A stretch of DNA of 64,000 nucleotides from a virus: positions 1 to 64,000 of the IMG/VR virus record IMGVR_UViG_3300023174_000123; one strand, 5' to 3'. The notes under the pieces are model-generated. The model did not search any database and was not told the DNA's origin. It saw only the letters and a list, made by a program, of their open reading frames with translations. This document shows, in pieces, positions 1 to 64,000 of this stretch (the first letter of the stretch is position 1; every line of letters starts with the position of its first letter). A program made the translations under genes and the position numbers.

Positions 1-2066
1 CCAACGCAGTATCTGGATTCACATTCAACAAAGCATCAAACGTACTCACAGTAGGTGCCAACGTCAATGCAAGCAATTTCAATGGCAATGTGTTTGGCAC
101 CTCAGTCAGTGCCAGTGGCACTGTGACAGCGGCCAGTACAGTGGGTGGTGTAATCACTGGATCAAGCGCCAGTGTAACAGGCACTGTCACGGCTGCCAGC
201 ACAGTGGGTGGTGTCATAACCGGATCAACAGCCAGTCTAACTGGCAACATCAATGGCGCCAATCTCATACTGTCATCGGGCTTTGTAGATGGTCCAGCCG
301 CAGGCAGGATCACCATCAATGGTTCAGACCTTGACACTGACTTTGCAGTAGATGGCGATACTTTGGCCAACGTGTTCTATGTGGATGCCGGAACTGGCAC
401 AGCCAGCTTTGGCTCAAGCACACAGGTTACCAATGCCATCGTAAACTTTGACACAACCACGTCAATCAAAGCGCCAGTGGGCAATACTGCTCAGCGACCC
501 AGCACAGGCGTCACAGGCATGTTGCGTTTCAACACCACTACCAACGCTGTGGAAGTCTACGACAACAGTCAATGGACTTCGGTGGGTGTGCCAGTGTTTA
601 CTGTCATAGCCGACGAGCAGTTCAACGGCGACGGAAGCACAGTGGCTTTTACGCTAGGCAGCACACAGACCACAAATAGCTGTATCGTCAGCATCAACGG
701 TGTGGTACAGATTCCAACCCTGGCCTATGCTGTGGCAGGAACCAATCCAACCTGTGTGCTCACATTCACAGAAGCTCCAGCAAGCGGTGACGTGATTGAT
801 GTGCGCCAAATCACCACAACAACCACGGTTACTCAGATCAGCAACAGCCCTGGCAATGCTGTGGTATCAGTTAGTCCAACCACTGCACAGGTCAATGTCA
901 CAGGCGACCTCAGTGTCAACGGAACTATTTTGGGCGGAAACATCAACAGCACTGCTATCACCAACGGCACGTCAAACATGACAGTTATTGCCAGTGGTGG
1001 TAACATCCGTGCCAACATAGCCGGTACAACCGTACAAACAATCAGTGCAGGATTGGTAGCTATAACAGGCGACTTGAGCGTATCTGGCAATGCCACACTC
1101 AGCGGAAACATCCTGGGTGATCGTATACAAAACGGCACCACACAGATTGATATCCAAACACCCGGTGGCAACGCCAACATCACAGTTGGTGGCACAAGCA
1201 ATACGGCGGTATTCAGTACCAGTGCATTGACCCTGGCAACAAACCTGTTGCCCAGTGCCAACATCACCTACAATTTGGGTAGCACAACTCAACGCTGGAA
1301 CGATTTATGGTTGGCCAACAGCACGATCTATTTGGGTAACAGCCAGATCAGTGCCAACGCCACATCGCTGATATTTACAAACCCGGCCGGAGGCCAAACT
1401 GTATTAGCAGGTGCCACAGCAGGCATTACCGGTGCCACAGTCAGTGCCAGTGGTAATGTCACGGGTGGTAACATAATAACCGGTGGCGACGTCAGTCTAG
1501 GTGGTAACATTGTTGACACAGGTGCATTGACCATCAGCACCGGCTCCAACGGCAACATTACCTTGTCACCCAATGGCACAGGTGTTATTGTTGCCAACAA
1601 AGACATTGTCAACGGACAAGCCAACGCTACTGGCAACATTGGTAGTGCTACTAACTACTTCAACACTGTGTTTGCCAAAGCAACTTCAGCACAATACGCT
1701 GACTTGGCAGAAAAATACACCGCTGACGCAGATTATGCTCCTGGTACCGTGGTAAGTTTTGGTGGAAGCCAAGAAGTTACTATTGCCAGTGTGGCATCTG
1801 ACACACGTGTGGCAGGTGTGATTTCAACTAACCCCAGCTATAGAATGAACGACGGCTTGCAAAGTGCGCACACAGCCATGGTAGCACTTACAGGTCGTGT
1901 GCCCACAAGCGTAACTGGTACAGTACGCAAAGGCGACATGATGGTAAGTGCCGGCAACGGTCTAGCCCGTGCAGAGGCCAATCCTGCCATTGGCACTGTG
2001 ATTGGAAAAGCTCTAGCTGACAGTGACGGTGATTCAGTAATAGAAATCGTGGTTGGTCGCGTGTAA
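1..2066 (+). CDS. Repetitive tail-fibre-like protein 1 (5' partial)
   Basis: The reading frame is open from base 3, so the gene enters from the left and its true start lies outside the window. The product is Gly/Thr/Ser/Asn-rich. It carries two copies of a 21-residue repeat (TGTVTAASTVGGVITG plus a short variable end), then many short beta-type units typical of phage fibre shafts. The last 130 residues or so (from ATSAQYADLAEKY, around base 1685) are non-repetitive. They closely match the end of the fibre protein at 6406, so they form a shared C-terminal module. Such modules in phage fibres are often intramolecular chaperones or self-cleaving trimerisation domains; that role is inferred. A terminator follows the stop. 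Probably a host-binding or baseplate-associated fibre; the exact position on the particle is unknown. Confidence 0.8.
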   Translation, partial: NAVSGFTFNKASNVLTVGANVNASNFNGNVFGTSVSASGTVTAASTVGGVITGSSASVTGTVTAASTVGGVITGSTASLTGNINGANLILSSGFVDGPAAGRITINGSDLDTDFAVDGDTLANVFYVDAGTGTASFGSSTQVTNAIVNFDTTTSIKAPVGNTAQRPSTGVTGMLRFNTTTNAVEVYDNSQWTSVGVPVFTVIADEQFNGDGSTVAFTLGSTQTTNSCIVSINGVVQIPTLAYAVAGTNPTCVLTFTEAPASGDVIDVRQITTTTTVTQISNSPGNAVVSVSPTTAQVNVTGDLSVNGTILGGNINSTAITNGTSNMTVIASGGNIRANIAGTTVQTISAGLVAITGDLSVSGNATLSGNILGDRIQNGTTQIDIQTPGGNANITVGGTSNTAVFSTSALTLATNLLPSANITYNLGSTTQRWNDLWLANSTIYLGNSQISANATSLIFTNPAGGQTVLAGATAGITGATVSASGNVTGGNIITGGDVSLGGNIVDTGALTISTGSNGNITLSPNGTGVIVANKDIVNGQANATGNIGSATNYFNTVFAKATSAQYADLAEKYTADADYAPGTVVSFGGSQEVTIASVASDTRVAGVISTNPSYRMNDGLQSAHTAMVALTGRVPTSVTGTVRKGDMMVSAGNGLARAEANPAIGTVIGKALADSDGDSVIEIVVGRV

Positions 2067-2088
2067 ACAACGCACACACCCAGAAAAG

Positions 2089-2117
2089 TAAGGCTCTCAG
2101 CGGGCCTTATTTTTTTG
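2089..2117 (+). terminator. Intrinsic terminator after fibre gene 1
   Basis: A 6-bp stem TAAGGC/GCCTTA (2089-2094 with 2104-2109) and a 9-base loop are followed by eight T residues (2110-2117). It sits 23 bases after the stop of fibre gene 1 and directly before the late promoter of fibre gene 2, so it separates two transcription units. Confidence 0.85.
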
Positions 2118-2125
2118 GCTAAATA
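2118..2125 (+). promoter_or_regulatory. T4-like late promoter GCTAAATA
   Basis: This near-match to the T4 late consensus TATAAATA lies just after a terminator and 21 bases before the ATG at 2147. Transcription would start near 2132, leaving a leader of about 15 bases that contains GGA (2138-2140). Confidence 0.65.
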
Positions 2126-2146
2126 TTGGATAATAATGGAACAACC

Positions 2147-5100
2147 ATGGGCTTAACCAAACCGCGTGCCGCGCAGATATTTAACCTAGACTACAAACAG
2201 TCCACGCGAGTAGTTACCACCACCAATGTCACCTTGAGCGGTGGAGCACCCAGCTTGGTCGATGGCATCACACTGAGCCTGGGCGATCGTGTACTAGTCA
2301 CAGGTCAAACAACAGGCAGTCAAAACGGACTCTACTACATTACTACCTTGGGATCGGGCGCCAATGGCACCTGGGCCAGGACCAGCGACGGCAACGAAAA
2401 CGGTGAAATTGAAGCCGGCATGATCGTCATGGTCACAGAAGGTGCCATCTATGCCGACACACAGTGGAAACTGATCACTGACGATCCCATTGTAATCAAC
2501 ACCACAGCTCTGACCTTCACACAAAACTACATGGCCAACTCCATATCAGGTGGCACGTCAAATGTGGTGGTCAATTCAAATGCCGCTGTGACCATAAGCA
2601 GTGCTGGCACAGCCAACGTGGCTGCATTTACTGCCACGGCGATCACAGCTACAGCCAATATCAATCCCTCGGCCAATGTGACCTACAGCCTGGGCAACAC
2701 AACCAATCGTTGGAAAGACCTCTGGCTAGCCAATAGCACCATTTACATGGGCAACATCAATCTAGCTGCCACCGCAACAAGTCTGACTGTAGACGGCTTG
2801 CCGGTTCTCACCGGCGGCGCAGGGGGCAATACTGTCAGTGTCACAGGCAACATAACCGGCGGTAACCTACTCACAAGTGGCCTGATCAGTGCTACCGGCA
2901 ACATAACTGGAAATTATTTTTTAGGTAATGGTAGCCAACTCACAGGGTTGCCAGCAACATATTCCAATGCCAACGTGGCCGCGTTCTTGGCCGCTTATGG
3001 CAGCAATACTATAAGTTCTACAGGAACCATAACCGCTGGCAACATCACTGGTGGTAATATTCTTACTAGTGGATTGATTTCAGCCACAGGCAATGTTTCA
3101 GGAAATTACATATTAGGAAATGGTAGTTTGCTCACCGGTGTGATAACCAGCGTGGCTAATATCAACAATGGTACAAGTAATGTCACAGTAGTCAGTTCTG
3201 GTGGCAATGTCACAGTTGGAGTGGGTGGCACCGGTAACATAGCAGTGTTCAGTACCAGTGGGCTAGACGTCACAGGTCGAGTCAGTGTCACAGGCAATAT
3301 TACTTCTGGCAATATCAGTGCCACCAATCACACAGGCACAGCAGTCAGTGTCACAGGTACTGTAACAGCTTCCTCAGTGGCAGGTGGCGTAATAACCGGA
3401 ACTAGTACCAGTGTCACCGGAACTCAAACTGCAGCCAGTACAGTGGGCGGAGTCATAACAGGTACATCAACATCAGTGAGTGGTGGTGTAACAGCCAACA
3501 GTGTGGCTGCAATCAACAACGGGGCAGGAACCAACTTCCGAGTGGGTGACGACGTCTGGATTGGCGATATCAACATTGCAGATACCATGAGCGTTCGTGG
3601 TCAGCAGAGTGCTCTTAACGGATACATTGTGTTTGGTAATGCTGATAGCACAGCACTGGGTCGAGCTGGCTCTGGACCGTTGACCTACGGCGGCGCATTT
3701 AGTGCCTCTGGCAACGTCACCGGTGGCAACATCTTAACTGCTGGATTGGCCAGTGTTACCGGAAACATCACCGGTGGCAACATCCAGGCCACAAATCATA
3801 CAGGTACCAATTTATCAGTAACAGGAACGGTGACAACTGCTTCAACTGTAGGTGGTGTGATCACAGGAACATCAACAAGTGTCACAGGTACACAAACAGC
3901 GGCTAGTACAGTGGGTGGTGTAATCACCGGGTCAAGTTCTAGTGTCACCGGTACAGCTACAGCCGCAAGTACTGTGGGTGGTGTTATTACTGGTAGTTCA
4001 GCATCAGTGACTGGAGCAGTATCAGGTGCCAGTGCTAGTGTATCAGGTGGCGTTACAGCTGCCAGTGTAGCTGGTGGTGTCATAACCGGCACATCGACGT
4101 CAGTAACAGGAACACAAACCGCTGCAAGTACTGTGGGTGGAGTAATAACCGGCACATCAACGTCAGTAACAGGAACACAAACCGCTGCAAGTACTGTGGG
4201 TGGAGTAATCACTGGCTCAAGTACAAGTGTTACAGGAACAACAACAGCCGCAAGCGTAGTTGGTGGAGTGATAACAGGTACAAGCGCCAGCGTAACTGGC
4301 AACGTCACAGGTGCCAATTTGGTTGTAGCCACAAACATCTATGATGCCAGTACGATGAACATTGTCACAGGTGCTGGCGACATCAATCTTCAGCCGGCTG
4401 GCAACGTAGTCATAAACAGCAAAAACATCAATGGTCTGGCACAACCAGTGCAAAATCAGGATGCGGCCACCAAGTTGTATGTGGACAATGCGGTGTCAAC
4501 AGCAATTAGTTATCATCAACCTGTGGTTGCAGCTACTACCACAACCTTGGCCACTACTACAGGTGGTACAATCACCTACACTCAACCCAATGGTGCCAGC
4601 AACGGTGTTGGTGCGCTGTTGACCACAACAGGCACGTTCAATCTCATTGACACAGCCAATGTGCAAACTGTGGGCACACGTATCTTGGTCAAGAACGAAG
4701 CCAATGCAGTATTCAACGGTGTTTATACCTGGGCCAACGCCACAAACATTGTGCGTGCTACAGATGCAGACACCTACGGTGCTGGCAGTCAGTCAACCCT
4801 GAGCATCAATGACTACTTCTTTGTGTCGTCGGGCAACGTTAACGCGGGGTCAGCTTTCATTGTCAGTGCTCCAACAGGCACCATTACATTTGGTACCAGC
4901 AACATTGTTTTTTCTCAGTTCAGTTCAAGTCAAACATATACAGCCAATACCAGTGCTGGTATTGTTCTAAATGGCACAGTATTCTCAGCTAAAGTTGATG
5001 GTGTGACCACAGCCTTTGATGGCGGTGGCAATATCTCGGTCAAGGCCAGTGCCACATTGACCACGCCCAACATTGGAGCCGCCACAGGTACTAGTTTGAG

Positions 5101-6385
5101 TGTAACCGGTGCTGTTACTGCCGCAAGTACAGTGGGTGGTGTCATAACCGGATCAAGCGCAAGTGTCACGGGTGGAGTCACGGCTGCATCAGTGGCTGGA
5201 GGTGTCATAACCGGCACAAGCATGTCAGTCACTGGAACGGTAACTGGTGCAAGTTTAGCAGGAACAATCACCACAGCCAGTCAAACAAATATCACCGCAG
5301 TTGGCACATTAACAAGTTTATCGGCCAGTGGCAATATCACCGGTGGCAACATAAGTGCCACCAATCACACAGGAACCACAGTCAGTGTCACTGGCGGAGT
5401 TACATCGGCCAGCGTAGCTGGTGGAGTAATCACAGGAACAAGTACCAGTGTCACTGGTACACAAACAGCCGCAAGTACAGTAGGTGGTGTAATCACTGGA
5501 ACAAGCACAAGTGTCACAGGTGCTGTAACTGCTGCCAGTGTAGTAGGTGGAGTAATCACAGGTTCAAGTACAAGTGTCACTGGCACTACCACAGCCGCTT
5601 CAGTGGCAGGTGGTGTGATAACAGGTACAAGTGTCAGTGTCACAGGTGGAGTCACAGCCGCATCAGTGGCCGGGGGTGTTATAACAGGTACAAGTGTCAG
5701 TGTCACCGGTACAGCTACAGCCGCAAGCACTGTGGGTGGTGTGATTACCGGAAGTTCTAGTTCAGTTACTGGTACGCAAACGGCAGCTAGTACAGTTGGT
5801 GGTGTTATCACTGGTAGTAGTTCTTCATTGAGTGGAAACGTCACGGGTGGTAACATACTGACAGGTGGTATTGTAAGTGCCACTGGTAATATCACTGGCG
5901 GTAACATCCTGGGCAACGGTGCCGGCTTGTCTGGTATCAATGCGTTCAGCAACGTCACGGTCACTGGTGGCAACAGTGCCGTGGCAGATAGCATAGCCGA
6001 TACCCTGACTTTGACAGCCGGCACTGGTATCAGTATTACAGTTGATCCCGCCACAGACACCATAACCATTGGTGCTCAGGGTGTCAGTGACATTTTTGTG
6101 GACGGCGCAGATTTTGGCACAGTGACTGAACCAGTTACGTTATCAGACGATCTGGGACTGGTAACCGAAGCTGTAGATGCTGAATCAGATCTTGGAACGC
6201 TGGTTATATCGGGCTTGATCTATCCAAATCAGTTTGTTTTGCCCAGTTATACCACCAGTACGTTGCCCAGTGCCGCGATAGCCGGGGCCATGATATATGT
6301 GACCAACGAAACCGGCGGACCAGTACCGGCCTTTGCTGACGGCACAAATTGGCGCAGAGTAACAGACCGTGCAATAGTAACATAA
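2147..6385 (+). CDS. Giant repetitive tail-fibre-like protein 2
   Basis: About 1,412 residues. An in-frame TTG lies at 2126, but the ATG at 2147 (MGLTKPRAAQIFNLDYK) has a GGA 6 bases upstream and follows the late promoter at the usual distance, so I chose it. The N-terminal part and the middle (around bases 4440-4930) each hold a domain of the type ..GDRVLVxxQ/NE..NGxY, common in phage tail fibres; the second is preceded by the linker QDAATKLYVD. Long blocks of a 21-residue repeat with core TAASTVGGVITG fill bases 3820-4302 and 5383-5829. The C-terminus is not the module shared by the neighbouring fibres. Expressed late. Probably a long fibre shaft; function inferred from composition and context. 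Confidence 0.82.
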   Translation: MGLTKPRAAQIFNLDYKQSTRVVTTTNVTLSGGAPSLVDGITLSLGDRVLVTGQTTGSQNGLYYITTLGSGANGTWARTSDGNENGEIEAGMIVMVTEGAIYADTQWKLITDDPIVINTTALTFTQNYMANSISGGTSNVVVNSNAAVTISSAGTANVAAFTATAITATANINPSANVTYSLGNTTNRWKDLWLANSTIYMGNINLAATATSLTVDGLPVLTGGAGGNTVSVTGNITGGNLLTSGLISATGNITGNYFLGNGSQLTGLPATYSNANVAAFLAAYGSNTISSTGTITAGNITGGNILTSGLISATGNVSGNYILGNGSLLTGVITSVANINNGTSNVTVVSSGGNVTVGVGGTGNIAVFSTSGLDVTGRVSVTGNITSGNISATNHTGTAVSVTGTVTASSVAGGVITGTSTSVTGTQTAASTVGGVITGTSTSVSGGVTANSVAAINNGAGTNFRVGDDVWIGDINIADTMSVRGQQSALNGYIVFGNADSTALGRAGSGPLTYGGAFSASGNVTGGNILTAGLASVTGNITGGNIQATNHTGTNLSVTGTVTTASTVGGVITGTSTSVTGTQTAASTVGGVITGSSSSVTGTATAASTVGGVITGSSASVTGAVSGASASVSGGVTAASVAGGVITGTSTSVTGTQTAASTVGGVITGTSTSVTGTQTAASTVGGVITGSSTSVTGTTTAASVVGGVITGTSASVTGNVTGANLVVATNIYDASTMNIVTGAGDINLQPAGNVVINSKNINGLAQPVQNQDAATKLYVDNAVSTAISYHQPVVAATTTTLATTTGGTITYTQPNGASNGVGALLTTTGTFNLIDTANVQTVGTRILVKNEANAVFNGVYTWANATNIVRATDADTYGAGSQSTLSINDYFFVSSGNVNAGSAFIVSAPTGTITFGTSNIVFSQFSSSQTYTANTSAGIVLNGTVFSAKVDGVTTAFDGGGNISVKASATLTTPNIGAATGTSLSVTGAVTAASTVGGVITGSSASVTGGVTAASVAGGVITGTSMSVTGTVTGASLAGTITTASQTNITAVGTLTSLSASGNITGGNISATNHTGTTVSVTGGVTSASVAGGVITGTSTSVTGTQTAASTVGGVITGTSTSVTGAVTAASVVGGVITGSSTSVTGTTTAASVAGGVITGTSVSVTGGVTAASVAGGVITGTSVSVTGTATAASTVGGVITGSSSSVTGTQTAASTVGGVITGSSSSLSGNVTGGNILTGGIVSATGNITGGNILGNGAGLSGINAFSNVTVTGGNSAVADSIADTLTLTAGTGISITVDPATDTITIGAQGVSDIFVDGADFGTVTEPVTLSDDLGLVTEAVDAESDLGTLVISGLIYPNQFVLPSYTTSTLPSAAIAGAMIYVTNETGGPVPAFADGTNWRRVTDRAIVT
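3820..4302 (+). repeat. 63-bp tandem coding repeats, block A
   Basis: About seven units encode variants of TGTQTAASTVGGVITG plus TSTSV or SSSSV. Two adjacent copies (4091-4140 and 4154-4203) are offset by exactly 63 bases and differ at one base in 50, so they come from recent duplication or repeat homogenisation. The repeat keeps the reading frame. Confidence 0.85.
5383..5829 (+). repeat. 63-bp tandem coding repeats, block B
   Basis: About seven more units of the same 21-residue repeat (cores TAASVAGGVITG and TAASTVGGVITG) lie in the same gene. They are less uniform than block A. Copies of this unit also occur in fibre gene 1 at about bases 111-240. Confidence 0.8.
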
Positions 6386-6388
6386 ATA
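6381..6388 (+). promoter_or_regulatory. Late promoter CATAAATA overlapping a stop codon
   Basis: The TAA stop of fibre gene 2 (6383-6385) lies inside the promoter motif. The expected start of transcription is near 6394, and AGGA (6395-6398) lies 7 bases before the ATG at 6406. Confidence 0.72.
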
Positions 6389-6405
6389 GCATATAGGAAC
6401 TTAAA

Positions 6406-7473
6406 ATGGCAACACAAGTACAATATAGACGCGGAACCAATGCACAAAATGCGGCATTTACCGGTGCCCTGGGTGAAATCACAGTGGATACCACAAATGG
6501 TACCTTGCGGGTGCATGATGCTATCACAGCGGGCGGCAGCAACATTGCCACTGTGTCCTATGTAACCAGCCAAATATCAGCTCTGAGTGCCAACAGCATC
6601 AGCTTTGGAACATCAAGTGTGGCAGTAATTGCTTCGGGCGGAAACATACGTAGCAACGTGGCCGGCTCAACAGTCATGACTATCAGTCCAGGCCTTGTAG
6701 ACATTGCAGGAAATCTCACAGTGTCAGGCAATGCCACACTGAGTGGTAACATTCTGGGTGATCGTGTTCAAAATGGTACAACCAGCATTGACATCCAAAC
6801 CGCCAGCGGCAATGCCAACATCACTGTAGGCGGAACCAGCAATGTTGCAGTGTTTACCACAACTGGTGTCGTGGTCACTGGAGACATAAGTGTAACCGGA
6901 AACATCACTGACACAGGTGCATTGACCATCAGCACCGGCAGCAACGGCAACATCAGTTTGGCGCCCAACGGTACTGGAAATATCAACACCGGCGCCAATA
7001 TCATGCCAACAGCCAATGCCACGGCAAATATTGGCAGCGCCACATTGAGCTACAACACCATATTTGCCCGAGCCACTTCAGCACAATACGCCGACTTGGC
7101 CGAGATGTATGTGGCCGATGCCTACTACGCACCCGGCACCGTGGTAGAATTTGGTGGCACAGCCGAAGTAACACAAAGCACTGCAAGCCATAGCACTCGT
7201 GTGGCCGGCATCGTATCAACCAATCCTAGTTATTTGATGAATGCCACACTCACAGGCGATCATGTGATTCCGGTGGCTCTGGTAGGACGAGTTCCTTGCC
7301 AGGTTGTTGGGAGCATTGCCAAAGGTGACCGTTTAGTGGCCAGCACTGCTCCAGGGGTTGCAACAACTCTTGATGCAACGCAATATCAACCAGCCTGCAT
7401 AATTGGCAAGGCATTGGAAGATTACAATTCTGACACCGTGGGTATCATAGAAGTTGCAGTAGGCAGGACCTGA
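6406..7473 (+). CDS. Fibre-like protein 3, paralogue of fibre 1
   Basis: 355 residues. The N-terminus (MATQVQYRRGTNAQNAAF, then GALGEITVDTTNGTLRVHD) is the short domain found at the start of many phage fibre and appendage proteins. The middle repeats segments found in fibre 1 (NGTTSIDIQT, GGTSNVAVF, GSNGNISLAPNGTG). The last 130 residues or so (ATSAQYADLAEMYVAD onward) match the fibre 1 C-terminus almost position for position. The gene looks like a shortened duplicate of fibre 1 lacking the 21-residue repeats. It has a late promoter and an AGGA ribosome site, and its stop overlaps the next ATG (TGATG). Probably an appendage or short fibre. Confidence 0.78.
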   Translation: MATQVQYRRGTNAQNAAFTGALGEITVDTTNGTLRVHDAITAGGSNIATVSYVTSQISALSANSISFGTSSVAVIASGGNIRSNVAGSTVMTISPGLVDIAGNLTVSGNATLSGNILGDRVQNGTTSIDIQTASGNANITVGGTSNVAVFTTTGVVVTGDISVTGNITDTGALTISTGSNGNISLAPNGTGNINTGANIMPTANATANIGSATLSYNTIFARATSAQYADLAEMYVADAYYAPGTVVEFGGTAEVTQSTASHSTRVAGIVSTNPSYLMNATLTGDHVIPVALVGRVPCQVVGSIAKGDRLVASTAPGVATTLDATQYQPACIIGKALEDYNSDTVGIIEVAVGRT

Positions 7474-8135
7474 TGCAAGCCCGATATCGCACAGACTACG
7501 CTGGCGAATTTGTGGTAGTTGAATCGCGCTGGGGCGGTGGTAAGAAAAACGAAAACCGCGAATGGATTCCTAATCCCATTGAAAATCATCATATCTCGGG
7601 ACGTGCTGCGTGCATTGGCAGCAGTTTTGATCGGTCGCAATTCAACCACACTATTTTACAACGCCATCGTGGCGGATTGTTGGGTTCATTGAAGTTACAA
7701 ACTTACGGCGTAGGAGAGATTGCGCAGGAAATGCGGCTAGACTTTGTGGTCGAGACCAACCGCACAAAACTCAACGAAATCTTAGCCACCAATTATCAGC
7801 AAGACAACATTGTTTATACCAGCGCACACAACTGTGTGGCCAACCCAGGTCAGTTCTATCTTGTGCCCTACAAACCTCATCTGTTGGACATAGCAACTTT
7901 AGTGTATCTGGCAGCATTTGACGGACACCGAGAAGTCTTCTTGTTAGGATACAACGACGAAACGCCTGTGGAACATCCTGCCTGGCAGGATCAAGTGGCA
8001 GAAGTTTTCACAGCCTACTCGGGCACGCAGTTTTGGTTGATTGGAGAAAAGACCCGCATGCCAGACGTTTGGGTCAACTGCTCCAACGTAAGGATCATGA
8101 GCTATCTTGATTTTATTGGCTACTGTGATGTGTGA
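7473..8135 (+). CDS. Conserved protein of unknown function after the fibre genes
   Basis: 220 residues, starting in the TGATG overlap with fibre gene 3 and so translated with it. It is a globular alpha/beta sequence without the repeats of its neighbours. Segments such as NPIENHHISGRAACIGSSFD and a C-terminal LVYLAAFDGHREVFLLGYND read like a Rossmann-type fold with a nucleotide-sugar or DUF115-like flavour, but I see no diagnostic catalytic motif. Its position directly behind fibre genes suggests fibre modification or assembly; this is inference. Its 3' end overlaps the convergent NUDIX gene by 16 bases. Confidence 0.7.
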   Translation: MQARYRTDYAGEFVVVESRWGGGKKNENREWIPNPIENHHISGRAACIGSSFDRSQFNHTILQRHRGGLLGSLKLQTYGVGEIAQEMRLDFVVETNRTKLNEILATNYQQDNIVYTSAHNCVANPGQFYLVPYKPHLLDIATLVYLAAFDGHREVFLLGYNDETPVEHPAWQDQVAEVFTAYSGTQFWLIGEKTRMPDVWVNCSNVRIMSYLDFIGYCDV

Positions 8136-8560
8136 ACAGTGGACTCAATCACACTTATCTTGTTCTGCACAGCTTCAAAATTTATAGTAGACCACAATCC
8201 CGGGTGCATGGGTCTGGGCCAGATGCCAGAATCTATCCAGGCATATCCAAGGTGTTCGTGGTTGAGTTCGGGCACAAATTCTTGTTCTACGCTGCAATAA
8301 AAAGTATGATAGGCAAATACTCCATCAACAGTGGTGAACTTTTCAATGGGTATCAACCGCATGAAGTCGGGAACAAATCCCAATTCTTCTCTGCACTCTC
8401 TGAACATGGCATCACGTAGGCTTTCGCCTGCTTCTATCTTGCCACCAGGCAGGCCCCATGATCCTGGATGTTTTGGATCATCTCGCATGAGATACAGATA
8501 GCGACCGGTATCTACAGCGTAGAACCAAACTCCTACAGCGTTTATAGCACTAGGCTCCAT
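8120..8560 (-). CDS. NUDIX hydrolase
   Basis: 146 residues. It carries a complete Nudix box, G-x5-E-x7-REUxEExGU, visible as GKIEAGE followed by a 7-residue spacer and RECREELGF (about residues 40-62). This is the metal-binding catalytic helix of enzymes that hydrolyse nucleoside diphosphates linked to another moiety. The ATG at 8560 has a strong upstream GGAGG and lies 19 bases inside the end of the gp15 gene, so the two are translationally coupled. Substrate is not predictable; nucleotide pool cleaning, nucleotide-sugar or mRNA cap turnover are possible. It is the last gene of the minus-strand neck operon, so it is probably expressed late. Confidence 0.85.
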   Translation of the reverse strand: MEPSAINAVGVWFYAVDTGRYLYLMRDDPKHPGSWGLPGGKIEAGESLRDAMFRECREELGFVPDFMRLIPIEKFTTVDGVFAYHTFYCSVEQEFVPELNHEHLGYAWIDSGIWPRPMHPGLWSTINFEAVQNKISVIESTVHTSQ

Positions 8561-9933
8561 GTGCCTCCAGGATAAAGGCCTTGATAACTCTTGACCCAGG
8601 TCGTGCCGGTCCATTGATATTGTATTTCTGTGGTGATATTTGTGACATACTGTATATTATCAGGACTTGAGGTCGAGTCAAAAGAAATCTGCCATCTTGA
8701 TCCATCGTATTCCACAATGTCATTGGCATGTGCCACTAGTGGTTGATCGCTGGTTCCGGCCCAGGCTTCAGCATATCCATCATCAAACGATCCGGTATCC
8801 TCGGTAAACAAATACCTTTGGCCAACGGCAGCTGGCGCAAGCCCTGCACCAGGCCCACTGCGCAAAGGATCAATGACACTCAATACCGGATCTAAGGTAT
8901 TGGCCGGAACAGTGTCAATGTCGACCGTGAACAACAAAAATCTGTCATCGGTGGGATCGTAGGCCACTGTACCCACAACATCGGTGCCGTCCTCTTGCTC
9001 CAGTCGGATCAGACTTATTCCGGGTCTGAGTACACCATACACCCCAATAAGGTTGTGCCATAGCAAATTGCTTTCTGGACTGTCAGGTGGTGTTAAACTG
9101 GCATTGCTTTGATCTACAACTTGTTGTTCTCTCAAGGCCTGTAGTTTGCCACCAATCAACAAGACCTGGTATGCATATGGAGTGAACACCTGGCGTGTGC
9201 CCAACAACAAATCGTTGTCTAGGATGGCATTTGACGCATCGCCTTGGGCATCAAAAACTGATGCAACAATACGTTCGACCACTCCCAATTTCTTGACCTT
9301 GGCTGGACTGGAGATCCAGATGGGTATGCTGAAAGTCAAGGTAGCTATGTCTATGGGATTGTCTGCGTTGACAGGTATGACTCTACTTGACCAGTTTACA
9401 CGTTCAAGATTGCACACACTCATGCTGGTCCAGTCAATATAGTTGTCTGTGCTTTGAATTTCCAAAGCAGGATTAAACAACACCAAGACCTGTTCCAAGA
9501 TCTGCATTTTTTGATTGGTGTTTGATGTCCAGATATCTAGATTTATGGTCAATTTATAAGGCACAGGCATCAGACGTTCTATGGTAAAAGCATTGCCTTG
9601 TGTGGTGTCATAGGTATCTGTGTCTGAATCATATGTTCGCTGTCGCACTTGAATATTGCTGACAAAATTTGGTTCTTGTATCCTGGGGCGATCATAATCC
9701 AAGGCCGTGATGTAAAAGGTCATCAACGGAGTGCTTGGCATGTCGTTGGCAGAATTTTCTTGCAAAATAGTCTGTGCTTGACGGCTGGCATCACCGTAGC
9801 GCACTGGCACACGCACCAAGGTGTCTTCCTTGCCGGCCTGGTTGATACCATAGGCCACCTGGAAGTTTGAAAAGATTCTAGCAAACTGTAAGAGGAAGCG
9901 ACGAATTTGTTCGTCATAAAAAAACGTTGCCAC
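8542..9933 (-). CDS. 15: Tail sheath stabiliser gp15-like
   Basis: 463 residues against 272 in T4. The N-terminus (FFYDEQIRRFLLQFARIFSN, then DTLVRVPVRYG) aligns with T4 gp15, which caps the tail beside the neck. A second block (PYKLTINLDIWTSN, then ILEQVLVLFNPALEIQ) matches the T4 segment around IYELSIFTRYED..IVEQILPYFQP. The additional C-terminal 200 residues hold an acidic region and a closing part with YDGSRWQISFDS and WTGTTWVKSYQG, apparently an extra beta domain. The GTG start at 9933 shares a base with the TAG of the upstream endonuclease gene and has AGAGGAG upstream. It is on the opposite strand from the gp13 gene. Confidence 0.82.
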   Translation of the reverse strand: MATFFYDEQIRRFLLQFARIFSNFQVAYGINQAGKEDTLVRVPVRYGDASRQAQTILQENSANDMPSTPLMTFYITALDYDRPRIQEPNFVSNIQVRQRTYDSDTDTYDTTQGNAFTIERLMPVPYKLTINLDIWTSNTNQKMQILEQVLVLFNPALEIQSTDNYIDWTSMSVCNLERVNWSSRVIPVNADNPIDIATLTFSIPIWISSPAKVKKLGVVERIVASVFDAQGDASNAILDNDLLLGTRQVFTPYAYQVLLIGGKLQALREQQVVDQSNASLTPPDSPESNLLWHNLIGVYGVLRPGISLIRLEQEDGTDVVGTVAYDPTDDRFLLFTVDIDTVPANTLDPVLSVIDPLRSGPGAGLAPAAVGQRYLFTEDTGSFDDGYAEAWAGTSDQPLVAHANDIVEYDGSRWQISFDSTSSPDNIQYVTNITTEIQYQWTGTTWVKSYQGLYPGGTWSLVL

Positions 9934-10424
9934 TATAGCTCTCCTCTTTTACGAGCTTCTCTAGTAAATGCGGATTGACTCATCAAAATCTTAGTGCCTT
10001 CTTTATGTTTCTTGCCCCTCATTGCCCCACCATCTATTCTTTTCCATCCGCCTTCTCGTCCCTCGGTTCTTCTACGAGTATGGGCTTTTCTTTGAGCATT
10101 CTTCATTCTCTCAATACTTTCTGCACTGTGTCTTTTATTGTTGCCGGTGCCTCTATTGTTATATAAAACCACACCTTGAGCTCGTAACTTATTGGCCCAT
10201 AGTGTTTCTAACTCATTGAGTTGATCGATATCACCGGCACTGTCAACCACTTCCCATAAAAAGTTTTCAACGCCGTACTTTCTTATGCTGTCATATAAAT
10301 GACTTTTTTTGCCCGATCGGGAATCTGCCTGATGACTATACCACCGCATCTTGGCATTAGACTGAACTGTCTGTCCAACATACATTTTGCCATTGAAGAG
10401 ATTTTTTATAGTGTAGATATACAT
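9933..10424 (-). CDS. GIY-YIG homing endonuclease (Seg-like)
   Basis: 163 residues. The N-terminus YIYTIKNLFNGKMYVGQT carries the two halves of the GIY-YIG motif (IYTI and YVG), with a following Arg/His segment (KMRWYSHQAD). This is the nicking domain of free-standing T4 Seg-type endonucleases. The C-terminal half is Lys/Arg-rich (HSAESIERMKNAQRKAH, then GAMRGKKHKEGTK) and resembles NUMOD3-type DNA-binding repeats. It sits between gene 14 and gene 15, overlapping each by one base (TAATG and TAGTG), so its insertion left both neighbours intact. It probably spreads itself by cutting genomes that lack it. Confidence 0.88.
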   Translation of the reverse strand: MYIYTIKNLFNGKMYVGQTVQSNAKMRWYSHQADSRSGKKSHLYDSIRKYGVENFLWEVVDSAGDIDQLNELETLWANKLRAQGVVLYNNRGTGNNKRHSAESIERMKNAQRKAHTRRRTEGREGGWKRIDGGAMRGKKHKEGTKILMSQSAFTREARKRGEL

Positions 10425-11788
10425 TATCGTCCTGGTGGTCTTGGATTGGGCGGCAAATTGCCACCTTGGTCACCGTTGTCGGCCTGCGGTTTGAGTATTT
10501 GGCTAAGACTCTGACGACTAGGTATGTTGCCTAGATCTGTGGTGCTCACTGTGTAGGTGTTGTTGACAAAGCTGGCACGCTGGGTAAGAGCATTTGTGGC
10601 CAAGTCGAGATCTGTTCTCACATTGTCTTCGATCTTGACCCAGGTCTTGCCATTGTATCTAAACAGGCGATTGGGGAAATAATCTAAACGCAAGGCATAA
10701 TCGCCGACCACTGGATTCTGCGGGAAGCTCACCCCTGGTGTCACAGGCAGGCCATTGGGCGCATATTGATCTCCAGTGAGATAGCCCATGGTATAGCCAA
10801 AGCTTTTGGGTGTGTTGCCTTCACCAGTTTGCGTGCTGTCCACTGTGGGATATGTGTCGTCAGCGGTCAACCCAGCACCACCTGGCTGTCCAAAGGCTGT
10901 GGGTAGAATATAAAATTTGGTAACATCGTAACCACTTAGTGGCACATCGGCCTGTGCTTGTGCAAGCAAGGCATCATTGAGTGCCAGATCTTTGGGTCTG
11001 GTGCTCATCTTGTCGCCCACTGTGGAGGGTGTGGTCGGAGTCCAGTAAGGCAGTCCAGTGTTGGGGTTTATGGCATCAATGGCTGTTCCTGGTGGCACAT
11101 TGCCATTGGCGGTGTAATATGTATTGCCATTGTTGACCACGGTGCCGTTGGGATAAAAGTTTCCTGGATCCCAAATGTTTTCGGGCATGAACGGCTGATC
11201 AACAATTTGTTTGAATTCTTGTGCATTGACCATGGGGGTGGCCTTGATACGCCACAGATGTGGTTGCCAGGTTTGGCTAAAGCCCTCGCTGGCAAAATTG
11301 CCATCTTGTATCACATAGTATCTGGGCAAACTGCGTGGCAAGTTACGATCCAAGGGATGATAGTCTGTGAGATTGGGCACTTCAATAACATCACCACTCA
11401 TGAGCTTGCGACCCAGGGTGTCAATCATGTCGTTGTAGTGAAAGGTCATGAACAAGGTGTCACCGTTCAAGAACAGGCCAAACTGTGTGAGATCAAAATC
11501 TATGTCTTGAGTTCTATACACTCCGCGCATGACAAAAATGTCAGGATCATAGGCTCGGTCACGATTTTCCAACAACAATAAATCTTCAATAAACAAAGGA
11601 TTTGTGCTGTCGTAGATGGGCAAGGTAGCATCGCCTGGATTGTTGGCCTGCGCAGGATCTACGATAGGACCCAGATATTTGTGGACATAGATATCGATAC
11701 CGCCCACAGTGAACATTTCACTGATGTTGCGGTCAAGGTATTGATAATCAGCTGTTCTGTTGGGGCGATAAAGGCTAAGGCGCGGCAT
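10424..11788 (-). CDS. 14: Neck protein gp14-like
   Basis: 454 residues against 256 in T4. Blocks such as DPDIFVMRGVYRTQDIDF and LMSGDVIEVPNLTDYHPL fit gp14, which with gp13 forms the neck joining head and tail. At about residues 206-253 there is an insert resembling a CBM5/12 sugar-binding module (NFYPNGTVVNNGNTYYTANG, later PYWTP). The C-terminus is Pro/Gly-rich. The ATG at 11788 is preferred to an upstream in-frame TTG, because a minus-strand late promoter (CATAAATA) ends only 7 bases before it and would produce a leaderless mRNA. First gene of the minus operon 14, endonuclease, 15, NUDIX. Confidence 0.78.
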   Translation of the reverse strand: MPRLSLYRPNRTADYQYLDRNISEMFTVGGIDIYVHKYLGPIVDPAQANNPGDATLPIYDSTNPLFIEDLLLLENRDRAYDPDIFVMRGVYRTQDIDFDLTQFGLFLNGDTLFMTFHYNDMIDTLGRKLMSGDVIEVPNLTDYHPLDRNLPRSLPRYYVIQDGNFASEGFSQTWQPHLWRIKATPMVNAQEFKQIVDQPFMPENIWDPGNFYPNGTVVNNGNTYYTANGNVPPGTAIDAINPNTGLPYWTPTTPSTVGDKMSTRPKDLALNDALLAQAQADVPLSGYDVTKFYILPTAFGQPGGAGLTADDTYPTVDSTQTGEGNTPKSFGYTMGYLTGDQYAPNGLPVTPGVSFPQNPVVGDYALRLDYFPNRLFRYNGKTWVKIEDNVRTDLDLATNALTQRASFVNNTYTVSTTDLGNIPSRQSLSQILKPQADNGDQGGNLPPNPRPPGR

Positions 11789-11795
11789 AGTCTTG

Positions 11796-11803
11796 TATTT
11801 ATG
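11796..11803 (-). promoter_or_regulatory. Minus-strand late promoter CATAAATA, leaderless type
   Basis: The motif read on the minus strand ends 7 bases before the gp14 ATG (11788). No Shine-Dalgarno sequence is present between them. Transcription should start at about the A of ATG. Confidence 0.7.
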
Positions 11804-11810
11804 GGTCAAA

Positions 11811-11839
11811 TTGACTTGAAACCCAAAAGCAGATATAAT
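11811..11839 (+). promoter_or_regulatory. Early sigma70-type promoter, leaderless type
   Basis: TTGACT (11811-11816), a 17-base spacer, then TATAAT (11834-11839). The ATG at 11847 follows 7 bases after the -10 box with no ribosome site. It is divergent from the gp14 late promoter. Confidence 0.85.
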
Positions 11840-11846
11840 TAATTAC

Positions 11847-12101
11847 ATGGATGAATTACTGGATCGTTTGGACAAAATTGAGCGTGCTATTCCACAGATA
11901 CGAAATAAAACAGCTCGCAAAGATCTGCTGAAAATGTTGCGTAACATAGACACGGCCATGAATGCGGTCAGTAGAGAAAGTGTGGAATGCCGACGATTGC
12001 ACAGAGAAACCCTGCACCACAGAGAACTGGTCAAAAAAGCCGACGAACTCATCACCAATCTGGAGCAACATCTAACATTTGCGGCATTGTTGAACGGTTG
12101 A
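11847..12101 (+). CDS. Small coiled-coil protein of unknown function
   Basis: 84 residues, Leu/Glu/Lys/Arg-rich, predicted to be entirely helical with heptad-like spacing (LLDRLDKIERAIPQIRNK, LLKMLRNIDTAM, ADELITNLEQHL). I see no catalytic motif. It follows a strong early promoter and is probably made from a leaderless mRNA. The promoter of the next gene begins inside its stop region. An early host-takeover or accessory role is possible but not shown. Confidence 0.7.
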   Translation: MDELLDRLDKIERAIPQIRNKTARKDLLKMLRNIDTAMNAVSRESVECRRLHRETLHHRELVKKADELITNLEQHLTFAALLNG

Positions 12102-12126
12102 CCAAAAAAGAGTCGGGTGTTATAAT
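12098..12126 (+). promoter_or_regulatory. Early sigma70-type promoter
   Basis: TTGACC (12098-12103), a 17-base spacer, then TATAAT (12121-12126). Transcription should start near 12133. The leader contains AGGAG (12141-12145), 5 bases before the ATG at 12151. The -35 box overlaps the stop of the preceding gene. Confidence 0.88.
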
Positions 12127-12150
12127 AATACTTTACACTTAGGAGAACGC

Positions 12151-13296
12151 ATGAACGCACGAGCCGCAACTGTGATCAAGCCCTTGAATCCCAAAGGAGC
12201 AGAAACCAAATATGTTGGGCACGAGCCTGACTGGAAATTCCAACCCACAGAAGAAAATCGCATCAGTGCATTCAGCAAGGCCTTTGCCTGGTACAACTAT
12301 CACTATGGCAAAAAAGATGCCAAAGACATGCTGTGCCAGTACCTGGACGTCAATCACAGACCCAAGGATGCCAAACTCATGCGTGGCATTCCAGACAGTC
12401 AGATCCGTCTCACACCGGCCTGGGTAGCCAGGATGACCTTGATGGGCCTGCAACTTAATGAGCATGAACAGTGCATCATTGACGAGCAGATTGCCACGAT
12501 GTTGAAAATAAAACAAGAAATAAAAAAGGTCATTGACGAGGCCGAAGTGGCAGTAGCAAAACTCACAATCCAAGACCATCTGCGTGAAAAAGTTTCAGAA
12601 TGTGCCGGCGAACTAGAAGGCATGTTCGATGAATTTATTGCAGCTGGTGCCAAAATGACCGCAGACTGGAAACCCATTGCACAGATACGTGGGATGAATA
12701 TCAGCCCCAACATGGTGGGTACCATCGCTGATACCTGGAAGATCAAGTTGGCCGAGTTTGAAGAAGTGCTAGAAGGAGAAGATGCCGACCTGGTGGAGGG
12801 TTACAGCCATCTCACCAAGAATCAAATCAAACAATGTGTTAAATTTATTGAGCAGGTCATTGCCGACTGCGGTAATTATGTGCAGATCAAGAAAGTGGAA
12901 CGCAAGCCACGTGCTAAAAAAGCTGTGAGCCCAGAAAAACTTTCATCCAAATTTAAGCACATGAAAGACTTTGCCGAGCTCAAGCTCACAGGCGTTGCAC
13001 CGGCACAGTTGGTGGGCGCCAGCGAAGCTTGGTTGTATGATACCAAAAAACGCAAACTAGTCCATGTGATAGCTGACAGTCACCTGGGCACATTCAGTGT
13101 CAAAGGATCGGCTATAGTGGGTTTTGATACCACACAGACTGTGCAGAAAACTCTACGCAAACCAGCAGACCAGCTCAAAGAGTTACTGGGCGGTGGTAAA
13201 CCCGCGGCACGCAAAGTGTTCAAGGACATCAAGGCCACAGAAACCAAGTTCAACGGGCGTGGCAACGAGAATCTGATCATACTCAAGGCCTGGTAA
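12151..13296 (+). CDS. Conserved early protein of unknown function
   Basis: 381 residues. The N-terminal part is rich in aromatic and charged residues (FSKAFAWYNYHYGKKDAKD), then a long helical stretch around residues 100-150. A basic linker (KKVERKPRAKKAVSPEKL, about residues 250-267) leads to a C-terminal beta-rich domain (ASEAWLYDTKKRKLVHVIAD, then KGSAIVGFD). The basic linker and two-domain form would suit nucleic-acid binding, but I recognise no family. It has a consensus early promoter and AGGAG. Its stop codon lies inside the late promoter of gene 13, so transcription changes class here. Confidence 0.72.
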   Translation: MNARAATVIKPLNPKGAETKYVGHEPDWKFQPTEENRISAFSKAFAWYNYHYGKKDAKDMLCQYLDVNHRPKDAKLMRGIPDSQIRLTPAWVARMTLMGLQLNEHEQCIIDEQIATMLKIKQEIKKVIDEAEVAVAKLTIQDHLREKVSECAGELEGMFDEFIAAGAKMTADWKPIAQIRGMNISPNMVGTIADTWKIKLAEFEEVLEGEDADLVEGYSHLTKNQIKQCVKFIEQVIADCGNYVQIKKVERKPRAKKAVSPEKLSSKFKHMKDFAELKLTGVAPAQLVGASEAWLYDTKKRKLVHVIADSHLGTFSVKGSAIVGFDTTQTVQKTLRKPADQLKELLGGGKPAARKVFKDIKATETKFNGRGNENLIILKAW

Positions 13297-13299
13297 ATA
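13292..13299 (+). promoter_or_regulatory. Late promoter GGTAAATA overlapping a stop codon
   Basis: The TAA stop of the preceding early gene (13294-13296) is part of the motif. It would start mRNA near 13305, within the 5' arm of the hairpin that precedes gene 13. Confidence 0.6.
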
Positions 13300-13300
13300 C

Positions 13301-13319
13301 AAGGGAACGGAGTTCCCTT
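13301..13319 (+). promoter_or_regulatory. Hairpin presenting the gene 13 Shine-Dalgarno
   Basis: A perfect 8-bp stem AAGGGAAC/GTTCCCTT encloses the triloop GGA. The likely ribosome site GGAG (13309-13312) is the loop plus the first stem base, 8 bases before the ATG at 13321. No T run follows, so this is not a terminator. If the late start is near 13305, late mRNA would carry a truncated 5' arm and form only a weakened stem, whereas read-through early mRNA would carry the full hairpin. Confidence 0.65.
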
Positions 13320-13320
13320 T

Positions 13321-14091
13321 ATGGCCTTAGAAAATCAATCCAGCTTAGAAACCTTAAAACAGAATCTATTTGACTATGTAAGCCTGCAACTGGGCAGTCA
13401 GATCATTGATCTTGAGCTGGATGCCGAACATTATGAAGCAGCTTATCAGAGAACCATTGGAGTTTACAGACAACGGGCACAGAATGCCTACGAAGAAAGT
13501 TATAGTTTTTTAGAGCTAGTGACAAATGTCAACATCTACGACTTGCCACAAGAAGTAATCACTGTGCGTCAAATTTTCCGTAGGACTTTTGGCGATAGCA
13601 CAGGTCCATTTGCCAGCAACTTCGATCCGTTCAGCCAAGCAAGTTTGAATGTGTATCTCATGAATTTCAATGTGGCTGGTGGATTGGCCACCTATGATTT
13701 CTACAGCCAATATGTTGAACAGGCTGGCAAAATGTTTGGTGCCTATATGAACTACACCTGGAATCCTGTGACCAAAAAACTGCAGCTAATACGTGATCCC
13801 AAAGGCACAGGCGAGAATGTGTTGCTTTGGACCTATAATCTCAAACCCGAATTCAATCTGCTCAAAGATTATCAAATCCAACAATGGATACGCGACTACA
13901 TGGTGGCCAACTGTAAAATGATCATAGGCGAAGCACGTGAAAAATTTGGACAGTATGCAGGCCCACAGGGCGGCAGCCAGCTTAATGGTACCGCTCTTAA
14001 AACCGAAGCACAAACTCAAATGGATGGCCTCATTGAGGATCTGCGTAGATACGTTGATGGCAGTCAACCCTTAACCTGGGTCATAGGTTAA
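13321..14091 (+). CDS. 13: Neck protein gp13-like
   Basis: 256 residues against 309 in T4. Segments such as IDLELDAEHYEAAYQRTIGV, RQRAQNAYEESYSFLEL and VNIYDLPQEVITVRQIFRR fit the gp13 family of head-completion and connector proteins, which bind below the portal. Context agrees, since gp14 and gp15 are encoded just upstream on the other strand. A late promoter and an unusual hairpin carrying the ribosome site precede it. In T4, genes 13, 14 and 15 are co-linear; here gene 13 faces away from the other two. Confidence 0.78.
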   Translation: MALENQSSLETLKQNLFDYVSLQLGSQIIDLELDAEHYEAAYQRTIGVYRQRAQNAYEESYSFLELVTNVNIYDLPQEVITVRQIFRRTFGDSTGPFASNFDPFSQASLNVYLMNFNVAGGLATYDFYSQYVEQAGKMFGAYMNYTWNPVTKKLQLIRDPKGTGENVLLWTYNLKPEFNLLKDYQIQQWIRDYMVANCKMIIGEAREKFGQYAGPQGGSQLNGTALKTEAQTQMDGLIEDLRRYVDGSQPLTWVIG

Positions 14092-14097
14092 ACATCA

Positions 14098-14126
14098 TAG
14101 ACTAACACCAAAATTCATGCTATAAT
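14098..14126 (+). promoter_or_regulatory. Early promoter, leaderless type
   Basis: TAGACT (14098-14103), a 17-base spacer, then TATAAT (14121-14126). Six bases (ATCAGC) separate the -10 box from the ATG at 14133, with no Shine-Dalgarno sequence. Confidence 0.75.
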
Positions 14127-14132
14127 ATCAGC

Positions 14133-14654
14133 ATGAGCTCATTGATGATCGACATAGAAGGCCTGGCCACTGGACCAGATGCTACCATACTGACCATTGC
14201 GGCCCAGAGCTTTGATCCGTTTGGTACCGGCTACTACGATCGTTGCTACTATGCTCGCATCACACTAGAGAGTCAAGAAAATCGTGCCATAGAAGAAGGT
14301 ACCTTGCAGTGGTGGTCAACCCAGAAAGAAGCACAGGTAGAAGCATTCATGGAAGAAGGGCGTGTGCCACTAGATCAAGCACTTGATAGTCTTTACAAAC
14401 TGGCCTGGCAACACAAATTCATATGGATGAACGGACCCACGTATGATGCAAATATCTTAGAACACGCTTATAAGAGCTATAGCAAACCTTTGCCTTGGAA
14501 ATTTTACAATGTGCGTGATGCTAGAACTGTGTATAGTTTGTGGCCCGAACTGCCCAAGCCTGCTACCAGCCATCATGCTCTGGAAGACTGCCGCAGGCAA
14601 ATTGACATGCTACAACAAACACTCAAACACTTGAACGTAAAGGAAATCAGATGA
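14133..14654 (+). CDS. dexA: DexA-like 3'-5' exonuclease (DEDD family)
   Basis: 173 residues. It has the DEDD acidic pairs: MIDIEGL near the N-terminus (Asp7, Glu9), an Asp in MNGPTYDANILEHAY, and the closing HHALEDCRRQ with His and Asp. This fits the compact Rv2179c/DexA-type exonucleases that trim 3' ends of DNA or RNA. T4 DexA degrades DNA and is dispensable. The mRNA should be leaderless. It overlaps the gene 1 ATG by 4 bases (ATGA), so the two nucleotide-metabolism genes are co-translated. RNA rather than DNA as substrate cannot be excluded. Confidence 0.78.
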   Translation: MSSLMIDIEGLATGPDATILTIAAQSFDPFGTGYYDRCYYARITLESQENRAIEEGTLQWWSTQKEAQVEAFMEEGRVPLDQALDSLYKLAWQHKFIWMNGPTYDANILEHAYKSYSKPLPWKFYNVRDARTVYSLWPELPKPATSHHALEDCRRQIDMLQQTLKHLNVKEIR

Positions 14655-15298
14655 TCATTGGGGTATGCGGACTTATTGGTGCTGGCAAAGATACCATAGC
14701 AGACTATCTGGTAAACATACATCAGTTCCGCAGAGAAAGTTTTGCCAACACACTCAAAGACGCTGTGAGTTCAGTGTTTGGCTGGGATCGTGAACTGCTG
14801 GAAGGGCGTACCAAACACAGCAGGGCCTGGCGTGAGCAAGTGGATCCATGGTGGGCCGAACGCTTGGGCATGCCTGATTTGACTCCGCGATGGGTGCTAC
14901 AATACTGGGGAACAGAAGTAGTGCGTAGAGCGTTTCATGATGATACCTGGATTGCCAGCCTGGAAAACAAACTGCGTAAAACCACGGACGATGTGGTAAT
15001 TTCAGACTGCAGATTCCCTAATGAAATTGCAGCCATTAGAAATGCCGGCGGTTTAGTTATAAGAGTGCACCGTGGTCCAGACCCAGATTGGTATAATTTA
15101 GCAGAAATCAGCAATTCCGGTCCACAAAACTTGCAGTGGACCACAGCAAAAATAGCTCTTGAAAAATACAATATACATGCCAGCGAAACTTCCTGGATTG
15201 GCACCCGTTTTGATGCAGTCATAGACAACAACGGCACCATGGATCATTTATACTCGCAGATCAACGATCTGGTTCAAGATCCCCGGGTTTCCAGATAA
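14651..15298 (+). CDS. 1: Deoxynucleoside monophosphate kinase gp1-like
   Basis: 215 residues. The N-terminus MIIGVCGLIGAGKDTIADYL holds the P-loop GLIGAGKDT (residues 7-15). RFPNEIAAIRNAGGLVIRVH is typical of T4 gp1-type dNMP kinases, which phosphorylate dNMPs to feed replication. It is translationally coupled to the exonuclease gene, suggesting salvage of released nucleotides. Its last 38 bases overlap the convergent HNH gene. Confidence 0.88.
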   Translation: MIIGVCGLIGAGKDTIADYLVNIHQFRRESFANTLKDAVSSVFGWDRELLEGRTKHSRAWREQVDPWWAERLGMPDLTPRWVLQYWGTEVVRRAFHDDTWIASLENKLRKTTDDVVISDCRFPNEIAAIRNAGGLVIRVHRGPDPDWYNLAEISNSGPQNLQWTTAKIALEKYNIHASETSWIGTRFDAVIDNNGTMDHLYSQINDLVQDPRVSR

Positions 15299-15608
15299 TA
15301 TCTGATTTTTTAATTTCTACAGCACAGTTTTGACACACAGTTTTTAGATTGCGTAGACTGCTGTTGTTGAGATTTCCATCTACATGGAACACTATAAGTT
15401 GTGCAGCATATCTTGACCTGAATCCACAGCGATCGCAGGCATTCTTTTTCTTGTAGCCAGACGATCGCCATCGTGGCTCAGGGGTCTTTATTCCCCGGCC
15501 ACGCCGTATGCAGTGCTCACAACGGCCGCGATAATGTGTGACATCTTCTTTAATGTAATTTACAGCACAAAATCTTTGGTTGCAGGCCTGGCAAACGGGT
15601 CGATCCAT
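15261..15608 (-). CDS. HNH-type zinc-binding putative endonuclease
   Basis: 115 residues with four CxxC pairs: CQAC (residues 8-11), CEHC, CDRC and CQNC. A central segment (LIVFHVDGNLNNSSLRNLKT) matches the core of HNH nucleases, in which a His-x-Asp/Asn-Gly and an Asn lie between the CxxC knuckles. It is probably a small homing-type or packaging-type HNH nuclease. Because it sits alone on the minus strand with its own late-type promoter 4 bases before the ATG, a selfish element is the simpler reading. Confidence 0.75.
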   Translation of the reverse strand: MDRPVCQACNQRFCAVNYIKEDVTHYRGRCEHCIRRGRGIKTPEPRWRSSGYKKKNACDRCGFRSRYAAQLIVFHVDGNLNNSSLRNLKTVCQNCAVEIKKSDIIWKPGDLEPDR

Positions 15609-15612
15609 GCTG

Positions 15613-15620
15613 TATTTACA
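15613..15620 (-). promoter_or_regulatory. Minus-strand late promoter TGTAAATA, leaderless type
   Basis: The motif ends 4 bases before the HNH gene ATG (15608). No ribosome site is present. It lies back to back with the tail sheath promoter. Confidence 0.5.
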
Positions 15621-15670
15621 CCAAAACCTTTGCCAAAGGGACAGAATACGAGAACCTTTTTGCCTTTTTT

Positions 15671-15678
15671 AATAAATA
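15671..15678 (+). promoter_or_regulatory. Late promoter AATAAATA for the tail sheath gene
   Basis: It lies 26 bases before the ATG at 15705, with AAGGA at 15694-15698 in the leader. A strong ribosome site suits a very abundant structural protein. Confidence 0.75.
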
Positions 15679-15704
15679 TCAATAACTAGAAAAAAGGATT
15701 TACC

Positions 15705-18700
15705 ATGGCACTAATATCACCAGGCGTAGAAGTCACAGTCATTGACGAAAGTCAGTACATTCCTGCCGCTACCAACTCGGTCCCTTACATCTTGATAGCC
15801 ACAGCACAGAACAAAGTTTCTGGCACAGGCGTAGGTGTTGCTGCCGGCACACTCAAGGCCAATGCTAACAGGCCTTATTTGATTACCAGTCAACGTGATC
15901 TATCGGCCACGTTTGGTGTGCCATTCTTTTACAAGACCACTGCAGGAACTCCTATCAATGGTTACGAGCTCAATGAATACGGTTTGTTGGCTGCTTACAG
16001 TGCCCTGGGTATTACCAATCGTGCCTATATCCAACGTGCTGACATTGATCTAGCCGCACTCACAGCTAGCCTGGTACGTCCAACAGGAAATCCTGACAAC
16101 GGAACCTACTGGTTTGATACCGCCGACAGCCTGTGGGGTATATTCCAGTGGAATCAAACCACAGCTGCCTTTACCAATCAGATCCCCACAGTGATCACTG
16201 ACACCACAGATCTTGAACCTAGTTCCACAGTGCCATTGCAGAGTATCGGCGCAATTGGTGATTATGCTGTGGTCACAACCAATGTAAACAACCCTGGTTA
16301 TTTCAAGCGCGGTGGACCCACAGTGGATCAAACCAGCGCCACTGACCTCAGTGATTACTACAATACCTGGGTTGAAATCGGTAGCGATGAATGGAAAACC
16401 TCTTGGCCCACAATACAAGGCACTTTGGCTCCGGCTACATTGACTGCTGGCAACACATTCCGTGTCAATGGCACTCTTATCACAGTGCCACCATCAACTA
16501 ATAACACCGTAGAAGGTGTCAGCGATGCCATCAACTCTGCCGCTATTACTGGAGTTTATTCATCATTCATCGACGGCAAACTACAGATTTATGCCAACAG
16601 CTTGGCCACAGCTGATGGCAGTACCGGTGGTGAAGGCGCAGTAGAAATCAATGCAGGCACAGGCACAGTGTTAACTGATCTTGGTATCAGCACCGGCACC
16701 AGCTATGCTCCAGCTTTCTTGGCAGCTCCCAACTATTCTTCACCACGTTGGAGAAGCACCGATGATCAACCTGAACCCACAGGTTCAGTATGGCAACGTA
16801 CCAACAATGTGAACCTTGGTGCTAACTTGGTAGTCAAGAAATACAATACCACACTGGGACAATTTGTACAGCAAGGTTGCGCTATCTATTCCAGCACCAG
16901 CCAAGCAACTTACACAATAGATCCATCCGGTGGTGGACGCAACATCCTGGCTGGAACCACAGTGGCCACAACCAATCCAGAATTTAATAACCCTGTGACA
17001 TTTGGCCTTGAAATTTTTGAAAGATACAGCACGGGATCTACTATTGTCACAGGTAGCACCAGTACACCTGGACCGTTTGTCAGTGGAAACAGATTTGACA
17101 TAGCAGCCACAATTCCTGGATCGGCCACATTGGCCAGCTCGGTCACAGCCGAGTTAACTGGCACTACAGTGGCAGATTTCGTCACAGCAGTGAGCGCTGC
17201 TGTGGGTTCGTCCACATTTGCAAGCTACGTGACAGCATCAGTCAACAGTGCAGGTTCCATTGTGTTTACACACTCAGCAGGTGGCGACATCGTATTGACC
17301 AACAACACAGGTACACCGCTGACCACCGCAGGATTTACCACCAGCACAGAATTTGTGCGTCCAGGCAACGGTAGCTCTTTGGTGTTGAGTTACTGGGTAG
17401 GTTCGCCAACATTTACCTACACAGCCAGCGCTACAGCACCCGATCAAGATCCTGCGTCTGGCACATATTGGTATTACAGTGCCACCACACAAGCAGATAT
17501 CATGATCCAGAACAATGGAATGTGGATGGGTTATCAGAATGTCACCAACGATGTGCGTGGTGACAACTTGAGTCTGACCAATGCCACTGGTCCTATATTC
17601 AGCACCACCGCACCTACCACACAGACTAACACAGCACAGAGTCCATTACAGTATGGTGATCTGTGGATTGATACCAGTGATTTGGAAAACTATCCTGTGA
17701 TCAGTCGTTGGAGTAACATTGAAGGTGCAGATCAGTGGGTGCAGATCAGCAACACAGATCAAACCACTCAGAATGGTATCTTGTTCGCAGATGCTCGTTG
17801 GGCTCCCAATGGCACAACCAACCCTATCACTGGCAATATTCCTACCATAGTGAGTTTGTTAACCAGCAACTATTTGGATCTAGATGCTCCAAATCCTGCA
17901 CTGTATCCACAAGGAACCTTGCTGTTCAACACACGCCGCAGTGGATTCAATGTCAAACAGTTTGAAGCAGATTATTTCAATACTTCTGCCTTTAATCTGG
18001 ATGTGTATGACAGCACCACACAATATGCCTACAATGATTTTGTCAACTACAATGGTGTGATTTATGTTTGCACAGCAACTCCTCCCACAGCAGGCATAGC
18101 TCCCAGCAACACAAGCTATTGGGCTGCCATTGAAACCAATACCTGGGTCACAGCCTCTGGCAACAAGTCTTCGGGCGCACCTTACATGGGTCGCCAGGCT
18201 CAGCGGGCTATCATAGTGGCTGCTCTCAAAAGCGGAATTGATTCCAGCGTGGAGATCCGCGAAGAACAACGTCAGTTTAACTTGATGGCTTGTCCACAGT
18301 ATCCTGAGTTGATTCCCAACATGGTTGAGCTGAACAACGATCGCAAAAACACAGCATTTGTAATTGGCGATACGCCATTGCGTCTTGGACCCGACGGCAA
18401 CCAAATCAGTGACTGGGCCAATGATGCAGGAGCAAGTGCAATTACTGGAGATGCTTTGGCCACCGGAGACGTATACCTTGGAGTATTCTATCCCAGCTGC
18501 CAGACCACAGACTTGAGCGGCAGCCCAGTGGTTACAGCTCCCAGCCACATGATGATTCGCACTATCATACGCAGTGATGAAGTTGCATTTCCTTGGTTGG
18601 CACCGGCCGGAACACGCCGCGGTGTGGTGGACAATGCCGCACGCATTGGTTATGTAAATGCTACCACTGGTGAGTTTATCACCATCGGTGTAAGTCAGAG

Positions 18701-19151
18701 TCTACGTGATGTGTTGTATCAATTGCGTATCAACCCAATCACTTTTGTGCCTGGAATTGGTATAACCAACTTTGGTAACAAGACCACGACTGCTAATATT
18801 ACAGCACTAGATCGCATCAACGTGGCACGCTTGGTAGCGTTTATACGTGGTAGATTGCAAGAAATTGGCAACACATTCTTGTTTGAACCCAATGATCAGA
18901 TCACTCGCAACGAGATCAAGAACACTATCGACAGTCTCATGATTGACTTGGTCAACAAGCGTGGTATCTATGACTACCTGGTGGTTTGCGACTTGACCAA
19001 CAACACGCCAGCTCGTATTGATGCCAACGAACTCTATGTTGATATTGCTATTGAACCAGTCAAAGCAGTTGAATTCATCTACATTCCACTGCGTATCAAG
19101 AACACTGGCGAAATTGCTACCAGCATCAGCACCGTGGCAACGGCAGCGTAA
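15705..19151 (+). CDS. 18: Tail sheath protein gp18-like, enlarged
   Basis: 1,148 residues against 659 in T4. The N-terminus (MALISPGVEVTVIDESQYIP, then LITSQRDLSATFGVPF) and the C-terminal contractile core (MMIRTIIRSDEVAFPWLAPA, later IYDYLVVCDLTNNTP) are typical sheath sequence. The extra length is inserted in the middle. Two related modules near residues 245-330 and 460-550 (NTVEGVSDAINSAAITGVYS and VADFVTAVSAAVGSSTFAS) resemble flagellin/hook-type insert repeats. Near residues 765-810 there is a CBM5/12-like sugar-binding motif (YDSTTQYAYNDFVNYNGVIY, closing with YWAAIE). These should project from the sheath surface. Late promoter, AAGGA ribosome site. Confidence 0.92.
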   Translation: MALISPGVEVTVIDESQYIPAATNSVPYILIATAQNKVSGTGVGVAAGTLKANANRPYLITSQRDLSATFGVPFFYKTTAGTPINGYELNEYGLLAAYSALGITNRAYIQRADIDLAALTASLVRPTGNPDNGTYWFDTADSLWGIFQWNQTTAAFTNQIPTVITDTTDLEPSSTVPLQSIGAIGDYAVVTTNVNNPGYFKRGGPTVDQTSATDLSDYYNTWVEIGSDEWKTSWPTIQGTLAPATLTAGNTFRVNGTLITVPPSTNNTVEGVSDAINSAAITGVYSSFIDGKLQIYANSLATADGSTGGEGAVEINAGTGTVLTDLGISTGTSYAPAFLAAPNYSSPRWRSTDDQPEPTGSVWQRTNNVNLGANLVVKKYNTTLGQFVQQGCAIYSSTSQATYTIDPSGGGRNILAGTTVATTNPEFNNPVTFGLEIFERYSTGSTIVTGSTSTPGPFVSGNRFDIAATIPGSATLASSVTAELTGTTVADFVTAVSAAVGSSTFASYVTASVNSAGSIVFTHSAGGDIVLTNNTGTPLTTAGFTTSTEFVRPGNGSSLVLSYWVGSPTFTYTASATAPDQDPASGTYWYYSATTQADIMIQNNGMWMGYQNVTNDVRGDNLSLTNATGPIFSTTAPTTQTNTAQSPLQYGDLWIDTSDLENYPVISRWSNIEGADQWVQISNTDQTTQNGILFADARWAPNGTTNPITGNIPTIVSLLTSNYLDLDAPNPALYPQGTLLFNTRRSGFNVKQFEADYFNTSAFNLDVYDSTTQYAYNDFVNYNGVIYVCTATPPTAGIAPSNTSYWAAIETNTWVTASGNKSSGAPYMGRQAQRAIIVAALKSGIDSSVEIREEQRQFNLMACPQYPELIPNMVELNNDRKNTAFVIGDTPLRLGPDGNQISDWANDAGASAITGDALATGDVYLGVFYPSCQTTDLSGSPVVTAPSHMMIRTIIRSDEVAFPWLAPAGTRRGVVDNAARIGYVNATTGEFITIGVSQSLRDVLYQLRINPITFVPGIGITNFGNKTTTANITALDRINVARLVAFIRGRLQEIGNTFLFEPNDQITRNEIKNTIDSLMIDLVNKRGIYDYLVVCDLTNNTPARIDANELYVDIAIEPVKAVEFIYIPLRIKNTGEIATSISTVATAA

Positions 19152-19169
19152 CACCATGGTCCAAACAAC

Positions 19170-19177
19170 CATAAATA
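19170..19177 (+). promoter_or_regulatory. Late promoter CATAAATA for the tail tube gene
   Basis: The ATG at 19199 lies 21 bases downstream, with AGGAG at 19187-19191 in the leader. Confidence 0.75.
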
Positions 19178-19198
19178 AAGTATATAGGAGATAATACC

Positions 19199-19819
19199 AT
19201 GGCAGTTTCATCGTTGACAAGAATGACAGTGCCTTTGGCCAGTGACCAAAGCAATCCAAATCAGGGCTTGTTGATGCCCAAACTCAAGTATCGCTTTAGA
19301 GTGATATTTGAAAATTTTGGAGTCAGCACGCCTCGCACAGAACTCACCAAGCAAGTGATCGACTTCACTCGCCCCAGCGTGACTTTTGCTGACATTGATG
19401 TGCCCATCTATAACAGCACTGTGAAACTGGCTGGCAAATACACCTGGGATAACATTACCTGTAACCTGCGTGATGACGCCGGCGGCAATGTTTCCAGGCT
19501 GGTTGGTGAACAGCTACAGAAGCAGTTGGACTTCATGGAAATGGCGTCAGCAGCCTCAGGTATTGACTACAAGTTCTTGACCCGATTTGAAATCCTAGAC
19601 GGCGGCAATGGTGTTGCTGAACCCGTAGTTTTGGAAAACTGGGAAATCTATGGTTGCTACTTGCAAGGCGTAAATTACAACAACGTGGACTATGGTGCCA
19701 GCGAAGCTGTGACAATCACCATGACCATACGCTTTGACAACGCCAACCAGACTCCTGGACAAGGTGTTGGAACATTGGTTGGAAGAACAGTGGGTGACGT
19801 AGCTACCGGGGTAGGCTAA
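19199..19819 (+). CDS. 19: Tail tube protein gp19-like
   Basis: 206 residues against 163 in T4. It follows the sheath gene, as in T4. LKYRFRVIFENFG near the N-terminus and YGASEAVTITMTIRFDNANQ near the C-terminus fit the tube fold that forms stacked hexameric rings inside the sheath. A late promoter and a strong AGGAG support high expression. The next gene, 5 bases after its stop, is probably a larger relative. Confidence 0.85.
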   Translation: MAVSSLTRMTVPLASDQSNPNQGLLMPKLKYRFRVIFENFGVSTPRTELTKQVIDFTRPSVTFADIDVPIYNSTVKLAGKYTWDNITCNLRDDAGGNVSRLVGEQLQKQLDFMEMASAASGIDYKFLTRFEILDGGNGVAEPVVLENWEIYGCYLQGVNYNNVDYGASEAVTITMTIRFDNANQTPGQGVGTLVGRTVGDVATGVG

Positions 19820-19824
19820 ACGTC

Positions 19825-21051
19825 ATGGCCTGGGGACAAGATTTCCTCAAAGGATTTTTTGGCGCTGATGCATTAAAAACTTACAGTCACGCCAGCAAAA
19901 CTTTCCTAACCAACGGATACGAACTAGCCCCGCGGCAGAAGTTCTTATTCCATGTTTACTTTACCATAAACACACAGCAGGTTCCTGCACTTCGTGATGC
20001 CTTTCCTAACCAGGATGTAGCACAGGTTGGCCTCATGGTCAAGAACATACAGTTGCCCAGTTACCAGATGAGTGTGGAAACACTGAATCAATACAACCGT
20101 AAAAGGCTGGCACAGACCAAGATTGACTACAATCCTGTGCAGGTAGAATTCCACGACGATGGTGGGGATCTAGTGCGCAACATGTGGTATAACTATTTCA
20201 AATACTACTACAAAGATCCCAGCCAAAAATACGACAACGTTTCCAGCACCAACGGTCAAATGGCCGCCATGATGCAAAGCCCAGTGGGATTCAGCTACAA
20301 CAACAGAGACATCTACGACAACAGTCGCACCGTCAATGACTGGGGCTACATTGGTGAAAGCGCCAACGACGGTTATACTACTCTAGATGGATCAGCTTCA
20401 GGCAAGCCTCCGTTCTTCCGTGACATACGTATCTATGGACTGAACCAACGCAGATTCGCCGAGTATATACTAATCAATCCCATGGTCACAGAGTGGAATC
20501 ATGATACCTATGATTATTCACAAGGTGGCGGAACCATGAGTCACAGGATGACGGTGCGCTATGAAACAGTCAAATACTATACCGGAGCCATTGGAGGCGT
20601 AAGGCCTGATACCAACGTGGTTGGATTTGCTGACCCAGCCTATTACGACACTGTGCCCAGCGCCCTGGCACGACCTGGAGCCACACAGACTGTTTTGGGT
20701 CAAGGTGGATTGTTGGATGCTGGCATAGGCATCATTGAAGATCTACAGAGCGGCGGAGTGGCCGGCGCCATTGGTGCAGTGCAAAAAGCTGGCACTGCCT
20801 ACTACACATTCAAAGACAAAAATATCCGCGCCACAGTCAACGAAGAAATCAATCAAAGTGCCAGAAACATCATACGTGGCAGTCTACCCGGAGCTGTTCG
20901 TGGTGCCATTGGAAGCACTGCGTCATCGCCTAATCCTTTGGGCATACCCACACCAAATCGTGGACAGTTGGATGGCATATTCTTTCCAACACCGCCAAGG
21001 TCGGCCACCACTACACCGCCTTTTAATCCTGCTGGTGGAGGCGGAGCATGA
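19825..21051 (+). CDS. Tail-tube-like structural protein
   Basis: 408 residues. Residues 35-60 (LAPRQKFLFHVYFTINTQ) and 90-125 (YNPVQVEFHDDGGDLVRNMW, then YFKYYYKD) are tube-fold elements. YGLNQRRFAEYILINPMVTE and GTMSHRMTVRYETVKYYTG continue that pattern. The C-terminal 130 residues are low-complexity, Gly/Ala/Pro-rich and probably extended. It may be a baseplate-proximal or tube-terminator member of the gp19/gp48/gp54 superfamily; which one cannot be decided here. It lies 5 bases after gene 19 and overlaps the next ATG by 4 bases. Confidence 0.72.
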   Translation: MAWGQDFLKGFFGADALKTYSHASKTFLTNGYELAPRQKFLFHVYFTINTQQVPALRDAFPNQDVAQVGLMVKNIQLPSYQMSVETLNQYNRKRLAQTKIDYNPVQVEFHDDGGDLVRNMWYNYFKYYYKDPSQKYDNVSSTNGQMAAMMQSPVGFSYNNRDIYDNSRTVNDWGYIGESANDGYTTLDGSASGKPPFFRDIRIYGLNQRRFAEYILINPMVTEWNHDTYDYSQGGGTMSHRMTVRYETVKYYTGAIGGVRPDTNVVGFADPAYYDTVPSALARPGATQTVLGQGGLLDAGIGIIEDLQSGGVAGAIGAVQKAGTAYYTFKDKNIRATVNEEINQSARNIIRGSLPGAVRGAIGSTASSPNPLGIPTPNRGQLDGIFFPTPPRSATTTPPFNPAGGGGA

Positions 21052-21413
21052 GCACAATAAACACAGCCAACCCTACAATAGATCAAACAGTGCGCATCTA
21101 TGATGCGTTCTACAACTACGCTGCTAATATTCCTGCAGAAGAATATGATGCCGTGCTGAGCTATTTCAAAAATGTGTTTACCACTAGATTGGCCGCAGAA
21201 AATTTTACTTCAGCTCTGTTTAGAGTGGCCGAAGAAACCAATCAAAGTGCCTTGACCCTGTTGCAAACATTCCAACAAGGTGGGCAAAGTGAGCCAGAAG
21301 TCACCATACTCATGGCCTACTATCTCAACAGTGTGCGCAGTCCAGCTACCTTGTTGGGTGTGTTGACTCCTACCCAGCCCAACTTCTACGCTGCCAGAAA
21401 CGTAAAGGCCTGA
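21048..21413 (+). CDS. Small conserved structural-operon protein, unknown
   Basis: 121 residues, mostly helical. It starts in an ATGA overlap with the tube-like gene. Segments VRIYDAFYNYAANIPAEEYD, YFKNVFTTRLAAENFTSALF and ILMAYYLNSVRSPATLLGVL suggest a small helical bundle. I recognise no family. Its position between tail tube and head completion genes suggests a minor virion or assembly factor. Confidence 0.72.
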   Translation: MSTINTANPTIDQTVRIYDAFYNYAANIPAEEYDAVLSYFKNVFTTRLAAENFTSALFRVAEETNQSALTLLQTFQQGGQSEPEVTILMAYYLNSVRSPATLLGVLTPTQPNFYAARNVKA

Positions 21414-21415
21414 TC

Positions 21416-21859
21416 ATGGCCAATTTCCGTCAAGGCGTATACACTGTTAGGAATCCTCAAAAATACGTGGGCAAAGGCACCCCCAGATACAGATCGGGCT
21501 GGGAGCTTACTTTTATGATGTTTCTTGACAGCAATGACAACATTGTTCAATGGGCTTCAGAAAGCATTACCATACCCTATAGAAATCCCATCACCGGCAA
21601 GCAAAGCATGTATGTGCCAGATTTTTTTGTGACTTACCGTGGACGTGACAATACCACACGTGCCGAACTGATAGAAATCAAGCCCAAAAAACAAAGTCTA
21701 ATTGAAAGTAAAATGAGCGACCGAGACCGTGCTATTGTGGCAGTCAACTACGCCAAGTGGGATTCTGCAACCAAATGGGCACGGCGCAACGGACTCACAT
21801 TTAGAGTAATCAACGAAGACATGATATTCCATCAAGGTAGTCGAAAAACCGGTAAATAG
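21416..21859 (+). CDS. 4: Head completion protein gp4-like
   Basis: 147 residues, close to T4 gp4 (150). YRSGWELTFMMFLDSNDNIV, YVPDFFVTYRG and ELIEIKPKKQS form the Glu, Asp and Glu-x-Lys pattern of a TnsA/restriction-endonuclease-like fold, which is characteristic of gp4. In T4, gp4 completes filled heads before tail joining. It lies 2 bases after the preceding stop, followed at once by the small terminase gene. Confidence 0.85.
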   Translation: MANFRQGVYTVRNPQKYVGKGTPRYRSGWELTFMMFLDSNDNIVQWASESITIPYRNPITGKQSMYVPDFFVTYRGRDNTTRAELIEIKPKKQSLIESKMSDRDRAIVAVNYAKWDSATKWARRNGLTFRVINEDMIFHQGSRKTGK

Positions 21860-21862
21860 GTC

Positions 21863-22360
21863 ATGACTCGTCGCCTTGAAGAACTGTTTGATTTGCCACC
21901 CAGTGGTAGCACCAGCGAAACCACTGAACCCGAATCTATTCCTGCCACGCAGATAGCACTCAAAGAAATCAATGCTACCATAGACAAAATTGACGAAGCC
22001 CTGCCGGCTGTGCGAGGCTTGGATGCGTCTGACACTGAAATGGATGAAATAGCAGCCAAGGCACAAGAGACCTTTGACAATTTGATGGACTTGGGGTTCA
22101 ATGTAGATAGTCGTTACAGCGGCGAAATATTTGCAGTGGCTGGCACCATGCTGGGCCATGCGCTCACAGCCAAAACGGCCAAGCTAAACAAGAAGTTGAA
22201 AATGGTCGATCTGCAACTGAAAAAGCTCAAAATGGATCAGGATCGGGCCAGCACTGCCGGAGATGAAGCAGTGGAAACGGCACACGGACAGATATTGAGC
22301 CGCAATGATTTGCTAGAGCGTCTGATGGCGTCTAGAGACCAAAAAGATACAAAAGCATAA
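21863..22360 (+). CDS. 16: Small terminase subunit gp16-like
   Basis: 165 residues, T4 gp16 164. It is highly helical, with MTRRLEELFDLPPS at the start and a central coiled-coil segment AKLNKKLKMVDLQLKKLKMD, the ring-forming helices of small terminases. Marine T4-like phages encode a very similar protein as gp16. It regulates the gp17 motor, which is encoded 12 kb downstream rather than next to it as in T4. The TAA stop is part of the next late promoter. Confidence 0.75.
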   Translation: MTRRLEELFDLPPSGSTSETTEPESIPATQIALKEINATIDKIDEALPAVRGLDASDTEMDEIAAKAQETFDNLMDLGFNVDSRYSGEIFAVAGTMLGHALTAKTAKLNKKLKMVDLQLKKLKMDQDRASTAGDEAVETAHGQILSRNDLLERLMASRDQKDTKA

Positions 22361-22363
22361 ATA
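22356..22363 (+). promoter_or_regulatory. Late promoter CATAAATA overlapping a stop codon
   Basis: It contains the TAA stop of gene 16 (22358-22360). The leader carries AGGGA (22369-22373) before the ATG at 22382. It drives the capsid-targeted cluster. Confidence 0.75.
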
Positions 22364-22381
22364 TCATATAGGGATACAAAT

Positions 22382-22990
22382 ATGAAAAAATTTCAAGAAT
22401 ACCTGGCCGAAAGCGAAAGAACCTACCGCTATAGGATCAAAATCGTGGGTGACGTAGCACCTGACTTTGTCAAGATGCTGACTGAAAAACTCAAACAGTT
22501 TGATCCGGTCAAGATTGGTTCGCCAAAAACCACGCCGGTGCAACTCAAGCCTGCTGACTTCCCCAAGCACAGCAATGACTCAGTGACCAGCATGGATTGT
22601 GAATTCCGCTATCCAGCCATTGAACCACAGATCAAACAGATCGCACAGTTATTGTTCTTGGATCCTAATAGAATCATCATGTTGACCACACCGCACGAAG
22701 ACAGCATGGACGTCGAGCGTGAAAAGATCGCGGATCAAAACAAAGATCTGCTCACTGACACAGACTATCCTGCTCCTGACGCTGAACAAAAGGCACTCAG
22801 CAAAGATTATTCGGCACCCTATGACGAACATGCTGTGTTGAAGAATGCCTATCGCAGTGACTTCACAGTAGCTGGAGGCAAGACACCACCAGCCAAGACT
22901 ACAAATGATTTGCCTATGGGCACATCAAGCCCTATGACCAAGGTCAAGCGACCACCACGCCCAGCCACTGGCGCCAACCCAAGAGGATAA
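22382..22990 (+). CDS. Putative internal head protein with capsid-targeting sequence
   Basis: 202 residues. The first ten, MKKFQEYLAE, match the T4 internal-protein capsid-targeting sequence MKTYQEFIAE at six positions, with conservative changes at the rest bar one. The end L-A-E fits the T4 prohead protease rule, a hydrophobic residue, any residue, then Glu. The next part (RTYRYRIKIVGDVAPDFVKM, then FDPVKIGSPKTTPVQL) looks like a small alpha/beta domain. The C-terminal third is Pro/Lys-rich and disordered. I infer that it is packaged in the prohead, trimmed after Glu10, and possibly injected with DNA. It could alternatively be a core scaffold component. Confidence 0.7.
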   Translation: MKKFQEYLAESERTYRYRIKIVGDVAPDFVKMLTEKLKQFDPVKIGSPKTTPVQLKPADFPKHSNDSVTSMDCEFRYPAIEPQIKQIAQLLFLDPNRIIMLTTPHEDSMDVEREKIADQNKDLLTDTDYPAPDAEQKALSKDYSAPYDEHAVLKNAYRSDFTVAGGKTPPAKTTNDLPMGTSSPMTKVKRPPRPATGANPRG

Positions 22991-22994
22991 CAGC

Positions 22995-24905
22995 ATGACA
23001 TTTTTTTACGACCTAAATAAGAAGTTGGCTGACCTGGCCAAGAAACAAGACCTTGTTGAGAGTGCTCAGCCAGTGGCTGAACGTAGCACTGGTGACTACT
23101 CGGCCAAGAAAGCTGCTGCGGGCAAAGACATTGGTAAGCCTGGCAAGATGTTTTCAAAGATTGCTAAGTCGGCAGGCGAGCGTTATGGCTCCAAAGAGCG
23201 TGGCGAGAAAGTTGCAGGTGCTGTATTAGCCAAACTGCGTGCCAAAGAAAGTGCCGGCAACATGGATGAGAGTGCTCTCCAAGCATACCTGGGTAAAAAG
23301 AAATACGGCGAGACTGGCATGAAGGCCCTGCAGAAAGCCGGCCGTGAAGGCGCCAGCAAAGAGACCATGGCCAAGATCCGTGCCAAACACGACAAGATGG
23401 ACGAAGAAATAGCCGACGAAGGCAACGCATTTACAGCCAAGCTCAAGAGCACACCCAAGGGTGGCGAGTTTGAACTGGATGGCAAAAAATACAAAGACAC
23501 CAGCAACATCGAAGAGAAAAAAGAAACCAAAAAATCTCGCAGTGCTGGCACAGCATTTGATCCTGAAGTGGCCAAATCAATGTTTGCCACCAAAGACGAG
23601 CATCCAAGATATGATGTCAAAGACACAGGCTACAGTAAACGTTACACAAGAAAAGAAGAACCTGAAGAAAAAGATGATGTAGAAGTCACGGATCAACCCA
23701 AGAAGAAAGGTCGTCCAAAAGGTCCTGAGAAAGGTCCTGAGCGTGTAACCAAAGGCAGCCACAAGTACAAAATGGTCAATGGCAAGCGTGTCAAGAAAGA
23801 AAAGACCGAAGAAGATCTTGACACCGACGGCGTCATGATGACACGTCCGTCAAACATGAGTTCGGAAGACATTGAAAGTGTCAGCCTGATCAACAAAGGT
23901 GAATACGATCGTGAAGGCGAAATGGCCAAGGACGATTTGGAAAGTCTTGCCATGGCTGCCAAAGAGTTGCATGCCATTCTTGGCGACGATGAAAATCTGC
24001 CTGAGTGGGTCCAAAGCAAAATCACCAAGGCCTTGGATTATATCAACAGCAGCAATCAATACATGCATCAACAAAAAGATGATGCAGAACCCGTGGCAGA
24101 AAAAGCCGTCAGCCAGGCACAACGCAGAGCCGCTGGCATAGCACATGCCGCACAAAAAGGCGAGATCCCCAAAAGCGAGTTGCGTGGCGCGTCAAAAGAA
24201 ATGGCCCGGATGCCCAAGGGTGAACTGCACAAGTTTGCAGCGACCAAAGAAAAAGGTCTTCCAAAGAAAGTCAAAGAAGCCGGCAAACCCGACTTTTTAG
24301 ATCTTGACAAGGATGGCAACAAGTCCGAACCCATGAAACAAGCTGCCAAACAAGCCAAAGGCAAGACGAAAGAAGAAGCCGTTGACGAAACAACTGTAGC
24401 CGGATCAGTGGCCACAGCACCCACTGGTGGTAAATCCAAGGGCGGTGTGCAGTTTGGCAAGGGCGTGTATGAAAGCCTGGATCGAAAGTTCCGGCAGGCA
24501 CTCACAGAAGGCATGAACGTAAGTGTGAACATGAACACTGGTCCTGATGGTAATCCCAGCAAGAACATCACTGTCAGTGCCGACGGTGAAGATGCAGAAG
24601 CCTTGGCCGCATTGTTAAAGATGGCTGGCATGGGCGGTCACGACAACGCAGAAAGCTGTGGCACCTGTGGCAAAGCACCCTGTGGCTGTGAGGAATTAGA
24701 TGAGAACAGCCCAGACTGGCCCACAAACACAGAAACCAGCGACAATGCCATGCAGTATTCAGGAGGCCTCAATGGTCCTAAATCAACTGGACAAACAACA
24801 GTTCCTGTGATTGCCAGCCAACTGCGTCGCCAAGTTTCAATGGAAGAGTCAATGGAACTTGAGCGCAATCTGTTCCGTTTATACCAAAACTATAAAGCAC
24901 AATGA
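22995..24905 (+). CDS. Large charged prohead-core-like protein
   Basis: 636 residues, extremely Lys/Glu/Ala-rich and largely disordered. An N-terminal L-V-E (residues 20-22) and several later sites such as L-T-E fit prohead protease cleavage. AVSQAQRRAAGIAHAAQKGE, with KSELRGASKEMARM after it, resembles the DUF3008 type. FLDLDKDGNKSEPM contains an EF-hand-like calcium loop. Near the C-terminus CGTCGKAPCGC could bind zinc. It lies between two proteins with capsid-targeting starts and overlaps the next ATG (ATGA). A scaffold or internal core polyprotein is most likely; this is inference. Confidence 0.68.
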   Translation: MTFFYDLNKKLADLAKKQDLVESAQPVAERSTGDYSAKKAAAGKDIGKPGKMFSKIAKSAGERYGSKERGEKVAGAVLAKLRAKESAGNMDESALQAYLGKKKYGETGMKALQKAGREGASKETMAKIRAKHDKMDEEIADEGNAFTAKLKSTPKGGEFELDGKKYKDTSNIEEKKETKKSRSAGTAFDPEVAKSMFATKDEHPRYDVKDTGYSKRYTRKEEPEEKDDVEVTDQPKKKGRPKGPEKGPERVTKGSHKYKMVNGKRVKKEKTEEDLDTDGVMMTRPSNMSSEDIESVSLINKGEYDREGEMAKDDLESLAMAAKELHAILGDDENLPEWVQSKITKALDYINSSNQYMHQQKDDAEPVAEKAVSQAQRRAAGIAHAAQKGEIPKSELRGASKEMARMPKGELHKFAATKEKGLPKKVKEAGKPDFLDLDKDGNKSEPMKQAAKQAKGKTKEEAVDETTVAGSVATAPTGGKSKGGVQFGKGVYESLDRKFRQALTEGMNVSVNMNTGPDGNPSKNITVSADGEDAEALAALLKMAGMGGHDNAESCGTCGKAPCGCEELDENSPDWPTNTETSDNAMQYSGGLNGPKSTGQTTVPVIASQLRRQVSMEESMELERNLFRLYQNYKAQ

Positions 24906-25639
24906 AATCGCTAAAAGACTATCTCGTAGAAAGTGAACAATGGATGAACACACCTGCTGCAGGTGACATCTTTGCGTTTGAACTTCCTGATGAAGTCTTG
25001 TGTGAGACCTACGTCATTGAAGTTGCTGATGATTGTATCCTACTAGATTCTACACCAGAGATCAACGCAGCCTTGGCCGAATGGGCCACTCTTGAAGACT
25101 CCGACGAAGGTGATTCAGGTGTGATCATGGAAACCATGGGCTACGGCACCTTGGTCGGCGAAGGCGCCATGAAAAAAGAAATGCACGCAGCCGCAGAAGA
25201 AATGAGCCTGGAAGATTTCAAAGACCGCTATGGTGACGAAGACTGGATTGAAGAATTTTGGCGAGTCAGTAACGGTGTGGATAAAGATATCGACGAAGAC
25301 CAAGATGCGGCTGTGGTAGCTGGCAAAGAGGCTGCTATTGATGCCGCACAACGCTTGGCCACCGACGAAGCCGAATATCAAGGCCGCAAAGTAGCCCTGG
25401 GCAAGCCCATGGCAGGTGATGTCAAAAAGTTTAAGGTGTATGTCAAAGATCCCAAGACAGGCAATGTAAAGAAAGTGAACTTTGGGCATGGTGGCACCAG
25501 CGCCAAACGTGCTGGCCAAAAGACAATGCGTATCAAAAAATCAAATCCTGCACGTAGAAAAAGTTTCCGGGCCCGTCACAACTGTGCCAACCCAGGCCCA
25601 AGAACAAAAGCACGCTATTGGTCGTGCCGTAAATGGTAA
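24902..25639 (+). CDS. Putative internal head protein with targeting start and conserved C-terminal module
   Basis: 245 residues. The start MKSLKDYLVE again fits the capsid-targeting pattern with cleavage after L-V-E (residue 10). The middle is acidic and helical (AMKKEMHAAAEEMSLEDFKD). The last 65 residues or so form a basic module, with FKVYVKDPKTGNVKKVNFG followed by ARRKSFRARHNCANPGPR and ending ARYWSCRKW. Its two Cys and many Arg/Lys suggest DNA or zinc binding. ATGA overlap with the previous gene. Confidence 0.7.
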   Translation: MKSLKDYLVESEQWMNTPAAGDIFAFELPDEVLCETYVIEVADDCILLDSTPEINAALAEWATLEDSDEGDSGVIMETMGYGTLVGEGAMKKEMHAAAEEMSLEDFKDRYGDEDWIEEFWRVSNGVDKDIDEDQDAAVVAGKEAAIDAAQRLATDEAEYQGRKVALGKPMAGDVKKFKVYVKDPKTGNVKKVNFGHGGTSAKRAGQKTMRIKKSNPARRKSFRARHNCANPGPRTKARYWSCRKW

Positions 25640-25654
25640 TCAAGGAAAACAAAA

Positions 25655-25948
25655 ATGGCCGCAAACGTATATACCACACTAGCTAACACAACTGTTTACA
25701 CAGACAAACTACAGATTGCCACGGCGGCTAATGCTGTGACATACCAAGTCTATGCAACCGCATTGGGTTCAGCCGCAGCCGTGGGCAACTTATATTCTAC
25801 ACCAATCACCATTCCGCCCAACACAGTGTTTGAAGTATATTCAGGAGCTGGCAACAAAGTCACTGTCACCGGAACACCATTTACAGCCCTGGAATTAGGA
25901 ACCCAAAGTTCTGCTCAATATAGCGTTTTTAATTCCGCAGGACAATAA
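25655..25948 (+). CDS. Small beta-rich protein, possible decoration protein
   Basis: 97 residues, almost entirely alternating small polar and hydrophobic residues (YQVYATALGSAAAVGNLYST, NTVFEVYSGAGNKVTVTG), as in a compact beta-sandwich or barrel. No Cys, few charges. AAGGAAA precedes the ATG. It is embedded in the head-protein cluster, so a minor capsid or head decoration protein is plausible. I recognise no family. Confidence 0.68.
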   Translation: MAANVYTTLANTTVYTDKLQIATAANAVTYQVYATALGSAAAVGNLYSTPITIPPNTVFEVYSGAGNKVTVTGTPFTALELGTQSSAQYSVFNSAGQ

Positions 25949-25950
25949 CA

Positions 25951-26331
25951 GTGCGTGCCCGAGAATTTGTCTCCGAAGCCAAACGGGGAGGAGCCCGATC
26001 TGCACCTGCTCACGAATTTGAACAAGCTCATCCTGGCCTAGTCATGCCCGGCGGCAAAGGTGATGTGTATTGGGGCCGCTACTATGATCACTATCGTGTT
26101 AGCAGTTTGGCTGGCATGGATCCAGCGGACATTGACAAAATAGATGAAATTAATTTTTGGGGCAACTTGCCTGTGTTTAGTGCCTACACTGAATATGATC
26201 GCCGCAAACTCAAAGCGATCATGAAAAAACTTAAAATGAATCCCACAGATGCCATTGGCGACGGCAGTTATGAAACCACAGGCACCAACAAGACCAGTCC
26301 TGTCAAGGCCTTTCGAGGCTACACTCGCTAA
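25951..26331 (+). CDS. MRAREF-family putative packaged protein A
   Basis: 126 residues from a GTG start with AGGA 8 bases upstream. It begins MRAREFVSE, whose V-S-E (7-9) fits prohead protease cleavage. It ends NKTSPVKAFRGYTR, a tail shared in form by the proteins at 27207 and 27602. The middle is different in each member, here with YWGRYYDHYRVSSLAGM and a basic helix RRKLKAIMKKLKM. The design (common ends, variable core) suggests cargo proteins sharing targeting signals. Its stop is directly followed by the ATG of the Ntn-hydrolase gene. Confidence 0.68.
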   Translation: MRAREFVSEAKRGGARSAPAHEFEQAHPGLVMPGGKGDVYWGRYYDHYRVSSLAGMDPADIDKIDEINFWGNLPVFSAYTEYDRRKLKAIMKKLKMNPTDAIGDGSYETTGTNKTSPVKAFRGYTR

Positions 26332-27210
26332 ATGTGCGTGATCGTTGCCAAATGGTTTGACGGCACGGGCTGGGCCGGTGCCAAGAACCGTGACAGAACC
26401 TACACACCTGAATTAGATTTCATTGAAAGCAAAGCTGGCAATGTTGATCGCATGATGATGCATGATCTTGTCACTGGCTATAAAGAAGGTATCAACAGCC
26501 AGGGTGTCAGCATATTGAACACCAGCCTGGACGTTGGCAACGACGAAACCGAAGTAGAAAGCGGCCGAGTCAAGTCCAGTCCCGACGGGCGGATCATAGC
26601 CGAAGCCTTGTCTTTACCCACGGCCGAACAAGCCGCTGGTTTGTTGATAAAGAATCAATTGTGTGGTTGTACCATGGTGTTTGATCAAGACGACATGATC
26701 TTGATCGAAGCTTCAAACTGGGATGGTAAAAGGCCCTATAGATTCCGGGCACGAAGGATACCTAAAACACAAACAGTGGCCAGGACCAATCACGGCATCT
26801 GGATGCCCACAGCTGGCATGCAACGTGACAAACGAGATAAACAAAAAACGCTAGATCGCATCAGCAGTGAAAGCCGTTTATTGCTGGCTGAGGAAGTGGT
26901 AAAACAAGCACAACGACCCGAAGATCTAGTGGATGGCATGTGCCGTGTCTACATCAATGACCCGCAACTAAATATACTTAGGACCAGCACAGATGGGCGT
27001 AAAATGCGCACAACCAGCCAACAACTGTGTGTGCCAAAAGAACGAACCTTGTATTGTCGTCCTGTGAGTAGTCACATGAAGTTTGATTTTTGGAGCCTGA
27101 ATCGCCCTACTACAGATGTGTGGGTTGAGCTAATGAGCAACAGAGAATTATGGCAGAATGTCAAAGGTGATCCACCTTTTGGCAGTATGCAGTTAAAGGA
27201 CATGGAATGA
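26332..27210 (+). CDS. Ntn-hydrolase-superfamily protein
   Basis: 292 residues beginning Met-Cys. Removal of Met exposes Cys2, the N-terminal nucleophile of Ntn-hydrolases (C45, C69, choloylglycine hydrolase and NRDE/TANGO2 groups). AKNRDR (residues 18-22 hold K-N-R-D-R) matches the Arg/Asp that bind the nucleophile, and VARTNHG is the TNH motif of C45/C69-type enzymes. These hydrolyse linear amide bonds in peptides, acyl-amines or bile-salt-like molecules. It lies between two MRAREF proteins and overlaps the second by ATGA, so it is co-expressed with predicted head cargo. Substrate unknown; N-acyl homoserine lactones, cell-wall amides or peptides are possible. Confidence 0.75.
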   Translation: MCVIVAKWFDGTGWAGAKNRDRTYTPELDFIESKAGNVDRMMMHDLVTGYKEGINSQGVSILNTSLDVGNDETEVESGRVKSSPDGRIIAEALSLPTAEQAAGLLIKNQLCGCTMVFDQDDMILIEASNWDGKRPYRFRARRIPKTQTVARTNHGIWMPTAGMQRDKRDKQKTLDRISSESRLLLAEEVVKQAQRPEDLVDGMCRVYINDPQLNILRTSTDGRKMRTTSQQLCVPKERTLYCRPVSSHMKFDFWSLNRPTTDVWVELMSNRELWQNVKGDPPFGSMQLKDME

Positions 27211-27605
27211 GAGCAAGAGAATTTGTAGCTGAACAACGCTATGGCGCCGCCAAGGATGTACCGGCCAGCGGAAAAAAACTACCTAAATCTCATCGCAGTG
27301 CTATCAAAGGCGCAATCAGCATGCCTGACATCAGCCAGACCAAACAAGGCGGCAGTCCTTACACACAGTGGCGATTTGGCATAGCCATGGCCGGTGCACC
27401 TGATTATCCTACACCACCTGCAGGTGCCTTTGCCGGCGATCCGCTGTTGGCCACCTATTCGGATGCCGACTTGAAAATCATCAACGCAGCTGCCAAATCA
27501 GTGGGAGCTGGTGAAGTCAAGAAGCTCACAGACAATCGCAGCACCGAAGCAGACTGGGTCAACAAGACTAGCCCTGTGACAGGATTTGGGGGATACGGCC
27601 GATGA
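27207..27605 (+). CDS. MRAREF-family putative packaged protein B
   Basis: 132 residues. It begins MRAREFVAE, with a predicted prohead cleavage after V-A-E (7-9), and ends WVNKTSPVTGFGGYGR. The core is basic near the N-terminus (SGKKLPKSHRSAIKGAI) and then has YTQWRFGIAMAGAPDYPTPP, similar to YRNYRFGVAMARA in the next protein, so B and C share part of their core. ATGA overlaps at both ends couple it to its neighbours. Confidence 0.7.
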   Translation: MRAREFVAEQRYGAAKDVPASGKKLPKSHRSAIKGAISMPDISQTKQGGSPYTQWRFGIAMAGAPDYPTPPAGAFAGDPLLATYSDADLKIINAAAKSVGAGEVKKLTDNRSTEADWVNKTSPVTGFGGYGR

Positions 27606-27994
27606 GAGCCCGAGAGTTCATCCGTGAACAACGAGAGCTTCCGCCCGAGATCTCGGAACCTTTGCGGTATACATACATACTGCCTGGACTCAGTGCCGCA
27701 GATCCTTACAGAAACTACAGATTTGGTGTGGCCATGGCCCGTGCTAGAAGTGACCGCGGCAAAGATCAAGATCAAGTAGATCACTTTATGCCGCCCTGGG
27801 AAGCAGAAACAGCCTTTGGCGAACATGGTGTGATATCGGGTTTTGATGCCAATGTGGATCCAGTGATCGACATGGCGCTAAAAATGACCAAGACACCCGG
27901 GGGCAAAAAGCTGGTCAGCTCGGCTGCTAGTGAAGAACCCGCCAGCACGGATAAAGTCAGTCCCATCAAACCTTTCCGAGGATATCCTAGATAA
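27602..27994 (+). CDS. MRAREF-family putative packaged protein C
   Basis: 130 residues. It begins MRAREFIRE (I-R-E at 7-9) and ends TDKVSPIKPFRGYPR. The core includes YRNYRFGVAMARARSDRG, shared in form with protein B, and an acidic stretch. It starts by ATGA overlap and ends by TAATG overlap. The conserved ends with variable cores match the other two members. Function unknown; delivery into the new host with DNA is inferred from the N-terminus only. Confidence 0.7.
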   Translation: MRAREFIREQRELPPEISEPLRYTYILPGLSAADPYRNYRFGVAMARARSDRGKDQDQVDHFMPPWEAETAFGEHGVISGFDANVDPVIDMALKMTKTPGGKKLVSSAASEEPASTDKVSPIKPFRGYPR

Positions 27995-28293
27995 TGGCCA
28001 ATCCGCCACCGCCCTACGACGATCTCACGGGCATAAGCCGTACCGTGATGAAAGACAACGCCCAGGAAACAGTCACAAACTACAACGGCAACGCCAGACC
28101 CGCCGAAATGACCGTGAACATCAACACCAATGAAATCTACATTGGCAATGCCACTGGAGCACTCACAAAAATCATACAGGTCACCGGATCCAACACCTTT
28201 TTGGGCAATGTGCGTGTGGCAAATTCTACCGCTGGACTCAATCAGCTGTATTTTGATCCGGCCACAGGTGAAATAGTCTACTACCAGCCCTAA
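27994..28293 (+). CDS. Small fibre-domain protein
   Basis: 99 residues. PAEMTVNINTNEIYIGNATG is the fold signature found at the N-terminus of many phage fibres (compare GEITVDTTNGTLRVHD in the protein at 6406). The remainder is Asn/Thr/Gly-rich beta sequence ending in DPATGEIVYYQP. It may be a short fibre, a fibre adaptor or a head fibre. It closes the operon that began at 22382 and its stop lies directly before the next late promoter. Confidence 0.65.
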   Translation: MANPPPPYDDLTGISRTVMKDNAQETVTNYNGNARPAEMTVNINTNEIYIGNATGALTKIIQVTGSNTFLGNVRVANSTAGLNQLYFDPATGEIVYYQP

Positions 28294-28301
28294 GCTAAAT
28301 A
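28294..28301 (+). promoter_or_regulatory. Late promoter GCTAAATA
   Basis: It begins at the base after a TAA stop (28291-28293), 21 bases before the ATG at 28323. AAGGA (28308-28312) lies in the leader. Confidence 0.65.
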
Positions 28302-28322
28302 AGCATTAAGGAACCTACGGAA

Positions 28323-28730
28323 ATGAAAATTGCAGATATCTTAAGAACACTAGCAGCTAATTTGGAACATGCCCAGGGCGGCACACCCGATCCACGCATA
28401 CAGAATCCAGCTCAATTGATTGATGTAGTTGCTGTGGCAGACAACGATAAACCCAGCCCCAATGGGACTACGGATTCGGGCAACGACAAGGCACCAGAAA
28501 ACACATTCCTGCCACCACTACAACAAAAGCAAGAATTGTTGAAAAAAGCAGTAGGGGTGGAGAATGTGTATGATGATGGCGGGCCAGAACATCAACACGC
28601 TGAAGAAACGGCTGAACAAGATGACATGACAGATGAACGTGATGACATAGTGGATCGTATCCGGCAACTCAGCGGAGTGCCCACAGCCGCTGTGCAAGAA
28701 CTCAGCAACGACGAAGTATTTGACGACTAA
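28323..28730 (+). CDS. Acidic disordered protein, possible assembly factor
   Basis: 135 residues. It starts with a short helix (MKIADILRTLAANLEHA) loosely like the targeting starts upstream but without a clear hydrophobic-x-Glu site. The central FLPPLQQKQELLKKAVGV is a conserved-looking helix. The rest is Asp/Glu-rich and probably unfolded. It lies 10 bases before the giant fibre gene and could be a scaffold or fibre chaperone. No family recognised. Confidence 0.65.
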   Translation: MKIADILRTLAANLEHAQGGTPDPRIQNPAQLIDVVAVADNDKPSPNGTTDSGNDKAPENTFLPPLQQKQELLKKAVGVENVYDDGGPEHQHAEETAEQDDMTDERDDIVDRIRQLSGVPTAAVQELSNDEVFDD

Positions 28731-28740
28731 GGTGTAGTCT

Positions 28741-31700
28741 ATGAGCTACATCCAAAACTTATTCACCAGCCGAGACAACAACGCCCAGGGCAATACCTAT
28801 GTGGGCCAAGAAGGCCGCATCTGGTGGAATCCTGATACCAATGCATTTTACTACAGCGACGGCAACACAGCCGGTGGTATTCCTGTGGGTACTGGCGGCG
28901 GCGGTCCTGGTGTGCCTGGTGGTCCTACCAACTCAATACAATACAACGCAGGTGGTGGCAGCTTTGGTGGCTCAGCTAATCTAGTAGTTTCAGGAACTGG
29001 CCTAAGTGCTGTAGGTAACATCGCAGCGGCCTGGTTCATAGGAAATGTATCTGCCACGGGCAACATAGCTGGCGGCAACATCTTCAGCAACAACTATCTT
29101 TATGCCAATGGTCAGAGCATATTTGCCAACATCTCATTGACTGGCAATGTGAATCTGGGCAATCTGTATGTGTCAGACCAAACCATCTACGGCAAGAATC
29201 TCAATGCCAACATAGGTCTCAGCCCCGAGGGTGATGGCTGGGTCACGGTGCCCAAGATCGACATAGATGGCATGACCATTGCCAACACTGGCACTGCACT
29301 GCAATTTGATACCGACGCTGGCATTGACATCCAGTTTGGTCCTGGCACCGGCGGCAACATACTCACGGCCGGAACCATAAAACCCACTGGCAACAATACG
29401 GCTGGCCTGGGTGCCGCCGGCAGTCGCTACACTGATCTTTGGCTGGGATCGGGCAACATCAATCTCATTGACCAAACTCTAAACCAAAACCAACAGATCT
29501 ACGCCAATCAAGGCAACTTGATCATTGGCAATGCCACAGGTCTTTCATTTGGCAACTTCCTGTTCTATGGCAATGTCATGGCCTTGGCCAATGCCGCAGC
29601 CAACATTGAGATAGGCACTGCCAATGCCACGGGTTGGGTGCAGTTCAATCGTGCCATAGCGGTCAGCACTCAAGTGGGTCAAACAGCCTTTGCTGTGGAA
29701 CGCGATGGCACTGTAGAGATCAACGTGCCCGGTGGCATTCCGGGTAACACAGCTGGTGCTCTCAACATTGTAGCCACCGCCGACGGTGCCTATCAGAATG
29801 TGACCAACTCGGGTGGTGTCATACATGCCACCGGTCCTAACAACAGCATAGCACGTGTGACCATTGATGCCTTTGGCACCTCGGTAGCCAACAGTGTGTT
29901 TGGACAATTTATTGGACGTGCTGGACGAGGCACTGCCAATGTGCCAGTGGCCTTGCAAGCCAATGATGTCATGGCCAGATTTGGTGCCGCAGGCTGGATT
30001 GACAGCACCAACAAATTCGCTCCTCAAGGACTGCCCACACCCACGGCCATTGAAATGGTAGCTGCTGAAGCGCTTACAGCCAATACCTTGGGCAGCAAAA
30101 TCAACATTTATGTCACACCCATTGGATCCAATGTTCGCACCTTGGCTACCACTGTCAATGGCAACGGCATCAACTTCCCCAACACAGGTGCTGGGGGCAC
30201 AGGCAATCTTGGCATAACCTTCCAGGACGGCTCGTTCCAGAACACGGCCTATTCACCAAGCAATTCGGTCAGCAGTCTCACAGCCGGTGCCGGCATCAAC
30301 TTGTCCGGCAGCACCGGCAACATAACCATAACCAACACTGGTATCCTTGGCGTCAACGGCACACCTAATCGTGTGTTGGTGACCAGCAACGTGGCCGGTG
30401 TGGTCACTCTCAGCACACCACAGGATCTCAACACCACAGCCAATGTCACACTCTACAGCTTGACCGTGACCGACCTCAGCATCATTGGCAATGTCAGCAA
30501 TGTCATACCCAGCACCGTGGATGGACCAGTGGTCTATGTGGCCAACACAGCCACGGTCTACAACAACATCAACAATTCGGGTCTTGTTATCGGCAACATA
30601 GCCAACAATGTCAGTGCTGGGATCTTGTACAAGACCAGCTCCAACACCTGGAATTTTGATTATGGCAATGCCTGGGGTATCACAGCCAACACTGTGTATG
30701 GCAACACAGGCCAGTTCAATGACCTTTTGCATGTGGGCTTTGGCAATGCCACTATAGATTTCCCCAATGCCAGTCTACAGGCCGATTGCAACATTGACAG
30801 CTACAATCAGATCGTTATCCACAATCATTTCCAGGGAGCCAACGCCAGTTCAGACTTCGTGGCCGTGGCCAACAACGGCGATGACAGCAGTTACTACATA
30901 GACATGGGCATCAACAGCAATGTTTACAACAATGCAGATTATGCCGTCACTGGACCCAATGATGGATATCTGTATGTGAATGGCGGCAACTTGATCATTG
31001 GCACTCAGACTGCCAACAAGACCATAAGATTCTTCACTGGTGGAACCAATACAGCCACCAATGTGCGTGGTACACTGAGTGATTCAGGACTCAGCATGGT
31101 GGGCAATGTGTCGGCCAACAACTTTGCAGGCAACACAGTGTCAGTGACCACAGTGTCGGCCACCACAGTCACCGGCACTACCGTATCAGCCACAGGCGTG
31201 GTCACAGCACCCAGCATCACCGGCGGAATAGTTTCTACCACAGGCACCATCACTGGCGGCAACTTGAGAACTGGCGGCAGCATATCTGCCACTGGCAATG
31301 TTACGGCTGGTAATTTGATCACGGCAACCACGGTCATAGACGGTGGGGTCAGTACCACAGGCACAGTCACAGCGGCCAACATCAGCGGAGCCAACATCAC
31401 GGCCTCTGGCACTGTCAGTGCCATTGGCAATATTAGCACGCCCAATTTGAATGCGTCTATTGCTATTGTGTCAACCCTGCTCAGCATCACCGGCAACATC
31501 GACGGTGGCAACCTACGCACTTCAGGCATAATTTCAACCACGGGCAATGCCACATTTGGCAATGTGCAGACCACAGGACGTGTCAGCGTCACTGGCAACA
31601 TTGACGGCGGAAATGTTCGTACCGCAGGTTTGGTCACTGCCACCGGCAACATCAGCACCGCAGGTTATTTCTTGGGTGACGGTGGCCTGCTCAGCAACAT

Positions 31701-32409
31701 CACAGCCTCAACAGGAACCAAGATTGTAAACGGCACCAGCTGGGCCAACATAGCCGCATCAGGTGGCAACCTGGTCATGGCCATAGCCGGCAACACAATA
31801 GGAACCATCAGCGCAGGTGGAGCCAACATCACTGGTTACGCCAGTGTGTCAGGCAATGTCACAGGTGGAAACCTTGTGGGACAAAATCTCACCGCAGGTC
31901 GTGTGGCCATTGTGGGATCGGGCAAAGAAGTCAGCGACGATGCAGAATTTACCTACAACAGCTCAACCAATGTGCTCAGTGTGGCCGGCAACATAAATGC
32001 CACCAACTTTATTGGCAACCTCATTTCGGCCACCAACGTCAGCAACGTGGGCAATTTGTATGTGCAAGGCAATATACAGTATAACCTGAACATTGATGAC
32101 GGCGGCAATGTCACACAGCTCACAAACAAATCTACCGCAGTGACCTGCAACGGTAGGACTGGTCGCATCACCACCAGCGGTGCGGCCTTGGCCGGGGGCA
32201 CCGAAGTTACATTTGTGGTCAACAATACCTATGTTCAGCAGTACGACTTGATCATACTCAACATCAAAGATCCTGTGCGGGCCAACACCTATCTGGCCAC
32301 AGTGGCCGGAGTGGGCACAAACAGTTTCAACATTATGATTACCAATTTAGACAACAACAGTCACAGCGATGCCATCGTCTTGAGTTTTGCTGTGATACAG
32401 GTCCGATAG
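28741..32409 (+). CDS. Giant fibre-like protein 4
   Basis: 1,222 residues. The N-terminus (NTYVGQEGRIWWNPDTNAFY) holds a fibre-entry domain followed by a glycine linker. The bulk is Asn/Thr/Gly/Ala repeat sequence such as VTATGNISTAGYFLGDG and SVTGNIDGGNVRTAG, like the fibres at the left end but without the 21-residue unit. The C-terminus is non-repetitive with GRTGRITTSGAALAGGTEVT and several hydrophobic strands, and lacks the chaperone-like module of fibres 1 and 3. It is 20 kb from the other fibres. Probably a virion fibre or whisker; particle location unknown. Confidence 0.78.
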   Translation: MSYIQNLFTSRDNNAQGNTYVGQEGRIWWNPDTNAFYYSDGNTAGGIPVGTGGGGPGVPGGPTNSIQYNAGGGSFGGSANLVVSGTGLSAVGNIAAAWFIGNVSATGNIAGGNIFSNNYLYANGQSIFANISLTGNVNLGNLYVSDQTIYGKNLNANIGLSPEGDGWVTVPKIDIDGMTIANTGTALQFDTDAGIDIQFGPGTGGNILTAGTIKPTGNNTAGLGAAGSRYTDLWLGSGNINLIDQTLNQNQQIYANQGNLIIGNATGLSFGNFLFYGNVMALANAAANIEIGTANATGWVQFNRAIAVSTQVGQTAFAVERDGTVEINVPGGIPGNTAGALNIVATADGAYQNVTNSGGVIHATGPNNSIARVTIDAFGTSVANSVFGQFIGRAGRGTANVPVALQANDVMARFGAAGWIDSTNKFAPQGLPTPTAIEMVAAEALTANTLGSKINIYVTPIGSNVRTLATTVNGNGINFPNTGAGGTGNLGITFQDGSFQNTAYSPSNSVSSLTAGAGINLSGSTGNITITNTGILGVNGTPNRVLVTSNVAGVVTLSTPQDLNTTANVTLYSLTVTDLSIIGNVSNVIPSTVDGPVVYVANTATVYNNINNSGLVIGNIANNVSAGILYKTSSNTWNFDYGNAWGITANTVYGNTGQFNDLLHVGFGNATIDFPNASLQADCNIDSYNQIVIHNHFQGANASSDFVAVANNGDDSSYYIDMGINSNVYNNADYAVTGPNDGYLYVNGGNLIIGTQTANKTIRFFTGGTNTATNVRGTLSDSGLSMVGNVSANNFAGNTVSVTTVSATTVTGTTVSATGVVTAPSITGGIVSTTGTITGGNLRTGGSISATGNVTAGNLITATTVIDGGVSTTGTVTAANISGANITASGTVSAIGNISTPNLNASIAIVSTLLSITGNIDGGNLRTSGIISTTGNATFGNVQTTGRVSVTGNIDGGNVRTAGLVTATGNISTAGYFLGDGGLLSNITASTGTKIVNGTSWANIAASGGNLVMAIAGNTIGTISAGGANITGYASVSGNVTGGNLVGQNLTAGRVAIVGSGKEVSDDAEFTYNSSTNVLSVAGNINATNFIGNLISATNVSNVGNLYVQGNIQYNLNIDDGGNVTQLTNKSTAVTCNGRTGRITTSGAALAGGTEVTFVVNNTYVQQYDLIILNIKDPVRANTYLATVAGVGTNSFNIMITNLDNNSHSDAIVLSFAVIQVR

Positions 32410-32419
32410 GAACGAAAAA

Positions 32420-33133
32420 ATGAAACGACTACTATTCATCGCATTGTTTGCCCCTGTCCTGACTTGGGCACAGATAGCACAACAATGCCCGCAGTTCCTG
32501 CCCAATGGTCCTGTGTCCTATCAAGCACAGCCAGGCGATCAAGAACTCTGCAAAACCAACTATGCTGTTATCCATCGTTGCAACGCCAAGGCTCCTGTGG
32601 CTGTGTTTGAACACCTGACCGCAACAGGCATGAACGGCCCTGCCAAACGCAGAGACGATTTCCGACCAGATCCTGCTGTGGTCGAGCAATGCCGTGCCAG
32701 CCTAGCAGACTATGCCACAGTGGGTCGAACACACGATCGCGGACACATGAGTCCGGCAGCTAACAACAGCCAGAGCGACGCCATCATGAGTGAAAGTTTC
32801 TTTCTTTCAAACATGCTGGCACAGGTGGCCAACAACAATCGTGGCGCCTGGCGCTTGTTGGAAGTGGCTGTGCGCCAGTGGGCCAGCCAACCTGGCACAG
32901 ATTTCTATGTGATTTCGGGTGGCATATTTGATCCAGGACATCTGGTCACAGGCAACGGCTTGGGAATACCTACCCGGCTTTACAAGATTGTGGTTGAACG
33001 CAACAGCCGCCAGGTTCAGGCCTACTTGTTTCCTAACGCACCTATAAGTCCAGCCACGTCTTGGCCACAATATCAGACCACCATGACCGAAATCGAGCGT
33101 GCCACAGGTATAAGGTTCAATCTAGGACAATGA
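32420..33133 (+). CDS. Secreted DNA/RNA non-specific endonuclease
   Basis: 237 residues. A signal peptide occupies residues 1-17 (MKRLLFIALFAPVLTWA, cleavage before Gln). The nuclease signature DRGHM (106-110, catalytic His109) and SFFLSNMLAQ, with the metal-binding Asn131, identify the beta-beta-alpha-metal Serratia/NucA family. Four Cys before the active site could form disulphides, which fits the periplasm. AGGAACG precedes the ATG. Export implies action on periplasmic or extracellular DNA: degradation of incoming competing phage DNA, of host DNA after lysis, or of matrix DNA. Which one is not shown. It overlaps the next gene by ATGA. Confidence 0.9.
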   Translation: MKRLLFIALFAPVLTWAQIAQQCPQFLPNGPVSYQAQPGDQELCKTNYAVIHRCNAKAPVAVFEHLTATGMNGPAKRRDDFRPDPAVVEQCRASLADYATVGRTHDRGHMSPAANNSQSDAIMSESFFLSNMLAQVANNNRGAWRLLEVAVRQWASQPGTDFYVISGGIFDPGHLVTGNGLGIPTRLYKIVVERNSRQVQAYLFPNAPISPATSWPQYQTTMTEIERATGIRFNLGQ

Positions 33134-33324
33134 GATTCTCAGAGTTTGGCAGGAGTGTATATCCCAAGTCCAAGTTAAAACCTCTTGCGGGCAGTAATAT
33201 ATCAAAAACAGGCACACATGTGGCCCGTTTCCAACGCAACAAAAACATCCAACCCGGCACCGAACCTTGGTTCAAATTATGGTTTGCCAAACCTGGCCTC
33301 ACCGGCGAAAATCCCTATAAGTAG
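33130..33324 (+). CDS. Small protein with WFxLWFAxPxLTGENP motif
   Basis: 64 residues. The ATG at 33130 is chosen because it forms an ATGA overlap with the nuclease stop. It starts MRFSEFGRSVYP, basic throughout, and ends with GTEPWFKLWFAKPGLTGENP, an aromatic-rich motif I associate with small phage proteins but cannot assign. It may be packaged or bind nucleic acid; no direct evidence. Confidence 0.6.
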   Translation: MRFSEFGRSVYPKSKLKPLAGSNISKTGTHVARFQRNKNIQPGTEPWFKLWFAKPGLTGENPYK

Positions 33325-33327
33325 TTG

Positions 33328-34452
33328 ATGTCAAAAGTTTACTGTGCAGCTCCTTGGCGAGGCTTGCACATCAACCCACGTGGTGATGTCAAAACCTGTT
33401 GTGCCGGCGATCCCAACATGTTGGGCAATCTCAACGAGCACAACATTGAACAGATCCTGCACGGCCCTGTCATGCAGGAAATACGCCAAACTCTGCGGCA
33501 AGGCCGCATGCACCCTGAATTTTGCCAAAACTGCATACAGGCCGAACGCTATGGCCGCAGTGAACGTGACTGGCACAACCGTCTGAATTCAGGATTTGAT
33601 CCTGACACTGTGTCTGATCAAGATCATCAACCGGTGTTGATAGATGTGCGTTGGAATATCACCTGTAATCTCAGCTGTAACTACTGTGGAGACAAGTGCA
33701 GTAGCAAGTGGGCTGATTTAAAAGGTGTTCCAGTGCGTTCGGGCACCAGACCCTATATCGAACAGGTTTGCGAATACCTGTCACTACATCAACACAGCAT
33801 ACGGCAAGTGGCCCTGGTGGGCGGGGAACCCTTGTTGCTGAAAGAAAATGAATCAGTGTTGGACGTGACTCCAGATTCAGCTTTGGTCAATTTGATAACC
33901 AACCTCAGTGTGGATCTTGACACAAACCGTATTTTCCAACGCCTGGCTCAACGACCGCGTGTGGGATGGAATGTGAGCTTTGACAATGTTGGATCACGAT
34001 TTGAATATGTGCGCCACGGTGGCCGTTGGGATCTTTTAGAAAAAAACATACAGAGAATACGGCAGTGTGTGGGACATGAAATTGGTATCCATGCTGTGTA
34101 TAATGTTTACAATGCCACACGATTAGATGAGTTTGTGACCTGGGCCAAGAGCCAGCAACTTGACATACACTGGCAAAGCCTGTTCCAACCCGAATACCTG
34201 GATCCTCTGCAACTGGGTCCAGGCATACAGAAACTGGCCTTGCAAGAATTACACAGTGTCCTAGCAAGGTCTGACCTGTCATCGGGCGAGCGAGGATTTT
34301 TAGAACAAGCACGTAAAAATCTGGAGCAGGCCAAATCAGATTCCTTGATCCAGCAGTTCAAATCGCACATCGTAGAAATTGAATCAACATATCATCCAGA
34401 TCAACAAGGAAAGTTCGCCCAATTATGGCCGGAACTAAGTACGTTACTATGA
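33328..34452 (+). CDS. Radical SAM protein with N-terminal SPASM-like cysteines
   Basis: 374 residues. CNLSCNYC (about residue 112) is the CxxxCxxC site binding the [4Fe-4S] cluster that cleaves SAM. Ahead of it, CAAPWRGLHINPRGDVKTCC and FCQNC form a SPASM/twitch-like auxiliary cluster domain, which more usually lies at the C-terminus. LVGGEPLL is a GGEP SAM-binding motif. SPASM enzymes often modify peptides, so a phage structural protein or a small peptide is a possible substrate. The weak late-like TATAAGTA (33316-33323) lies 4 bases before the ATG. It overlaps the large terminase gene. Confidence 0.82.
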   Translation: MSKVYCAAPWRGLHINPRGDVKTCCAGDPNMLGNLNEHNIEQILHGPVMQEIRQTLRQGRMHPEFCQNCIQAERYGRSERDWHNRLNSGFDPDTVSDQDHQPVLIDVRWNITCNLSCNYCGDKCSSKWADLKGVPVRSGTRPYIEQVCEYLSLHQHSIRQVALVGGEPLLLKENESVLDVTPDSALVNLITNLSVDLDTNRIFQRLAQRPRVGWNVSFDNVGSRFEYVRHGGRWDLLEKNIQRIRQCVGHEIGIHAVYNVYNATRLDEFVTWAKSQQLDIHWQSLFQPEYLDPLQLGPGIQKLALQELHSVLARSDLSSGERGFLEQARKNLEQAKSDSLIQQFKSHIVEIESTYHPDQQGKFAQLWPELSTLL

Positions 34453-36014
34453 GCAAAGACGCCTCTACTCTAGTTAAATCACCCTATCGCAAGCAGAGTT
34501 GGACCGATCAGCAACTGGCTGAATTCATGGCCTGTGCAGATCCTGACACAGGACCGCAGTATTTCATGGACAACTTTTTCTACATACAGCATCCCACACG
34601 AGGCAAGATGTTGTACCACCCTTTTGACTATCAGAAACGTTTGATAGATACCTACCACAACTTCAGATACAGTATCAGCATGATGCCCAGGCAGACCGGT
34701 AAGTCAACGTCGGCTGCAGGTTACCTCCTATGGATGGCCATGTTCCGTCCAGACTCGACCATCCTGATTGCCGCACACAAGTACACTGGCTCACAGGAGA
34801 TCATGCAACGTATCCGTTATGCCTACGAACTGTGTCCAGACCATATTCGTGCCGGAGTCACCAGTTACAACAAAGGCAACCTGGATTTTGAAAACGGCAG
34901 CCGCATAGTTTCAACTACCACAACAGAAAACACCGGTCGTGGTATGTCCATTACCTTGCTGTATTGTGACGAGTTTGCATTCGTGCGGCCCACCATAGCC
35001 CGAGAGTTCTGGACATCCATAGCACCTACCTTGGCCACTGGTGGTAAGGCCATTATTACGTCGACGCCCAACTCAGATGAAGATCAGTTTGCCTTGCTGT
35101 GGAAAGGTGCCAACAAATGCGAAGATGCCTACGGCAATCCCACTGAATTGGGCATCAACGGATTCAAAGCCTATCGCAGTTACTGGAACGAACACCCAGA
35201 TCGTGATGAAGCCTGGGCCACTGAACAACGGGCACAGCTAGGCGAAGATCGTTTCCGGCGTGAGATGAATTGTGAATTTGTAATAAATGATGAGACCTTG
35301 ATAGCTCCTGCCAAGCTCCTGGATTTACAAGGGCATGAACCTCTCTACAAAACTGGACAGGTACGCTGGTATCAACGACCTAAAAAAGATCGTACCTACG
35401 TGGTAGCACTTGATCCAAGCCTGGGCACCGGTGGCGATCCTGCGGCCATACAGGTATACGAAGCAGAAACCACTGAACAAGTGGCAGAATGGCGGCACAA
35501 CAGGACCACCATACCCGAACAGGTGCGTATCTTGGCCAGCATCTGTGCCCATATCAATGAAACTGTGCAGGATCCTCAACGAGTCTATTACAGCATAGAA
35601 AACAACACCATTGGCGAAGCGGCCTTGATCAGCATAGCTGAGTACGGTGAAGAAAACATACAGGGCTATTTCCTCAGTGAACCCGGCACGGGCGGCAACC
35701 GCAGATATCGCAAAGGATTCAACACCACTAACAAGCCCAAGTTGGCAGCCTGCAACAAGCTCAAATTGTTGATAGAAACAGCCAGAATGAAAATACGTAG
35801 CACGGGCCTGGTCAGCGAGCTCAAAACCTTTGTGGCTTCAGGCATGGGCTATGCGGCCAAACCCGGCGAAACTGACGATCTTGTCATGAGCACAGTGCTG
35901 GCAGTGCGCATGTTACAACTGCTACAAACTTATGACAGCACCATAAACAACCAACTGCGTGACCATGGCGATGATATAAAACCGCCTATGCCCTTCATAG
36001 CAGTACTACGATAA
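34449..36014 (+). CDS. 17: Large terminase subunit gp17-like
   Basis: 521 residues from the ATG at 34449, which forms an ATGA overlap with the radical SAM gene; an in-frame ATG at 34425 would add 8 residues. The ATPase domain has Walker A MMPRQTGKST and Walker B LLYCDEFAF, followed by the coupling motif TSTPN. The RNase H-like nuclease domain starts near YVVALDPSLGTGGDP, with catalytic Asp. Length agrees with the nuclease-plus-ATPase portion of T4 gp17 (610). It packages DNA into the prohead with gp16 and cuts concatemers. Stop lies inside the next late promoter. Confidence 0.94.
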   Translation: MSKDASTLVKSPYRKQSWTDQQLAEFMACADPDTGPQYFMDNFFYIQHPTRGKMLYHPFDYQKRLIDTYHNFRYSISMMPRQTGKSTSAAGYLLWMAMFRPDSTILIAAHKYTGSQEIMQRIRYAYELCPDHIRAGVTSYNKGNLDFENGSRIVSTTTTENTGRGMSITLLYCDEFAFVRPTIAREFWTSIAPTLATGGKAIITSTPNSDEDQFALLWKGANKCEDAYGNPTELGINGFKAYRSYWNEHPDRDEAWATEQRAQLGEDRFRREMNCEFVINDETLIAPAKLLDLQGHEPLYKTGQVRWYQRPKKDRTYVVALDPSLGTGGDPAAIQVYEAETTEQVAEWRHNRTTIPEQVRILASICAHINETVQDPQRVYYSIENNTIGEAALISIAEYGEENIQGYFLSEPGTGGNRRYRKGFNTTNKPKLAACNKLKLLIETARMKIRSTGLVSELKTFVASGMGYAAKPGETDDLVMSTVLAVRMLQLLQTYDSTINNQLRDHGDDIKPPMPFIAVLR

Positions 36015-36017
36015 ATA
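36010..36017 (+). promoter_or_regulatory. Late promoter GATAAATA, leaderless type, overlapping a stop codon
   Basis: It contains the terminase TAA (36012-36014) and ends 7 bases before the ATG at 36025. There is no ribosome site. Confidence 0.6.
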
Positions 36018-36024
36018 CACTACT

Positions 36025-37827
36025 ATGGCAAATATAACACCCGCCCGCAAACTGTTTGATCTTTTGGTCACCAGAGATTTTGATCCAGAAATCCTGGATG
36101 CCGCTGGAAAATCCGCTGCTGATCCTAGCCAAGCGGAAATATTCAGTTTTGACTTCCGTGCTGAATCCGGCAAGGACTATGGCACTGTTGTGATCATGCT
36201 TAGTGATGACGGAGCCCTGGAAGTTTACTGTGCCGACAACGTGGGCAAAACCATGGAAGGTGCCGATAAAACCGACTGGTTCAACTTTTTAGAGCAACTC
36301 AAACATTTTGCCGTGCGCACCAATCGATTAGATTTTGGTGTGAAGAATTTGAATCACCTGCGCTACAGCATGCAAGGACAAGCTGCCATCAAAGAAGGCT
36401 TGTTTGAGTCATGGCAAGGAAAGAAGGACGTCAGCTGGAATGCTGGCGCCAACGAAAGCCGACTCATGATCAAACACAAACGCAACCTGGGTGAAGGCGA
36501 AGCCAGATTCCGTTATGTAGAAAGCCTGTTTATTGAAACAGCCGAAGGAGAACGTTACAAGTTACCTTTCCGCAATCTCACTGCCGGCAAGGCCATGCTG
36601 GAACATGTGCGCAATGGTGGCCGTCCTTATGACCTACGTGGACAACACATTGCTGAAATGGTCACGGAACTCACTGTGCTGAGTCGATTTAGACGTGCCA
36701 ATGCTGGCAAGCTGTTAGAAGGTGACACTGCCCAGCTGGTCGAGCGTGCCAATGTCTACTACGAAAACTTACAAAAAAATCTCAAGAGCTTGACCAACCG
36801 CAGAGGTTACCACACATATTTTGAATCATGGACTCCCTTGGACGTAAAAGAAGAGACTGTGGTCATAGAAGGACTCAAGCACTTGTTTGTCACACAAAGC
36901 ATTGATCAGCGGATCGAAGATGCCTTGCCAGTGATAGCCCGAATACAACAACAGGAAAACGCTATGAAAGAAGCCAACATATTTGAAGCCTGGGCCAATC
37001 AGCTCATGGAAGGAACCTGGCAAACACCAGACACACCCGAAAAGCAAGCCAAGCTGATCGAACTGCTCAGCCAAGACTTGCCAGTGGGTGCGGATGCTAC
37101 CAATGCCACCGAACAGTTGTATGATCTCATTGGTGATGATGAACTGTTTGACCAACTGCAGGAATTGGCCGATCGTGATGCCAATGCCGACGCACGCCAG
37201 ATCGTGTTGAACCGCATGCAGGAATTGGCACATGATCCTGACATCATGAAGGTCATCACCAGCTTGAACATCGATGACAAGTATGCAATGAATCCGCCTG
37301 AGCAGACACCCGCTGATCTTGGCTCAGAAGAAGACAAGGTTGAAGAAATGTTGGGCGGTGATGCCGCAGATGACCTGATCACCGACATCGAAGTGCCTGA
37401 GCAAGGCGAGGAAATGGAAGAAACTGTCAAAGATCCTGCCACACAGACCGAAGATCCACCAGGTGCTGGCCAGCCAGCCTATCCAGAATATGATCAAGAC
37501 TTGAGTAGTATCTTGAAACATGCTGGTGTGCCTGCTCAAGAAAGACCTGCACCAGACTACGAACTAGAAGTGGCCGAAACGGCCAATCCTGGTGTGACCC
37601 CGGCCGACATTGACGGTGTGCCCACAGAGGAACTTGATGAAGCCAGCCGTTGCAACATGACCGAAGCTGGTGAAAGTTGCCCAGTTCATGGACTCAAAGA
37701 GTGTGGCATGTACGAAGCCTCAGCCCTGCAAGGACAGTATGGACACAGCGGCCGCATGAAACCGGTGGCCCAAGATACTGGATTCTTGACCCGCCTCAAA
37801 GAACTAAGCGGCATGATCAAAACCTAG
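36025..37827 (+). CDS. Large conserved virion-associated protein, unknown
   Basis: 600 residues. The N-terminal 300 are globular (FNFLEQLKHFAVRTNRLDFG, SRLMIKHKRNLGEGEARFRY, NGGRPYDLRGQHIAEMVTEL). A helical middle (TNATEQLYDLIGDDELFDQL) leads to an acidic disordered region. Near the C-terminus CNMTEAGESCPVHGLKECGM contains three Cys and a His that may bind zinc. I recall similar proteins in marine T4-like phages without assigned function. Position after gene 17, late leaderless promoter and strong terminator behind it suggest a structural or assembly role. Confidence 0.72.
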   Translation: MANITPARKLFDLLVTRDFDPEILDAAGKSAADPSQAEIFSFDFRAESGKDYGTVVIMLSDDGALEVYCADNVGKTMEGADKTDWFNFLEQLKHFAVRTNRLDFGVKNLNHLRYSMQGQAAIKEGLFESWQGKKDVSWNAGANESRLMIKHKRNLGEGEARFRYVESLFIETAEGERYKLPFRNLTAGKAMLEHVRNGGRPYDLRGQHIAEMVTELTVLSRFRRANAGKLLEGDTAQLVERANVYYENLQKNLKSLTNRRGYHTYFESWTPLDVKEETVVIEGLKHLFVTQSIDQRIEDALPVIARIQQQENAMKEANIFEAWANQLMEGTWQTPDTPEKQAKLIELLSQDLPVGADATNATEQLYDLIGDDELFDQLQELADRDANADARQIVLNRMQELAHDPDIMKVITSLNIDDKYAMNPPEQTPADLGSEEDKVEEMLGGDAADDLITDIEVPEQGEEMEETVKDPATQTEDPPGAGQPAYPEYDQDLSSILKHAGVPAQERPAPDYELEVAETANPGVTPADIDGVPTEELDEASRCNMTEAGESCPVHGLKECGMYEASALQGQYGHSGRMKPVAQDTGFLTRLKELSGMIKT

Positions 37828-37855
37828 CATCTGAACAACCGCGTCATAAATACAC

Positions 37856-37884
37856 TTGACGCTACGAAATAAAGCGTATATACT
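37856..37884 (+). promoter_or_regulatory. Early sigma70-type promoter of gene 32
   Basis: TTGACG (37856-37861), a 17-base spacer, then TATACT (37879-37884). Transcription should start near 37891, giving a leader of about 95 bases. The -10 box lies within the left arm of the terminator hairpin. A late-type CATAAATA (37845-37852) directly upstream may add late transcription. Confidence 0.85.
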
Positions 37885-37906
37885 AACTCAAGTGTATGCG
37901 CTTTTT
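37871..37906 (+). terminator. Terminator overlapping the gene 32 promoter
   Basis: A 14-bp stem with two G-T pairs (37871-37884 with 37891-37904) and a 6-base loop AACTCA ends in TTTTT (37902-37906). It should stop late transcripts from the 36025 gene. A transcript started near 37891 lacks the left arm and so escapes. Confidence 0.8.
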
Positions 37907-37919
37907 ACTTTAGCATCAC

Positions 37920-37979
37920 AGGCAACGTAACATCTAAACATTTAGATAGGCAACACATAGTAAACTTTAGAAAGGCAAC
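37920..37979 (+). promoter_or_regulatory. Gene 32 leader with three AGGCAAC repeats
   Basis: AGGCAAC occurs at 37920-37926, 37948-37954 and 37973-37979, the last serving as ribosome site for the ATG at 37986. Between the first two lies a palindrome ATCTAAA-CA-TTTAGAT (37932-37947). In T4, gp32 represses its own translation by binding its leader. The repeats here are a candidate operator; that is inference. Confidence 0.6.
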
Positions 37980-37985
37980 TCAACT

Positions 37986-38969
37986 ATGGCATCATTAGCA
38001 GAAATTCGCGCAAGACTAGCCGCCAGCGAATCCAAACAAGGCGGAAACTCCACAGGCGGTGACAACTCGATTTACCCACATTGGAACATGGAAGAAGGCC
38101 AAAGTGCCACACTCCGTTTCTTGCCTGATGGTAATTCAAAGAACACATTCTTTTGGCAAGAACGAGCCATGATCCGCTTGCCATTCAATGGCATCAAAGG
38201 CGAAGCAGATTCTAAACAAGTTTATGTCCAAGTGCCATGCATGGAGATGTGGCAAGAGACCTGCCCAGTGCTCACAGAAGTTCGCACCTGGTTCAAGGAC
38301 AAAGCACTAGAAGACATGGGTCGCAAGTATTGGAAAAAACGCAGTTATATTTTTCAAGGCTTTGTGCGTGAGAATCCCTTGGCCGATGACAAGAGCCCCG
38401 AGAATCCAATCCGTAGATTTATCATTGGTCCACAGATCTTCACCATCATCAAAGGCGCACTGATGGATCCAGAACTGGAAGAATTGCCAACAGACTTGTT
38501 GCGTGGCTTGGACTTCCGTATCACCAAGACCAGCAAAGGTGGTTTTGCAGACTACAACAGTAGTAAATGGGCACGCAAAGAAAGCGCACTCACAGAAGCC
38601 GAACAAGCCGCAGTAGACAAGTATGGCCTGTTTGATTTGAGCACATTCTTGCCCAAGAAGCCAAGCGAAGCCGAAGTCAAGGTCATCAAGGAAATGTTTG
38701 AAGCATCAGTGGATGGTCAGACCTATGATACCGAACGTTGGGGTCAATATTTCCGCCCAGCAGGCGTCAATGCTCCAGCTGGTGGATCTGGTGCCGCACA
38801 CGCCGACGAAGATGCTCCAGCACCTGCGGCCCGACCAGCTCCTGCGACATCAAGTAGTTTTGATGAAGACGATGCACCGGCAGTAGCAAGTGCACCAGTA
38901 GAAGCCAAACCTTCGACTCAAAAGGCCGAAGACATCTTGGCCATGATCCGGGCTAGACAAAAGCAGTAA
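37986..38969 (+). CDS. 32: Single-stranded DNA-binding protein gp32-like
   Basis: 327 residues, T4 gp32 301. The N-terminus (MASLAEIRARLAASE) is the basic B domain for cooperative binding. The core has the OB-fold sequences ATLRFLPDG and FFWQERAMIRLPFNG. Only two Cys (CMEMWQETC) remain of the T4 His-Cys3 zinc site, so zinc binding may be altered or lost. A long acidic/Pro/Ala tail ends in a helix (AEDILAMIRARQKQ), the partner-binding A domain. It coats ssDNA in replication and recombination with UvsX/UvsY, encoded next. Early promoter, long leader with repeats. Confidence 0.9.
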   Translation: MASLAEIRARLAASESKQGGNSTGGDNSIYPHWNMEEGQSATLRFLPDGNSKNTFFWQERAMIRLPFNGIKGEADSKQVYVQVPCMEMWQETCPVLTEVRTWFKDKALEDMGRKYWKKRSYIFQGFVRENPLADDKSPENPIRRFIIGPQIFTIIKGALMDPELEELPTDLLRGLDFRITKTSKGGFADYNSSKWARKESALTEAEQAAVDKYGLFDLSTFLPKKPSEAEVKVIKEMFEASVDGQTYDTERWGQYFRPAGVNAPAGGSGAAHADEDAPAPAARPAPATSSSFDEDDAPAVASAPVEAKPSTQKAEDILAMIRARQKQ

Positions 38970-38982
38970 TACATAGTATCAT
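38954..38982 (+). promoter_or_regulatory. Possible weak early promoter before uvsX
   Basis: TAGACA (38954-38959), a 17-base spacer and TATCAT (38977-38982) overlap the end of gene 32. Match is moderate. It would start just before the intergenic hairpin. Confidence 0.4.
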
Positions 38983-38985
38983 ACA

Positions 38986-39009
38986 GCACAGGGGAGAGAT
39001 CCCTTGTGC
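38986..39009 (+). promoter_or_regulatory. Stem-loop between genes 32 and uvsX
   Basis: A 9-bp stem GCACAGGGG/CCCTTGTGC with one G-T pair and a 6-base loop AGAGAT. CTCTTCTT follows, not a clean T run. It could act as a partial terminator or mRNA 3' stabiliser that sets gp32 above UvsX. Confidence 0.55.
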
Positions 39010-39032
39010 CTCTTCTTAACTATAGGTGAATT

Positions 39033-40091
39033 ATGGGTAAACCATTTGATGTAAGTAAATTTCGAAAAGAAATAACAAAAAGTATTGACGGCCTCAGTAT
39101 TGGCTTCAACGATCCCACTGACTGGATCAGCACAGGCAACTACGCACTCAACTACTTGATAAGCGGAGACTTCAACAAAGGCATTCCACTCGGTAAAGTG
39201 ACAGTATTTGCCGGCGAGTCTGGTGCTGGCAAGAGTTATATCTGTAGTGGTAATATTGCTAGGAACGCACAACAGCAAGGTATTTTTGTTGTGTTGATTG
39301 ACAGTGAAAACGCACTAGATGAGGATTGGCTCAAGGCCTTGGGTGTAGACACCAGTGAAAGCAAATTGCTGAAATTAAGCATGGCCATGATCGACGATGT
39401 GGCCAAAACCATCTCAACATTTATGAGTGACTACAAAGCACTACCCGACGGTGAGCGTCCTAAAGTCATGTTTATCATTGACAGCTTGGGCATGCTATTG
39501 ACACCCACTGATGTCAATCAATTTGATGCAGGTGAAATGAAAGGCGACCTGGGTCGCAAGCCTAAGGCATTGACAGCACTTGTGCGTAACTGTGTCAACA
39601 TGTTTGGTAGTTACAACGTAGGCCTGGTATGTACCAATCATACCTATGCGTCACAGGACATGTTTGATCCTGACGACAAAATTTCAGGCGGACAAGGCTT
39701 TATCTATGCGTCAAGTATCGTGGTCGCTATGAAGAAAATGAAACTCAAAGAGGACGAAGATGGCAACAAGATTTCAGAAGTCATGGGCATCCGTGCCGGT
39801 TGTAAAGTAATGAAAACACGCTATGCCAAACCCTTTGAAGGTGTGCAGGTCAAGATTCCGTATGAAACAGGCATGAATCCTTACAGTGGACTTGTGGACT
39901 TGGCTGAAAAGAAAGGCTTGCTAAAAAAGGATGGCAACAGACTCATGTTTGTGACATCGGATGGGGAGATAATCAAACAGTTCCGCAAGGCCTGGGAAAA
40001 CAACGAAGAAGGATGCTTGGACAAGGTCATGGCTGATTTTGCAAATCAGAAGGAAACGGTAAGTACTGAAGAAACAGCCACGGAGGAATAA
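39033..40091 (+). CDS. uvsX: UvsX recombinase (RecA-like)
   Basis: 352 residues, T4 UvsX 391. Walker A GESGAGKSY (61-69), Walker B around VMFIIDSLGMLL, and the RecA-type start LSIGFNDPTDWISTGNYALN identify it. It forms filaments on ssDNA and drives strand exchange and recombination-dependent replication. An acidic tail rich in Glu/Thr follows. AGGTG serves as ribosome site. The next gene starts 3 bases after its stop. Confidence 0.94.
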   Translation: MGKPFDVSKFRKEITKSIDGLSIGFNDPTDWISTGNYALNYLISGDFNKGIPLGKVTVFAGESGAGKSYICSGNIARNAQQQGIFVVLIDSENALDEDWLKALGVDTSESKLLKLSMAMIDDVAKTISTFMSDYKALPDGERPKVMFIIDSLGMLLTPTDVNQFDAGEMKGDLGRKPKALTALVRNCVNMFGSYNVGLVCTNHTYASQDMFDPDDKISGGQGFIYASSIVVAMKKMKLKEDEDGNKISEVMGIRAGCKVMKTRYAKPFEGVQVKIPYETGMNPYSGLVDLAEKKGLLKKDGNRLMFVTSDGEIIKQFRKAWENNEEGCLDKVMADFANQKETVSTEETATEE

Positions 40092-40094
40092 AGG

Positions 40095-40343
40095 ATGTCA
40101 GTAGAATTAAGCCGAGAAATTTGGGACGAACTCAAACGTTATGTAAACCCTCAAGATCGTAACGAAGCTGCAGAAACCTTGATCAATGTCCTGATTGACA
40201 ATGATGTTGATGCCGACGAAATCCGAGAAACATTTAAAGGCGACAGCGAAGTAAAACGTGCCTTGACCAGTTATCTGAAAGATCATGAAGATGAAGAGGA
40301 TAACGAAGAAGAGGATTACGAGGACGAGGACGAGGATTATTGA
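40095..40343 (+). CDS. Small acidic-tailed protein between uvsX and uvsY
   Basis: 82 residues. The N-terminal 60 look helical (LSREIWDELKRYVNPQD, AAETLINVLIDNDVDADEI), followed by a tail of almost only Asp, Glu and Tyr. Such tails mimic DNA or bind ssDNA-binding proteins. Position between recombinase and mediator, with a TGATG overlap into uvsY, suggests a recombination accessory factor. No family recognised. Confidence 0.72.
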   Translation: MSVELSREIWDELKRYVNPQDRNEAAETLINVLIDNDVDADEIRETFKGDSEVKRALTSYLKDHEDEEDNEEEDYEDEDEDY

Positions 40344-40795
40344 TGTGGTATAGTCGTGTGGTCGCTGATCTGGGTGCTATTCCAGACTTTATAGCCTACT
40401 ACGAAAACGAGCTGGAAGATGCCAAACGTGATGTGCGTGTGGGCGGTCTAATTGAAAAAAACATCAAAGAATTGCCCGGTATCACCGAACACAGATTTAA
40501 TCAGCTCCAAGAAATTGAAGCCATACTTAATCACTTGAATATACAGTTGAGAAAGATTCGTAGAAAACACTTTCAAAAATATCTAGAAGGCTATCAACGT
40601 GCCTTGACTTCAAGAGATGCAGAGAAGTATGTGGATGGTGAGGACGAAGTCATCGACTTTGAAACCATTATCAACGAAGTGGCCTTGTTGCGCAATCGTT
40701 GGTTGGGTATCATGAAAGGCCTGGATTCAAAATCATGGATGAGCGGTCATATTGTGCGTCTACGCACAGCCGGCATGGAAGACATACAGGTATGA
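40343..40795 (+). CDS. uvsY: UvsY recombination mediator
   Basis: 150 residues, T4 UvsY 137. It is helical and basic in the middle (LNIQLRKIRRKHFQKYLEGY), as is UvsY, which loads UvsX onto gp32-coated DNA. Start at ATG 40343, which shares a base with the preceding stop; an adjacent TTG at 40340 is less likely. ATGA overlap into a methyltransferase gene, which ties the sugar-gene island to the recombination operon. Confidence 0.82.
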   Translation: MWYSRVVADLGAIPDFIAYYENELEDAKRDVRVGGLIEKNIKELPGITEHRFNQLQEIEAILNHLNIQLRKIRRKHFQKYLEGYQRALTSRDAEKYVDGEDEVIDFETIINEVALLRNRWLGIMKGLDSKSWMSGHIVRLRTAGMEDIQV

Positions 40796-41547
40796 CTTTT
40801 GCCTACCCTGGAGACAGTCATCAACACAGCCTGAAAACACTAAATGTTCTGTACGAGCATGATGACTTCATGGCCAGCATACGCAACGTGATTGATCTTG
40901 GATGCGGTACTGGAGAGGATCTGGTATGGTGGGCAACAAGAACTACTCGAGACGAAATTCCAGAACCTTTGAATATCCAATGCACCGGAGTAGACCTATC
41001 TGCAAAATCTGTATTGCTCAAAAATCATTCCAACATAATCTACGAACAAACTGATTTTGAACAGGAAATCAAACAGTGTCCAGACGGATTTGATGTCTTA
41101 TGGTGCCATGACAGTTTTCAATACGCAAAAAATCCTTTGCAGACTTTGAGTCGGTGGTGGCACCTAGCCAGCGACGGAGCCATGCTATGTATTAGTGTGC
41201 CTATCACTCAAAGAATGCATCGCCGTCAGTTCGACTACTATTTGTCTAGCGGTTGTTATTATCACTATAGCCTGGTCAGTTTGATTTATTTGTTGGCCAC
41301 CACCGGTTGGGATTGTAGATCGGGATTTTTTAAACAAATACCACAAGATCCATGGTTACACGCAGTGGTATACAAAAGCTCACACGAACCCTTAGATCCT
41401 GCAACTGCCACTTGGTACCGTTTGTCCGAACTCAAATTGGTTCCAGAATCTGCAGATGCCAGCATACATGCTCATGGTTATCTCAATCAGCAAGATTTGG
41501 TTTTACCGTGGATAGATCACAGCTTGATGAGCATGGCTATAAGATAA
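40792..41547 (+). CDS. SAM-dependent methyltransferase
   Basis: 251 residues. VIDLGCGTGEDLVWWATR is motif I, CTGVDLSAKSV motif II and FDVLWCHDSFQY motif IV of class I methyltransferases. Closest in style to small-molecule or sugar methyltransferases rather than DNA ones, since no DPPY/NPPY motif is present. It starts in the uvsY stop (ATGA) and is followed by the late-promoted sugar genes, so methylation of a glycan is a reasonable guess. Confidence 0.82.
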   Translation: MTFAYPGDSHQHSLKTLNVLYEHDDFMASIRNVIDLGCGTGEDLVWWATRTTRDEIPEPLNIQCTGVDLSAKSVLLKNHSNIIYEQTDFEQEIKQCPDGFDVLWCHDSFQYAKNPLQTLSRWWHLASDGAMLCISVPITQRMHRRQFDYYLSSGCYYHYSLVSLIYLLATTGWDCRSGFFKQIPQDPWLHAVVYKSSHEPLDPATATWYRLSELKLVPESADASIHAHGYLNQQDLVLPWIDHSLMSMAIR

Positions 41548-41566
41548 ATTCTGGCCATAAACAGCA

Positions 41567-41574
41567 TATAAATA
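41567..41574 (+). promoter_or_regulatory. Late promoter TATAAATA (perfect), leaderless type
   Basis: An exact match to the T4 consensus, ending 5 bases (TCCAC) before the ATG at 41580. No ribosome site. It heads the plus-strand part of the sugar-gene island. Confidence 0.8.
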
Positions 41575-41579
41575 TCCAC

Positions 41580-42338
41580 ATGACGACTATAGTAGTAGTA
41601 AGCGGTGGATTTGATCCTGTGCATTCTGGGCACATCCGACTGATCAAAGCAGCCAGGATGTTGGGTGATCAGCTGATAGTGGGTATCAACAGCGATGAGT
41701 GGTTGGCCCGTAAAAAAGGTCGTGCATTTATGCCTTGGCAAGAACGACTGACAGTGCTGAACAATCTTAAGCCTGTGGACGAAGTTTACACCTTTGATGA
41801 CGAGGACGGCACAGCCTGCCACTTGTTGCAACAGGTCCGAGCACACTATCCAGAAGCACGTATTGTATTTGCCAATGGCGGCGACCGCACCAAGGACAAC
41901 ATTCCAGAAATGACAGTGCCAGGTGTAGAGTTTGTGTTTGGAGTAGGAGGCGAGGACAAAGCCAATTCTAGCTCGTGGATATTGCAAGAGTGGAAAGCAC
42001 CCAGGACCGAACGTGCCTGGGGATACTATCGTGTGTTGCACGAAGATGGTTCGCAAGTCAAGGTCAAAGAACTCACAGTTTTGCCTGGACAAAGTCTCAG
42101 CATGCAACGTCACAGTCAACGTGCTGAACATTGGTTTGTAGCTCAAGGTACGGCTACAGTTTATACTATTAACCGGAAAAGTGATGCTGAATTGTTAGGA
42201 GAATTTAATCGGCATCAGCACATACATATTGATTCTAATGAATGGCATCAGTTGTGTAACGAAACAGATAAACCCTTGCGTGTGGTAGAAATACAATACG
42301 GTGAAAATTGTGTGGAAGAGGACATAGTAAGACTGTGA
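41580..42338 (+). CDS. Nucleotidyltransferase-cupin fusion (sugar activation)
   Basis: 252 residues. An in-frame extension upstream exists, but the ATG at 41580 follows a perfect late promoter and opens the domain exactly. Residues 1-140 are a cytidylyltransferase-type fold with GGFDPVHSGHIRL (HxGH site) and a distant GINSDEW, as in HldE/GCT enzymes. Residues 150-252 are a cupin like the C-terminus of type II phosphomannose isomerases, with LPGQSLSMQRHSQRAEHWFV and HIDSNEWHQL. The fusion could make a nucleotide-activated sugar or sugar alcohol for the glycosyltransferases downstream. It ends in a GTGA overlap. Confidence 0.85.
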   Translation: MTTIVVVSGGFDPVHSGHIRLIKAARMLGDQLIVGINSDEWLARKKGRAFMPWQERLTVLNNLKPVDEVYTFDDEDGTACHLLQQVRAHYPEARIVFANGGDRTKDNIPEMTVPGVEFVFGVGGEDKANSSSWILQEWKAPRTERAWGYYRVLHEDGSQVKVKELTVLPGQSLSMQRHSQRAEHWFVAQGTATVYTINRKSDAELLGEFNRHQHIHIDSNEWHQLCNETDKPLRVVEIQYGENCVEEDIVRL

Positions 42339-43018
42339 CTCCTTTACCAATCTTTGTGGGCTACGATCCTAGAGAAGCTATAGCCTATCATGTCTGTGTT
42401 AACAGTATAATTCGGCATGCCAGCCAGCCGGTGGCTATCATGCCTGTGGCATTGAACTTGTTCCAGGACTATGAAGAAACACACGGTGACAACAGCAACC
42501 ATTTTGTTTATACCCGATTCCTAGTGCCACATCTCATGAGTTATAGCGATTGGGCTATATTCATTGACGGCGACATGGTGCTACGTGATGACATTGTCAA
42601 ACTTTGGAGTTTGAGAGAGTATGACAAAGATGTCATGGTAGTCAAACACGACTATAAAACACGCATGACAGAAAAATACATGGGGGCCAAAAACGAAGAC
42701 TATCCCAGAAAGAATTGGTCAAGTGTAATACTATGGAATTGTAGTAGCTGGCCCAATCGTAGGTTAACTCCAGAATTTGTGCAAAATCAACCCGGCAGTT
42801 ACCTTCATAGATTTGCCTGGTTAGAAGATGCCCGCATCGGCGAATTACCCCGAGAATGGAACTGGTTGCCAGATGAGTATGGTGCTAATCCCGAGGCCAA
42901 GTTGTTGCACTATACCTTGGGCACTCCGTGTTTTCATGAGTTTGCAAACACGCCACAAGCCGAAGAATGGCACCAGGAAAGAATCTTTACTGAACATTGC
43001 CAACAACGTGAGATTTAG
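42335..43018 (+). CDS. Glycosyltransferase, GT-A type
   Basis: 227 residues from the GTG at 42335, which overlaps the preceding stop (GTGA). FVYTRFLVPHLM and AIFIDGDMVLRDDI, with the DxD-like Asp-Gly-Asp metal site, resemble GT8-like glycosyltransferases. LHYTLGTPCFHEF near the C-terminus matches the His-containing loop of that fold. It is expected to transfer a sugar from an activated donor. Acceptor unknown. Confidence 0.75.
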   Translation: MTPLPIFVGYDPREAIAYHVCVNSIIRHASQPVAIMPVALNLFQDYEETHGDNSNHFVYTRFLVPHLMSYSDWAIFIDGDMVLRDDIVKLWSLREYDKDVMVVKHDYKTRMTEKYMGAKNEDYPRKNWSSVILWNCSSWPNRRLTPEFVQNQPGSYLHRFAWLEDARIGELPREWNWLPDEYGANPEAKLLHYTLGTPCFHEFANTPQAEEWHQERIFTEHCQQREI

Positions 43019-43021
43019 TAT

Positions 43022-43957
43022 ATGACCTTGAGAATTGCAGTATATCATCTCAGCGTGCCTCGAAAACCTAATTATGAAAAAACACACATGTTGCAGTTTT
43101 TTTCACAAGGTGTAAAACAGGTTGGAGATCAGGCCATTGATGTGCGAGATTATTCTGTCGTTGACAGTGATGTAGCTGTGATACAAGGTTGGATCAGTGA
43201 TCAAATTGAGAGCCCACATCTCAAACTTAGACAAGAGGTGATAGCGCAACAACTACAGCAAAGACGTTATGTAATCACTGCCGACAGCAACTTGTTCTTG
43301 TATTCAAACACTGAAAATCCCTTGCACTATTTGCGATACAGTGCCAATGGAGTATTTCCTAATACCGGTATATATTTTGACAACAAAGTTGACCCGGCTA
43401 GATGGATCCAGATACAGAAAGACCTTAACATCCAGTTAAAAGACTACAGGATCGATGGCAGGCATATTTTGATTTGTTTGCAACGCAACGGTGGATGGAG
43501 CATGGGCACGACCACGGTTTCTTGTTGGACAGAGAATGTGTTGGACACTCTTCGTCGACATACCAAAAGACCTATAGTGATCCGAGCACATCCGGGAGAT
43601 CGCCAAGCTAAACATTATCTTAGATCATTGGCCGCTTTGTCCGGCCATTACAATTTTGTTATTTCTGAAAACAAGACACTGTTAGAAGATTTACAGGACT
43701 GCTGGGCGGTAGTGAATCACAACAGCAGTCCGGCAGTGGCTGCGGCCATAGAAGGATATCCGGTATTTGTTACAGATCCAGAACGCAGCCAGTGCAAGGA
43801 AATTGCCAATGTTTGTCTGGCCAACATTGAACGACCATGGTTGCCAGATCGTTTGACCTGGGCGCAAAGATTGGCAATGAGTCATTGGAAGTTTGAGGAG
43901 CTCAAGTCTGGTGCGGCATGGCAACACTTGCGTTGGTTTGTTCGCGATAATCCTTAA
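43022..43957 (+). CDS. GT-B-like glycosyltransferase
   Basis: 311 residues. RPIVIRAHPGD and VVNHNSSPAVAAAIEGYPVF resemble the nucleotide-sugar-binding half of capsule or CDP-glycerol type transferases. The gene at 46142 has the same two motifs in the same order (RPIVVRPHPR, LVNHNSGPGIQAALAGTRPI), so the two are paralogues. The last 56 bases overlap a convergent glycosyltransferase gene. Donor and acceptor unknown. Confidence 0.7.
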   Translation: MTLRIAVYHLSVPRKPNYEKTHMLQFFSQGVKQVGDQAIDVRDYSVVDSDVAVIQGWISDQIESPHLKLRQEVIAQQLQQRRYVITADSNLFLYSNTENPLHYLRYSANGVFPNTGIYFDNKVDPARWIQIQKDLNIQLKDYRIDGRHILICLQRNGGWSMGTTTVSCWTENVLDTLRRHTKRPIVIRAHPGDRQAKHYLRSLAALSGHYNFVISENKTLLEDLQDCWAVVNHNSSPAVAAAIEGYPVFVTDPERSQCKEIANVCLANIERPWLPDRLTWAQRLAMSHWKFEELKSGAAWQHLRWFVRDNP

Positions 43958-44621
43958 GACGTTGAGCCCACTGAGATCTTAACAGTTGCATGCTTTCGTG
44001 ATTGAAGGCTTTTTTGTTGTATCTGCGATCTAGATAGGTCTGATCTAGATTGTTGCCAGTTACATCATAGCGATCATGTAACACTGTCACTGGAATCTCT
44101 AACACGGCACCGGCTTCGTGGCAGATGTTCTGTATCCAAGTGTCGGTAATTTGTGTGTGACTGATTTCACCAAATAAGTCATTCCAAACTCTGGGAATAA
44201 TAGGAAATAATGTAAGATTAGGTTTAAAATTTTGTGTGGTCATGTGCAACATGCCAACAAAATTGTTTTGTTTTTTGATATGTTGATCCCAACCTTGAGT
44301 CAGCATAACAGCATCATCATTCCAGATCACAAACCACTGGCCCTGAGCTTGTTGGGCCATGATATTGTAGTAGCGATTTAATTCCCAGTAACCCCAGGCC
44401 GGGCATGGCAATGCTCTACAAGAACCACCCCAGGCCGAGCAATCAGTACTCCATTTTGAGCTGGAAAAATATTCTATACTGGGCAAATCTGTGTCGTCGT
44501 GGGCCACAATTACTTCTATGTTTCCAGGATCATCACTCAAGTCAAACAGGCTGGCCATACTTCGTCGCAATAAATCTACGCGATTTTTTGTTGGTATAAG
44601 AACGCTGACTAAAATTGACAT
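43902..44621 (-). CDS. Family 2 type glycosyltransferase
   Basis: 239 residues. MSILVSVLIPTKNRVDLLRR is the classical GT2 start, and FVIWNDDAVMLTQGWDQHIK supplies the Asp-Asp metal site. The ATG at 44621 is chosen over an in-frame codon further upstream because the minus-strand late promoter ATTAAATA ends 7 bases before it. It is convergent with the preceding gene and divergent from the next. Confidence 0.82.
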   Translation of the reverse strand: MSILVSVLIPTKNRVDLLRRSMASLFDLSDDPGNIEVIVAHDDTDLPSIEYFSSSKWSTDCSAWGGSCRALPCPAWGYWELNRYYNIMAQQAQGQWFVIWNDDAVMLTQGWDQHIKKQNNFVGMLHMTTQNFKPNLTLFPIIPRVWNDLFGEISHTQITDTWIQNICHEAGAVLEIPVTVLHDRYDVTGNNLDQTYLDRRYNKKAFNHESMQLLRSQWAQRLKDYREQTNASVAMPHQT

Positions 44622-44628
44622 GTTATTA

Positions 44629-44636
44629 TATTTAAT
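44629..44636 (-). promoter_or_regulatory. Minus-strand late promoter ATTAAATA, leaderless type
   Basis: It ends 7 bases before the ATG at 44621 (minus). With the perfect plus-strand site at 44650 it forms a divergent late promoter pair. Confidence 0.55.
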
Positions 44637-44649
44637 CAAAAACTACGCA

Positions 44650-44657
44650 TATAAATA
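44650..44657 (+). promoter_or_regulatory. Late promoter TATAAATA (perfect), leaderless type
   Basis: Exact consensus, ending 5 bases (TTCCC) before the ATG at 44663. No ribosome site. Confidence 0.8.
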
Positions 44658-44662
44658 TTCCC

Positions 44663-45361
44663 ATGCGAGCATATGTGATCGGTCTTGGTCGGATTCCAAG
44701 TTCTTTTGAAAGTGCTGTCCAGGTATATAATACTTTAAGGTCATATGGACTTGACGTGGCCTTTCATGAAGGAACATACGGTGACGAAGTTGAAGAAATT
44801 TTTGCCCAAGAACAACGAATTTTATATCACACCAGCTTCAAAGGTAATCCGGTAGACGAGCAATACCGTCAGAGCAGCATGCGTTTTGGAGTCATGGCCT
44901 GTTTTCACAGTCATTATCGACTATGGCAACGATGTGTAGAGTTAAATGAACCAATACTGATTTTTGAAGATGATGTGATTTTTGAACGGGAGTGGATGCC
45001 AGTGGAATGGCAAGATGTGTTGTTGGTTGCCACTGGCAAAAGTGTTTATCGAGACGATTGGTATGCACAAAAATTATACCAACCCGAAGGTATTGCTCAA
45101 GCAGTGCCACTAAATCGCAAGGTCATGCCCGGAGCAGTAGGTTATGGATTGACCCCACAGGGCGCTGGTAAACTAACTGAATTTTATAAAACGTGTTTCT
45201 TGCCCGCTGACAATGCTATGAATGCCCAGGTAGTGCAACTAGAATGTCACACCTACCTCATGGGGCGTGCAGCACTCGAAGAAGACGGTAAAAAAAGTCT
45301 TACCAAAACTCGTATGTGGAGCAAACTCAAAAACGCCAATACGCCTCGGGACGAGCAATAA
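44663..45361 (+). CDS. Family 25 type glycosyltransferase
   Basis: 232 residues. MRAYVIGLGRIPSSFESA, GVMACFHSHYRLWQRCVELN and ILIFEDDVIFE (Glu-Asp-Asp site) are the landmarks of GT25 LPS galactosyltransferase-like enzymes. GAVGYGLTPQGAGKL fits the later conserved Y-x-x-S/T-x-x-G-A region. It would add hexose to a lipopolysaccharide-like or protein-bound glycan. Leaderless late mRNA. It overlaps the convergent next gene by 35 bases. Confidence 0.82.
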   Translation: MRAYVIGLGRIPSSFESAVQVYNTLRSYGLDVAFHEGTYGDEVEEIFAQEQRILYHTSFKGNPVDEQYRQSSMRFGVMACFHSHYRLWQRCVELNEPILIFEDDVIFEREWMPVEWQDVLLVATGKSVYRDDWYAQKLYQPEGIAQAVPLNRKVMPGAVGYGLTPQGAGKLTEFYKTCFLPADNAMNAQVVQLECHTYLMGRAALEEDGKKSLTKTRMWSKLKNANTPRDEQ

Positions 45362-46130
45362 CAAGATCTTGTGGGCGGCTGCGTCCTTGTTGTTTTCTTG
45401 AGCCTTTCAAATGATCCATAAATCTACCAAGTTCTGAGTTTATAAAAGGATGTCCAGCTCGCCCAGGTCCTGGCATAGTTGAAGTCAAATTATAAAATTT
45501 ATGCAGTGCTTGATATTGACGTCGTACCACGTCCCACACATAACTGTCATGCCATTCGGGTAGATTAAAAATAAGATCTTGATCATACATGGCACGCAGA
45601 TCCTGTATAAAATTTCTGGTAGCAGGATGATCAAGATTATATGCCACCCATCCACATTCGCTATGATACTTTTCTCCGCGACCCAGATAGCCAATCATGG
45701 CATCTGGCGCACACAACCGGTCCAGATCCACAACATGTATTGGACTATGAGTCACTGTGTCTGCATCCAACCATATCAGCCAACCCTCACTGGTATAATT
45801 GGCCACCAAACTTATGGCATAAATCTTGTAGGCAAACCGCACTGCGTTCCAACGGAAACTTTTTTTAGGATCAAACACTTCTGGCGGTCCTGCCAGTCCA
45901 TGAGCTAGAGGATTATTCTTGTGTCGTTCAACAAAAGAGTTCAGGGCAAAACTCAAGTTCAATAAGTCGTAAACTTGCGTGTTGGATCTTAAAGTTTGTG
46001 GAGTGCAATTTTCTGCGCACACAACTAGGTCAACTTCTGCTGGCCAATGTTGTTCAAATGCGTTGATCATGCGTTGACCATATTGTTTAAGACCGTCGGC
46101 ATTGAAAGTGGTAACTACAGTATATTTCAC
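45327..46130 (-). CDS. GT-A-like glycosyltransferase (DxD)
   Basis: 267 residues from a GTG at 46130. GWLIWLDADTVTHSPIHVVD carries the DAD metal site; MKYTVVTTFNADGLKQYGQR starts the Rossmann part. AGHPFINSELGRFMDHLKGS near the end is a conserved-looking acceptor-side segment. The minus-strand late site ACTAAATA lies 5 bases before the GTG. Its start is only 11 bases from that of the divergent gene at 46142. Confidence 0.7.
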   Translation of the reverse strand: MKYTVVTTFNADGLKQYGQRMINAFEQHWPAEVDLVVCAENCTPQTLRSNTQVYDLLNLSFALNSFVERHKNNPLAHGLAGPPEVFDPKKSFRWNAVRFAYKIYAISLVANYTSEGWLIWLDADTVTHSPIHVVDLDRLCAPDAMIGYLGRGEKYHSECGWVAYNLDHPATRNFIQDLRAMYDQDLIFNLPEWHDSYVWDVVRRQYQALHKFYNLTSTMPGPGRAGHPFINSELGRFMDHLKGSRKQQGRSRPQDLVIARPEAYWRF

Positions 46131-46135
46131 CTGGA

Positions 46136-46143
46136 TATTTAGT
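46136..46143 (-). promoter_or_regulatory. Minus-strand late promoter ACTAAATA, leaderless type
   Basis: It ends 5 bases (TCCAG) before the GTG at 46130. It overlaps the first bases of the divergent gene at 46142. Confidence 0.6.
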
Positions 46144-46990
46144 GATCAAAACAGTTGCCTATTTTCCTTCTCAGTTGGCCCAAAACAGTGGACCGGTCTT
46201 GTCAGCCATGTTGTCGGCCCTACAACAACATGGCATACGTATCTGTGAAAACAGCTATGATGCCGACGCGGCCATAATATGGAGTGTGCTATGGTCGGGC
46301 CGCATGGCCGCCAATCAAGAAGTCTGGGTGCGTTACCGAGATTCCAAGCGACCTGTGATAGTAGCCGATGTAGGTTCCCTATATCGTGGAGAAACCTGGA
46401 AGATAGCACTTAACTCGATCACAGCCAATGGTTGTTATGGACACACAGAAAATCTAGATTGGGATCGTCCTAAAAAACTGGGCATCAGCCAGGCTATCAA
46501 TGTCTCTAGAAATCCTAGGATCGTTATAGCCGCACAACATGCCCGTAGTCTACAAGTAGCAGGCCTGGTCAGCATGGAAGGCTGGGTTGTTCAACAAGTG
46601 GAACGACTACGCACAGTCACGGACCGTCCTATCGTGGTTAGGCCACATCCTAGAAGTCCTTTGGATTGGGCTGGACTGGTTCATTTGCCCCCGGATGTTG
46701 TCATAGAAAAACCTGTTAAGGTAGCCAATACCTATGACAGCTACAACCTGGCCTTTGATTGCCATGCATTGGTCAATCATAATTCGGGTCCAGGCATACA
46801 AGCAGCCTTGGCCGGTACCAGGCCCATTGTGGACTCCTCTAGCTTGGCTTATCCAGTCAGCATACAATTAGCGGATATCGAACAGCCATATACAGTGGAT
46901 AGAGACCAGTGGTTGGTAGAAATATGTCATACCGAATACACAGTGAAAGAAATCAAGCAAGGCTTATGGATACATCGCCTGGGACTATAG
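46142..46990 (+). CDS. GT-B-like glycosyltransferase, paralogue of 43022
   Basis: 282 residues from the GTG at 46142. RPIVVRPHPR and LVNHNSGPGIQAALAGTRPI match the gene at 43022. The N-terminal half (IKTVAYFPSQLAQNSGP) differs more, as expected for an acceptor-binding domain. I find no clear promoter for it; its start lies within the minus-strand late promoter. The end overlaps the next gene by 25 bases. Confidence 0.7.
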   Translation: MIKTVAYFPSQLAQNSGPVLSAMLSALQQHGIRICENSYDADAAIIWSVLWSGRMAANQEVWVRYRDSKRPVIVADVGSLYRGETWKIALNSITANGCYGHTENLDWDRPKKLGISQAINVSRNPRIVIAAQHARSLQVAGLVSMEGWVVQQVERLRTVTDRPIVVRPHPRSPLDWAGLVHLPPDVVIEKPVKVANTYDSYNLAFDCHALVNHNSGPGIQAALAGTRPIVDSSSLAYPVSIQLADIEQPYTVDRDQWLVEICHTEYTVKEIKQGLWIHRLGL

Positions 46991-47688
46991 ACTGCGCCTG
47001 TGTGATTCACGGCGATGCATATTCTTGGCAATATGTAGACCGTCTTTACAACATGTTGAAACGCAACATTTCTGCCGACATAACACTGCATGTTTACACC
47101 GAGTTTGACAGACCAGTGCCTGCTACATTTGTCAAACATGTTTTACACCCATGGAATATCCACGGCCCTCGTCAAGGCTGGTGGTATAAAATGCAGTTGT
47201 TTGACACGCAACATCATGCTGGGCCTTTGCTTTATTTTGATTTAGATACAGTTATTGTTTCTAACATAGATTGGATTTGGCAAAGTCCACTCAAATATTT
47301 TTGGGCAGTTAGAGATTTCAAATACCTTTGGGAACCCACTGATTTTGAAATTAATAGCAGTGTAATGTGGTGGGACACACGGCAATTTGATCATGTATGG
47401 CAAGCATTCCAACGCCAAGAGCTTAGAAAAATCATAAGCCAATATCGCGGCGATCAAGATTATTTGAGCATGGCCATCGGTCCCGATCATCGCAGATTGT
47501 TTGATCCAGATCGAATCAAAAGCTGGCGTTGGCAATGCTTGGACGGAGGATATACGTTTGAAAAGAGATCCTACAAACATCCTGGATTGGGCACTAGAAT
47601 AGACTCTAAAACCAGCGTATTGATATTTCACGGCAATCCCAAACCCGCAGATGTACCCGATCCAGTGGTTTTACAACATTGGCAATAA
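46966..47688 (+). CDS. GT-A-like glycosyltransferase (DLD)
   Basis: 240 residues from the ATG at 46966, 25 bases inside the preceding gene; a longer in-frame start exists but would overlap more. GPLLYFDLDTVIVSNIDWIW holds the DxD site, and SWRWQCLDGG and VLIFHGNPKP are typical later elements of glycosyltransferases of this build. Last of seven glycosyltransferase-like genes in the island. Confidence 0.72.
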   Translation: MDTSPGTIDCACVIHGDAYSWQYVDRLYNMLKRNISADITLHVYTEFDRPVPATFVKHVLHPWNIHGPRQGWWYKMQLFDTQHHAGPLLYFDLDTVIVSNIDWIWQSPLKYFWAVRDFKYLWEPTDFEINSSVMWWDTRQFDHVWQAFQRQELRKIISQYRGDQDYLSMAIGPDHRRLFDPDRIKSWRWQCLDGGYTFEKRSYKHPGLGTRIDSKTSVLIFHGNPKPADVPDPVVLQHWQ

Positions 47689-47693
47689 TATTC

Positions 47694-47701
47694 AATAAAT
47701 A
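47694..47701 (+). promoter_or_regulatory. Late promoter AATAAATA
   Basis: Followed by TCCTGG and a leader with AGGAG (47710-47714), 7 bases before the ATG at 47722. Confidence 0.75.
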
Positions 47702-47721
47702 TCCTGGACAGGAGATTGAAT

Positions 47722-48225
47722 ATGACAAACAGAACTATTCGAATATGCGGTTGGGGCACAGGTCAAAGTCCGGCCACTGTAACAGCCACGGTAGATGGCG
47801 AGCAAGTTTTTGCTGGTAAGATCGATCTGGTTGAATTACGTGCTGATAATCAAGGAGAATTTACAGCACCAGTACTTTTTACATTTGAGGTGCCCATGGA
47901 TTTCGTAGGTACCAAACACATGCGAGTAGTAGTAGAAGATGCCACGGTTAGATTTGCCTATGTGCAAGCCAACTATGTAACTGTAATGGGCAGATCTTCA
48001 GGACCTGACATGTATGTAGACTGTTCCGGATGCATCGACGGAGTCACAGACGCCAGGAAAAATGTGGTCATTGATGGCATTCTACAAACAGTGGATCGTA
48101 CCAAGGGCTATGGTGCCTGGCACTGGTTTATTGAACCCGGGTCAGTCATGGAGCATGATTTGGTAATATCTGCGGCTTTATTGGACACACTCAACCCCGA
48201 ACTTCAACAATTACCAACCTGGTAA
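47722..48225 (+). CDS. Beta-sandwich protein, possible carbohydrate-binding or surface protein
   Basis: 167 residues. RTIRICGWGTGQSPATVTAT and VDGEQVFAGKIDLVE, then VLFTFEVPMDFVGTKHMRVV, read like a xylan-binding-type carbohydrate-binding module. It is transcribed from its own late promoter with a strong ribosome site, right after the sugar genes. A virion surface protein that binds or carries glycan is possible. No definite family. Confidence 0.65.
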   Translation: MTNRTIRICGWGTGQSPATVTATVDGEQVFAGKIDLVELRADNQGEFTAPVLFTFEVPMDFVGTKHMRVVVEDATVRFAYVQANYVTVMGRSSGPDMYVDCSGCIDGVTDARKNVVIDGILQTVDRTKGYGAWHWFIEPGSVMEHDLVISAALLDTLNPELQQLPTW

Positions 48226-48232
48226 TATCAGG

Positions 48233-48261
48233 TTGACCAAATAATCCTGTTTTGCTATAAT
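48233..48261 (+). promoter_or_regulatory. Early sigma70-type promoter
   Basis: TTGACC (48233-48238), a 17-base spacer and TATAAT (48256-48261). The leader of about 42 bases contains AAAGG (48299-48303) before the ATG at 48310. Confidence 0.88.
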
Positions 48262-48309
48262 TGTTACATAATGTAGTTTTTATACAACATTTTTGTAGAA
48301 AGGCAAAAT

Positions 48310-48534
48310 ATGAATCAAAAATTAAGAGCAGGTTTACAAACAGCCACAATCGGCGCATTCTGCGTGGCAGTGACATTTGCTTTCCAATACATGTCTGCCA
48401 ATATGACCCCTGAGCAGTTTGTGATTGGACTGGCAGTCATGGGCATAACCGCTTGTTTTTATACGATTTATTCTGTGTTATTGTCTCGTATTGAGTATCA
48501 AGACCACTTGAAGAGCATGGTTGACAAGAAATAA
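48310..48534 (+). CDS. Small two-helix membrane protein
   Basis: 74 residues. Two hydrophobic stretches, AGLQTATIGAFCVAVTFAF and FVIGLAVMGITACFYTIYSV, should span the inner membrane, with a short loop between them and a charged C-terminus (HLKSMVDKK). Early consensus promoter and ribosome site. An early phage membrane protein might serve superinfection exclusion or host takeover; a lysis role is less likely because it is early. The next promoter starts inside its 3' end. Confidence 0.75.
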   Translation: MNQKLRAGLQTATIGAFCVAVTFAFQYMSANMTPEQFVIGLAVMGITACFYTIYSVLLSRIEYQDHLKSMVDKK

Positions 48535-48549
48535 TCCATTTGCTATAAT
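48521..48549 (+). promoter_or_regulatory. Early promoter with perfect consensus boxes
   Basis: TTGACA (48521-48526), a 17-base spacer and TATAAT (48544-48549), a full sigma70 match. The leader has AAGGAG (48571-48576), 5 bases before the ATG at 48582. Confidence 0.92.
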
Positions 48550-48581
48550 ATTATTATTAAAACAATCAACAAGGAGCTTGT

Positions 48582-49601
48582 ATGTCAACAATCGTGGTCA
48601 AATCTGGCAGTTATCGCAACACCCCTGTGAATAATGTCACATTCGCCTTGGTCAAGGGTTTTCAAACTGGGGCCAAGGGAGGCTATGTTACCGTGAAAGC
48701 AGATGGTTATTTTGGCCCCGAAGTGCCAGAAGTAGTTCGTATCAAAGTAGACAGCATTGAAGATTTGGAGTTCACCACTGACTCAGTGATTGCAGATCGC
48801 CCTGTGGTGACTCAGACTCCTGTGGAGACCGATGATGAAGTCATGGATCGTATTGGGCAGAGATTTGAAATCCTGCAAGAAATGACCCGTGCCACCATCG
48901 CTGGTGATGTCCGTGCCATGATCGTGGTAGGCCCTCCTGGAGTAGGTAAAAGTTACGGCGTAGAATACGAACTAGAAAAGTCTGGCCTGTTTGAACGCAT
49001 CACTGGTCGCAAGATCAAGTATGAAGTGATCAAAGGTGCCATGACTCCGATTGGGCTCTACTGCACGTTGTACAAACATTCAGATCCCAACAATGTCTTG
49101 GTGTTTGACGACTGTGACTCAGTGTTCCAAGATGACTTGAGCTTGAACATTCTCAAGGCTGCCCTGGACTCAGGCAAGAAGCGTAGGATCTACTGGAACT
49201 CAGACTCAGCCATGTTGCGCAGAGAAGGTGTTCCTGACTGTTTTGACTTCAAAGGTGGCTGTATTTTCATCACCAACTTGAAGTTTGACAACCTGCAGAG
49301 CAAGAAGATGAAGGACCATTTGGAGGCACTACAGAGTCGTTGCCACTTCTTGGACTTGACCTTGAACACCATGCGTGACAAGTTCTTGCGTATCAAGCAG
49401 ATCTTCCGCCAAGGACAACTGTTCAATGACTATGACTTTACACCAGAAAAAGGTGAAGAGATCCTGAACTTTATGGATGCCAACAAGGACCGCCTGCGTG
49501 AAATGAGCCTGCGTATGGCCTTGAAAATCGCAGACTTGACCAAGGTGTCTGACACCAACTGGAAGGCCCTGGCTGTATCAACATGTATGAAAAATTCTTA
49601 A
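48582..49601 (+). CDS. AAA+ ATPase
   Basis: 339 residues. Walker A GPPGVGKSYGVEYEL and Walker B NVLVFDDCDSVF are clear, with sensor-1-like IFITNL following. An N-terminal domain of about 100 residues and an acidic linker precede the ATPase. It has the strongest early promoter in the window and a twin-hairpin terminator behind it, so it is its own highly expressed unit. It does not look like clamp loader gp44 in its N-terminus. Role unknown; remodelling of a host or replication complex is plausible. Confidence 0.85.
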   Translation: MSTIVVKSGSYRNTPVNNVTFALVKGFQTGAKGGYVTVKADGYFGPEVPEVVRIKVDSIEDLEFTTDSVIADRPVVTQTPVETDDEVMDRIGQRFEILQEMTRATIAGDVRAMIVVGPPGVGKSYGVEYELEKSGLFERITGRKIKYEVIKGAMTPIGLYCTLYKHSDPNNVLVFDDCDSVFQDDLSLNILKAALDSGKKRRIYWNSDSAMLRREGVPDCFDFKGGCIFITNLKFDNLQSKKMKDHLEALQSRCHFLDLTLNTMRDKFLRIKQIFRQGQLFNDYDFTPEKGEEILNFMDANKDRLREMSLRMALKIADLTKVSDTNWKALAVSTCMKNS

Positions 49602-49635
49602 TCGTGTGCAAAACGGTTAAGTAATCGGTAGCTCC

Positions 49636-49658
49636 TGGGTAGACTCAAAAACTACCCA
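49636..49658 (+). other. Stem-loop before the terminator
   Basis: A 7-bp stem TGGGTAG/CTACCCA (49636-49642 with 49652-49658) and a 9-base loop. It lacks a T run, and probably protects the 3' end of the ATPase mRNA or assists termination. Confidence 0.6.
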
Positions 49659-49664
49659 TTTAAC

Positions 49665-49690
49665 ACAGGCACTTAGGTGCCTGTTTTTTT
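49665..49690 (+). terminator. Intrinsic terminator after the AAA+ gene
   Basis: An 8-bp stem ACAGGCAC/GTGCCTGT around the loop TTAG ends in a run of seven T residues (49684-49690). This is the clearest terminator of the window. Confidence 0.95.
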
Positions 49691-49718
49691 GATCTTTGTC
49701 TGATAAGTATGTTATACT
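49689..49718 (+). promoter_or_regulatory. Early promoter, leaderless type
   Basis: TTGATC (49689-49694), an 18-base spacer and TATACT (49713-49718). Six bases separate the -10 box from the ATG at 49725, with no ribosome site. It starts in the T run of the terminator. Confidence 0.65.
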
Positions 49719-49724
49719 AGTTCC

Positions 49725-50270
49725 ATGCACTTTGTTTTCCCAGAAAATCTTTCAACAGTCAAGCCGCAAAATCTCTACAAGTGGGCGAGCATCTGGGGCA
49801 GCGTGCAAAAAAGATACTATCAAGATCAGGTGTATCTCAGGCGAGAACGGCAGATAGAAGATTTTATTACCTTGAATCAATTGACGCCGGTGTATGTGGA
49901 AAAAGACACAGACGTTTTAAAAAACTTGCAGTCAGTCTCACACCCGTCACAGGCCCGACTCGCAGTGATCACCGATCAACGCTTTAGTAGAATGCCATGT
50001 GTGGGCATAATCGAGCGCATTGATCAGCTTCTACAGCAGTGCCCTAGACTGTTCCTGTGCTTGAACCGTCACTACATCAATATTGATGACAGTTTCTGTG
50101 ATCCCACGCTGGATGACAATTTGAATTTGGCCGTTACTCAGTGGTTGCGTAAAAGTTTGCCGCAGGACAAGATACTAGACCTGAGTTTGGATTATTTAGA
50201 CCATGGTGATTGGTTTACTTGGGTGGTGCCTGACCGTATGTATTATATCGAGCGACATGAGATTAGTTGA
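49725..50270 (+). CDS. Early protein of unknown function
   Basis: 181 residues, rich in aromatic and charged residues (NLYKWASIWGSVQKRYYQDQ, PRLFLCLNRHYINIDDSF). No motif recognised. First gene of an early unit that continues, by overlaps, through to uvsW. The 3' end overlaps the next ATG by 14 bases. Confidence 0.68.
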   Translation: MHFVFPENLSTVKPQNLYKWASIWGSVQKRYYQDQVYLRRERQIEDFITLNQLTPVYVEKDTDVLKNLQSVSHPSQARLAVITDQRFSRMPCVGIIERIDQLLQQCPRLFLCLNRHYINIDDSFCDPTLDDNLNLAVTQWLRKSLPQDKILDLSLDYLDHGDWFTWVVPDRMYYIERHEIS

Positions 50271-50943
50271 ACAAATAATCAAAAACGAGCACAAAGAAAA
50301 TTTCAAGACTCGATACATCAAGTATCGAGCCGGAAGACTCAAGCATCAGTATTGGTTGTGGAATCGCAAACAAGATCAAAAAATCATAGACGAATATGAT
50401 GCCAAGATCTTGCGTAATTGTCAGCCTGGACGCACTGCTTTCTTTTCCAGTGCTGGTTACTATCTCAAAGACATTTGGCCCGAGATAGACTCTATTGAAA
50501 TGTATCCGGAGGTGCAGGAGTTTTATCCTGAAGTCATAACCGTGGAAAGCCGAAGCCAGTTGGCTGAAATTGTCACAGGCAAATACGATAACTTTGCTGT
50601 GGTAAACAATCGTGCCGACCACTGGGTATCCACACAGGGCCTGACCCAACACTTGCAAAATTATTCTAGTATCCTGAATCCAGGAGCTCGCGTGTTCTAT
50701 TCTTTTAGAGACACACAGATACACTATAACCGTCTCCGTATACAGGCTCGCCAACACTTCATGGACTGGGCCCTGGGCTTGAGTGACATTGGGCTGGATC
50801 TAGTCTGGTCTGACCTACAGTTTCGTCCCAAGATCAAAGACGGCCAGGGCAACTATGATGCCTTTGAAAATCCCGACACAGTCAATGGCAATTTAAAATT
50901 TTGGTTTGTTTATCAAGGACAGCCATGGAAGCCTGAACTATGA
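50257..50943 (+). CDS. Unknown protein, possible methyltransferase-like fold
   Basis: 228 residues from the ATG at 50257. The order GRTAFFSSAGYYLKDI, SIEMYPEVQEFYP, FAVVNNRADHW and ILNPGARVFYSFRDT recalls the strand order of a class I methyltransferase, but the glycine loop is not convincing. Basic N-terminus. It overlaps both neighbours (14 and 4 bases). Unassigned. Confidence 0.68.
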   Translation: MRLVEQIIKNEHKENFKTRYIKYRAGRLKHQYWLWNRKQDQKIIDEYDAKILRNCQPGRTAFFSSAGYYLKDIWPEIDSIEMYPEVQEFYPEVITVESRSQLAEIVTGKYDNFAVVNNRADHWVSTQGLTQHLQNYSSILNPGARVFYSFRDTQIHYNRLRIQARQHFMDWALGLSDIGLDLVWSDLQFRPKIKDGQGNYDAFENPDTVNGNLKFWFVYQGQPWKPEL

Positions 50944-51473
50944 ATCATATAGTTTGCTACACCGGAGGAACCTGTGGAGATCTGATTGCGGCCATGATAG
51001 ATTCCACCGATGTAGAAGTTAAAAATCGTGTGATAATGCACGCCGAACAAAGGCAACGGCTTAAAAAACCGCACACCTTTGCCAACGATCAACAAAAGAC
51101 CGAATACCTTGACACTATATTCCAGACCTATAAGAGCGTGCCCAGTCATGATTTGAACTATCACGTGAACAACAGGCATAAATTTATAGCAATCACTGTG
51201 CAAGATTTTGCAACCGCTGTGTGGGCAGCCGAACGATTCAAACTGGTGCATAGACCACATGTGTGGCAAGAAATGACTCGTGCCTGTGGAGCCGACACTG
51301 TGGAGGACTATGCACAAATCTTGATTGATTATTCCCGCATGGTAGTGCAACATACTGATCAGGTGCTTGAATTAGAACGCATCGTCAAAGGGCATGCCGT
51401 GGATGATCTAAAACAATATGTAGACACTGACCTTGATCAGGGTTTATACTTGAACTGGTTAAACAGACAATGA
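50940..51473 (+). CDS. Sulfotransferase-like protein, family shared with 62933
   Basis: 177 residues. The start MNHIVCYTGGTCGDLIAAMI resembles the phosphosulfate-binding loop of sulfotransferases, though shortened. Later blocks (VPSHDLNYH, FIAITVQDFATAVWAAERFK) line up with the protein at 62933 (GTHCWPGKLD, VIAVTTTSYRSKLYRWTRAY), so I regard the two as paralogues. Function uncertain; sulfation of a glycan would fit the sugar theme. ATGA overlaps both sides. Confidence 0.6.
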   Translation: MNHIVCYTGGTCGDLIAAMIDSTDVEVKNRVIMHAEQRQRLKKPHTFANDQQKTEYLDTIFQTYKSVPSHDLNYHVNNRHKFIAITVQDFATAVWAAERFKLVHRPHVWQEMTRACGADTVEDYAQILIDYSRMVVQHTDQVLELERIVKGHAVDDLKQYVDTDLDQGLYLNWLNRQ

Positions 51474-52933
51474 GAACAGCAACTATTATCATACGCGACG
51501 AAGTCAATATCAAGATTGAAGGTCTTGAGTTAGATGCTCGTCGTAGTTGTGTCAATGCATTCAAATATGATGTGCCTTATGCACGGTATCTGCCTGCCGT
51601 GAGATTGGGTCGTTGGGACGGCAAGGTTTCGTATTTCCAACTAGGCGGTAGCACTTATGTGAACTTGTTGCCAGAAATCATACCCATATTAGAAAAGTTC
51701 AACTACGACATTGAAGTAGATGATCAGCGAGAATATTCCACCACTTTTGAATTCAAGCAAGTCACTGAAGACAGTTACAGCCATATAGCCTGGCCCAAAG
51801 GACATCCGGCCGCAGGTGAACCCATGAAACTGCGTGACTATCAGGTAGAGATCATCAACAACTTCTTGGCCAATCCACAGTGCCTGCAAGAGGTGGCCAC
51901 AGGTGCTGGTAAGACTGTGATGACCGCGGCACTCAGTGATGCTGTCACAGCCTATGGTCGTAGCATCGTGATCGTGCCCAACAAGAGCTTGGTCACGCAA
52001 ACAGAAAAAGACTACATCAACATGGGACTGGATGTGGGTGTGTACTTTGGCGATCGTAAAGAATGGGGGTGTCAGCACACTATTTGTACCTGGCAGAGCT
52101 TGAACGTGCTACTCAAAAACACAAAAAATGGCACCACCGAGGATGACTGCACCATAGGTGAGTTTATAGAAGGTGTGGCGTGCGTGATTGTGGACGAAGT
52201 GCATATGGCCAAGGCCGATGCACTGAAGACCTTGCTAACAGGAGTAATGAGTCGCATACCCATACGCTGGGGACTCACTGGAACCATACCCAAAGAAAAG
52301 TTTGAAAGCGTGGCGCTCTTGGTCAGTCTTGGTCCGGTAATCAGCAAGCTCAGTGCCAGTGAACTGCAAAGTCAAGGTGTCTTGGCACAGTGCCATGTGA
52401 ACATCGTGCAGTTGGAAGATCATGCAGAGTTCTCAAACTATCAAAGCGAGCTCAAATACTTGTTGGAAGAACCCGACAGGCTGAAAACCATAGCTGACCT
52501 GGTGCGACAAGTCAATGCCACAGGCAATACCTTGGTCCTGGTAGATCGTATCGCCGCAGGCCAGGCTCTAGTAGAACAACTCAAGGATGCAGTATTTGTT
52601 AGCGGTGCAACCAAAGCAAAGGATAGACAAGATGAATATGACGAAGTGGCTGTGGCAGACGGTAAAATCATCGTGGCCACTTATGGCGTTGCTGCTGTGG
52701 GTATCAATATACCTAGGATTTTTAACCTGGTGCTCATTGAACCAGGTAAGTCCTTTGTCCGTGTTATTCAAAGCATAGGACGTGGTATCCGCAAGGCCGA
52801 AGACAAGGATCATGTGCAGATCTGGGACGTGACCAGTACCTGTAGATTTGCCAAACGGCATCTAACCAAACGCAAGACCTTTTACAAAGAAGCCAACTAC
52901 CCATTCACACAGGAAAAGTTGCAGTGGAAGTAG
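51470..52933 (+). CDS. uvsW: UvsW helicase (SF2)
   Basis: 487 residues, T4 UvsW 503. An N-terminal DNA-binding region precedes MKLRDYQVEIINNFL (Q-like motif), Walker A EVATGAGKTVM (141-151), VIVDEVH (motif II), GLTGTIP (motif III) and IQSIGRGIRK (motif VI). It unwinds R-loops and branched DNA and moves replication from origin- to recombination-dependent mode. ATGA overlap with the gene before it. Confidence 0.93.
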   Translation: MRTATIIIRDEVNIKIEGLELDARRSCVNAFKYDVPYARYLPAVRLGRWDGKVSYFQLGGSTYVNLLPEIIPILEKFNYDIEVDDQREYSTTFEFKQVTEDSYSHIAWPKGHPAAGEPMKLRDYQVEIINNFLANPQCLQEVATGAGKTVMTAALSDAVTAYGRSIVIVPNKSLVTQTEKDYINMGLDVGVYFGDRKEWGCQHTICTWQSLNVLLKNTKNGTTEDDCTIGEFIEGVACVIVDEVHMAKADALKTLLTGVMSRIPIRWGLTGTIPKEKFESVALLVSLGPVISKLSASELQSQGVLAQCHVNIVQLEDHAEFSNYQSELKYLLEEPDRLKTIADLVRQVNATGNTLVLVDRIAAGQALVEQLKDAVFVSGATKAKDRQDEYDEVAVADGKIIVATYGVAAVGINIPRIFNLVLIEPGKSFVRVIQSIGRGIRKAEDKDHVQIWDVTSTCRFAKRHLTKRKTFYKEANYPFTQEKLQWK

Positions 52934-52936
52934 TGG

Positions 52937-52964
52937 TTGCTCTTGCGAAAATATATGTTATAAT
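52937..52964 (+). promoter_or_regulatory. Early promoter, leaderless type
   Basis: TTGCTC (52937-52942), a 16-base spacer and TATAAT (52959-52964). Six bases (CAATGT) precede the ATG at 52971. No ribosome site. Confidence 0.65.
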
Positions 52965-52970
52965 CAATGT

Positions 52971-53471
52971 ATGAGAATATTAACACTGGACAACGAACCA
53001 TTTGACCTAGATCACTTGCCAGAAGAAGTGGATGACATGAGATTTGCTATATTTGACAACAGCGATCCCAAAGATCCTGATTATCATTACATACCTTTGA
53101 TCTTTCTAGAAAGCTTCACAGCGCCGGCCTTGGTTTTACGCATCGGTGAATATAGAGTCAAAATGCCCGTGGACTGGCAAATCCTGATCGGCGAGCCCGA
53201 TCTTGGCGACTTGGAAGTCCTACCGTTGACAGCTATCAATGATCGCGGATTCAAGGCCTTCCAGTTTAATCCCTTGAGCAGTTTCAGACCCAGTTTTTTG
53301 GATGTAGAGATCATTGACGTGTATCAAGAGGTTACCTGGTATGCGCCCAAACTCAAGAACGGTCAGATGTTGTGTGTGCCTATAGGTGAAGGTCTCAAAC
53401 CCGACTGCGTATATTTTGTCAAAGATATCAGCAGAAACTGTGAAGTAGTAAACTATAATCAGGCCTGGTAG
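52971..53471 (+). CDS. Conserved T4-like phage protein, unknown
   Basis: 166 residues. Mostly beta: YIPLIFLESFTAPALVLRIG, YRVKMPVDWQILIG, VTWYAPKLKNGQMLCVPIGE. I recall similar proteins beside replication genes in marine T4-like phages, without a known role. It is expected from a leaderless early mRNA and shares a base with the next GTG (TAGTG). Confidence 0.72.
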   Translation: MRILTLDNEPFDLDHLPEEVDDMRFAIFDNSDPKDPDYHYIPLIFLESFTAPALVLRIGEYRVKMPVDWQILIGEPDLGDLEVLPLTAINDRGFKAFQFNPLSSFRPSFLDVEIIDVYQEVTWYAPKLKNGQMLCVPIGEGLKPDCVYFVKDISRNCEVVNYNQAW

Positions 53472-53917
53472 TGGAAAAACTCAGTATACAAAATGAAATG
53501 TCCCAGTTTGATCGCAAGAATCGCAGATTCTATGATGAACTGACCAACGAAGAAAAGAAAAAGTTTAGTAACTATCTCATGATACGCTGGGGCAGTTGTG
53601 TGCAAGGTTCAAGGGACCTACAAGAGTTTTATTTGATCTCTACCAATGAACGCTTGAACAAGAGATTTTTTGACATCAACCGCCATCCTCGATTGCAGTG
53701 GCTCATAGCTACTACAGTGAGCCCTGGCATGGGCACTCATAGACATCAATGGATAGCTCCCAAGAAAAAAGAAGCAGGAGCCACGGCCATACGTAAGCAG
53801 TTGGCTGAACTATATACACATCTCAAAGATGATGAACTGGACCTGTTGGCCAAGATTACCACAAAAAAAGACATAGACGAATATATAAAAGCCGCAGGGC
53901 AAGACACAAAAAAATGA
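53471..53917 (+). CDS. Putative clamp loader small subunit gp62-like
   Basis: 148 residues from a GTG overlapping the previous stop. FSNYLMIRWGSCVQGSRDLQ, TNERLNKRFFDINRHPRLQW and TTVSPGMGTHRHQWIAPKKK follow the order of blocks in marine-phage gp62 proteins (an L-S-x-F block, a N-E-x-N block, then a basic K-R/W block). gp62 with gp44 loads the gp45 clamp. Neither gp44 nor gp45 is in the window. Assignment moderate, from pattern memory only. Confidence 0.55.
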   Translation: MEKLSIQNEMSQFDRKNRRFYDELTNEEKKKFSNYLMIRWGSCVQGSRDLQEFYLISTNERLNKRFFDINRHPRLQWLIATTVSPGMGTHRHQWIAPKKKEAGATAIRKQLAELYTHLKDDELDLLAKITTKKDIDEYIKAAGQDTKK

Positions 53918-54663
53918 AACAGTACAAAAATTTACTAGTCTCAGGGTGCAGTTTTAGTCAAGATTTTTGGTTTAATGGTATAGGCGGCGAACCTCCTAGC
54001 GAAACATCGCCAGGCGATTGTGTGTATATCACCGATCCTAAATTCTCAGTTGAGATGCCTAGAAGCTGGTCTGGATTCTTGGCAAAAAAATTAGAAGTTA
54101 CCAGTTTTGTGAATGTTGCGGCAAGTGCCCACGGAAACATATTGGTCGCACATTCTATTTTAGAATGTATAAACAGATTTTATTATACAGCGGAAGACAC
54201 GTTAGTAGTGATTAATCTTTCTGAACCATGGCGGCTCGATTTATTTTGTGAATATGATCATCCAGAAGTTGATAAAAAATATATTCCATGGAAGCAATCT
54301 TTTATACCTTATTCTTATTTAGATGCCAATGGTAAAATCACATCAGAGCTCCGTAAAAATATTGGTCTTGAGCAGGTAGGAGTTATCACATCAAATTCTA
54401 TAGATTTTTTATTTAATTTTTTACAAAACAAAAAAATAGATTTTTATTTTTTGTTAATGAGTGATTTTGATAACACTGTATTAAAACCGGTGATTGATAG
54501 ATTCAGAGAGCATCAGATAGAACTGACACCAGGATCAAACATGATCTCGTTTGGACAACTCACAAAAACATACGTATCAGAATCTAACTGGCATCTAGGA
54601 GTCAAAGGTGCCAGCCTGGTCGCCGATCAAATATATCGCCATATCAAAAGCAAACAAGAATGA
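53914..54663 (+). CDS. SGNH/GDSL-hydrolase-like protein 1
   Basis: 249 residues. LLVSGCSFSQDFW has the block I Ser in a G-C-S form common in phage SGNH proteins. FVNVAASAHGNILVAHSILE provides the Gly/Asn region of blocks II-III. A C-terminal NWHLGVKGASLVADQIYRHI holds the D/H-like catalytic end with His. Likely an esterase or acyl hydrolase on sugars. It is visibly AT-rich compared with UvsW, inserted by ATGA overlaps between gp62-like and zinc-finger genes. Confidence 0.75.
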   Translation: MKQYKNLLVSGCSFSQDFWFNGIGGEPPSETSPGDCVYITDPKFSVEMPRSWSGFLAKKLEVTSFVNVAASAHGNILVAHSILECINRFYYTAEDTLVVINLSEPWRLDLFCEYDHPEVDKKYIPWKQSFIPYSYLDANGKITSELRKNIGLEQVGVITSNSIDFLFNFLQNKKIDFYFLLMSDFDNTVLKPVIDRFREHQIELTPGSNMISFGQLTKTYVSESNWHLGVKGASLVADQIYRHIKSKQE

Positions 54664-55334
54664 AGTATACCTGTCAGTATTGTAAGAAGGACTTTATAAA
54701 GGAGAGTAGTCTTGCGGTGCACAGTTGCGAGCCGCGACGGCGTCGCATGGAAAAAGATGAAGCAGGTGTGCGATTAGGATTCCATGCTTATTTGAAGTTC
54801 TATGAGCTGACACAGGGTAGTGCAAAGTTAAAAACCCATGATGACTTTTGTGAAAGTCCTTACTATCGTGCCTTTGTAAAGTTTGGTCGCTACTGTGTGG
54901 ACATTCGTGCTGTCAATCCGGCACGTTTTGTAGAATGGGTACTAAAACAAAACAAAAAGATTGATCACTGGTGTCGAGATACTATATATACCGAATACCT
55001 AATAGACTATTTGCGTATAGAAAATATCAATGATGCTCTGGCCCGTGCCATGGAGTTTGGTATTGATTGGGCAGAGAAGTCCGGACATCCAGCAGAAGAT
55101 TGCTTGCGTTATGGCAACACAAATGCCATGGTCTATGCGATAACTGCCGGTCGCATCAGTCCGTGGATCGTTTATAATTGTGAAAGTGGTCAAAAGTTTT
55201 TGAGCGAACTTGATGCCACACAGATTGCCATGATATGGCCTTACATTGATTCAGAAGTGTGGATGAAAAAATTTGCAGACTATGTGGCAGATCAGGAATA
55301 TGCTCGAAATATATTGACAGAGGCAGGTTGGTAA
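54660..55334 (+). CDS. Zinc-finger protein conserved in T4-like phages
   Basis: 224 residues. The start YTCQYCKKDFIKESSLAVHS with CE.. after it is a C2HC-type zinc finger (C-x2-C-x12-H-x-C). The rest is helical with YYRAFVKFGRYCVDIRAVNP and a long acidic C-terminus. The basic patch EPRRRRMEK follows the finger. I recall such proteins in marine T4-like phages; DNA-binding or transcription role possible. Overlaps both neighbours. Confidence 0.75.
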   Translation: MKYTCQYCKKDFIKESSLAVHSCEPRRRRMEKDEAGVRLGFHAYLKFYELTQGSAKLKTHDDFCESPYYRAFVKFGRYCVDIRAVNPARFVEWVLKQNKKIDHWCRDTIYTEYLIDYLRIENINDALARAMEFGIDWAEKSGHPAEDCLRYGNTNAMVYAITAGRISPWIVYNCESGQKFLSELDATQIAMIWPYIDSEVWMKKFADYVADQEYARNILTEAGW

Positions 55335-56737
55335 TGGAAAAAAATAAAGAAATTGATCTCAAAGATCACCATGTGGTTATTGCTGGAATGCCTTTGGTTA
55401 ATTCTATACATGCTCCATTGGCAGCACCTGCGGTACTGAAATCTTCTTTGAATCTATCTGGTATAAAAGCCACGGCCCTGGATCTTAACATTGAGGTTTT
55501 GTTAAAAATCAAATCTCATCCTGAATACAACAATCTATTAAAATTTTTCAAGGAGCAACAAGCTGAGGACTGGGTAACTCAGGAAATTTCAAAAATATTA
55601 TTTTATTGTGCTCATAGAATCATTGATTTAAAACCAACAGTGATTGCATTGAGTTTACTAACTTACGAATGTCAAAATTTTACACTTTGGCTGTGTGCTG
55701 TGTTACGTGATTTGTGCCCTGAAATCAAGATAGTGGCTGGAGGGCCTGGTATCAAATATTCAGTATCGAATTTTGATGATACGACCTTCCGAGACACTGC
55801 AAAAGAATTAAATCTAATAGATGACTGGATCGCCGGCGACGGTGATCAATCTTTAATTGAATATGTAAAAGGTAATTGTACTTTTCCTGGAATAAACAAT
55901 GATGTCTGGCAACCCATCGCCGATCTGGACTCTTTGCCTTATCCAGACTGGTCTGATTATAATTTTTATCTGTATTCTCAAAACTTTATGCCGATAGTAG
56001 ACGCCAAAGGCTGTGTTAGAAATTGTGAATTTTGTGACGTGATTGAGTATTGGAAAAAATTTCAATCCAGAGATGCAGAATCAATTTTTGAAGAAATGTT
56101 ATATCAAATGGAAAAATATAACATGAGAGATTTTGACTTCAGGAGCAGCATTACCAATGGCAATCTGCGAGAGTTTAAAAAATTGTTAAAGTTAATGGAC
56201 GACTACAACAAGGACAAATATAGGCCAGAGCAGATAAGTTGGAATGCCAGTTTTATTATACGACAACAAAGCCAACATACCGAAGAGATGTTTAGACAAA
56301 TGGGCGCCACCCATGCTACCTTGAGCCTGGGCGTGGAAAGTATCGTGCCCGAAGTTCGAAAAAAACTAGGCAAAACATTTGAAAATTCTGACATAGATTA
56401 TCATTTGCAAATGGCCGAAAAATATAATGTAAAAGTTATTTTAATGATTATAACCGGGTACCCTTCAGAAACTCTTCAAGATTATGAGTTTACCAAACAA
56501 TGGTTTCGAGATAGAGCACACTATAAAAATGTTATTTCGAGATTATTTTTGTCTCCGGCAGAGATCATACCCGGAACTCAATTACACAAGAATATGGACA
56601 AACATAAAATTATTCCTATCAAAGAAAATAAGAAATGGCAGACTGAGACCATAACCATCGAAGAGAGAAAAAAATATCACAATGAATTGGTACATTTATG
56701 CTCAAAAGAACTAGGATTTAACATTGAAGTCTACTAA
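55334..56737 (+). CDS. B12-binding-type radical SAM protein
   Basis: 467 residues from the ATG at 55334 (TAATG overlap); a longer in-frame start lies inside the previous gene. Residues 1-200 look like a cobalamin-binding Rossmann domain (TVIALSLLTYECQNF, IKIVAGGPGIKYS). AKGCVRNCEFCD is the CxxxCxxC site, followed by the TIM-barrel parts MRDFDFRSSITNG and ATLSLGVESIV. Such enzymes methylate or rearrange unreactive carbons in sugars, lipids or peptides. AT-rich. Second radical SAM gene in the window. Confidence 0.85.
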   Translation: MEKNKEIDLKDHHVVIAGMPLVNSIHAPLAAPAVLKSSLNLSGIKATALDLNIEVLLKIKSHPEYNNLLKFFKEQQAEDWVTQEISKILFYCAHRIIDLKPTVIALSLLTYECQNFTLWLCAVLRDLCPEIKIVAGGPGIKYSVSNFDDTTFRDTAKELNLIDDWIAGDGDQSLIEYVKGNCTFPGINNDVWQPIADLDSLPYPDWSDYNFYLYSQNFMPIVDAKGCVRNCEFCDVIEYWKKFQSRDAESIFEEMLYQMEKYNMRDFDFRSSITNGNLREFKKLLKLMDDYNKDKYRPEQISWNASFIIRQQSQHTEEMFRQMGATHATLSLGVESIVPEVRKKLGKTFENSDIDYHLQMAEKYNVKVILMIITGYPSETLQDYEFTKQWFRDRAHYKNVISRLFLSPAEIIPGTQLHKNMDKHKIIPIKENKKWQTETITIEERKKYHNELVHLCSKELGFNIEVY

Positions 56738-57116
56738 TATTAAATTACTGCTTGAATTCTCACATCCGGCGATTGATCTAAAAATTTTTGATAGGCATGG
56801 AAAGATATTGATTGATCAAACAAATAATCAATCAATATCATTGATTAATTTTTGTATATCCATGCCCAATCAACTTACCATTGCGATCGATAATGTGTTA
56901 CCTGGATACATTGTAAAGGTGTTAGAAATGAAAATAGGACCTATAAAATTATCTAATTCAATTCTTTCTCAAATTTTTTCATTTTACGATCAACAAGACA
57001 ATCAAGTTACCACCTATGTTTGGCGATCAAATGGAAAAGCAGTGGTTGATTTGTTTTCTGAAGATTGGATACAATATCATTTGCTGTATAGAAACAAAAT
57101 ACAAACTGACCAATAA
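56724..57116 (+). CDS. Small AT-rich protein of unknown function
   Basis: 130 residues. TTG start at 56724 with AGGA (56713-56716) 7 bases upstream; no ATG lies near. It is beta-rich in the first half (AIDLKIFDRHGKILIDQTNN, QLTIAIDNVLPGYIVKVLEM), like a small sandwich domain. Part of the AT-rich cassette with the radical SAM gene, overlapping it by 14 bases. Confidence 0.62.
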   Translation: MKSTNIKLLLEFSHPAIDLKIFDRHGKILIDQTNNQSISLINFCISMPNQLTIAIDNVLPGYIVKVLEMKIGPIKLSNSILSQIFSFYDQQDNQVTTYVWRSNGKAVVDLFSEDWIQYHLLYRNKIQTDQ

Positions 57117-57124
57117 AAATAATC

Positions 57125-57688
57125 ATGAGCGCAGACATCGATATTGATCTTGCAGACAGAGATCAGTTGTTGAAATTAATCCAGGCCGTTCCGGCACGAC
57201 AATCAAATCAAGGACAGGTGCGTCGCCACAACAGTGGTGTATATGTCACTGACATTCCCTACGATCCAATCAATGCTTGTGCAACTATTGACTATGAACA
57301 AGCAGAAAAACTGGGCTATTTTAAAATTGATCTATTGAATATGTCGGTGTATCAATTAATACAAAGTCCAGAACACTACCAAGAGATACTGACCAAAGAG
57401 GCGCCTTGGACAAGATTGTGGACCGACGCAGACTGGGCCAGCCAGTTAGTTCATGTAGGCAATTACCCAAACTTACTACAGTCAATGAAACCCGACAACA
57501 TCCCCAGGATGGCAGCTTTTATCAGTATCATACGACCTGGCAAAGCACACTTGCAAAATCGTCCCTGGGACCAAGTATTTGAGTCGGTTTGGGATGGGGA
57601 TGACAGCCGTGGATTTGTGTTCAAGAAATCGCATGCAATTTCTTATGCAGCCTTGGTGGCCTTGCACATGAACTTATTAAACACATGA
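57125..57688 (+). CDS. DnaE-like fragment (DNA polymerase III alpha-derived)
   Basis: 187 residues. SADIDIDLADRDQLLKLIQA, KLGYFKIDLLNMSVYQLIQS and GFVFKKSHAISYAALVALHM match, in order, landmarks of bacterial DnaE (D-x-D-x-D-F, L-G-L-x-K-x-D-x-L, F-N-K-S-H-A-x-x-Y). The bacterial protein has about 1,100 residues, so most of palm, fingers, PHP and beta-binding regions are absent. It is unlikely to polymerise alone. It could bind the host replisome as a decoy, or serve as a small accessory. ATGA overlap into the next gene. Confidence 0.7.
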   Translation: MSADIDIDLADRDQLLKLIQAVPARQSNQGQVRRHNSGVYVTDIPYDPINACATIDYEQAEKLGYFKIDLLNMSVYQLIQSPEHYQEILTKEAPWTRLWTDADWASQLVHVGNYPNLLQSMKPDNIPRMAAFISIIRPGKAHLQNRPWDQVFESVWDGDDSRGFVFKKSHAISYAALVALHMNLLNT

Positions 57689-58374
57689 CCATATTATACA
57701 GCAATGGATGTAGTTATACTGCTAACTATAATATTGAGAGATCAGAAAGATATCCTATATTGATAGCCAAACATTTTAAGTGGATGGTTCAGGATAAAGC
57801 TATTCCTGGAAATTGTAATAGCAAAATCATTCGTTCTGCAATGAGAGATTGCGTTAGCTTGCTGAAACAAGAAAAACCGATCGTGGCCATGATCCAATTG
57901 ACTCATCAAGAACGATTTGAATATGCGGGTAAGCCTACCAAAGAGAATGCGTGGAAGTACGGATTGTTGCATGACCAGGTAGAAAACATAGACAAACAAA
58001 TCTTTGATCAATTTGAATCTATAAATCCAATGGACGAAAAACATTGGCCCAAAGAGATTGTTCAGTATGCCAAACAACATTTAATTTTGCAAAAAATTGA
58101 TGCTTTGAATACTAATTTATTTCATAGTATCATTGGCCTGGCTTCTTTTTTTAGAACTAACAACATAAAATATTTGATCTATGCCGGTCCATCTTTTTAT
58201 AATCCAGAAATAGACAATGATCCTTTTTATAGATATCTGCTAAACGACAAAAATGTAATAGATTTAAATAATTTTAACATGTTGTCCATCACCGGGTTAT
58301 CAAAACATCCAGATTCCAGTGGCATGAAAAAGATAGCTGATTATTTTATTAATCTACTCGACGAACCAAAGTAA
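57685..58374 (+). CDS. SGNH-hydrolase-like protein 2
   Basis: 229 residues. ILYSNGCSYTANYN is an SGNH block I variant (N-G-C-S), and KAIPGNCNSKIIRSAMRDCV supplies the Gly/Asn of block II. The C-terminal KHPDSSGMKKIADYFINLLD gives His in a P-D/S context as in block V. AT-rich relative to its neighbours. It overlaps the convergent gene by 26 bases. Confidence 0.68.
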   Translation: MTILYSNGCSYTANYNIERSERYPILIAKHFKWMVQDKAIPGNCNSKIIRSAMRDCVSLLKQEKPIVAMIQLTHQERFEYAGKPTKENAWKYGLLHDQVENIDKQIFDQFESINPMDEKHWPKEIVQYAKQHLILQKIDALNTNLFHSIIGLASFFRTNNIKYLIYAGPSFYNPEIDNDPFYRYLLNDKNVIDLNNFNMLSITGLSKHPDSSGMKKIADYFINLLDEPK

Positions 58375-58726
58375 TACTTTTTCTTTTGCTTTTTTTCCTA
58401 CCGATCTCGCCGAGACTGCATATGGGTCCATGCACGACTTCTAGATCTTTGTTGGTAAATGTGCGTAGATAAGGACGGAAAACGTCCCACTCACCTTTTA
58501 AGAATATGTTTATGGGCACAGTTCTGTTGCTTTCCCACCACCAAATGTTGGCCAGTTCTAGGAACCGGCGTTTGATTTCTATGTCTTGTATGGCGCCAAA
58601 ATCGTAGATGGTAGTAATGGCATCGTCTTGATTTTGTATGATACCCACGTATTCCGTGGTGGCATACACACACAAGGTAATAAACGGATACTTTTCCGCT
58701 AATTGGGCAAAAAAATCAGTGCTCAT
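58349..58726 (-). CDS. Conserved T4-like phage protein, unknown (minus strand)
   Basis: 125 residues. YPFITLCVYATTEYVGIIQN, TIYDFGAIQDIEIKRRFLEL and the basic end KKSKRKSITLVRR are distinctive. I recall relatives in marine T4-like phages, unassigned. It carries its own late promoter and is the only minus-strand gene in the replication half. Confidence 0.72.
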   Translation of the reverse strand: MSTDFFAQLAEKYPFITLCVYATTEYVGIIQNQDDAITTIYDFGAIQDIEIKRRFLELANIWWWESNRTVPINIFLKGEWDVFRPYLRTFTNKDLEVVHGPICSLGEIGRKKSKRKSITLVRRVD

Positions 58727-58736
58727 AAGTTACGGA

Positions 58737-58744
58737 TATTTACC
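58737..58744 (-). promoter_or_regulatory. Minus-strand late promoter GGTAAATA
   Basis: Ends 10 bases before the ATG at 58726. Divergent from the plus-strand site at 58774. Confidence 0.55.
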
Positions 58745-58773
58745 AAACCGTTTTTGAGCCAGGTCGAGATTTC

Positions 58774-58781
58774 GCTAAATA
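58774..58781 (+). promoter_or_regulatory. Late promoter GCTAAATA, leaderless type
   Basis: Ends 6 bases (CTCTGT) before the ATG at 58788. No ribosome site. Confidence 0.65.
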
Positions 58782-58787
58782 CTCTGT

Positions 58788-59933
58788 ATGTATTCAACCC
58801 AAGTCTATATCTATCAGCAGATCACCAGAGTCTTGCTCATGGACACAGGTGCGGGCGAAACTTTTATCTATAGGTATGATCCTGTGTACGCCAAAGTCCT
58901 GACCATAAACAAAGGTGTTGATAATGTGCTCCTGTTTGAGTTTATCAACCAGCAAGAAAAACCTGTGAACATCACAGGTAGCACGTTCCTGTTCCGAGTG
59001 ATCAGCACCGAGGGTGATGTTTTACTTTTAGAAAAACCCATGGTGATCTTGAATGCTCCCACTGGCCGCGCCAAAGTAACCTTGACCAGCGCAGAACTTT
59101 TAGAAGTCTTGGCACAACCAGCCAACTACAGCATACAACGCAGCAGTGGAAACTTGGTAGAAGCAGTGTTTGTGGATGCTCAGGCCGGAGCCCGTGCTCC
59201 TGTAAACATTGTAGACAGCATCTTGCCACAGTATGTGCCAAGTGCACCACTCACAATACCCACTATCAAACTCAGCGCCCAGGGTAGCCCAGATGGTATT
59301 GCCTGGACTCAATGGCCTTCCAATCCATATTATTCTGGCAACCCCAACGGTGGAAATTACTACAACAGTTTTTTGAATACCGAATACTTCAGTAGTTTTA
59401 TTGAACCCACCAAAGGCGTTACCACAGTGCAGATGACCTTGGTGGGTTACACAGGCACGATCAAAGCACAGGCCGCAGAAAACTATCAAAGCATATTCTA
59501 CAACGTCACAGAGTCTACTACCTATTACGACGAAACCAGAACCATATACATGAACATTGTGGGATGGCATCCTATAATTAGATTGTGCTTCAACAACAGC
59601 ATTTTTGCCGTGCCAGATCAACCTGGCACTCCGGCACTGGCCACGGCCATTACAGAAAACGGTGTAGTCACTGCCATCAACGTGGTCAACGGTGGCAGCG
59701 GATATCTAGCACCGCCCAAGATCAACATCATTGGCAGCGGGTCCGGCGCTACAGCAGAAGCTACCATCTCGGGCGGTGTGGTCACAGGGATTACAGTGAC
59801 CAATGGCGGAAGTGGTTATTGGTATCTACCAAATGCCGGCTCAACCAGCGTGGTCAGTCCTGCTCCTCCGTCGACATCCAGCGCTGCTGTGGTAATCAGC
59901 ACCGGTTATGTGGTTGATCTATTGTATAGATAA
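58788..59933 (+). CDS. Baseplate/receptor-binding-type structural protein
   Basis: 381 residues. Residues 35-110 (NKGVDNVLLFEFINQQEKPV, NITGSTFLFRVISTEGDVLL) are like the BppU N-terminal domain of baseplate upper proteins. A central beta domain has PTIKLSAQGSPDGIAWTQW. The C-terminal part has two copies of a Gly-rich unit (VVNGGSGYLAPPKINI, VTNGGSGYWYLPN) found in phage adhesins. A late, leaderless structural gene lying alone among early replication genes, so probably an acquired adhesin. Confidence 0.75.
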   Translation: MYSTQVYIYQQITRVLLMDTGAGETFIYRYDPVYAKVLTINKGVDNVLLFEFINQQEKPVNITGSTFLFRVISTEGDVLLLEKPMVILNAPTGRAKVTLTSAELLEVLAQPANYSIQRSSGNLVEAVFVDAQAGARAPVNIVDSILPQYVPSAPLTIPTIKLSAQGSPDGIAWTQWPSNPYYSGNPNGGNYYNSFLNTEYFSSFIEPTKGVTTVQMTLVGYTGTIKAQAAENYQSIFYNVTESTTYYDETRTIYMNIVGWHPIIRLCFNNSIFAVPDQPGTPALATAITENGVVTAINVVNGGSGYLAPPKINIIGSGSGATAEATISGGVVTGITVTNGGSGYWYLPNAGSTSVVSPAPPSTSSAAVVISTGYVVDLLYR

Positions 59934-59945
59934 TACCAAACACTG

Positions 59946-59974
59946 TTGAATTTTACCAAAAATCATGTTACAAT
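59946..59974 (+). promoter_or_regulatory. Early promoter, leaderless type
   Basis: TTGAAT (59946-59951), a 17-base spacer and TACAAT (59969-59974). Six bases (AACAGC) precede the ATG at 59981. No ribosome site. Confidence 0.7.
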
Positions 59975-59980
59975 AACAGC

Positions 59981-60964
59981 ATGATTGATGTGATCTCTTA
60001 CCTGCCCGCACGACGCAAGCCCAGTGCTTCGGGTTGGATCAGTTTCAATGCACCCTGCTGTGAGCACATGGGAGAAAGTCGAGATCGACGTAGTCGTGGC
60101 GGTATCAAAACAAGCGATGCGGGCTGGAGCTATCATTGTTTCAATTGTGGCTACACTGCCAGCTTTATCATGGGACGCAATCTCAGTTTCAAGGCTCGTA
60201 AACTGCTGTCATGGTTGGGTGTACCTCCAGAAGAAGTAGAACGCATCAACTTGGAAAGTCTCCGACACAAAAACATGGAAGGCCTGCTGACTGATCGTCA
60301 ACGTGTTAGCAATACCCTGCAGGGCATAGAGTTTGAAGAACGTGACCTGCCACCTGCGGCAGAACTGGTCACCACAGTGCATCCTACGCATTGGCAGTAT
60401 CTGCGTGCTCGTGGTGTGCCAGCAGACTACCCTGTGATGACAGTGCTGCAGACTGACAAGGTACACTGGACCCGACCACAGGTCATTGTACCTTTTACCT
60501 ATGACAATCGTGTGGTAGGCTACAGTTGCCGTATGCTGGACAATCGTCAGCCCAAGTATATCCATGACACACAGCCGGGCTATGTGTTTGGCACAGACTT
60601 GCAAGGTGCGGCGTGGCGTTATGCCCTAGTGGTAGAAGGTGTGTTTGATGCACTCAGCATAGGTGGCCTGGCAGTGTTGCATGCCGAAATCAATGATGCA
60701 CAGGCCCGACTCATACGCAGTCTTGATAGAGAAGTCATAGTGGTGCCTGATCAGGACCTGGCCGGAATGAAACTGGTGGATCGTGCTCTAGAGCTAGGGT
60801 GGAGTGTAAGCATGCCCGAGTGGCCCGCTGATGTAAAAGATGTCAACGATGCTGTGATTCGTTGGGGCAGATTGGCCACTGTGATAACTATCTTGCAGGC
60901 ACGGGAAACCAGCCGAATCAAAATAGAACTAAGAAAAAAATGGTTATTAAAACAACTGAACTAA
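59981..60964 (+). CDS. 61: DNA primase gp61-like
   Basis: 327 residues, T4 gp61 342. The N-terminal zinc site is seen in APCCEHM (26-30) and CFNC (53-56). The TOPRIM fold follows with ALVVEGVFDALS (Glu) and VIVVPDQDLAGMKL (Asp-x-Asp). It makes RNA primers on the lagging strand with helicase gp41, encoded one gene downstream. Leaderless early mRNA. An SGNH gene overlaps its end by 25 bases. Confidence 0.9.
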   Translation: MIDVISYLPARRKPSASGWISFNAPCCEHMGESRDRRSRGGIKTSDAGWSYHCFNCGYTASFIMGRNLSFKARKLLSWLGVPPEEVERINLESLRHKNMEGLLTDRQRVSNTLQGIEFEERDLPPAAELVTTVHPTHWQYLRARGVPADYPVMTVLQTDKVHWTRPQVIVPFTYDNRVVGYSCRMLDNRQPKYIHDTQPGYVFGTDLQGAAWRYALVVEGVFDALSIGGLAVLHAEINDAQARLIRSLDREVIVVPDQDLAGMKLVDRALELGWSVSMPEWPADVKDVNDAVIRWGRLATVITILQARETSRIKIELRKKWLLKQLN

Positions 60965-61527
60965 AAAATATCGTTGTTGTTGGAGATAGTTTTTCTGCAG
61001 ATACTGGCAATGACATCAGCTGGGTAGCTAAATTATCTAATAACTATAATGTAAAAAATTTTAGTCAACGAGGAATTTCAGAATACCGACTTTATAATAT
61101 TATACTAAAGAACATAGAGGAAATTTCCAAGGCCGACACAATAATTATTTTTCATACCAATCCCGATCGTGTATTTGTGCCAAACCACGTGCAGTTTCAA
61201 TCTCGACAATTACAAACACACCCTCACATGGATATGGTAGCGAACGATGCGTTAAATGATAAATGTTGGAAAAAGATCGCCGATTATTACTACAGATATT
61301 TTTATGATCAAGGACAACAAAATTGCATTTATGAACTGTTGGTTGAAAAAATTGATAGGTTGGTAAAAATACAGAAAATCCATTGTTCTGGGTTCAACGT
61401 AGCATGTGAATCTATTACAATGAACTTGTTTTATCAGACAAAAATAGATCATCCTGGAACAATTAATCATTTTAATTCTGCCGGCAATCAATTTGTTTAC
61501 AATTATTTAGAAAGTATAATTTGTTAA
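60940..61527 (+). CDS. SGNH-hydrolase-like protein 3
   Basis: 195 residues from the ATG at 60940 inside the primase gene. IVVVGDSFSADTG is the classical GDSF block I. VKNFSQRGISEYRLYNIILK supplies the block II Gly, and IIIFHTNPDRVF the block III region with Asn. Block V is unclear, with DHPGTINHFNSAG as candidate. AT-rich, between two core replication genes that are adjacent in related phages. Confidence 0.72.
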   Translation: MVIKTTELKNIVVVGDSFSADTGNDISWVAKLSNNYNVKNFSQRGISEYRLYNIILKNIEEISKADTIIIFHTNPDRVFVPNHVQFQSRQLQTHPHMDMVANDALNDKCWKKIADYYYRYFYDQGQQNCIYELLVEKIDRLVKIQKIHCSGFNVACESITMNLFYQTKIDHPGTINHFNSAGNQFVYNYLESIIC

Positions 61528-62936
61528 AAGACTACGGACTTGAAGTCCAACGCCTATTCTTAGAAATGATGTTGCAAGACGCAGAGAGTTATGTGCGTGT
61601 GCAGAACATCTACAATCCAGAAAACTTTGATCGTAGTCTGAGACCTGCGGCTGAGTTTATCGCCCGGCACAGTGACGATCACAAGACCCTGCCCACGGCA
61701 GACCAGATACGAGCCAGCACTGGTGTTGCACTCAATCATATTCCAGATCTCAACGAAGGACACTTTGAGTGGTTCATGACCGAGTTTGAAGGATTTACTA
61801 GACGTCAAGAATTAGAACGTGCCATTCTTAAAAGTGCAGACTTGTTGGAAAAGGGCGAGTATGATCCTGTGGAGAAACTGATCAAAGATGCTGTACAGAT
61901 ATCGTTGACCAAAGACATGGGCACAGACTACTGGTCCGATCCCAAAACACGTATCAACAAGTATTTTAATTCAGGCGGACAAGTGTCAACAGGTTGGCCA
62001 CAGATGGACAAGATCTTGTATGGTGGCTTTAGCCGTGGCGAACTCAACATTTTTGCAGGCGGATCAGGATCTGGAAAGAGCTTGGTCATGATGAACATAG
62101 CACTCAGTTGGTTGCAGGCAGGACTGTCGGGTGTGTATATCAGTTTAGAACTCAGTGAAGAACTATGTGCCCTGAGAACTGATGCCATGTTGGCCGGCAT
62201 GAGCACCAAAGAGATACGCAAGGACATAGATCAGACTGAACTCAAGGTCAAGCTTGTGAGCAAGAAAGCCGGACAGTATCGTATCAAAGCTCTGCCAGCA
62301 CAAAGCAACATCAATGACATCCGTAGTTACATCAAAGAAGTGCAAGTGCAAACAGGATTGAAAGTGGATTTTGTCATGTGTGATTATTTAGACTTGCTGA
62401 TGCCTGTGAGTGCCAAAGTCAGCCCCAATGACTTGTTTGTCAAAGACAAGTATGTGAGTGAGGAACTACGTAACTTGGCCAAAGAACTCAACGTGTTATT
62501 TGTGACAGCCAGTCAGTTGAATCGTAGTGCCGTGGAGGAAATTGAATTTGATCACAGTCATATCTCGGGCGGTATTTCAAAGATCAATACAGCGGATAAT
62601 GTGTTTGGTATCTTTACAAGTCGTGCCATGCGTGAACGCGGCAAGTATCAAATACAATGTATGAAGAGCCGTAGTAGTACAGGTGTAGGACAAAAGATTG
62701 ACTTGGATTATAACATAGAAACCATGCGTATCACTGATCCAGGTGAAGATGCTAGTCCTGTAAATTCTTTCAAAAAGCCAGATATTTTGAGCAGTATCCG
62801 TACACAGAGTCGTGCCTTGCCGTCGGCAACAGACAATGAACAAGAATCGGACTCAATAGAAAACACAGGAAAAATCACAGCAGATGTTCAGAGTGCCAAA
62901 CTCAAACAATTATTAGGAAAAATCAAAACCACATGA
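61521..62936 (+). CDS. 41: Replicative DNA helicase gp41-like
   Basis: 471 residues, T4 gp41 475. DnaB-type RecA fold with Walker A GGSGSGKSL (180-188), VDFVMCDYLDLLMPV (Walker B) and VTASQLNRSA (motif with Gln). An N-terminal helical domain of about 135 residues binds primase. TTG start at 61521 gives MLKDYGLEVQRLFLEMM, which fits the family start; the first ATG (61566) would lose it. Overlaps the SGNH stop by 7 bases. Confidence 0.92.
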   Translation: MLKDYGLEVQRLFLEMMLQDAESYVRVQNIYNPENFDRSLRPAAEFIARHSDDHKTLPTADQIRASTGVALNHIPDLNEGHFEWFMTEFEGFTRRQELERAILKSADLLEKGEYDPVEKLIKDAVQISLTKDMGTDYWSDPKTRINKYFNSGGQVSTGWPQMDKILYGGFSRGELNIFAGGSGSGKSLVMMNIALSWLQAGLSGVYISLELSEELCALRTDAMLAGMSTKEIRKDIDQTELKVKLVSKKAGQYRIKALPAQSNINDIRSYIKEVQVQTGLKVDFVMCDYLDLLMPVSAKVSPNDLFVKDKYVSEELRNLAKELNVLFVTASQLNRSAVEEIEFDHSHISGGISKINTADNVFGIFTSRAMRERGKYQIQCMKSRSSTGVGQKIDLDYNIETMRITDPGEDASPVNSFKKPDILSSIRTQSRALPSATDNEQESDSIENTGKITADVQSAKLKQLLGKIKTT

Positions 62937-63586
62937 ATCTAATTTGTTTCCCTCATTACACTTGTGGCGGATTACTATGTGACATCATGAACAAAACATT
63001 TTCTAAAGTTGCATCTAATGGTGGTATCGCTTCAATATATCATGCACTTGGCAAGATAGGTGATGCAGACACAGAGTTTGTGGATTATGATTCTCAGGAT
63101 CTGATCAAAAAAATACAGGAAATAAACTGTGATCAATCAACATGGGTTGGCACACACTGCTGGCCAGGAAAACTGGATTTGTCAATGTTTAATCGTGTAA
63201 TAGCAGTAACTACTACCAGTTATCGCAGCAAGTTGTATCGTTGGACACGAGCTTATCATCATTATTACTTGAAATCAATTCCGTGGACTAGCCTACAAGG
63301 GCAACACAGGATTGACAAGGAAAGAGAAACTGCTAAAAATTATCTCAAATCATTTGATCCTGTGTTTCACCCAAATGTGATCAACATAGAATTTTCAGAG
63401 ATTGTAGAAAATTCAATCGAGTTTCAACAGCTGATATACCCAGAAAAAATTAACGATCATCTTGAACGTTGGAAAAGTATAAACAAATTCCTGTATGAAG
63501 ATAATATCTGGAATGGAATTCCATTCAAACGTTTTTACGAAGCAGAATCTGAGTGCAATTTAGACAAATATTATGTCTACCAATAA
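62933..63586 (+). CDS. Sulfotransferase-like protein, paralogue of 50940
   Basis: 217 residues. MNLICFPHYTCGGLLCDIMN aligns with the start of the protein at 50940, sharing T-C-G and the following Asp. GTHCWPGKLD and VIAVTTTSYRSKLYRWTRAY align with its middle. NVINIEFSEIVENSIEFQQL is reminiscent of a sulfotransferase 3'-phosphate-binding region. AT-rich. ATGA overlap with gene 41 and 14-base overlap with the next gene. Confidence 0.6.
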   Translation: MNLICFPHYTCGGLLCDIMNKTFSKVASNGGIASIYHALGKIGDADTEFVDYDSQDLIKKIQEINCDQSTWVGTHCWPGKLDLSMFNRVIAVTTTSYRSKLYRWTRAYHHYYLKSIPWTSLQGQHRIDKERETAKNYLKSFDPVFHPNVINIEFSEIVENSIEFQQLIYPEKINDHLERWKSINKFLYEDNIWNGIPFKRFYEAESECNLDKYYVYQ

Positions 63587-64000
63587 GATTTTTTGTTTTG
63601 GAGACGGATATGCTCATGGCCATATATGGCCCGAATGGCCGCAAATTTTACAGGCATTGTTGCCATCGAATCAAGTAGTTGTCAAATCTGGAATAGGTGC
63701 CGGTAATGAATTTCTAATAGATCAACTGTTAAACTCGTCTTGTCAGGGACATTCGGTGATTTTTCAATGGGCTCAAGCCAACAGATTTGATAAATTGCTA
63801 CAGGATGATCATTGGATGTGCATGGCCAAACAAGACCCTGTGTATTTTTTTAATTTTGAAACTAATTTATCTGGCACCTGGTGGCTATCCAGTGCCAGTC
63901 AAAATCAAAAAATAAAAGAATATCATAATTTTTTTGTTCAAAGTCAGCAGGCACAACTGCGTGAAAAAAATCAAAAAATTTTGGTAGAAAATTATCTACA
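63573..64000 (+). CDS. SGNH-like protein 4 (3' partial), GDG instead of GDS
   Basis: An open frame from the ATG at 63573 runs off the right end (142 codons visible). It starts MSTNKIFCFGDGYAHGHIWP, which has the shape of SGNH block I but with Gly where the catalytic Ser is expected. VVVKSGIGAGNEFLIDQLLN gives the block II Gly and Asn, and VIFQWAQANRFDKLLQ the block III-like strand. Probably a relative of the three other SGNH genes and possibly inactive as a hydrolase. Confidence 0.65.
   Translation, partial: MSTNKIFCFGDGYAHGHIWPEWPQILQALLPSNQVVVKSGIGAGNEFLIDQLLNSSCQGHSVIFQWAQANRFDKLLQDDHWMCMAKQDPVYFFNFETNLSGTWWLSSASQNQKIKEYHNFFVQSQQAQLREKNQKILVENYL

Follow-up and report, generated by a model that had tools for sequence, protein, structure and literature searches.

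The window analyzed here, 64,000 nucleotides long, is part of an 85,331-bp IMG/VR virus record (IMGVR_UViG_3300023174_000123). On its plus strand lies an open reading frame that occupies exactly the interval, positions 15705 to 19151, in which a reading made from the letters alone had placed a tail sheath gene, and the identification holds: the 1148-residue product matches PHROG_10581 (E 1.7e-205) and the Pfam sheath C-terminal domain (PF17482, E 2.2e-16; 60.2 bits against a cut-off of 26.9, at residues 1035-1131), and its whole AF2 model (pLDDT 89) matches the T4 sheath in Foldseek (E 3.1e-21), with the sheath fold built from the N- and C-terminal parts of the protein. The gene thus encodes a jumbo-myovirus tail sheath of the contractile T4 gp18 type, whose N- and C-terminal core is predicted to hold the tube and contract around it. 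The gene and the neighbors that bear on its identity are as follows.

8542-9933, minus strand: T4 gp15-type tail sheath stabilizer (Pfam PF16724, E 5.6e-28)
14651-15298, plus strand: deoxynucleoside monophosphate kinase (PHROG_139, E 1.4e-52)
15705-19151, plus strand: tail sheath protein, 1148 residues (PHROG_10581, Pfam PF17482, Foldseek)
19199-19819, plus strand: tail tube protein 1 (PHROG_4542, E 1.2e-48)
19825-21051, plus strand: second tail-tube-like protein, 408 residues (PHROG_13438, E 1.1e-17)

The order of deoxynucleoside monophosphate kinase, sheath, and tail tube genes, with neck Ad2 farther upstream, is that of PA5oct and RaK2, and the kinase gene also adjoins the sheath gene in Phosso. 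The two tail-tube-like genes form a tandem pair, the second about twice as long as the first. Also in the window are a GIY-YIG homing endonuclease gene (9933-10424, minus strand), between the sheath stabilizer gene and a virion structural gene; a terminase large subunit gene (34425-36011, plus strand), which matches only positions 434-871 of the 890 in its best PHROG profile and whose first part may be missing or encoded elsewhere; and a gene for a 1419-residue protein (2126-6385, plus strand), the first 190 or so residues of which match head-decoration and tail-fiber PHROGs.

Positions 12000-24900 of the window found no match among phages by megablast, and the nearest sheaths from isolated phages, at 39-45% identity, belong to Atu_ph07, Phosso, and PA5oct-like phages, with RaK2 next. 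Viral contigs supplied 123 sheath relatives, the best 80 of which were kept, and the alignment used below holds 85 sequences, the window sheath and 84 relatives. The phiKp24 sheath, considered as a RaK2-like member, has 689 residues and an outer part related to phiKZ gp29, and it was therefore excluded from the evidence. The sheaths of Atu_ph07 (1086 residues) and Phosso are of the PHROG_10581 type, about 45% identical to the window protein over 65% of its length and colinear with it in the core. Long sheaths occur elsewhere: that of S-TIM5 has 1137 residues, and four distant relatives (L114, L142, L158, and L169) have still longer sheath reading frames, of 1292-1367 residues; in the three of these that were scanned (L114, L142, and L158), Pfam has no name for most of the middle.

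The window sheath shares its core fold and nested domain plan with T4 gp18 (PMC3004832). At 1148 residues against 659 it is 489 residues longer, in agreement with the excess of about 490 first noticed, but residues 230-860 do not form a single added block, since about half of that stretch is body shared with RaK2/PA5oct-type sheaths, to which residues ~121-240, 341-440, and 561-763 align. A gain and loss history of their own is confined to three modules, all missing from T4 gp18, at residues ~241-340, ~441-560, and 764-810. The resulting map, in which pN/pS values are uncorrected counts over 40 related, non-independent pairs, reads as follows, all on the plus strand.

15705-16064, plus strand: conserved core, N-terminal part, residues 1-120 (alignment; pN/pS 0.06)
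16065-16424, plus strand: middle body, residues 121-240, common to RaK2/PA5oct-type sheaths (mostly occupied in distant relatives)
16425-16724, plus strand: Flagellin_IN-type module 1, residues ~241-340 (alignment, homology to module 2, AF2)
16725-17024, plus strand: middle body, residues 341-440, common to RaK2/PA5oct-type sheaths (alignment)
17025-17384, plus strand: Flagellin_IN-type module 2, residues ~441-560 (alignment, homology to module 1, AF2)
17385-17993, plus strand: middle body, residues 561-763, common to other jumbo sheaths (alignment; pN/pS 0.13)
17994-18134, plus strand: CBM5/12-fold module, residues 764-810 (profile match to 1ED7; AF2; lacking in 20 of the 69 close relatives)
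18180-19148, plus strand: conserved core, C-terminal part, residues 826-1148 (PF17482; pN/pS 0.10)

Residues 1-120 are occupied in all 84 aligned relatives and are 75-98% identical to the close ones. Trp-rich G-x-x-W stretches near residues 121, 345, 575, and 632 were considered as internal repeats, for which profile-profile comparison gave no support. With a core and at least two extra domains, the window sheath has the makeup of a type 3 multidomain sheath, a class that, in the accessible text of the report that described such sheaths in 2022 (PMC9230969), includes those of Atu_ph07 (classed there as having five or more domains), Salicola SCTP-2, and RaK2. According to the same text, type 3 sheaths resemble the window sheath in their conserved N- and C-terminal core, the several added beta domains that they carry at a distance from the tube, and the large genomes that encode them; the extra domains are mostly Ig-like, and that part of the report makes no mention of a CBM5/12-fold module such as the window sheath has (PMC9230969). 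Our literature search, in which few subscription journals were covered, turned up no published description of a CBM in a tail sheath. Long multidomain sheaths were thus known already, and what is new, within the literature searched, is an optional CBM-fold module in a sheath.

The middle of the protein had also been credited with two flagellin-type modules. The duplication is borne out by profile-profile comparison (probability 91%, E 1.3e-7); in the window protein, Pfam Flagellin_IN (PF07196) matches neither the whole sequence nor the two isolated modules. Among 43 relatives the same Pfam family matches 9, at best with E 1.1e-4, and it also matches, weakly, the Atu_ph07 sheath; the two scores seen do not reach the cut-off of 22.7. 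Both modules are modeled by AF2 at a pLDDT of mostly 93-97, a loop near residue 305 excepted. Module 1 is present in all close relatives and in about 20% of distant ones, and a counterpart region of module 2 is visible in RaK2. The Atu_ph07 and Phosso sheaths have a Flagellin_IN-type module but, unlike the window sheath, no CBM5/12-fold module, and module 2 was not seen in the Atu_ph07 copy.

Evidence from sequence profiles and from structure prediction supports the assignment of residues 764-810 to the CBM5/12 fold. A profile built from 24 copies of the module was compared with solved structures, and its top match in the PDB is 1ED7, the chitin-binding domain of chitinase A1 (E 2.5e-6), which upholds the CBM5/12-like motif of the sequence-only reading; it scores 29.0 bits against that domain, whereas 1000 shuffles of the domain reach at most 10.1 bits. 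Pfam CBM_5_12 stays below its cut-off of 26.2 in the window sheath (15.6 bits for the whole protein, 22.3 bits for the isolated segment) and matches 26 of 43 relatives, with a best E of 3e-6. Structure prediction had been set beforehand as the check on the fold, and the AF2 model of the isolated module (pLDDT 89.8, three strands) carries it, matching 8KEC, 1H0G, 2D49, and 1ED7 with a Foldseek probability of 0.99-1.00 and E values of 0.006-0.11, which are modest because the domain is small (57 residues). Matches at this probability comprise the A-1(L) tail fiber, chitinase CBMs, phage 7-7-1 fibers, and the Milano receptor-binding complex.

In sequence the module lies closest not to chitinases but to modules in phage fibers and other phage proteins, lectin-like ones included: sheath modules score up to 58.5 bits against phage fiber modules versus 29.0 bits against chitinase A1. 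The nearest are the fiber modules of JS10, Aeromonas phage 65, and A-1(L) gp33, which sit in fiber proteins, some of them beside collagen-like stretches, and not in a sheath. The stretch of A-1(L) gp33 that matches our profile, residues ~141-181, falls within the joint domain (residues 111-215), which binds the wedges and fixes the fiber to the baseplate (PMC10966104), and outside the cell-wall-binding domain.

The sugar-binding character first attributed to the module was not borne out. A CBM5 grips sugar with a consecutive Tyr-Trp or Trp-Trp pair and one further aromatic residue; a separate Tyr and Trp belong to its core (PMC8449059). Tyr774 and Trp806 are invariant in the sheath modules and are taken, by alignment position, as the hydrophobic-core pair. 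After Tyr787, at the presumed place of the CBM5 pair, the modules have no aromatic, and the position of the CBM12 loop Trp, which we take to be the residue that matters most for binding in chitinase A1, is occupied by Asn, Ile, Gln, Glu, or His. In the window copy the binding-aromatic positions are held by Thr790, Ala791, and Ile798; across the family the loop aromatic is absent from 27 of 30 copies and is a Tyr in the other three (L004, L008, and L016). The chitinase A1 (1ED7) and chitinase C (2D49) domains thus share their fold and core residues with the sheath module but not their sugar-binding aromatics, which are also missing from the fiber modules of JS10 and Aeromonas phage 65. Sugar contacts may be made elsewhere on the module. 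Most likely it is a phage "connector" version of the fold, in which the sugar platform was lost or never present. A CBM5/12 match in a virion protein of a phage does not necessarily imply sugar binding, because the phage versions examined keep the fold and are mostly without the binding residues.

Of 69 close relatives, 49 have the CBM module and the other 20 cleanly lack it, a difference that falls at one indel site. The modules are in frame in all copies, and the state of the CBM module changes at least six times on the core tree (a quick tree with some open forks). By uncorrected counting over 40 related, non-independent pairs, pN/pS is 0.29-0.30 in the three modules versus 0.06 and 0.10 in the N- and C-terminal core. 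At the amino-acid level, then, the pace of change in the modules is about 3-5 times that of the core, and at a pN/pS of about 0.3 they are still under purifying selection. In a low-identity alignment the inserts map to domains I and II of T4 gp18 or to the II/III boundary. Domains I and II are solvent-exposed in T4, where domain I takes no part in contacts between subunits (PMC3004832). Since the inserts fall at domains I and II and evolve faster than the core, we infer, as the sequence-only reading proposed, that the modules probably lie on the outer face of the assembled tail; by analogy with the T4 sheath, which has 138 copies of its subunit (PMC3004832), hundreds of module copies per tail are plausible.

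We lean toward the view that this is a standard jumbo-myovirus sheath whose modules are a structural elaboration of its surface, the CBM-fold piece being most likely a connector without the sugar platform. The middle, corresponding roughly to the outward domains I and II of T4 gp18, has been elaborated in this lineage with two related Flagellin_IN-type modules and with the small CBM5/12-fold module, which has been gained or lost repeatedly. So placed, the modules may stiffen or shield the tail surface, contact neighboring subunits, or dock folded-back fibers. A narrower form of this structural reading makes them docking sites for virion parts such as retracted fibers and baseplate proteins, with module gain and loss following changes in the docking partners. 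The exposed domain I of T4 gp18 is where the baseplate and the retracted long tail fibers attach (PMC3004832), the fiber arm of A-1(L) sits in a groove of the sheath (PMC10966104), and a fiber-type module is common to sheath and fibers; we regard this version, partner changes included, as possible and hold it tentatively.

A shaft that is itself weakly adhesive, holding the phage near cells or particles through many low-affinity contacts with glycans of the host or the environment, is also possible and is not the likeliest reading, because the module is without the aromatics that grip sugar, both in the window copy and, at the loop position, in 27 of 30 copies. The fold itself invites the idea, as does the occurrence of this module type in host-contacting tail fibers and lectin-like phage proteins; presence or absence and rapid change would suit host-range adaptation, and the 2022 report already proposes that extra sheath domains may help in adhesion (PMC9230969). 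Against it stands A-1(L), in which the same fold serves within an anchoring domain. We think it improbable that the turnover is near neutral, with small self-folding beta modules recombining into exposed-domain loops and persisting as harmless passengers: the clean indel at one site and its at least six changes would fit such a process, as would the nested insert described below, but purifying selection on the modules, the intact frame in all copies, and the cost of many subunits per virion all count against it. Least probable of all, in our estimate, is an optional CBM-fold array on the shaft, in many copies per virion, that within one phage lineage is toggled between strains and binds glycans or particles multivalently through a non-canonical site, in which case the sheath and not the fibers would set where the phage lingers.

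The 49 relatives with the module and the 20 without it form a natural series in which a sheath conserved in other respects has or lacks one small module, and the role of extra sheath domains can therefore be tested by comparing relatives. In one clade (L060 and eight loci between L064 and L075), flagellin-type module 1 contains an extra Gly/Thr/Ser-rich insert of about 75 residues, so that modules are here nested in modules. Elsewhere in the window no CBM-like module scored above threshold. The virion structural protein encoded at 10424-11809 on the minus strand (PHROG_11591) scores -4.7 bits for such a module and is too diverged to call; a CBM5/12-like module does occur in the homologues from L121, L128, and L122, with E values of 6.6e-7 to 1.3e-5.
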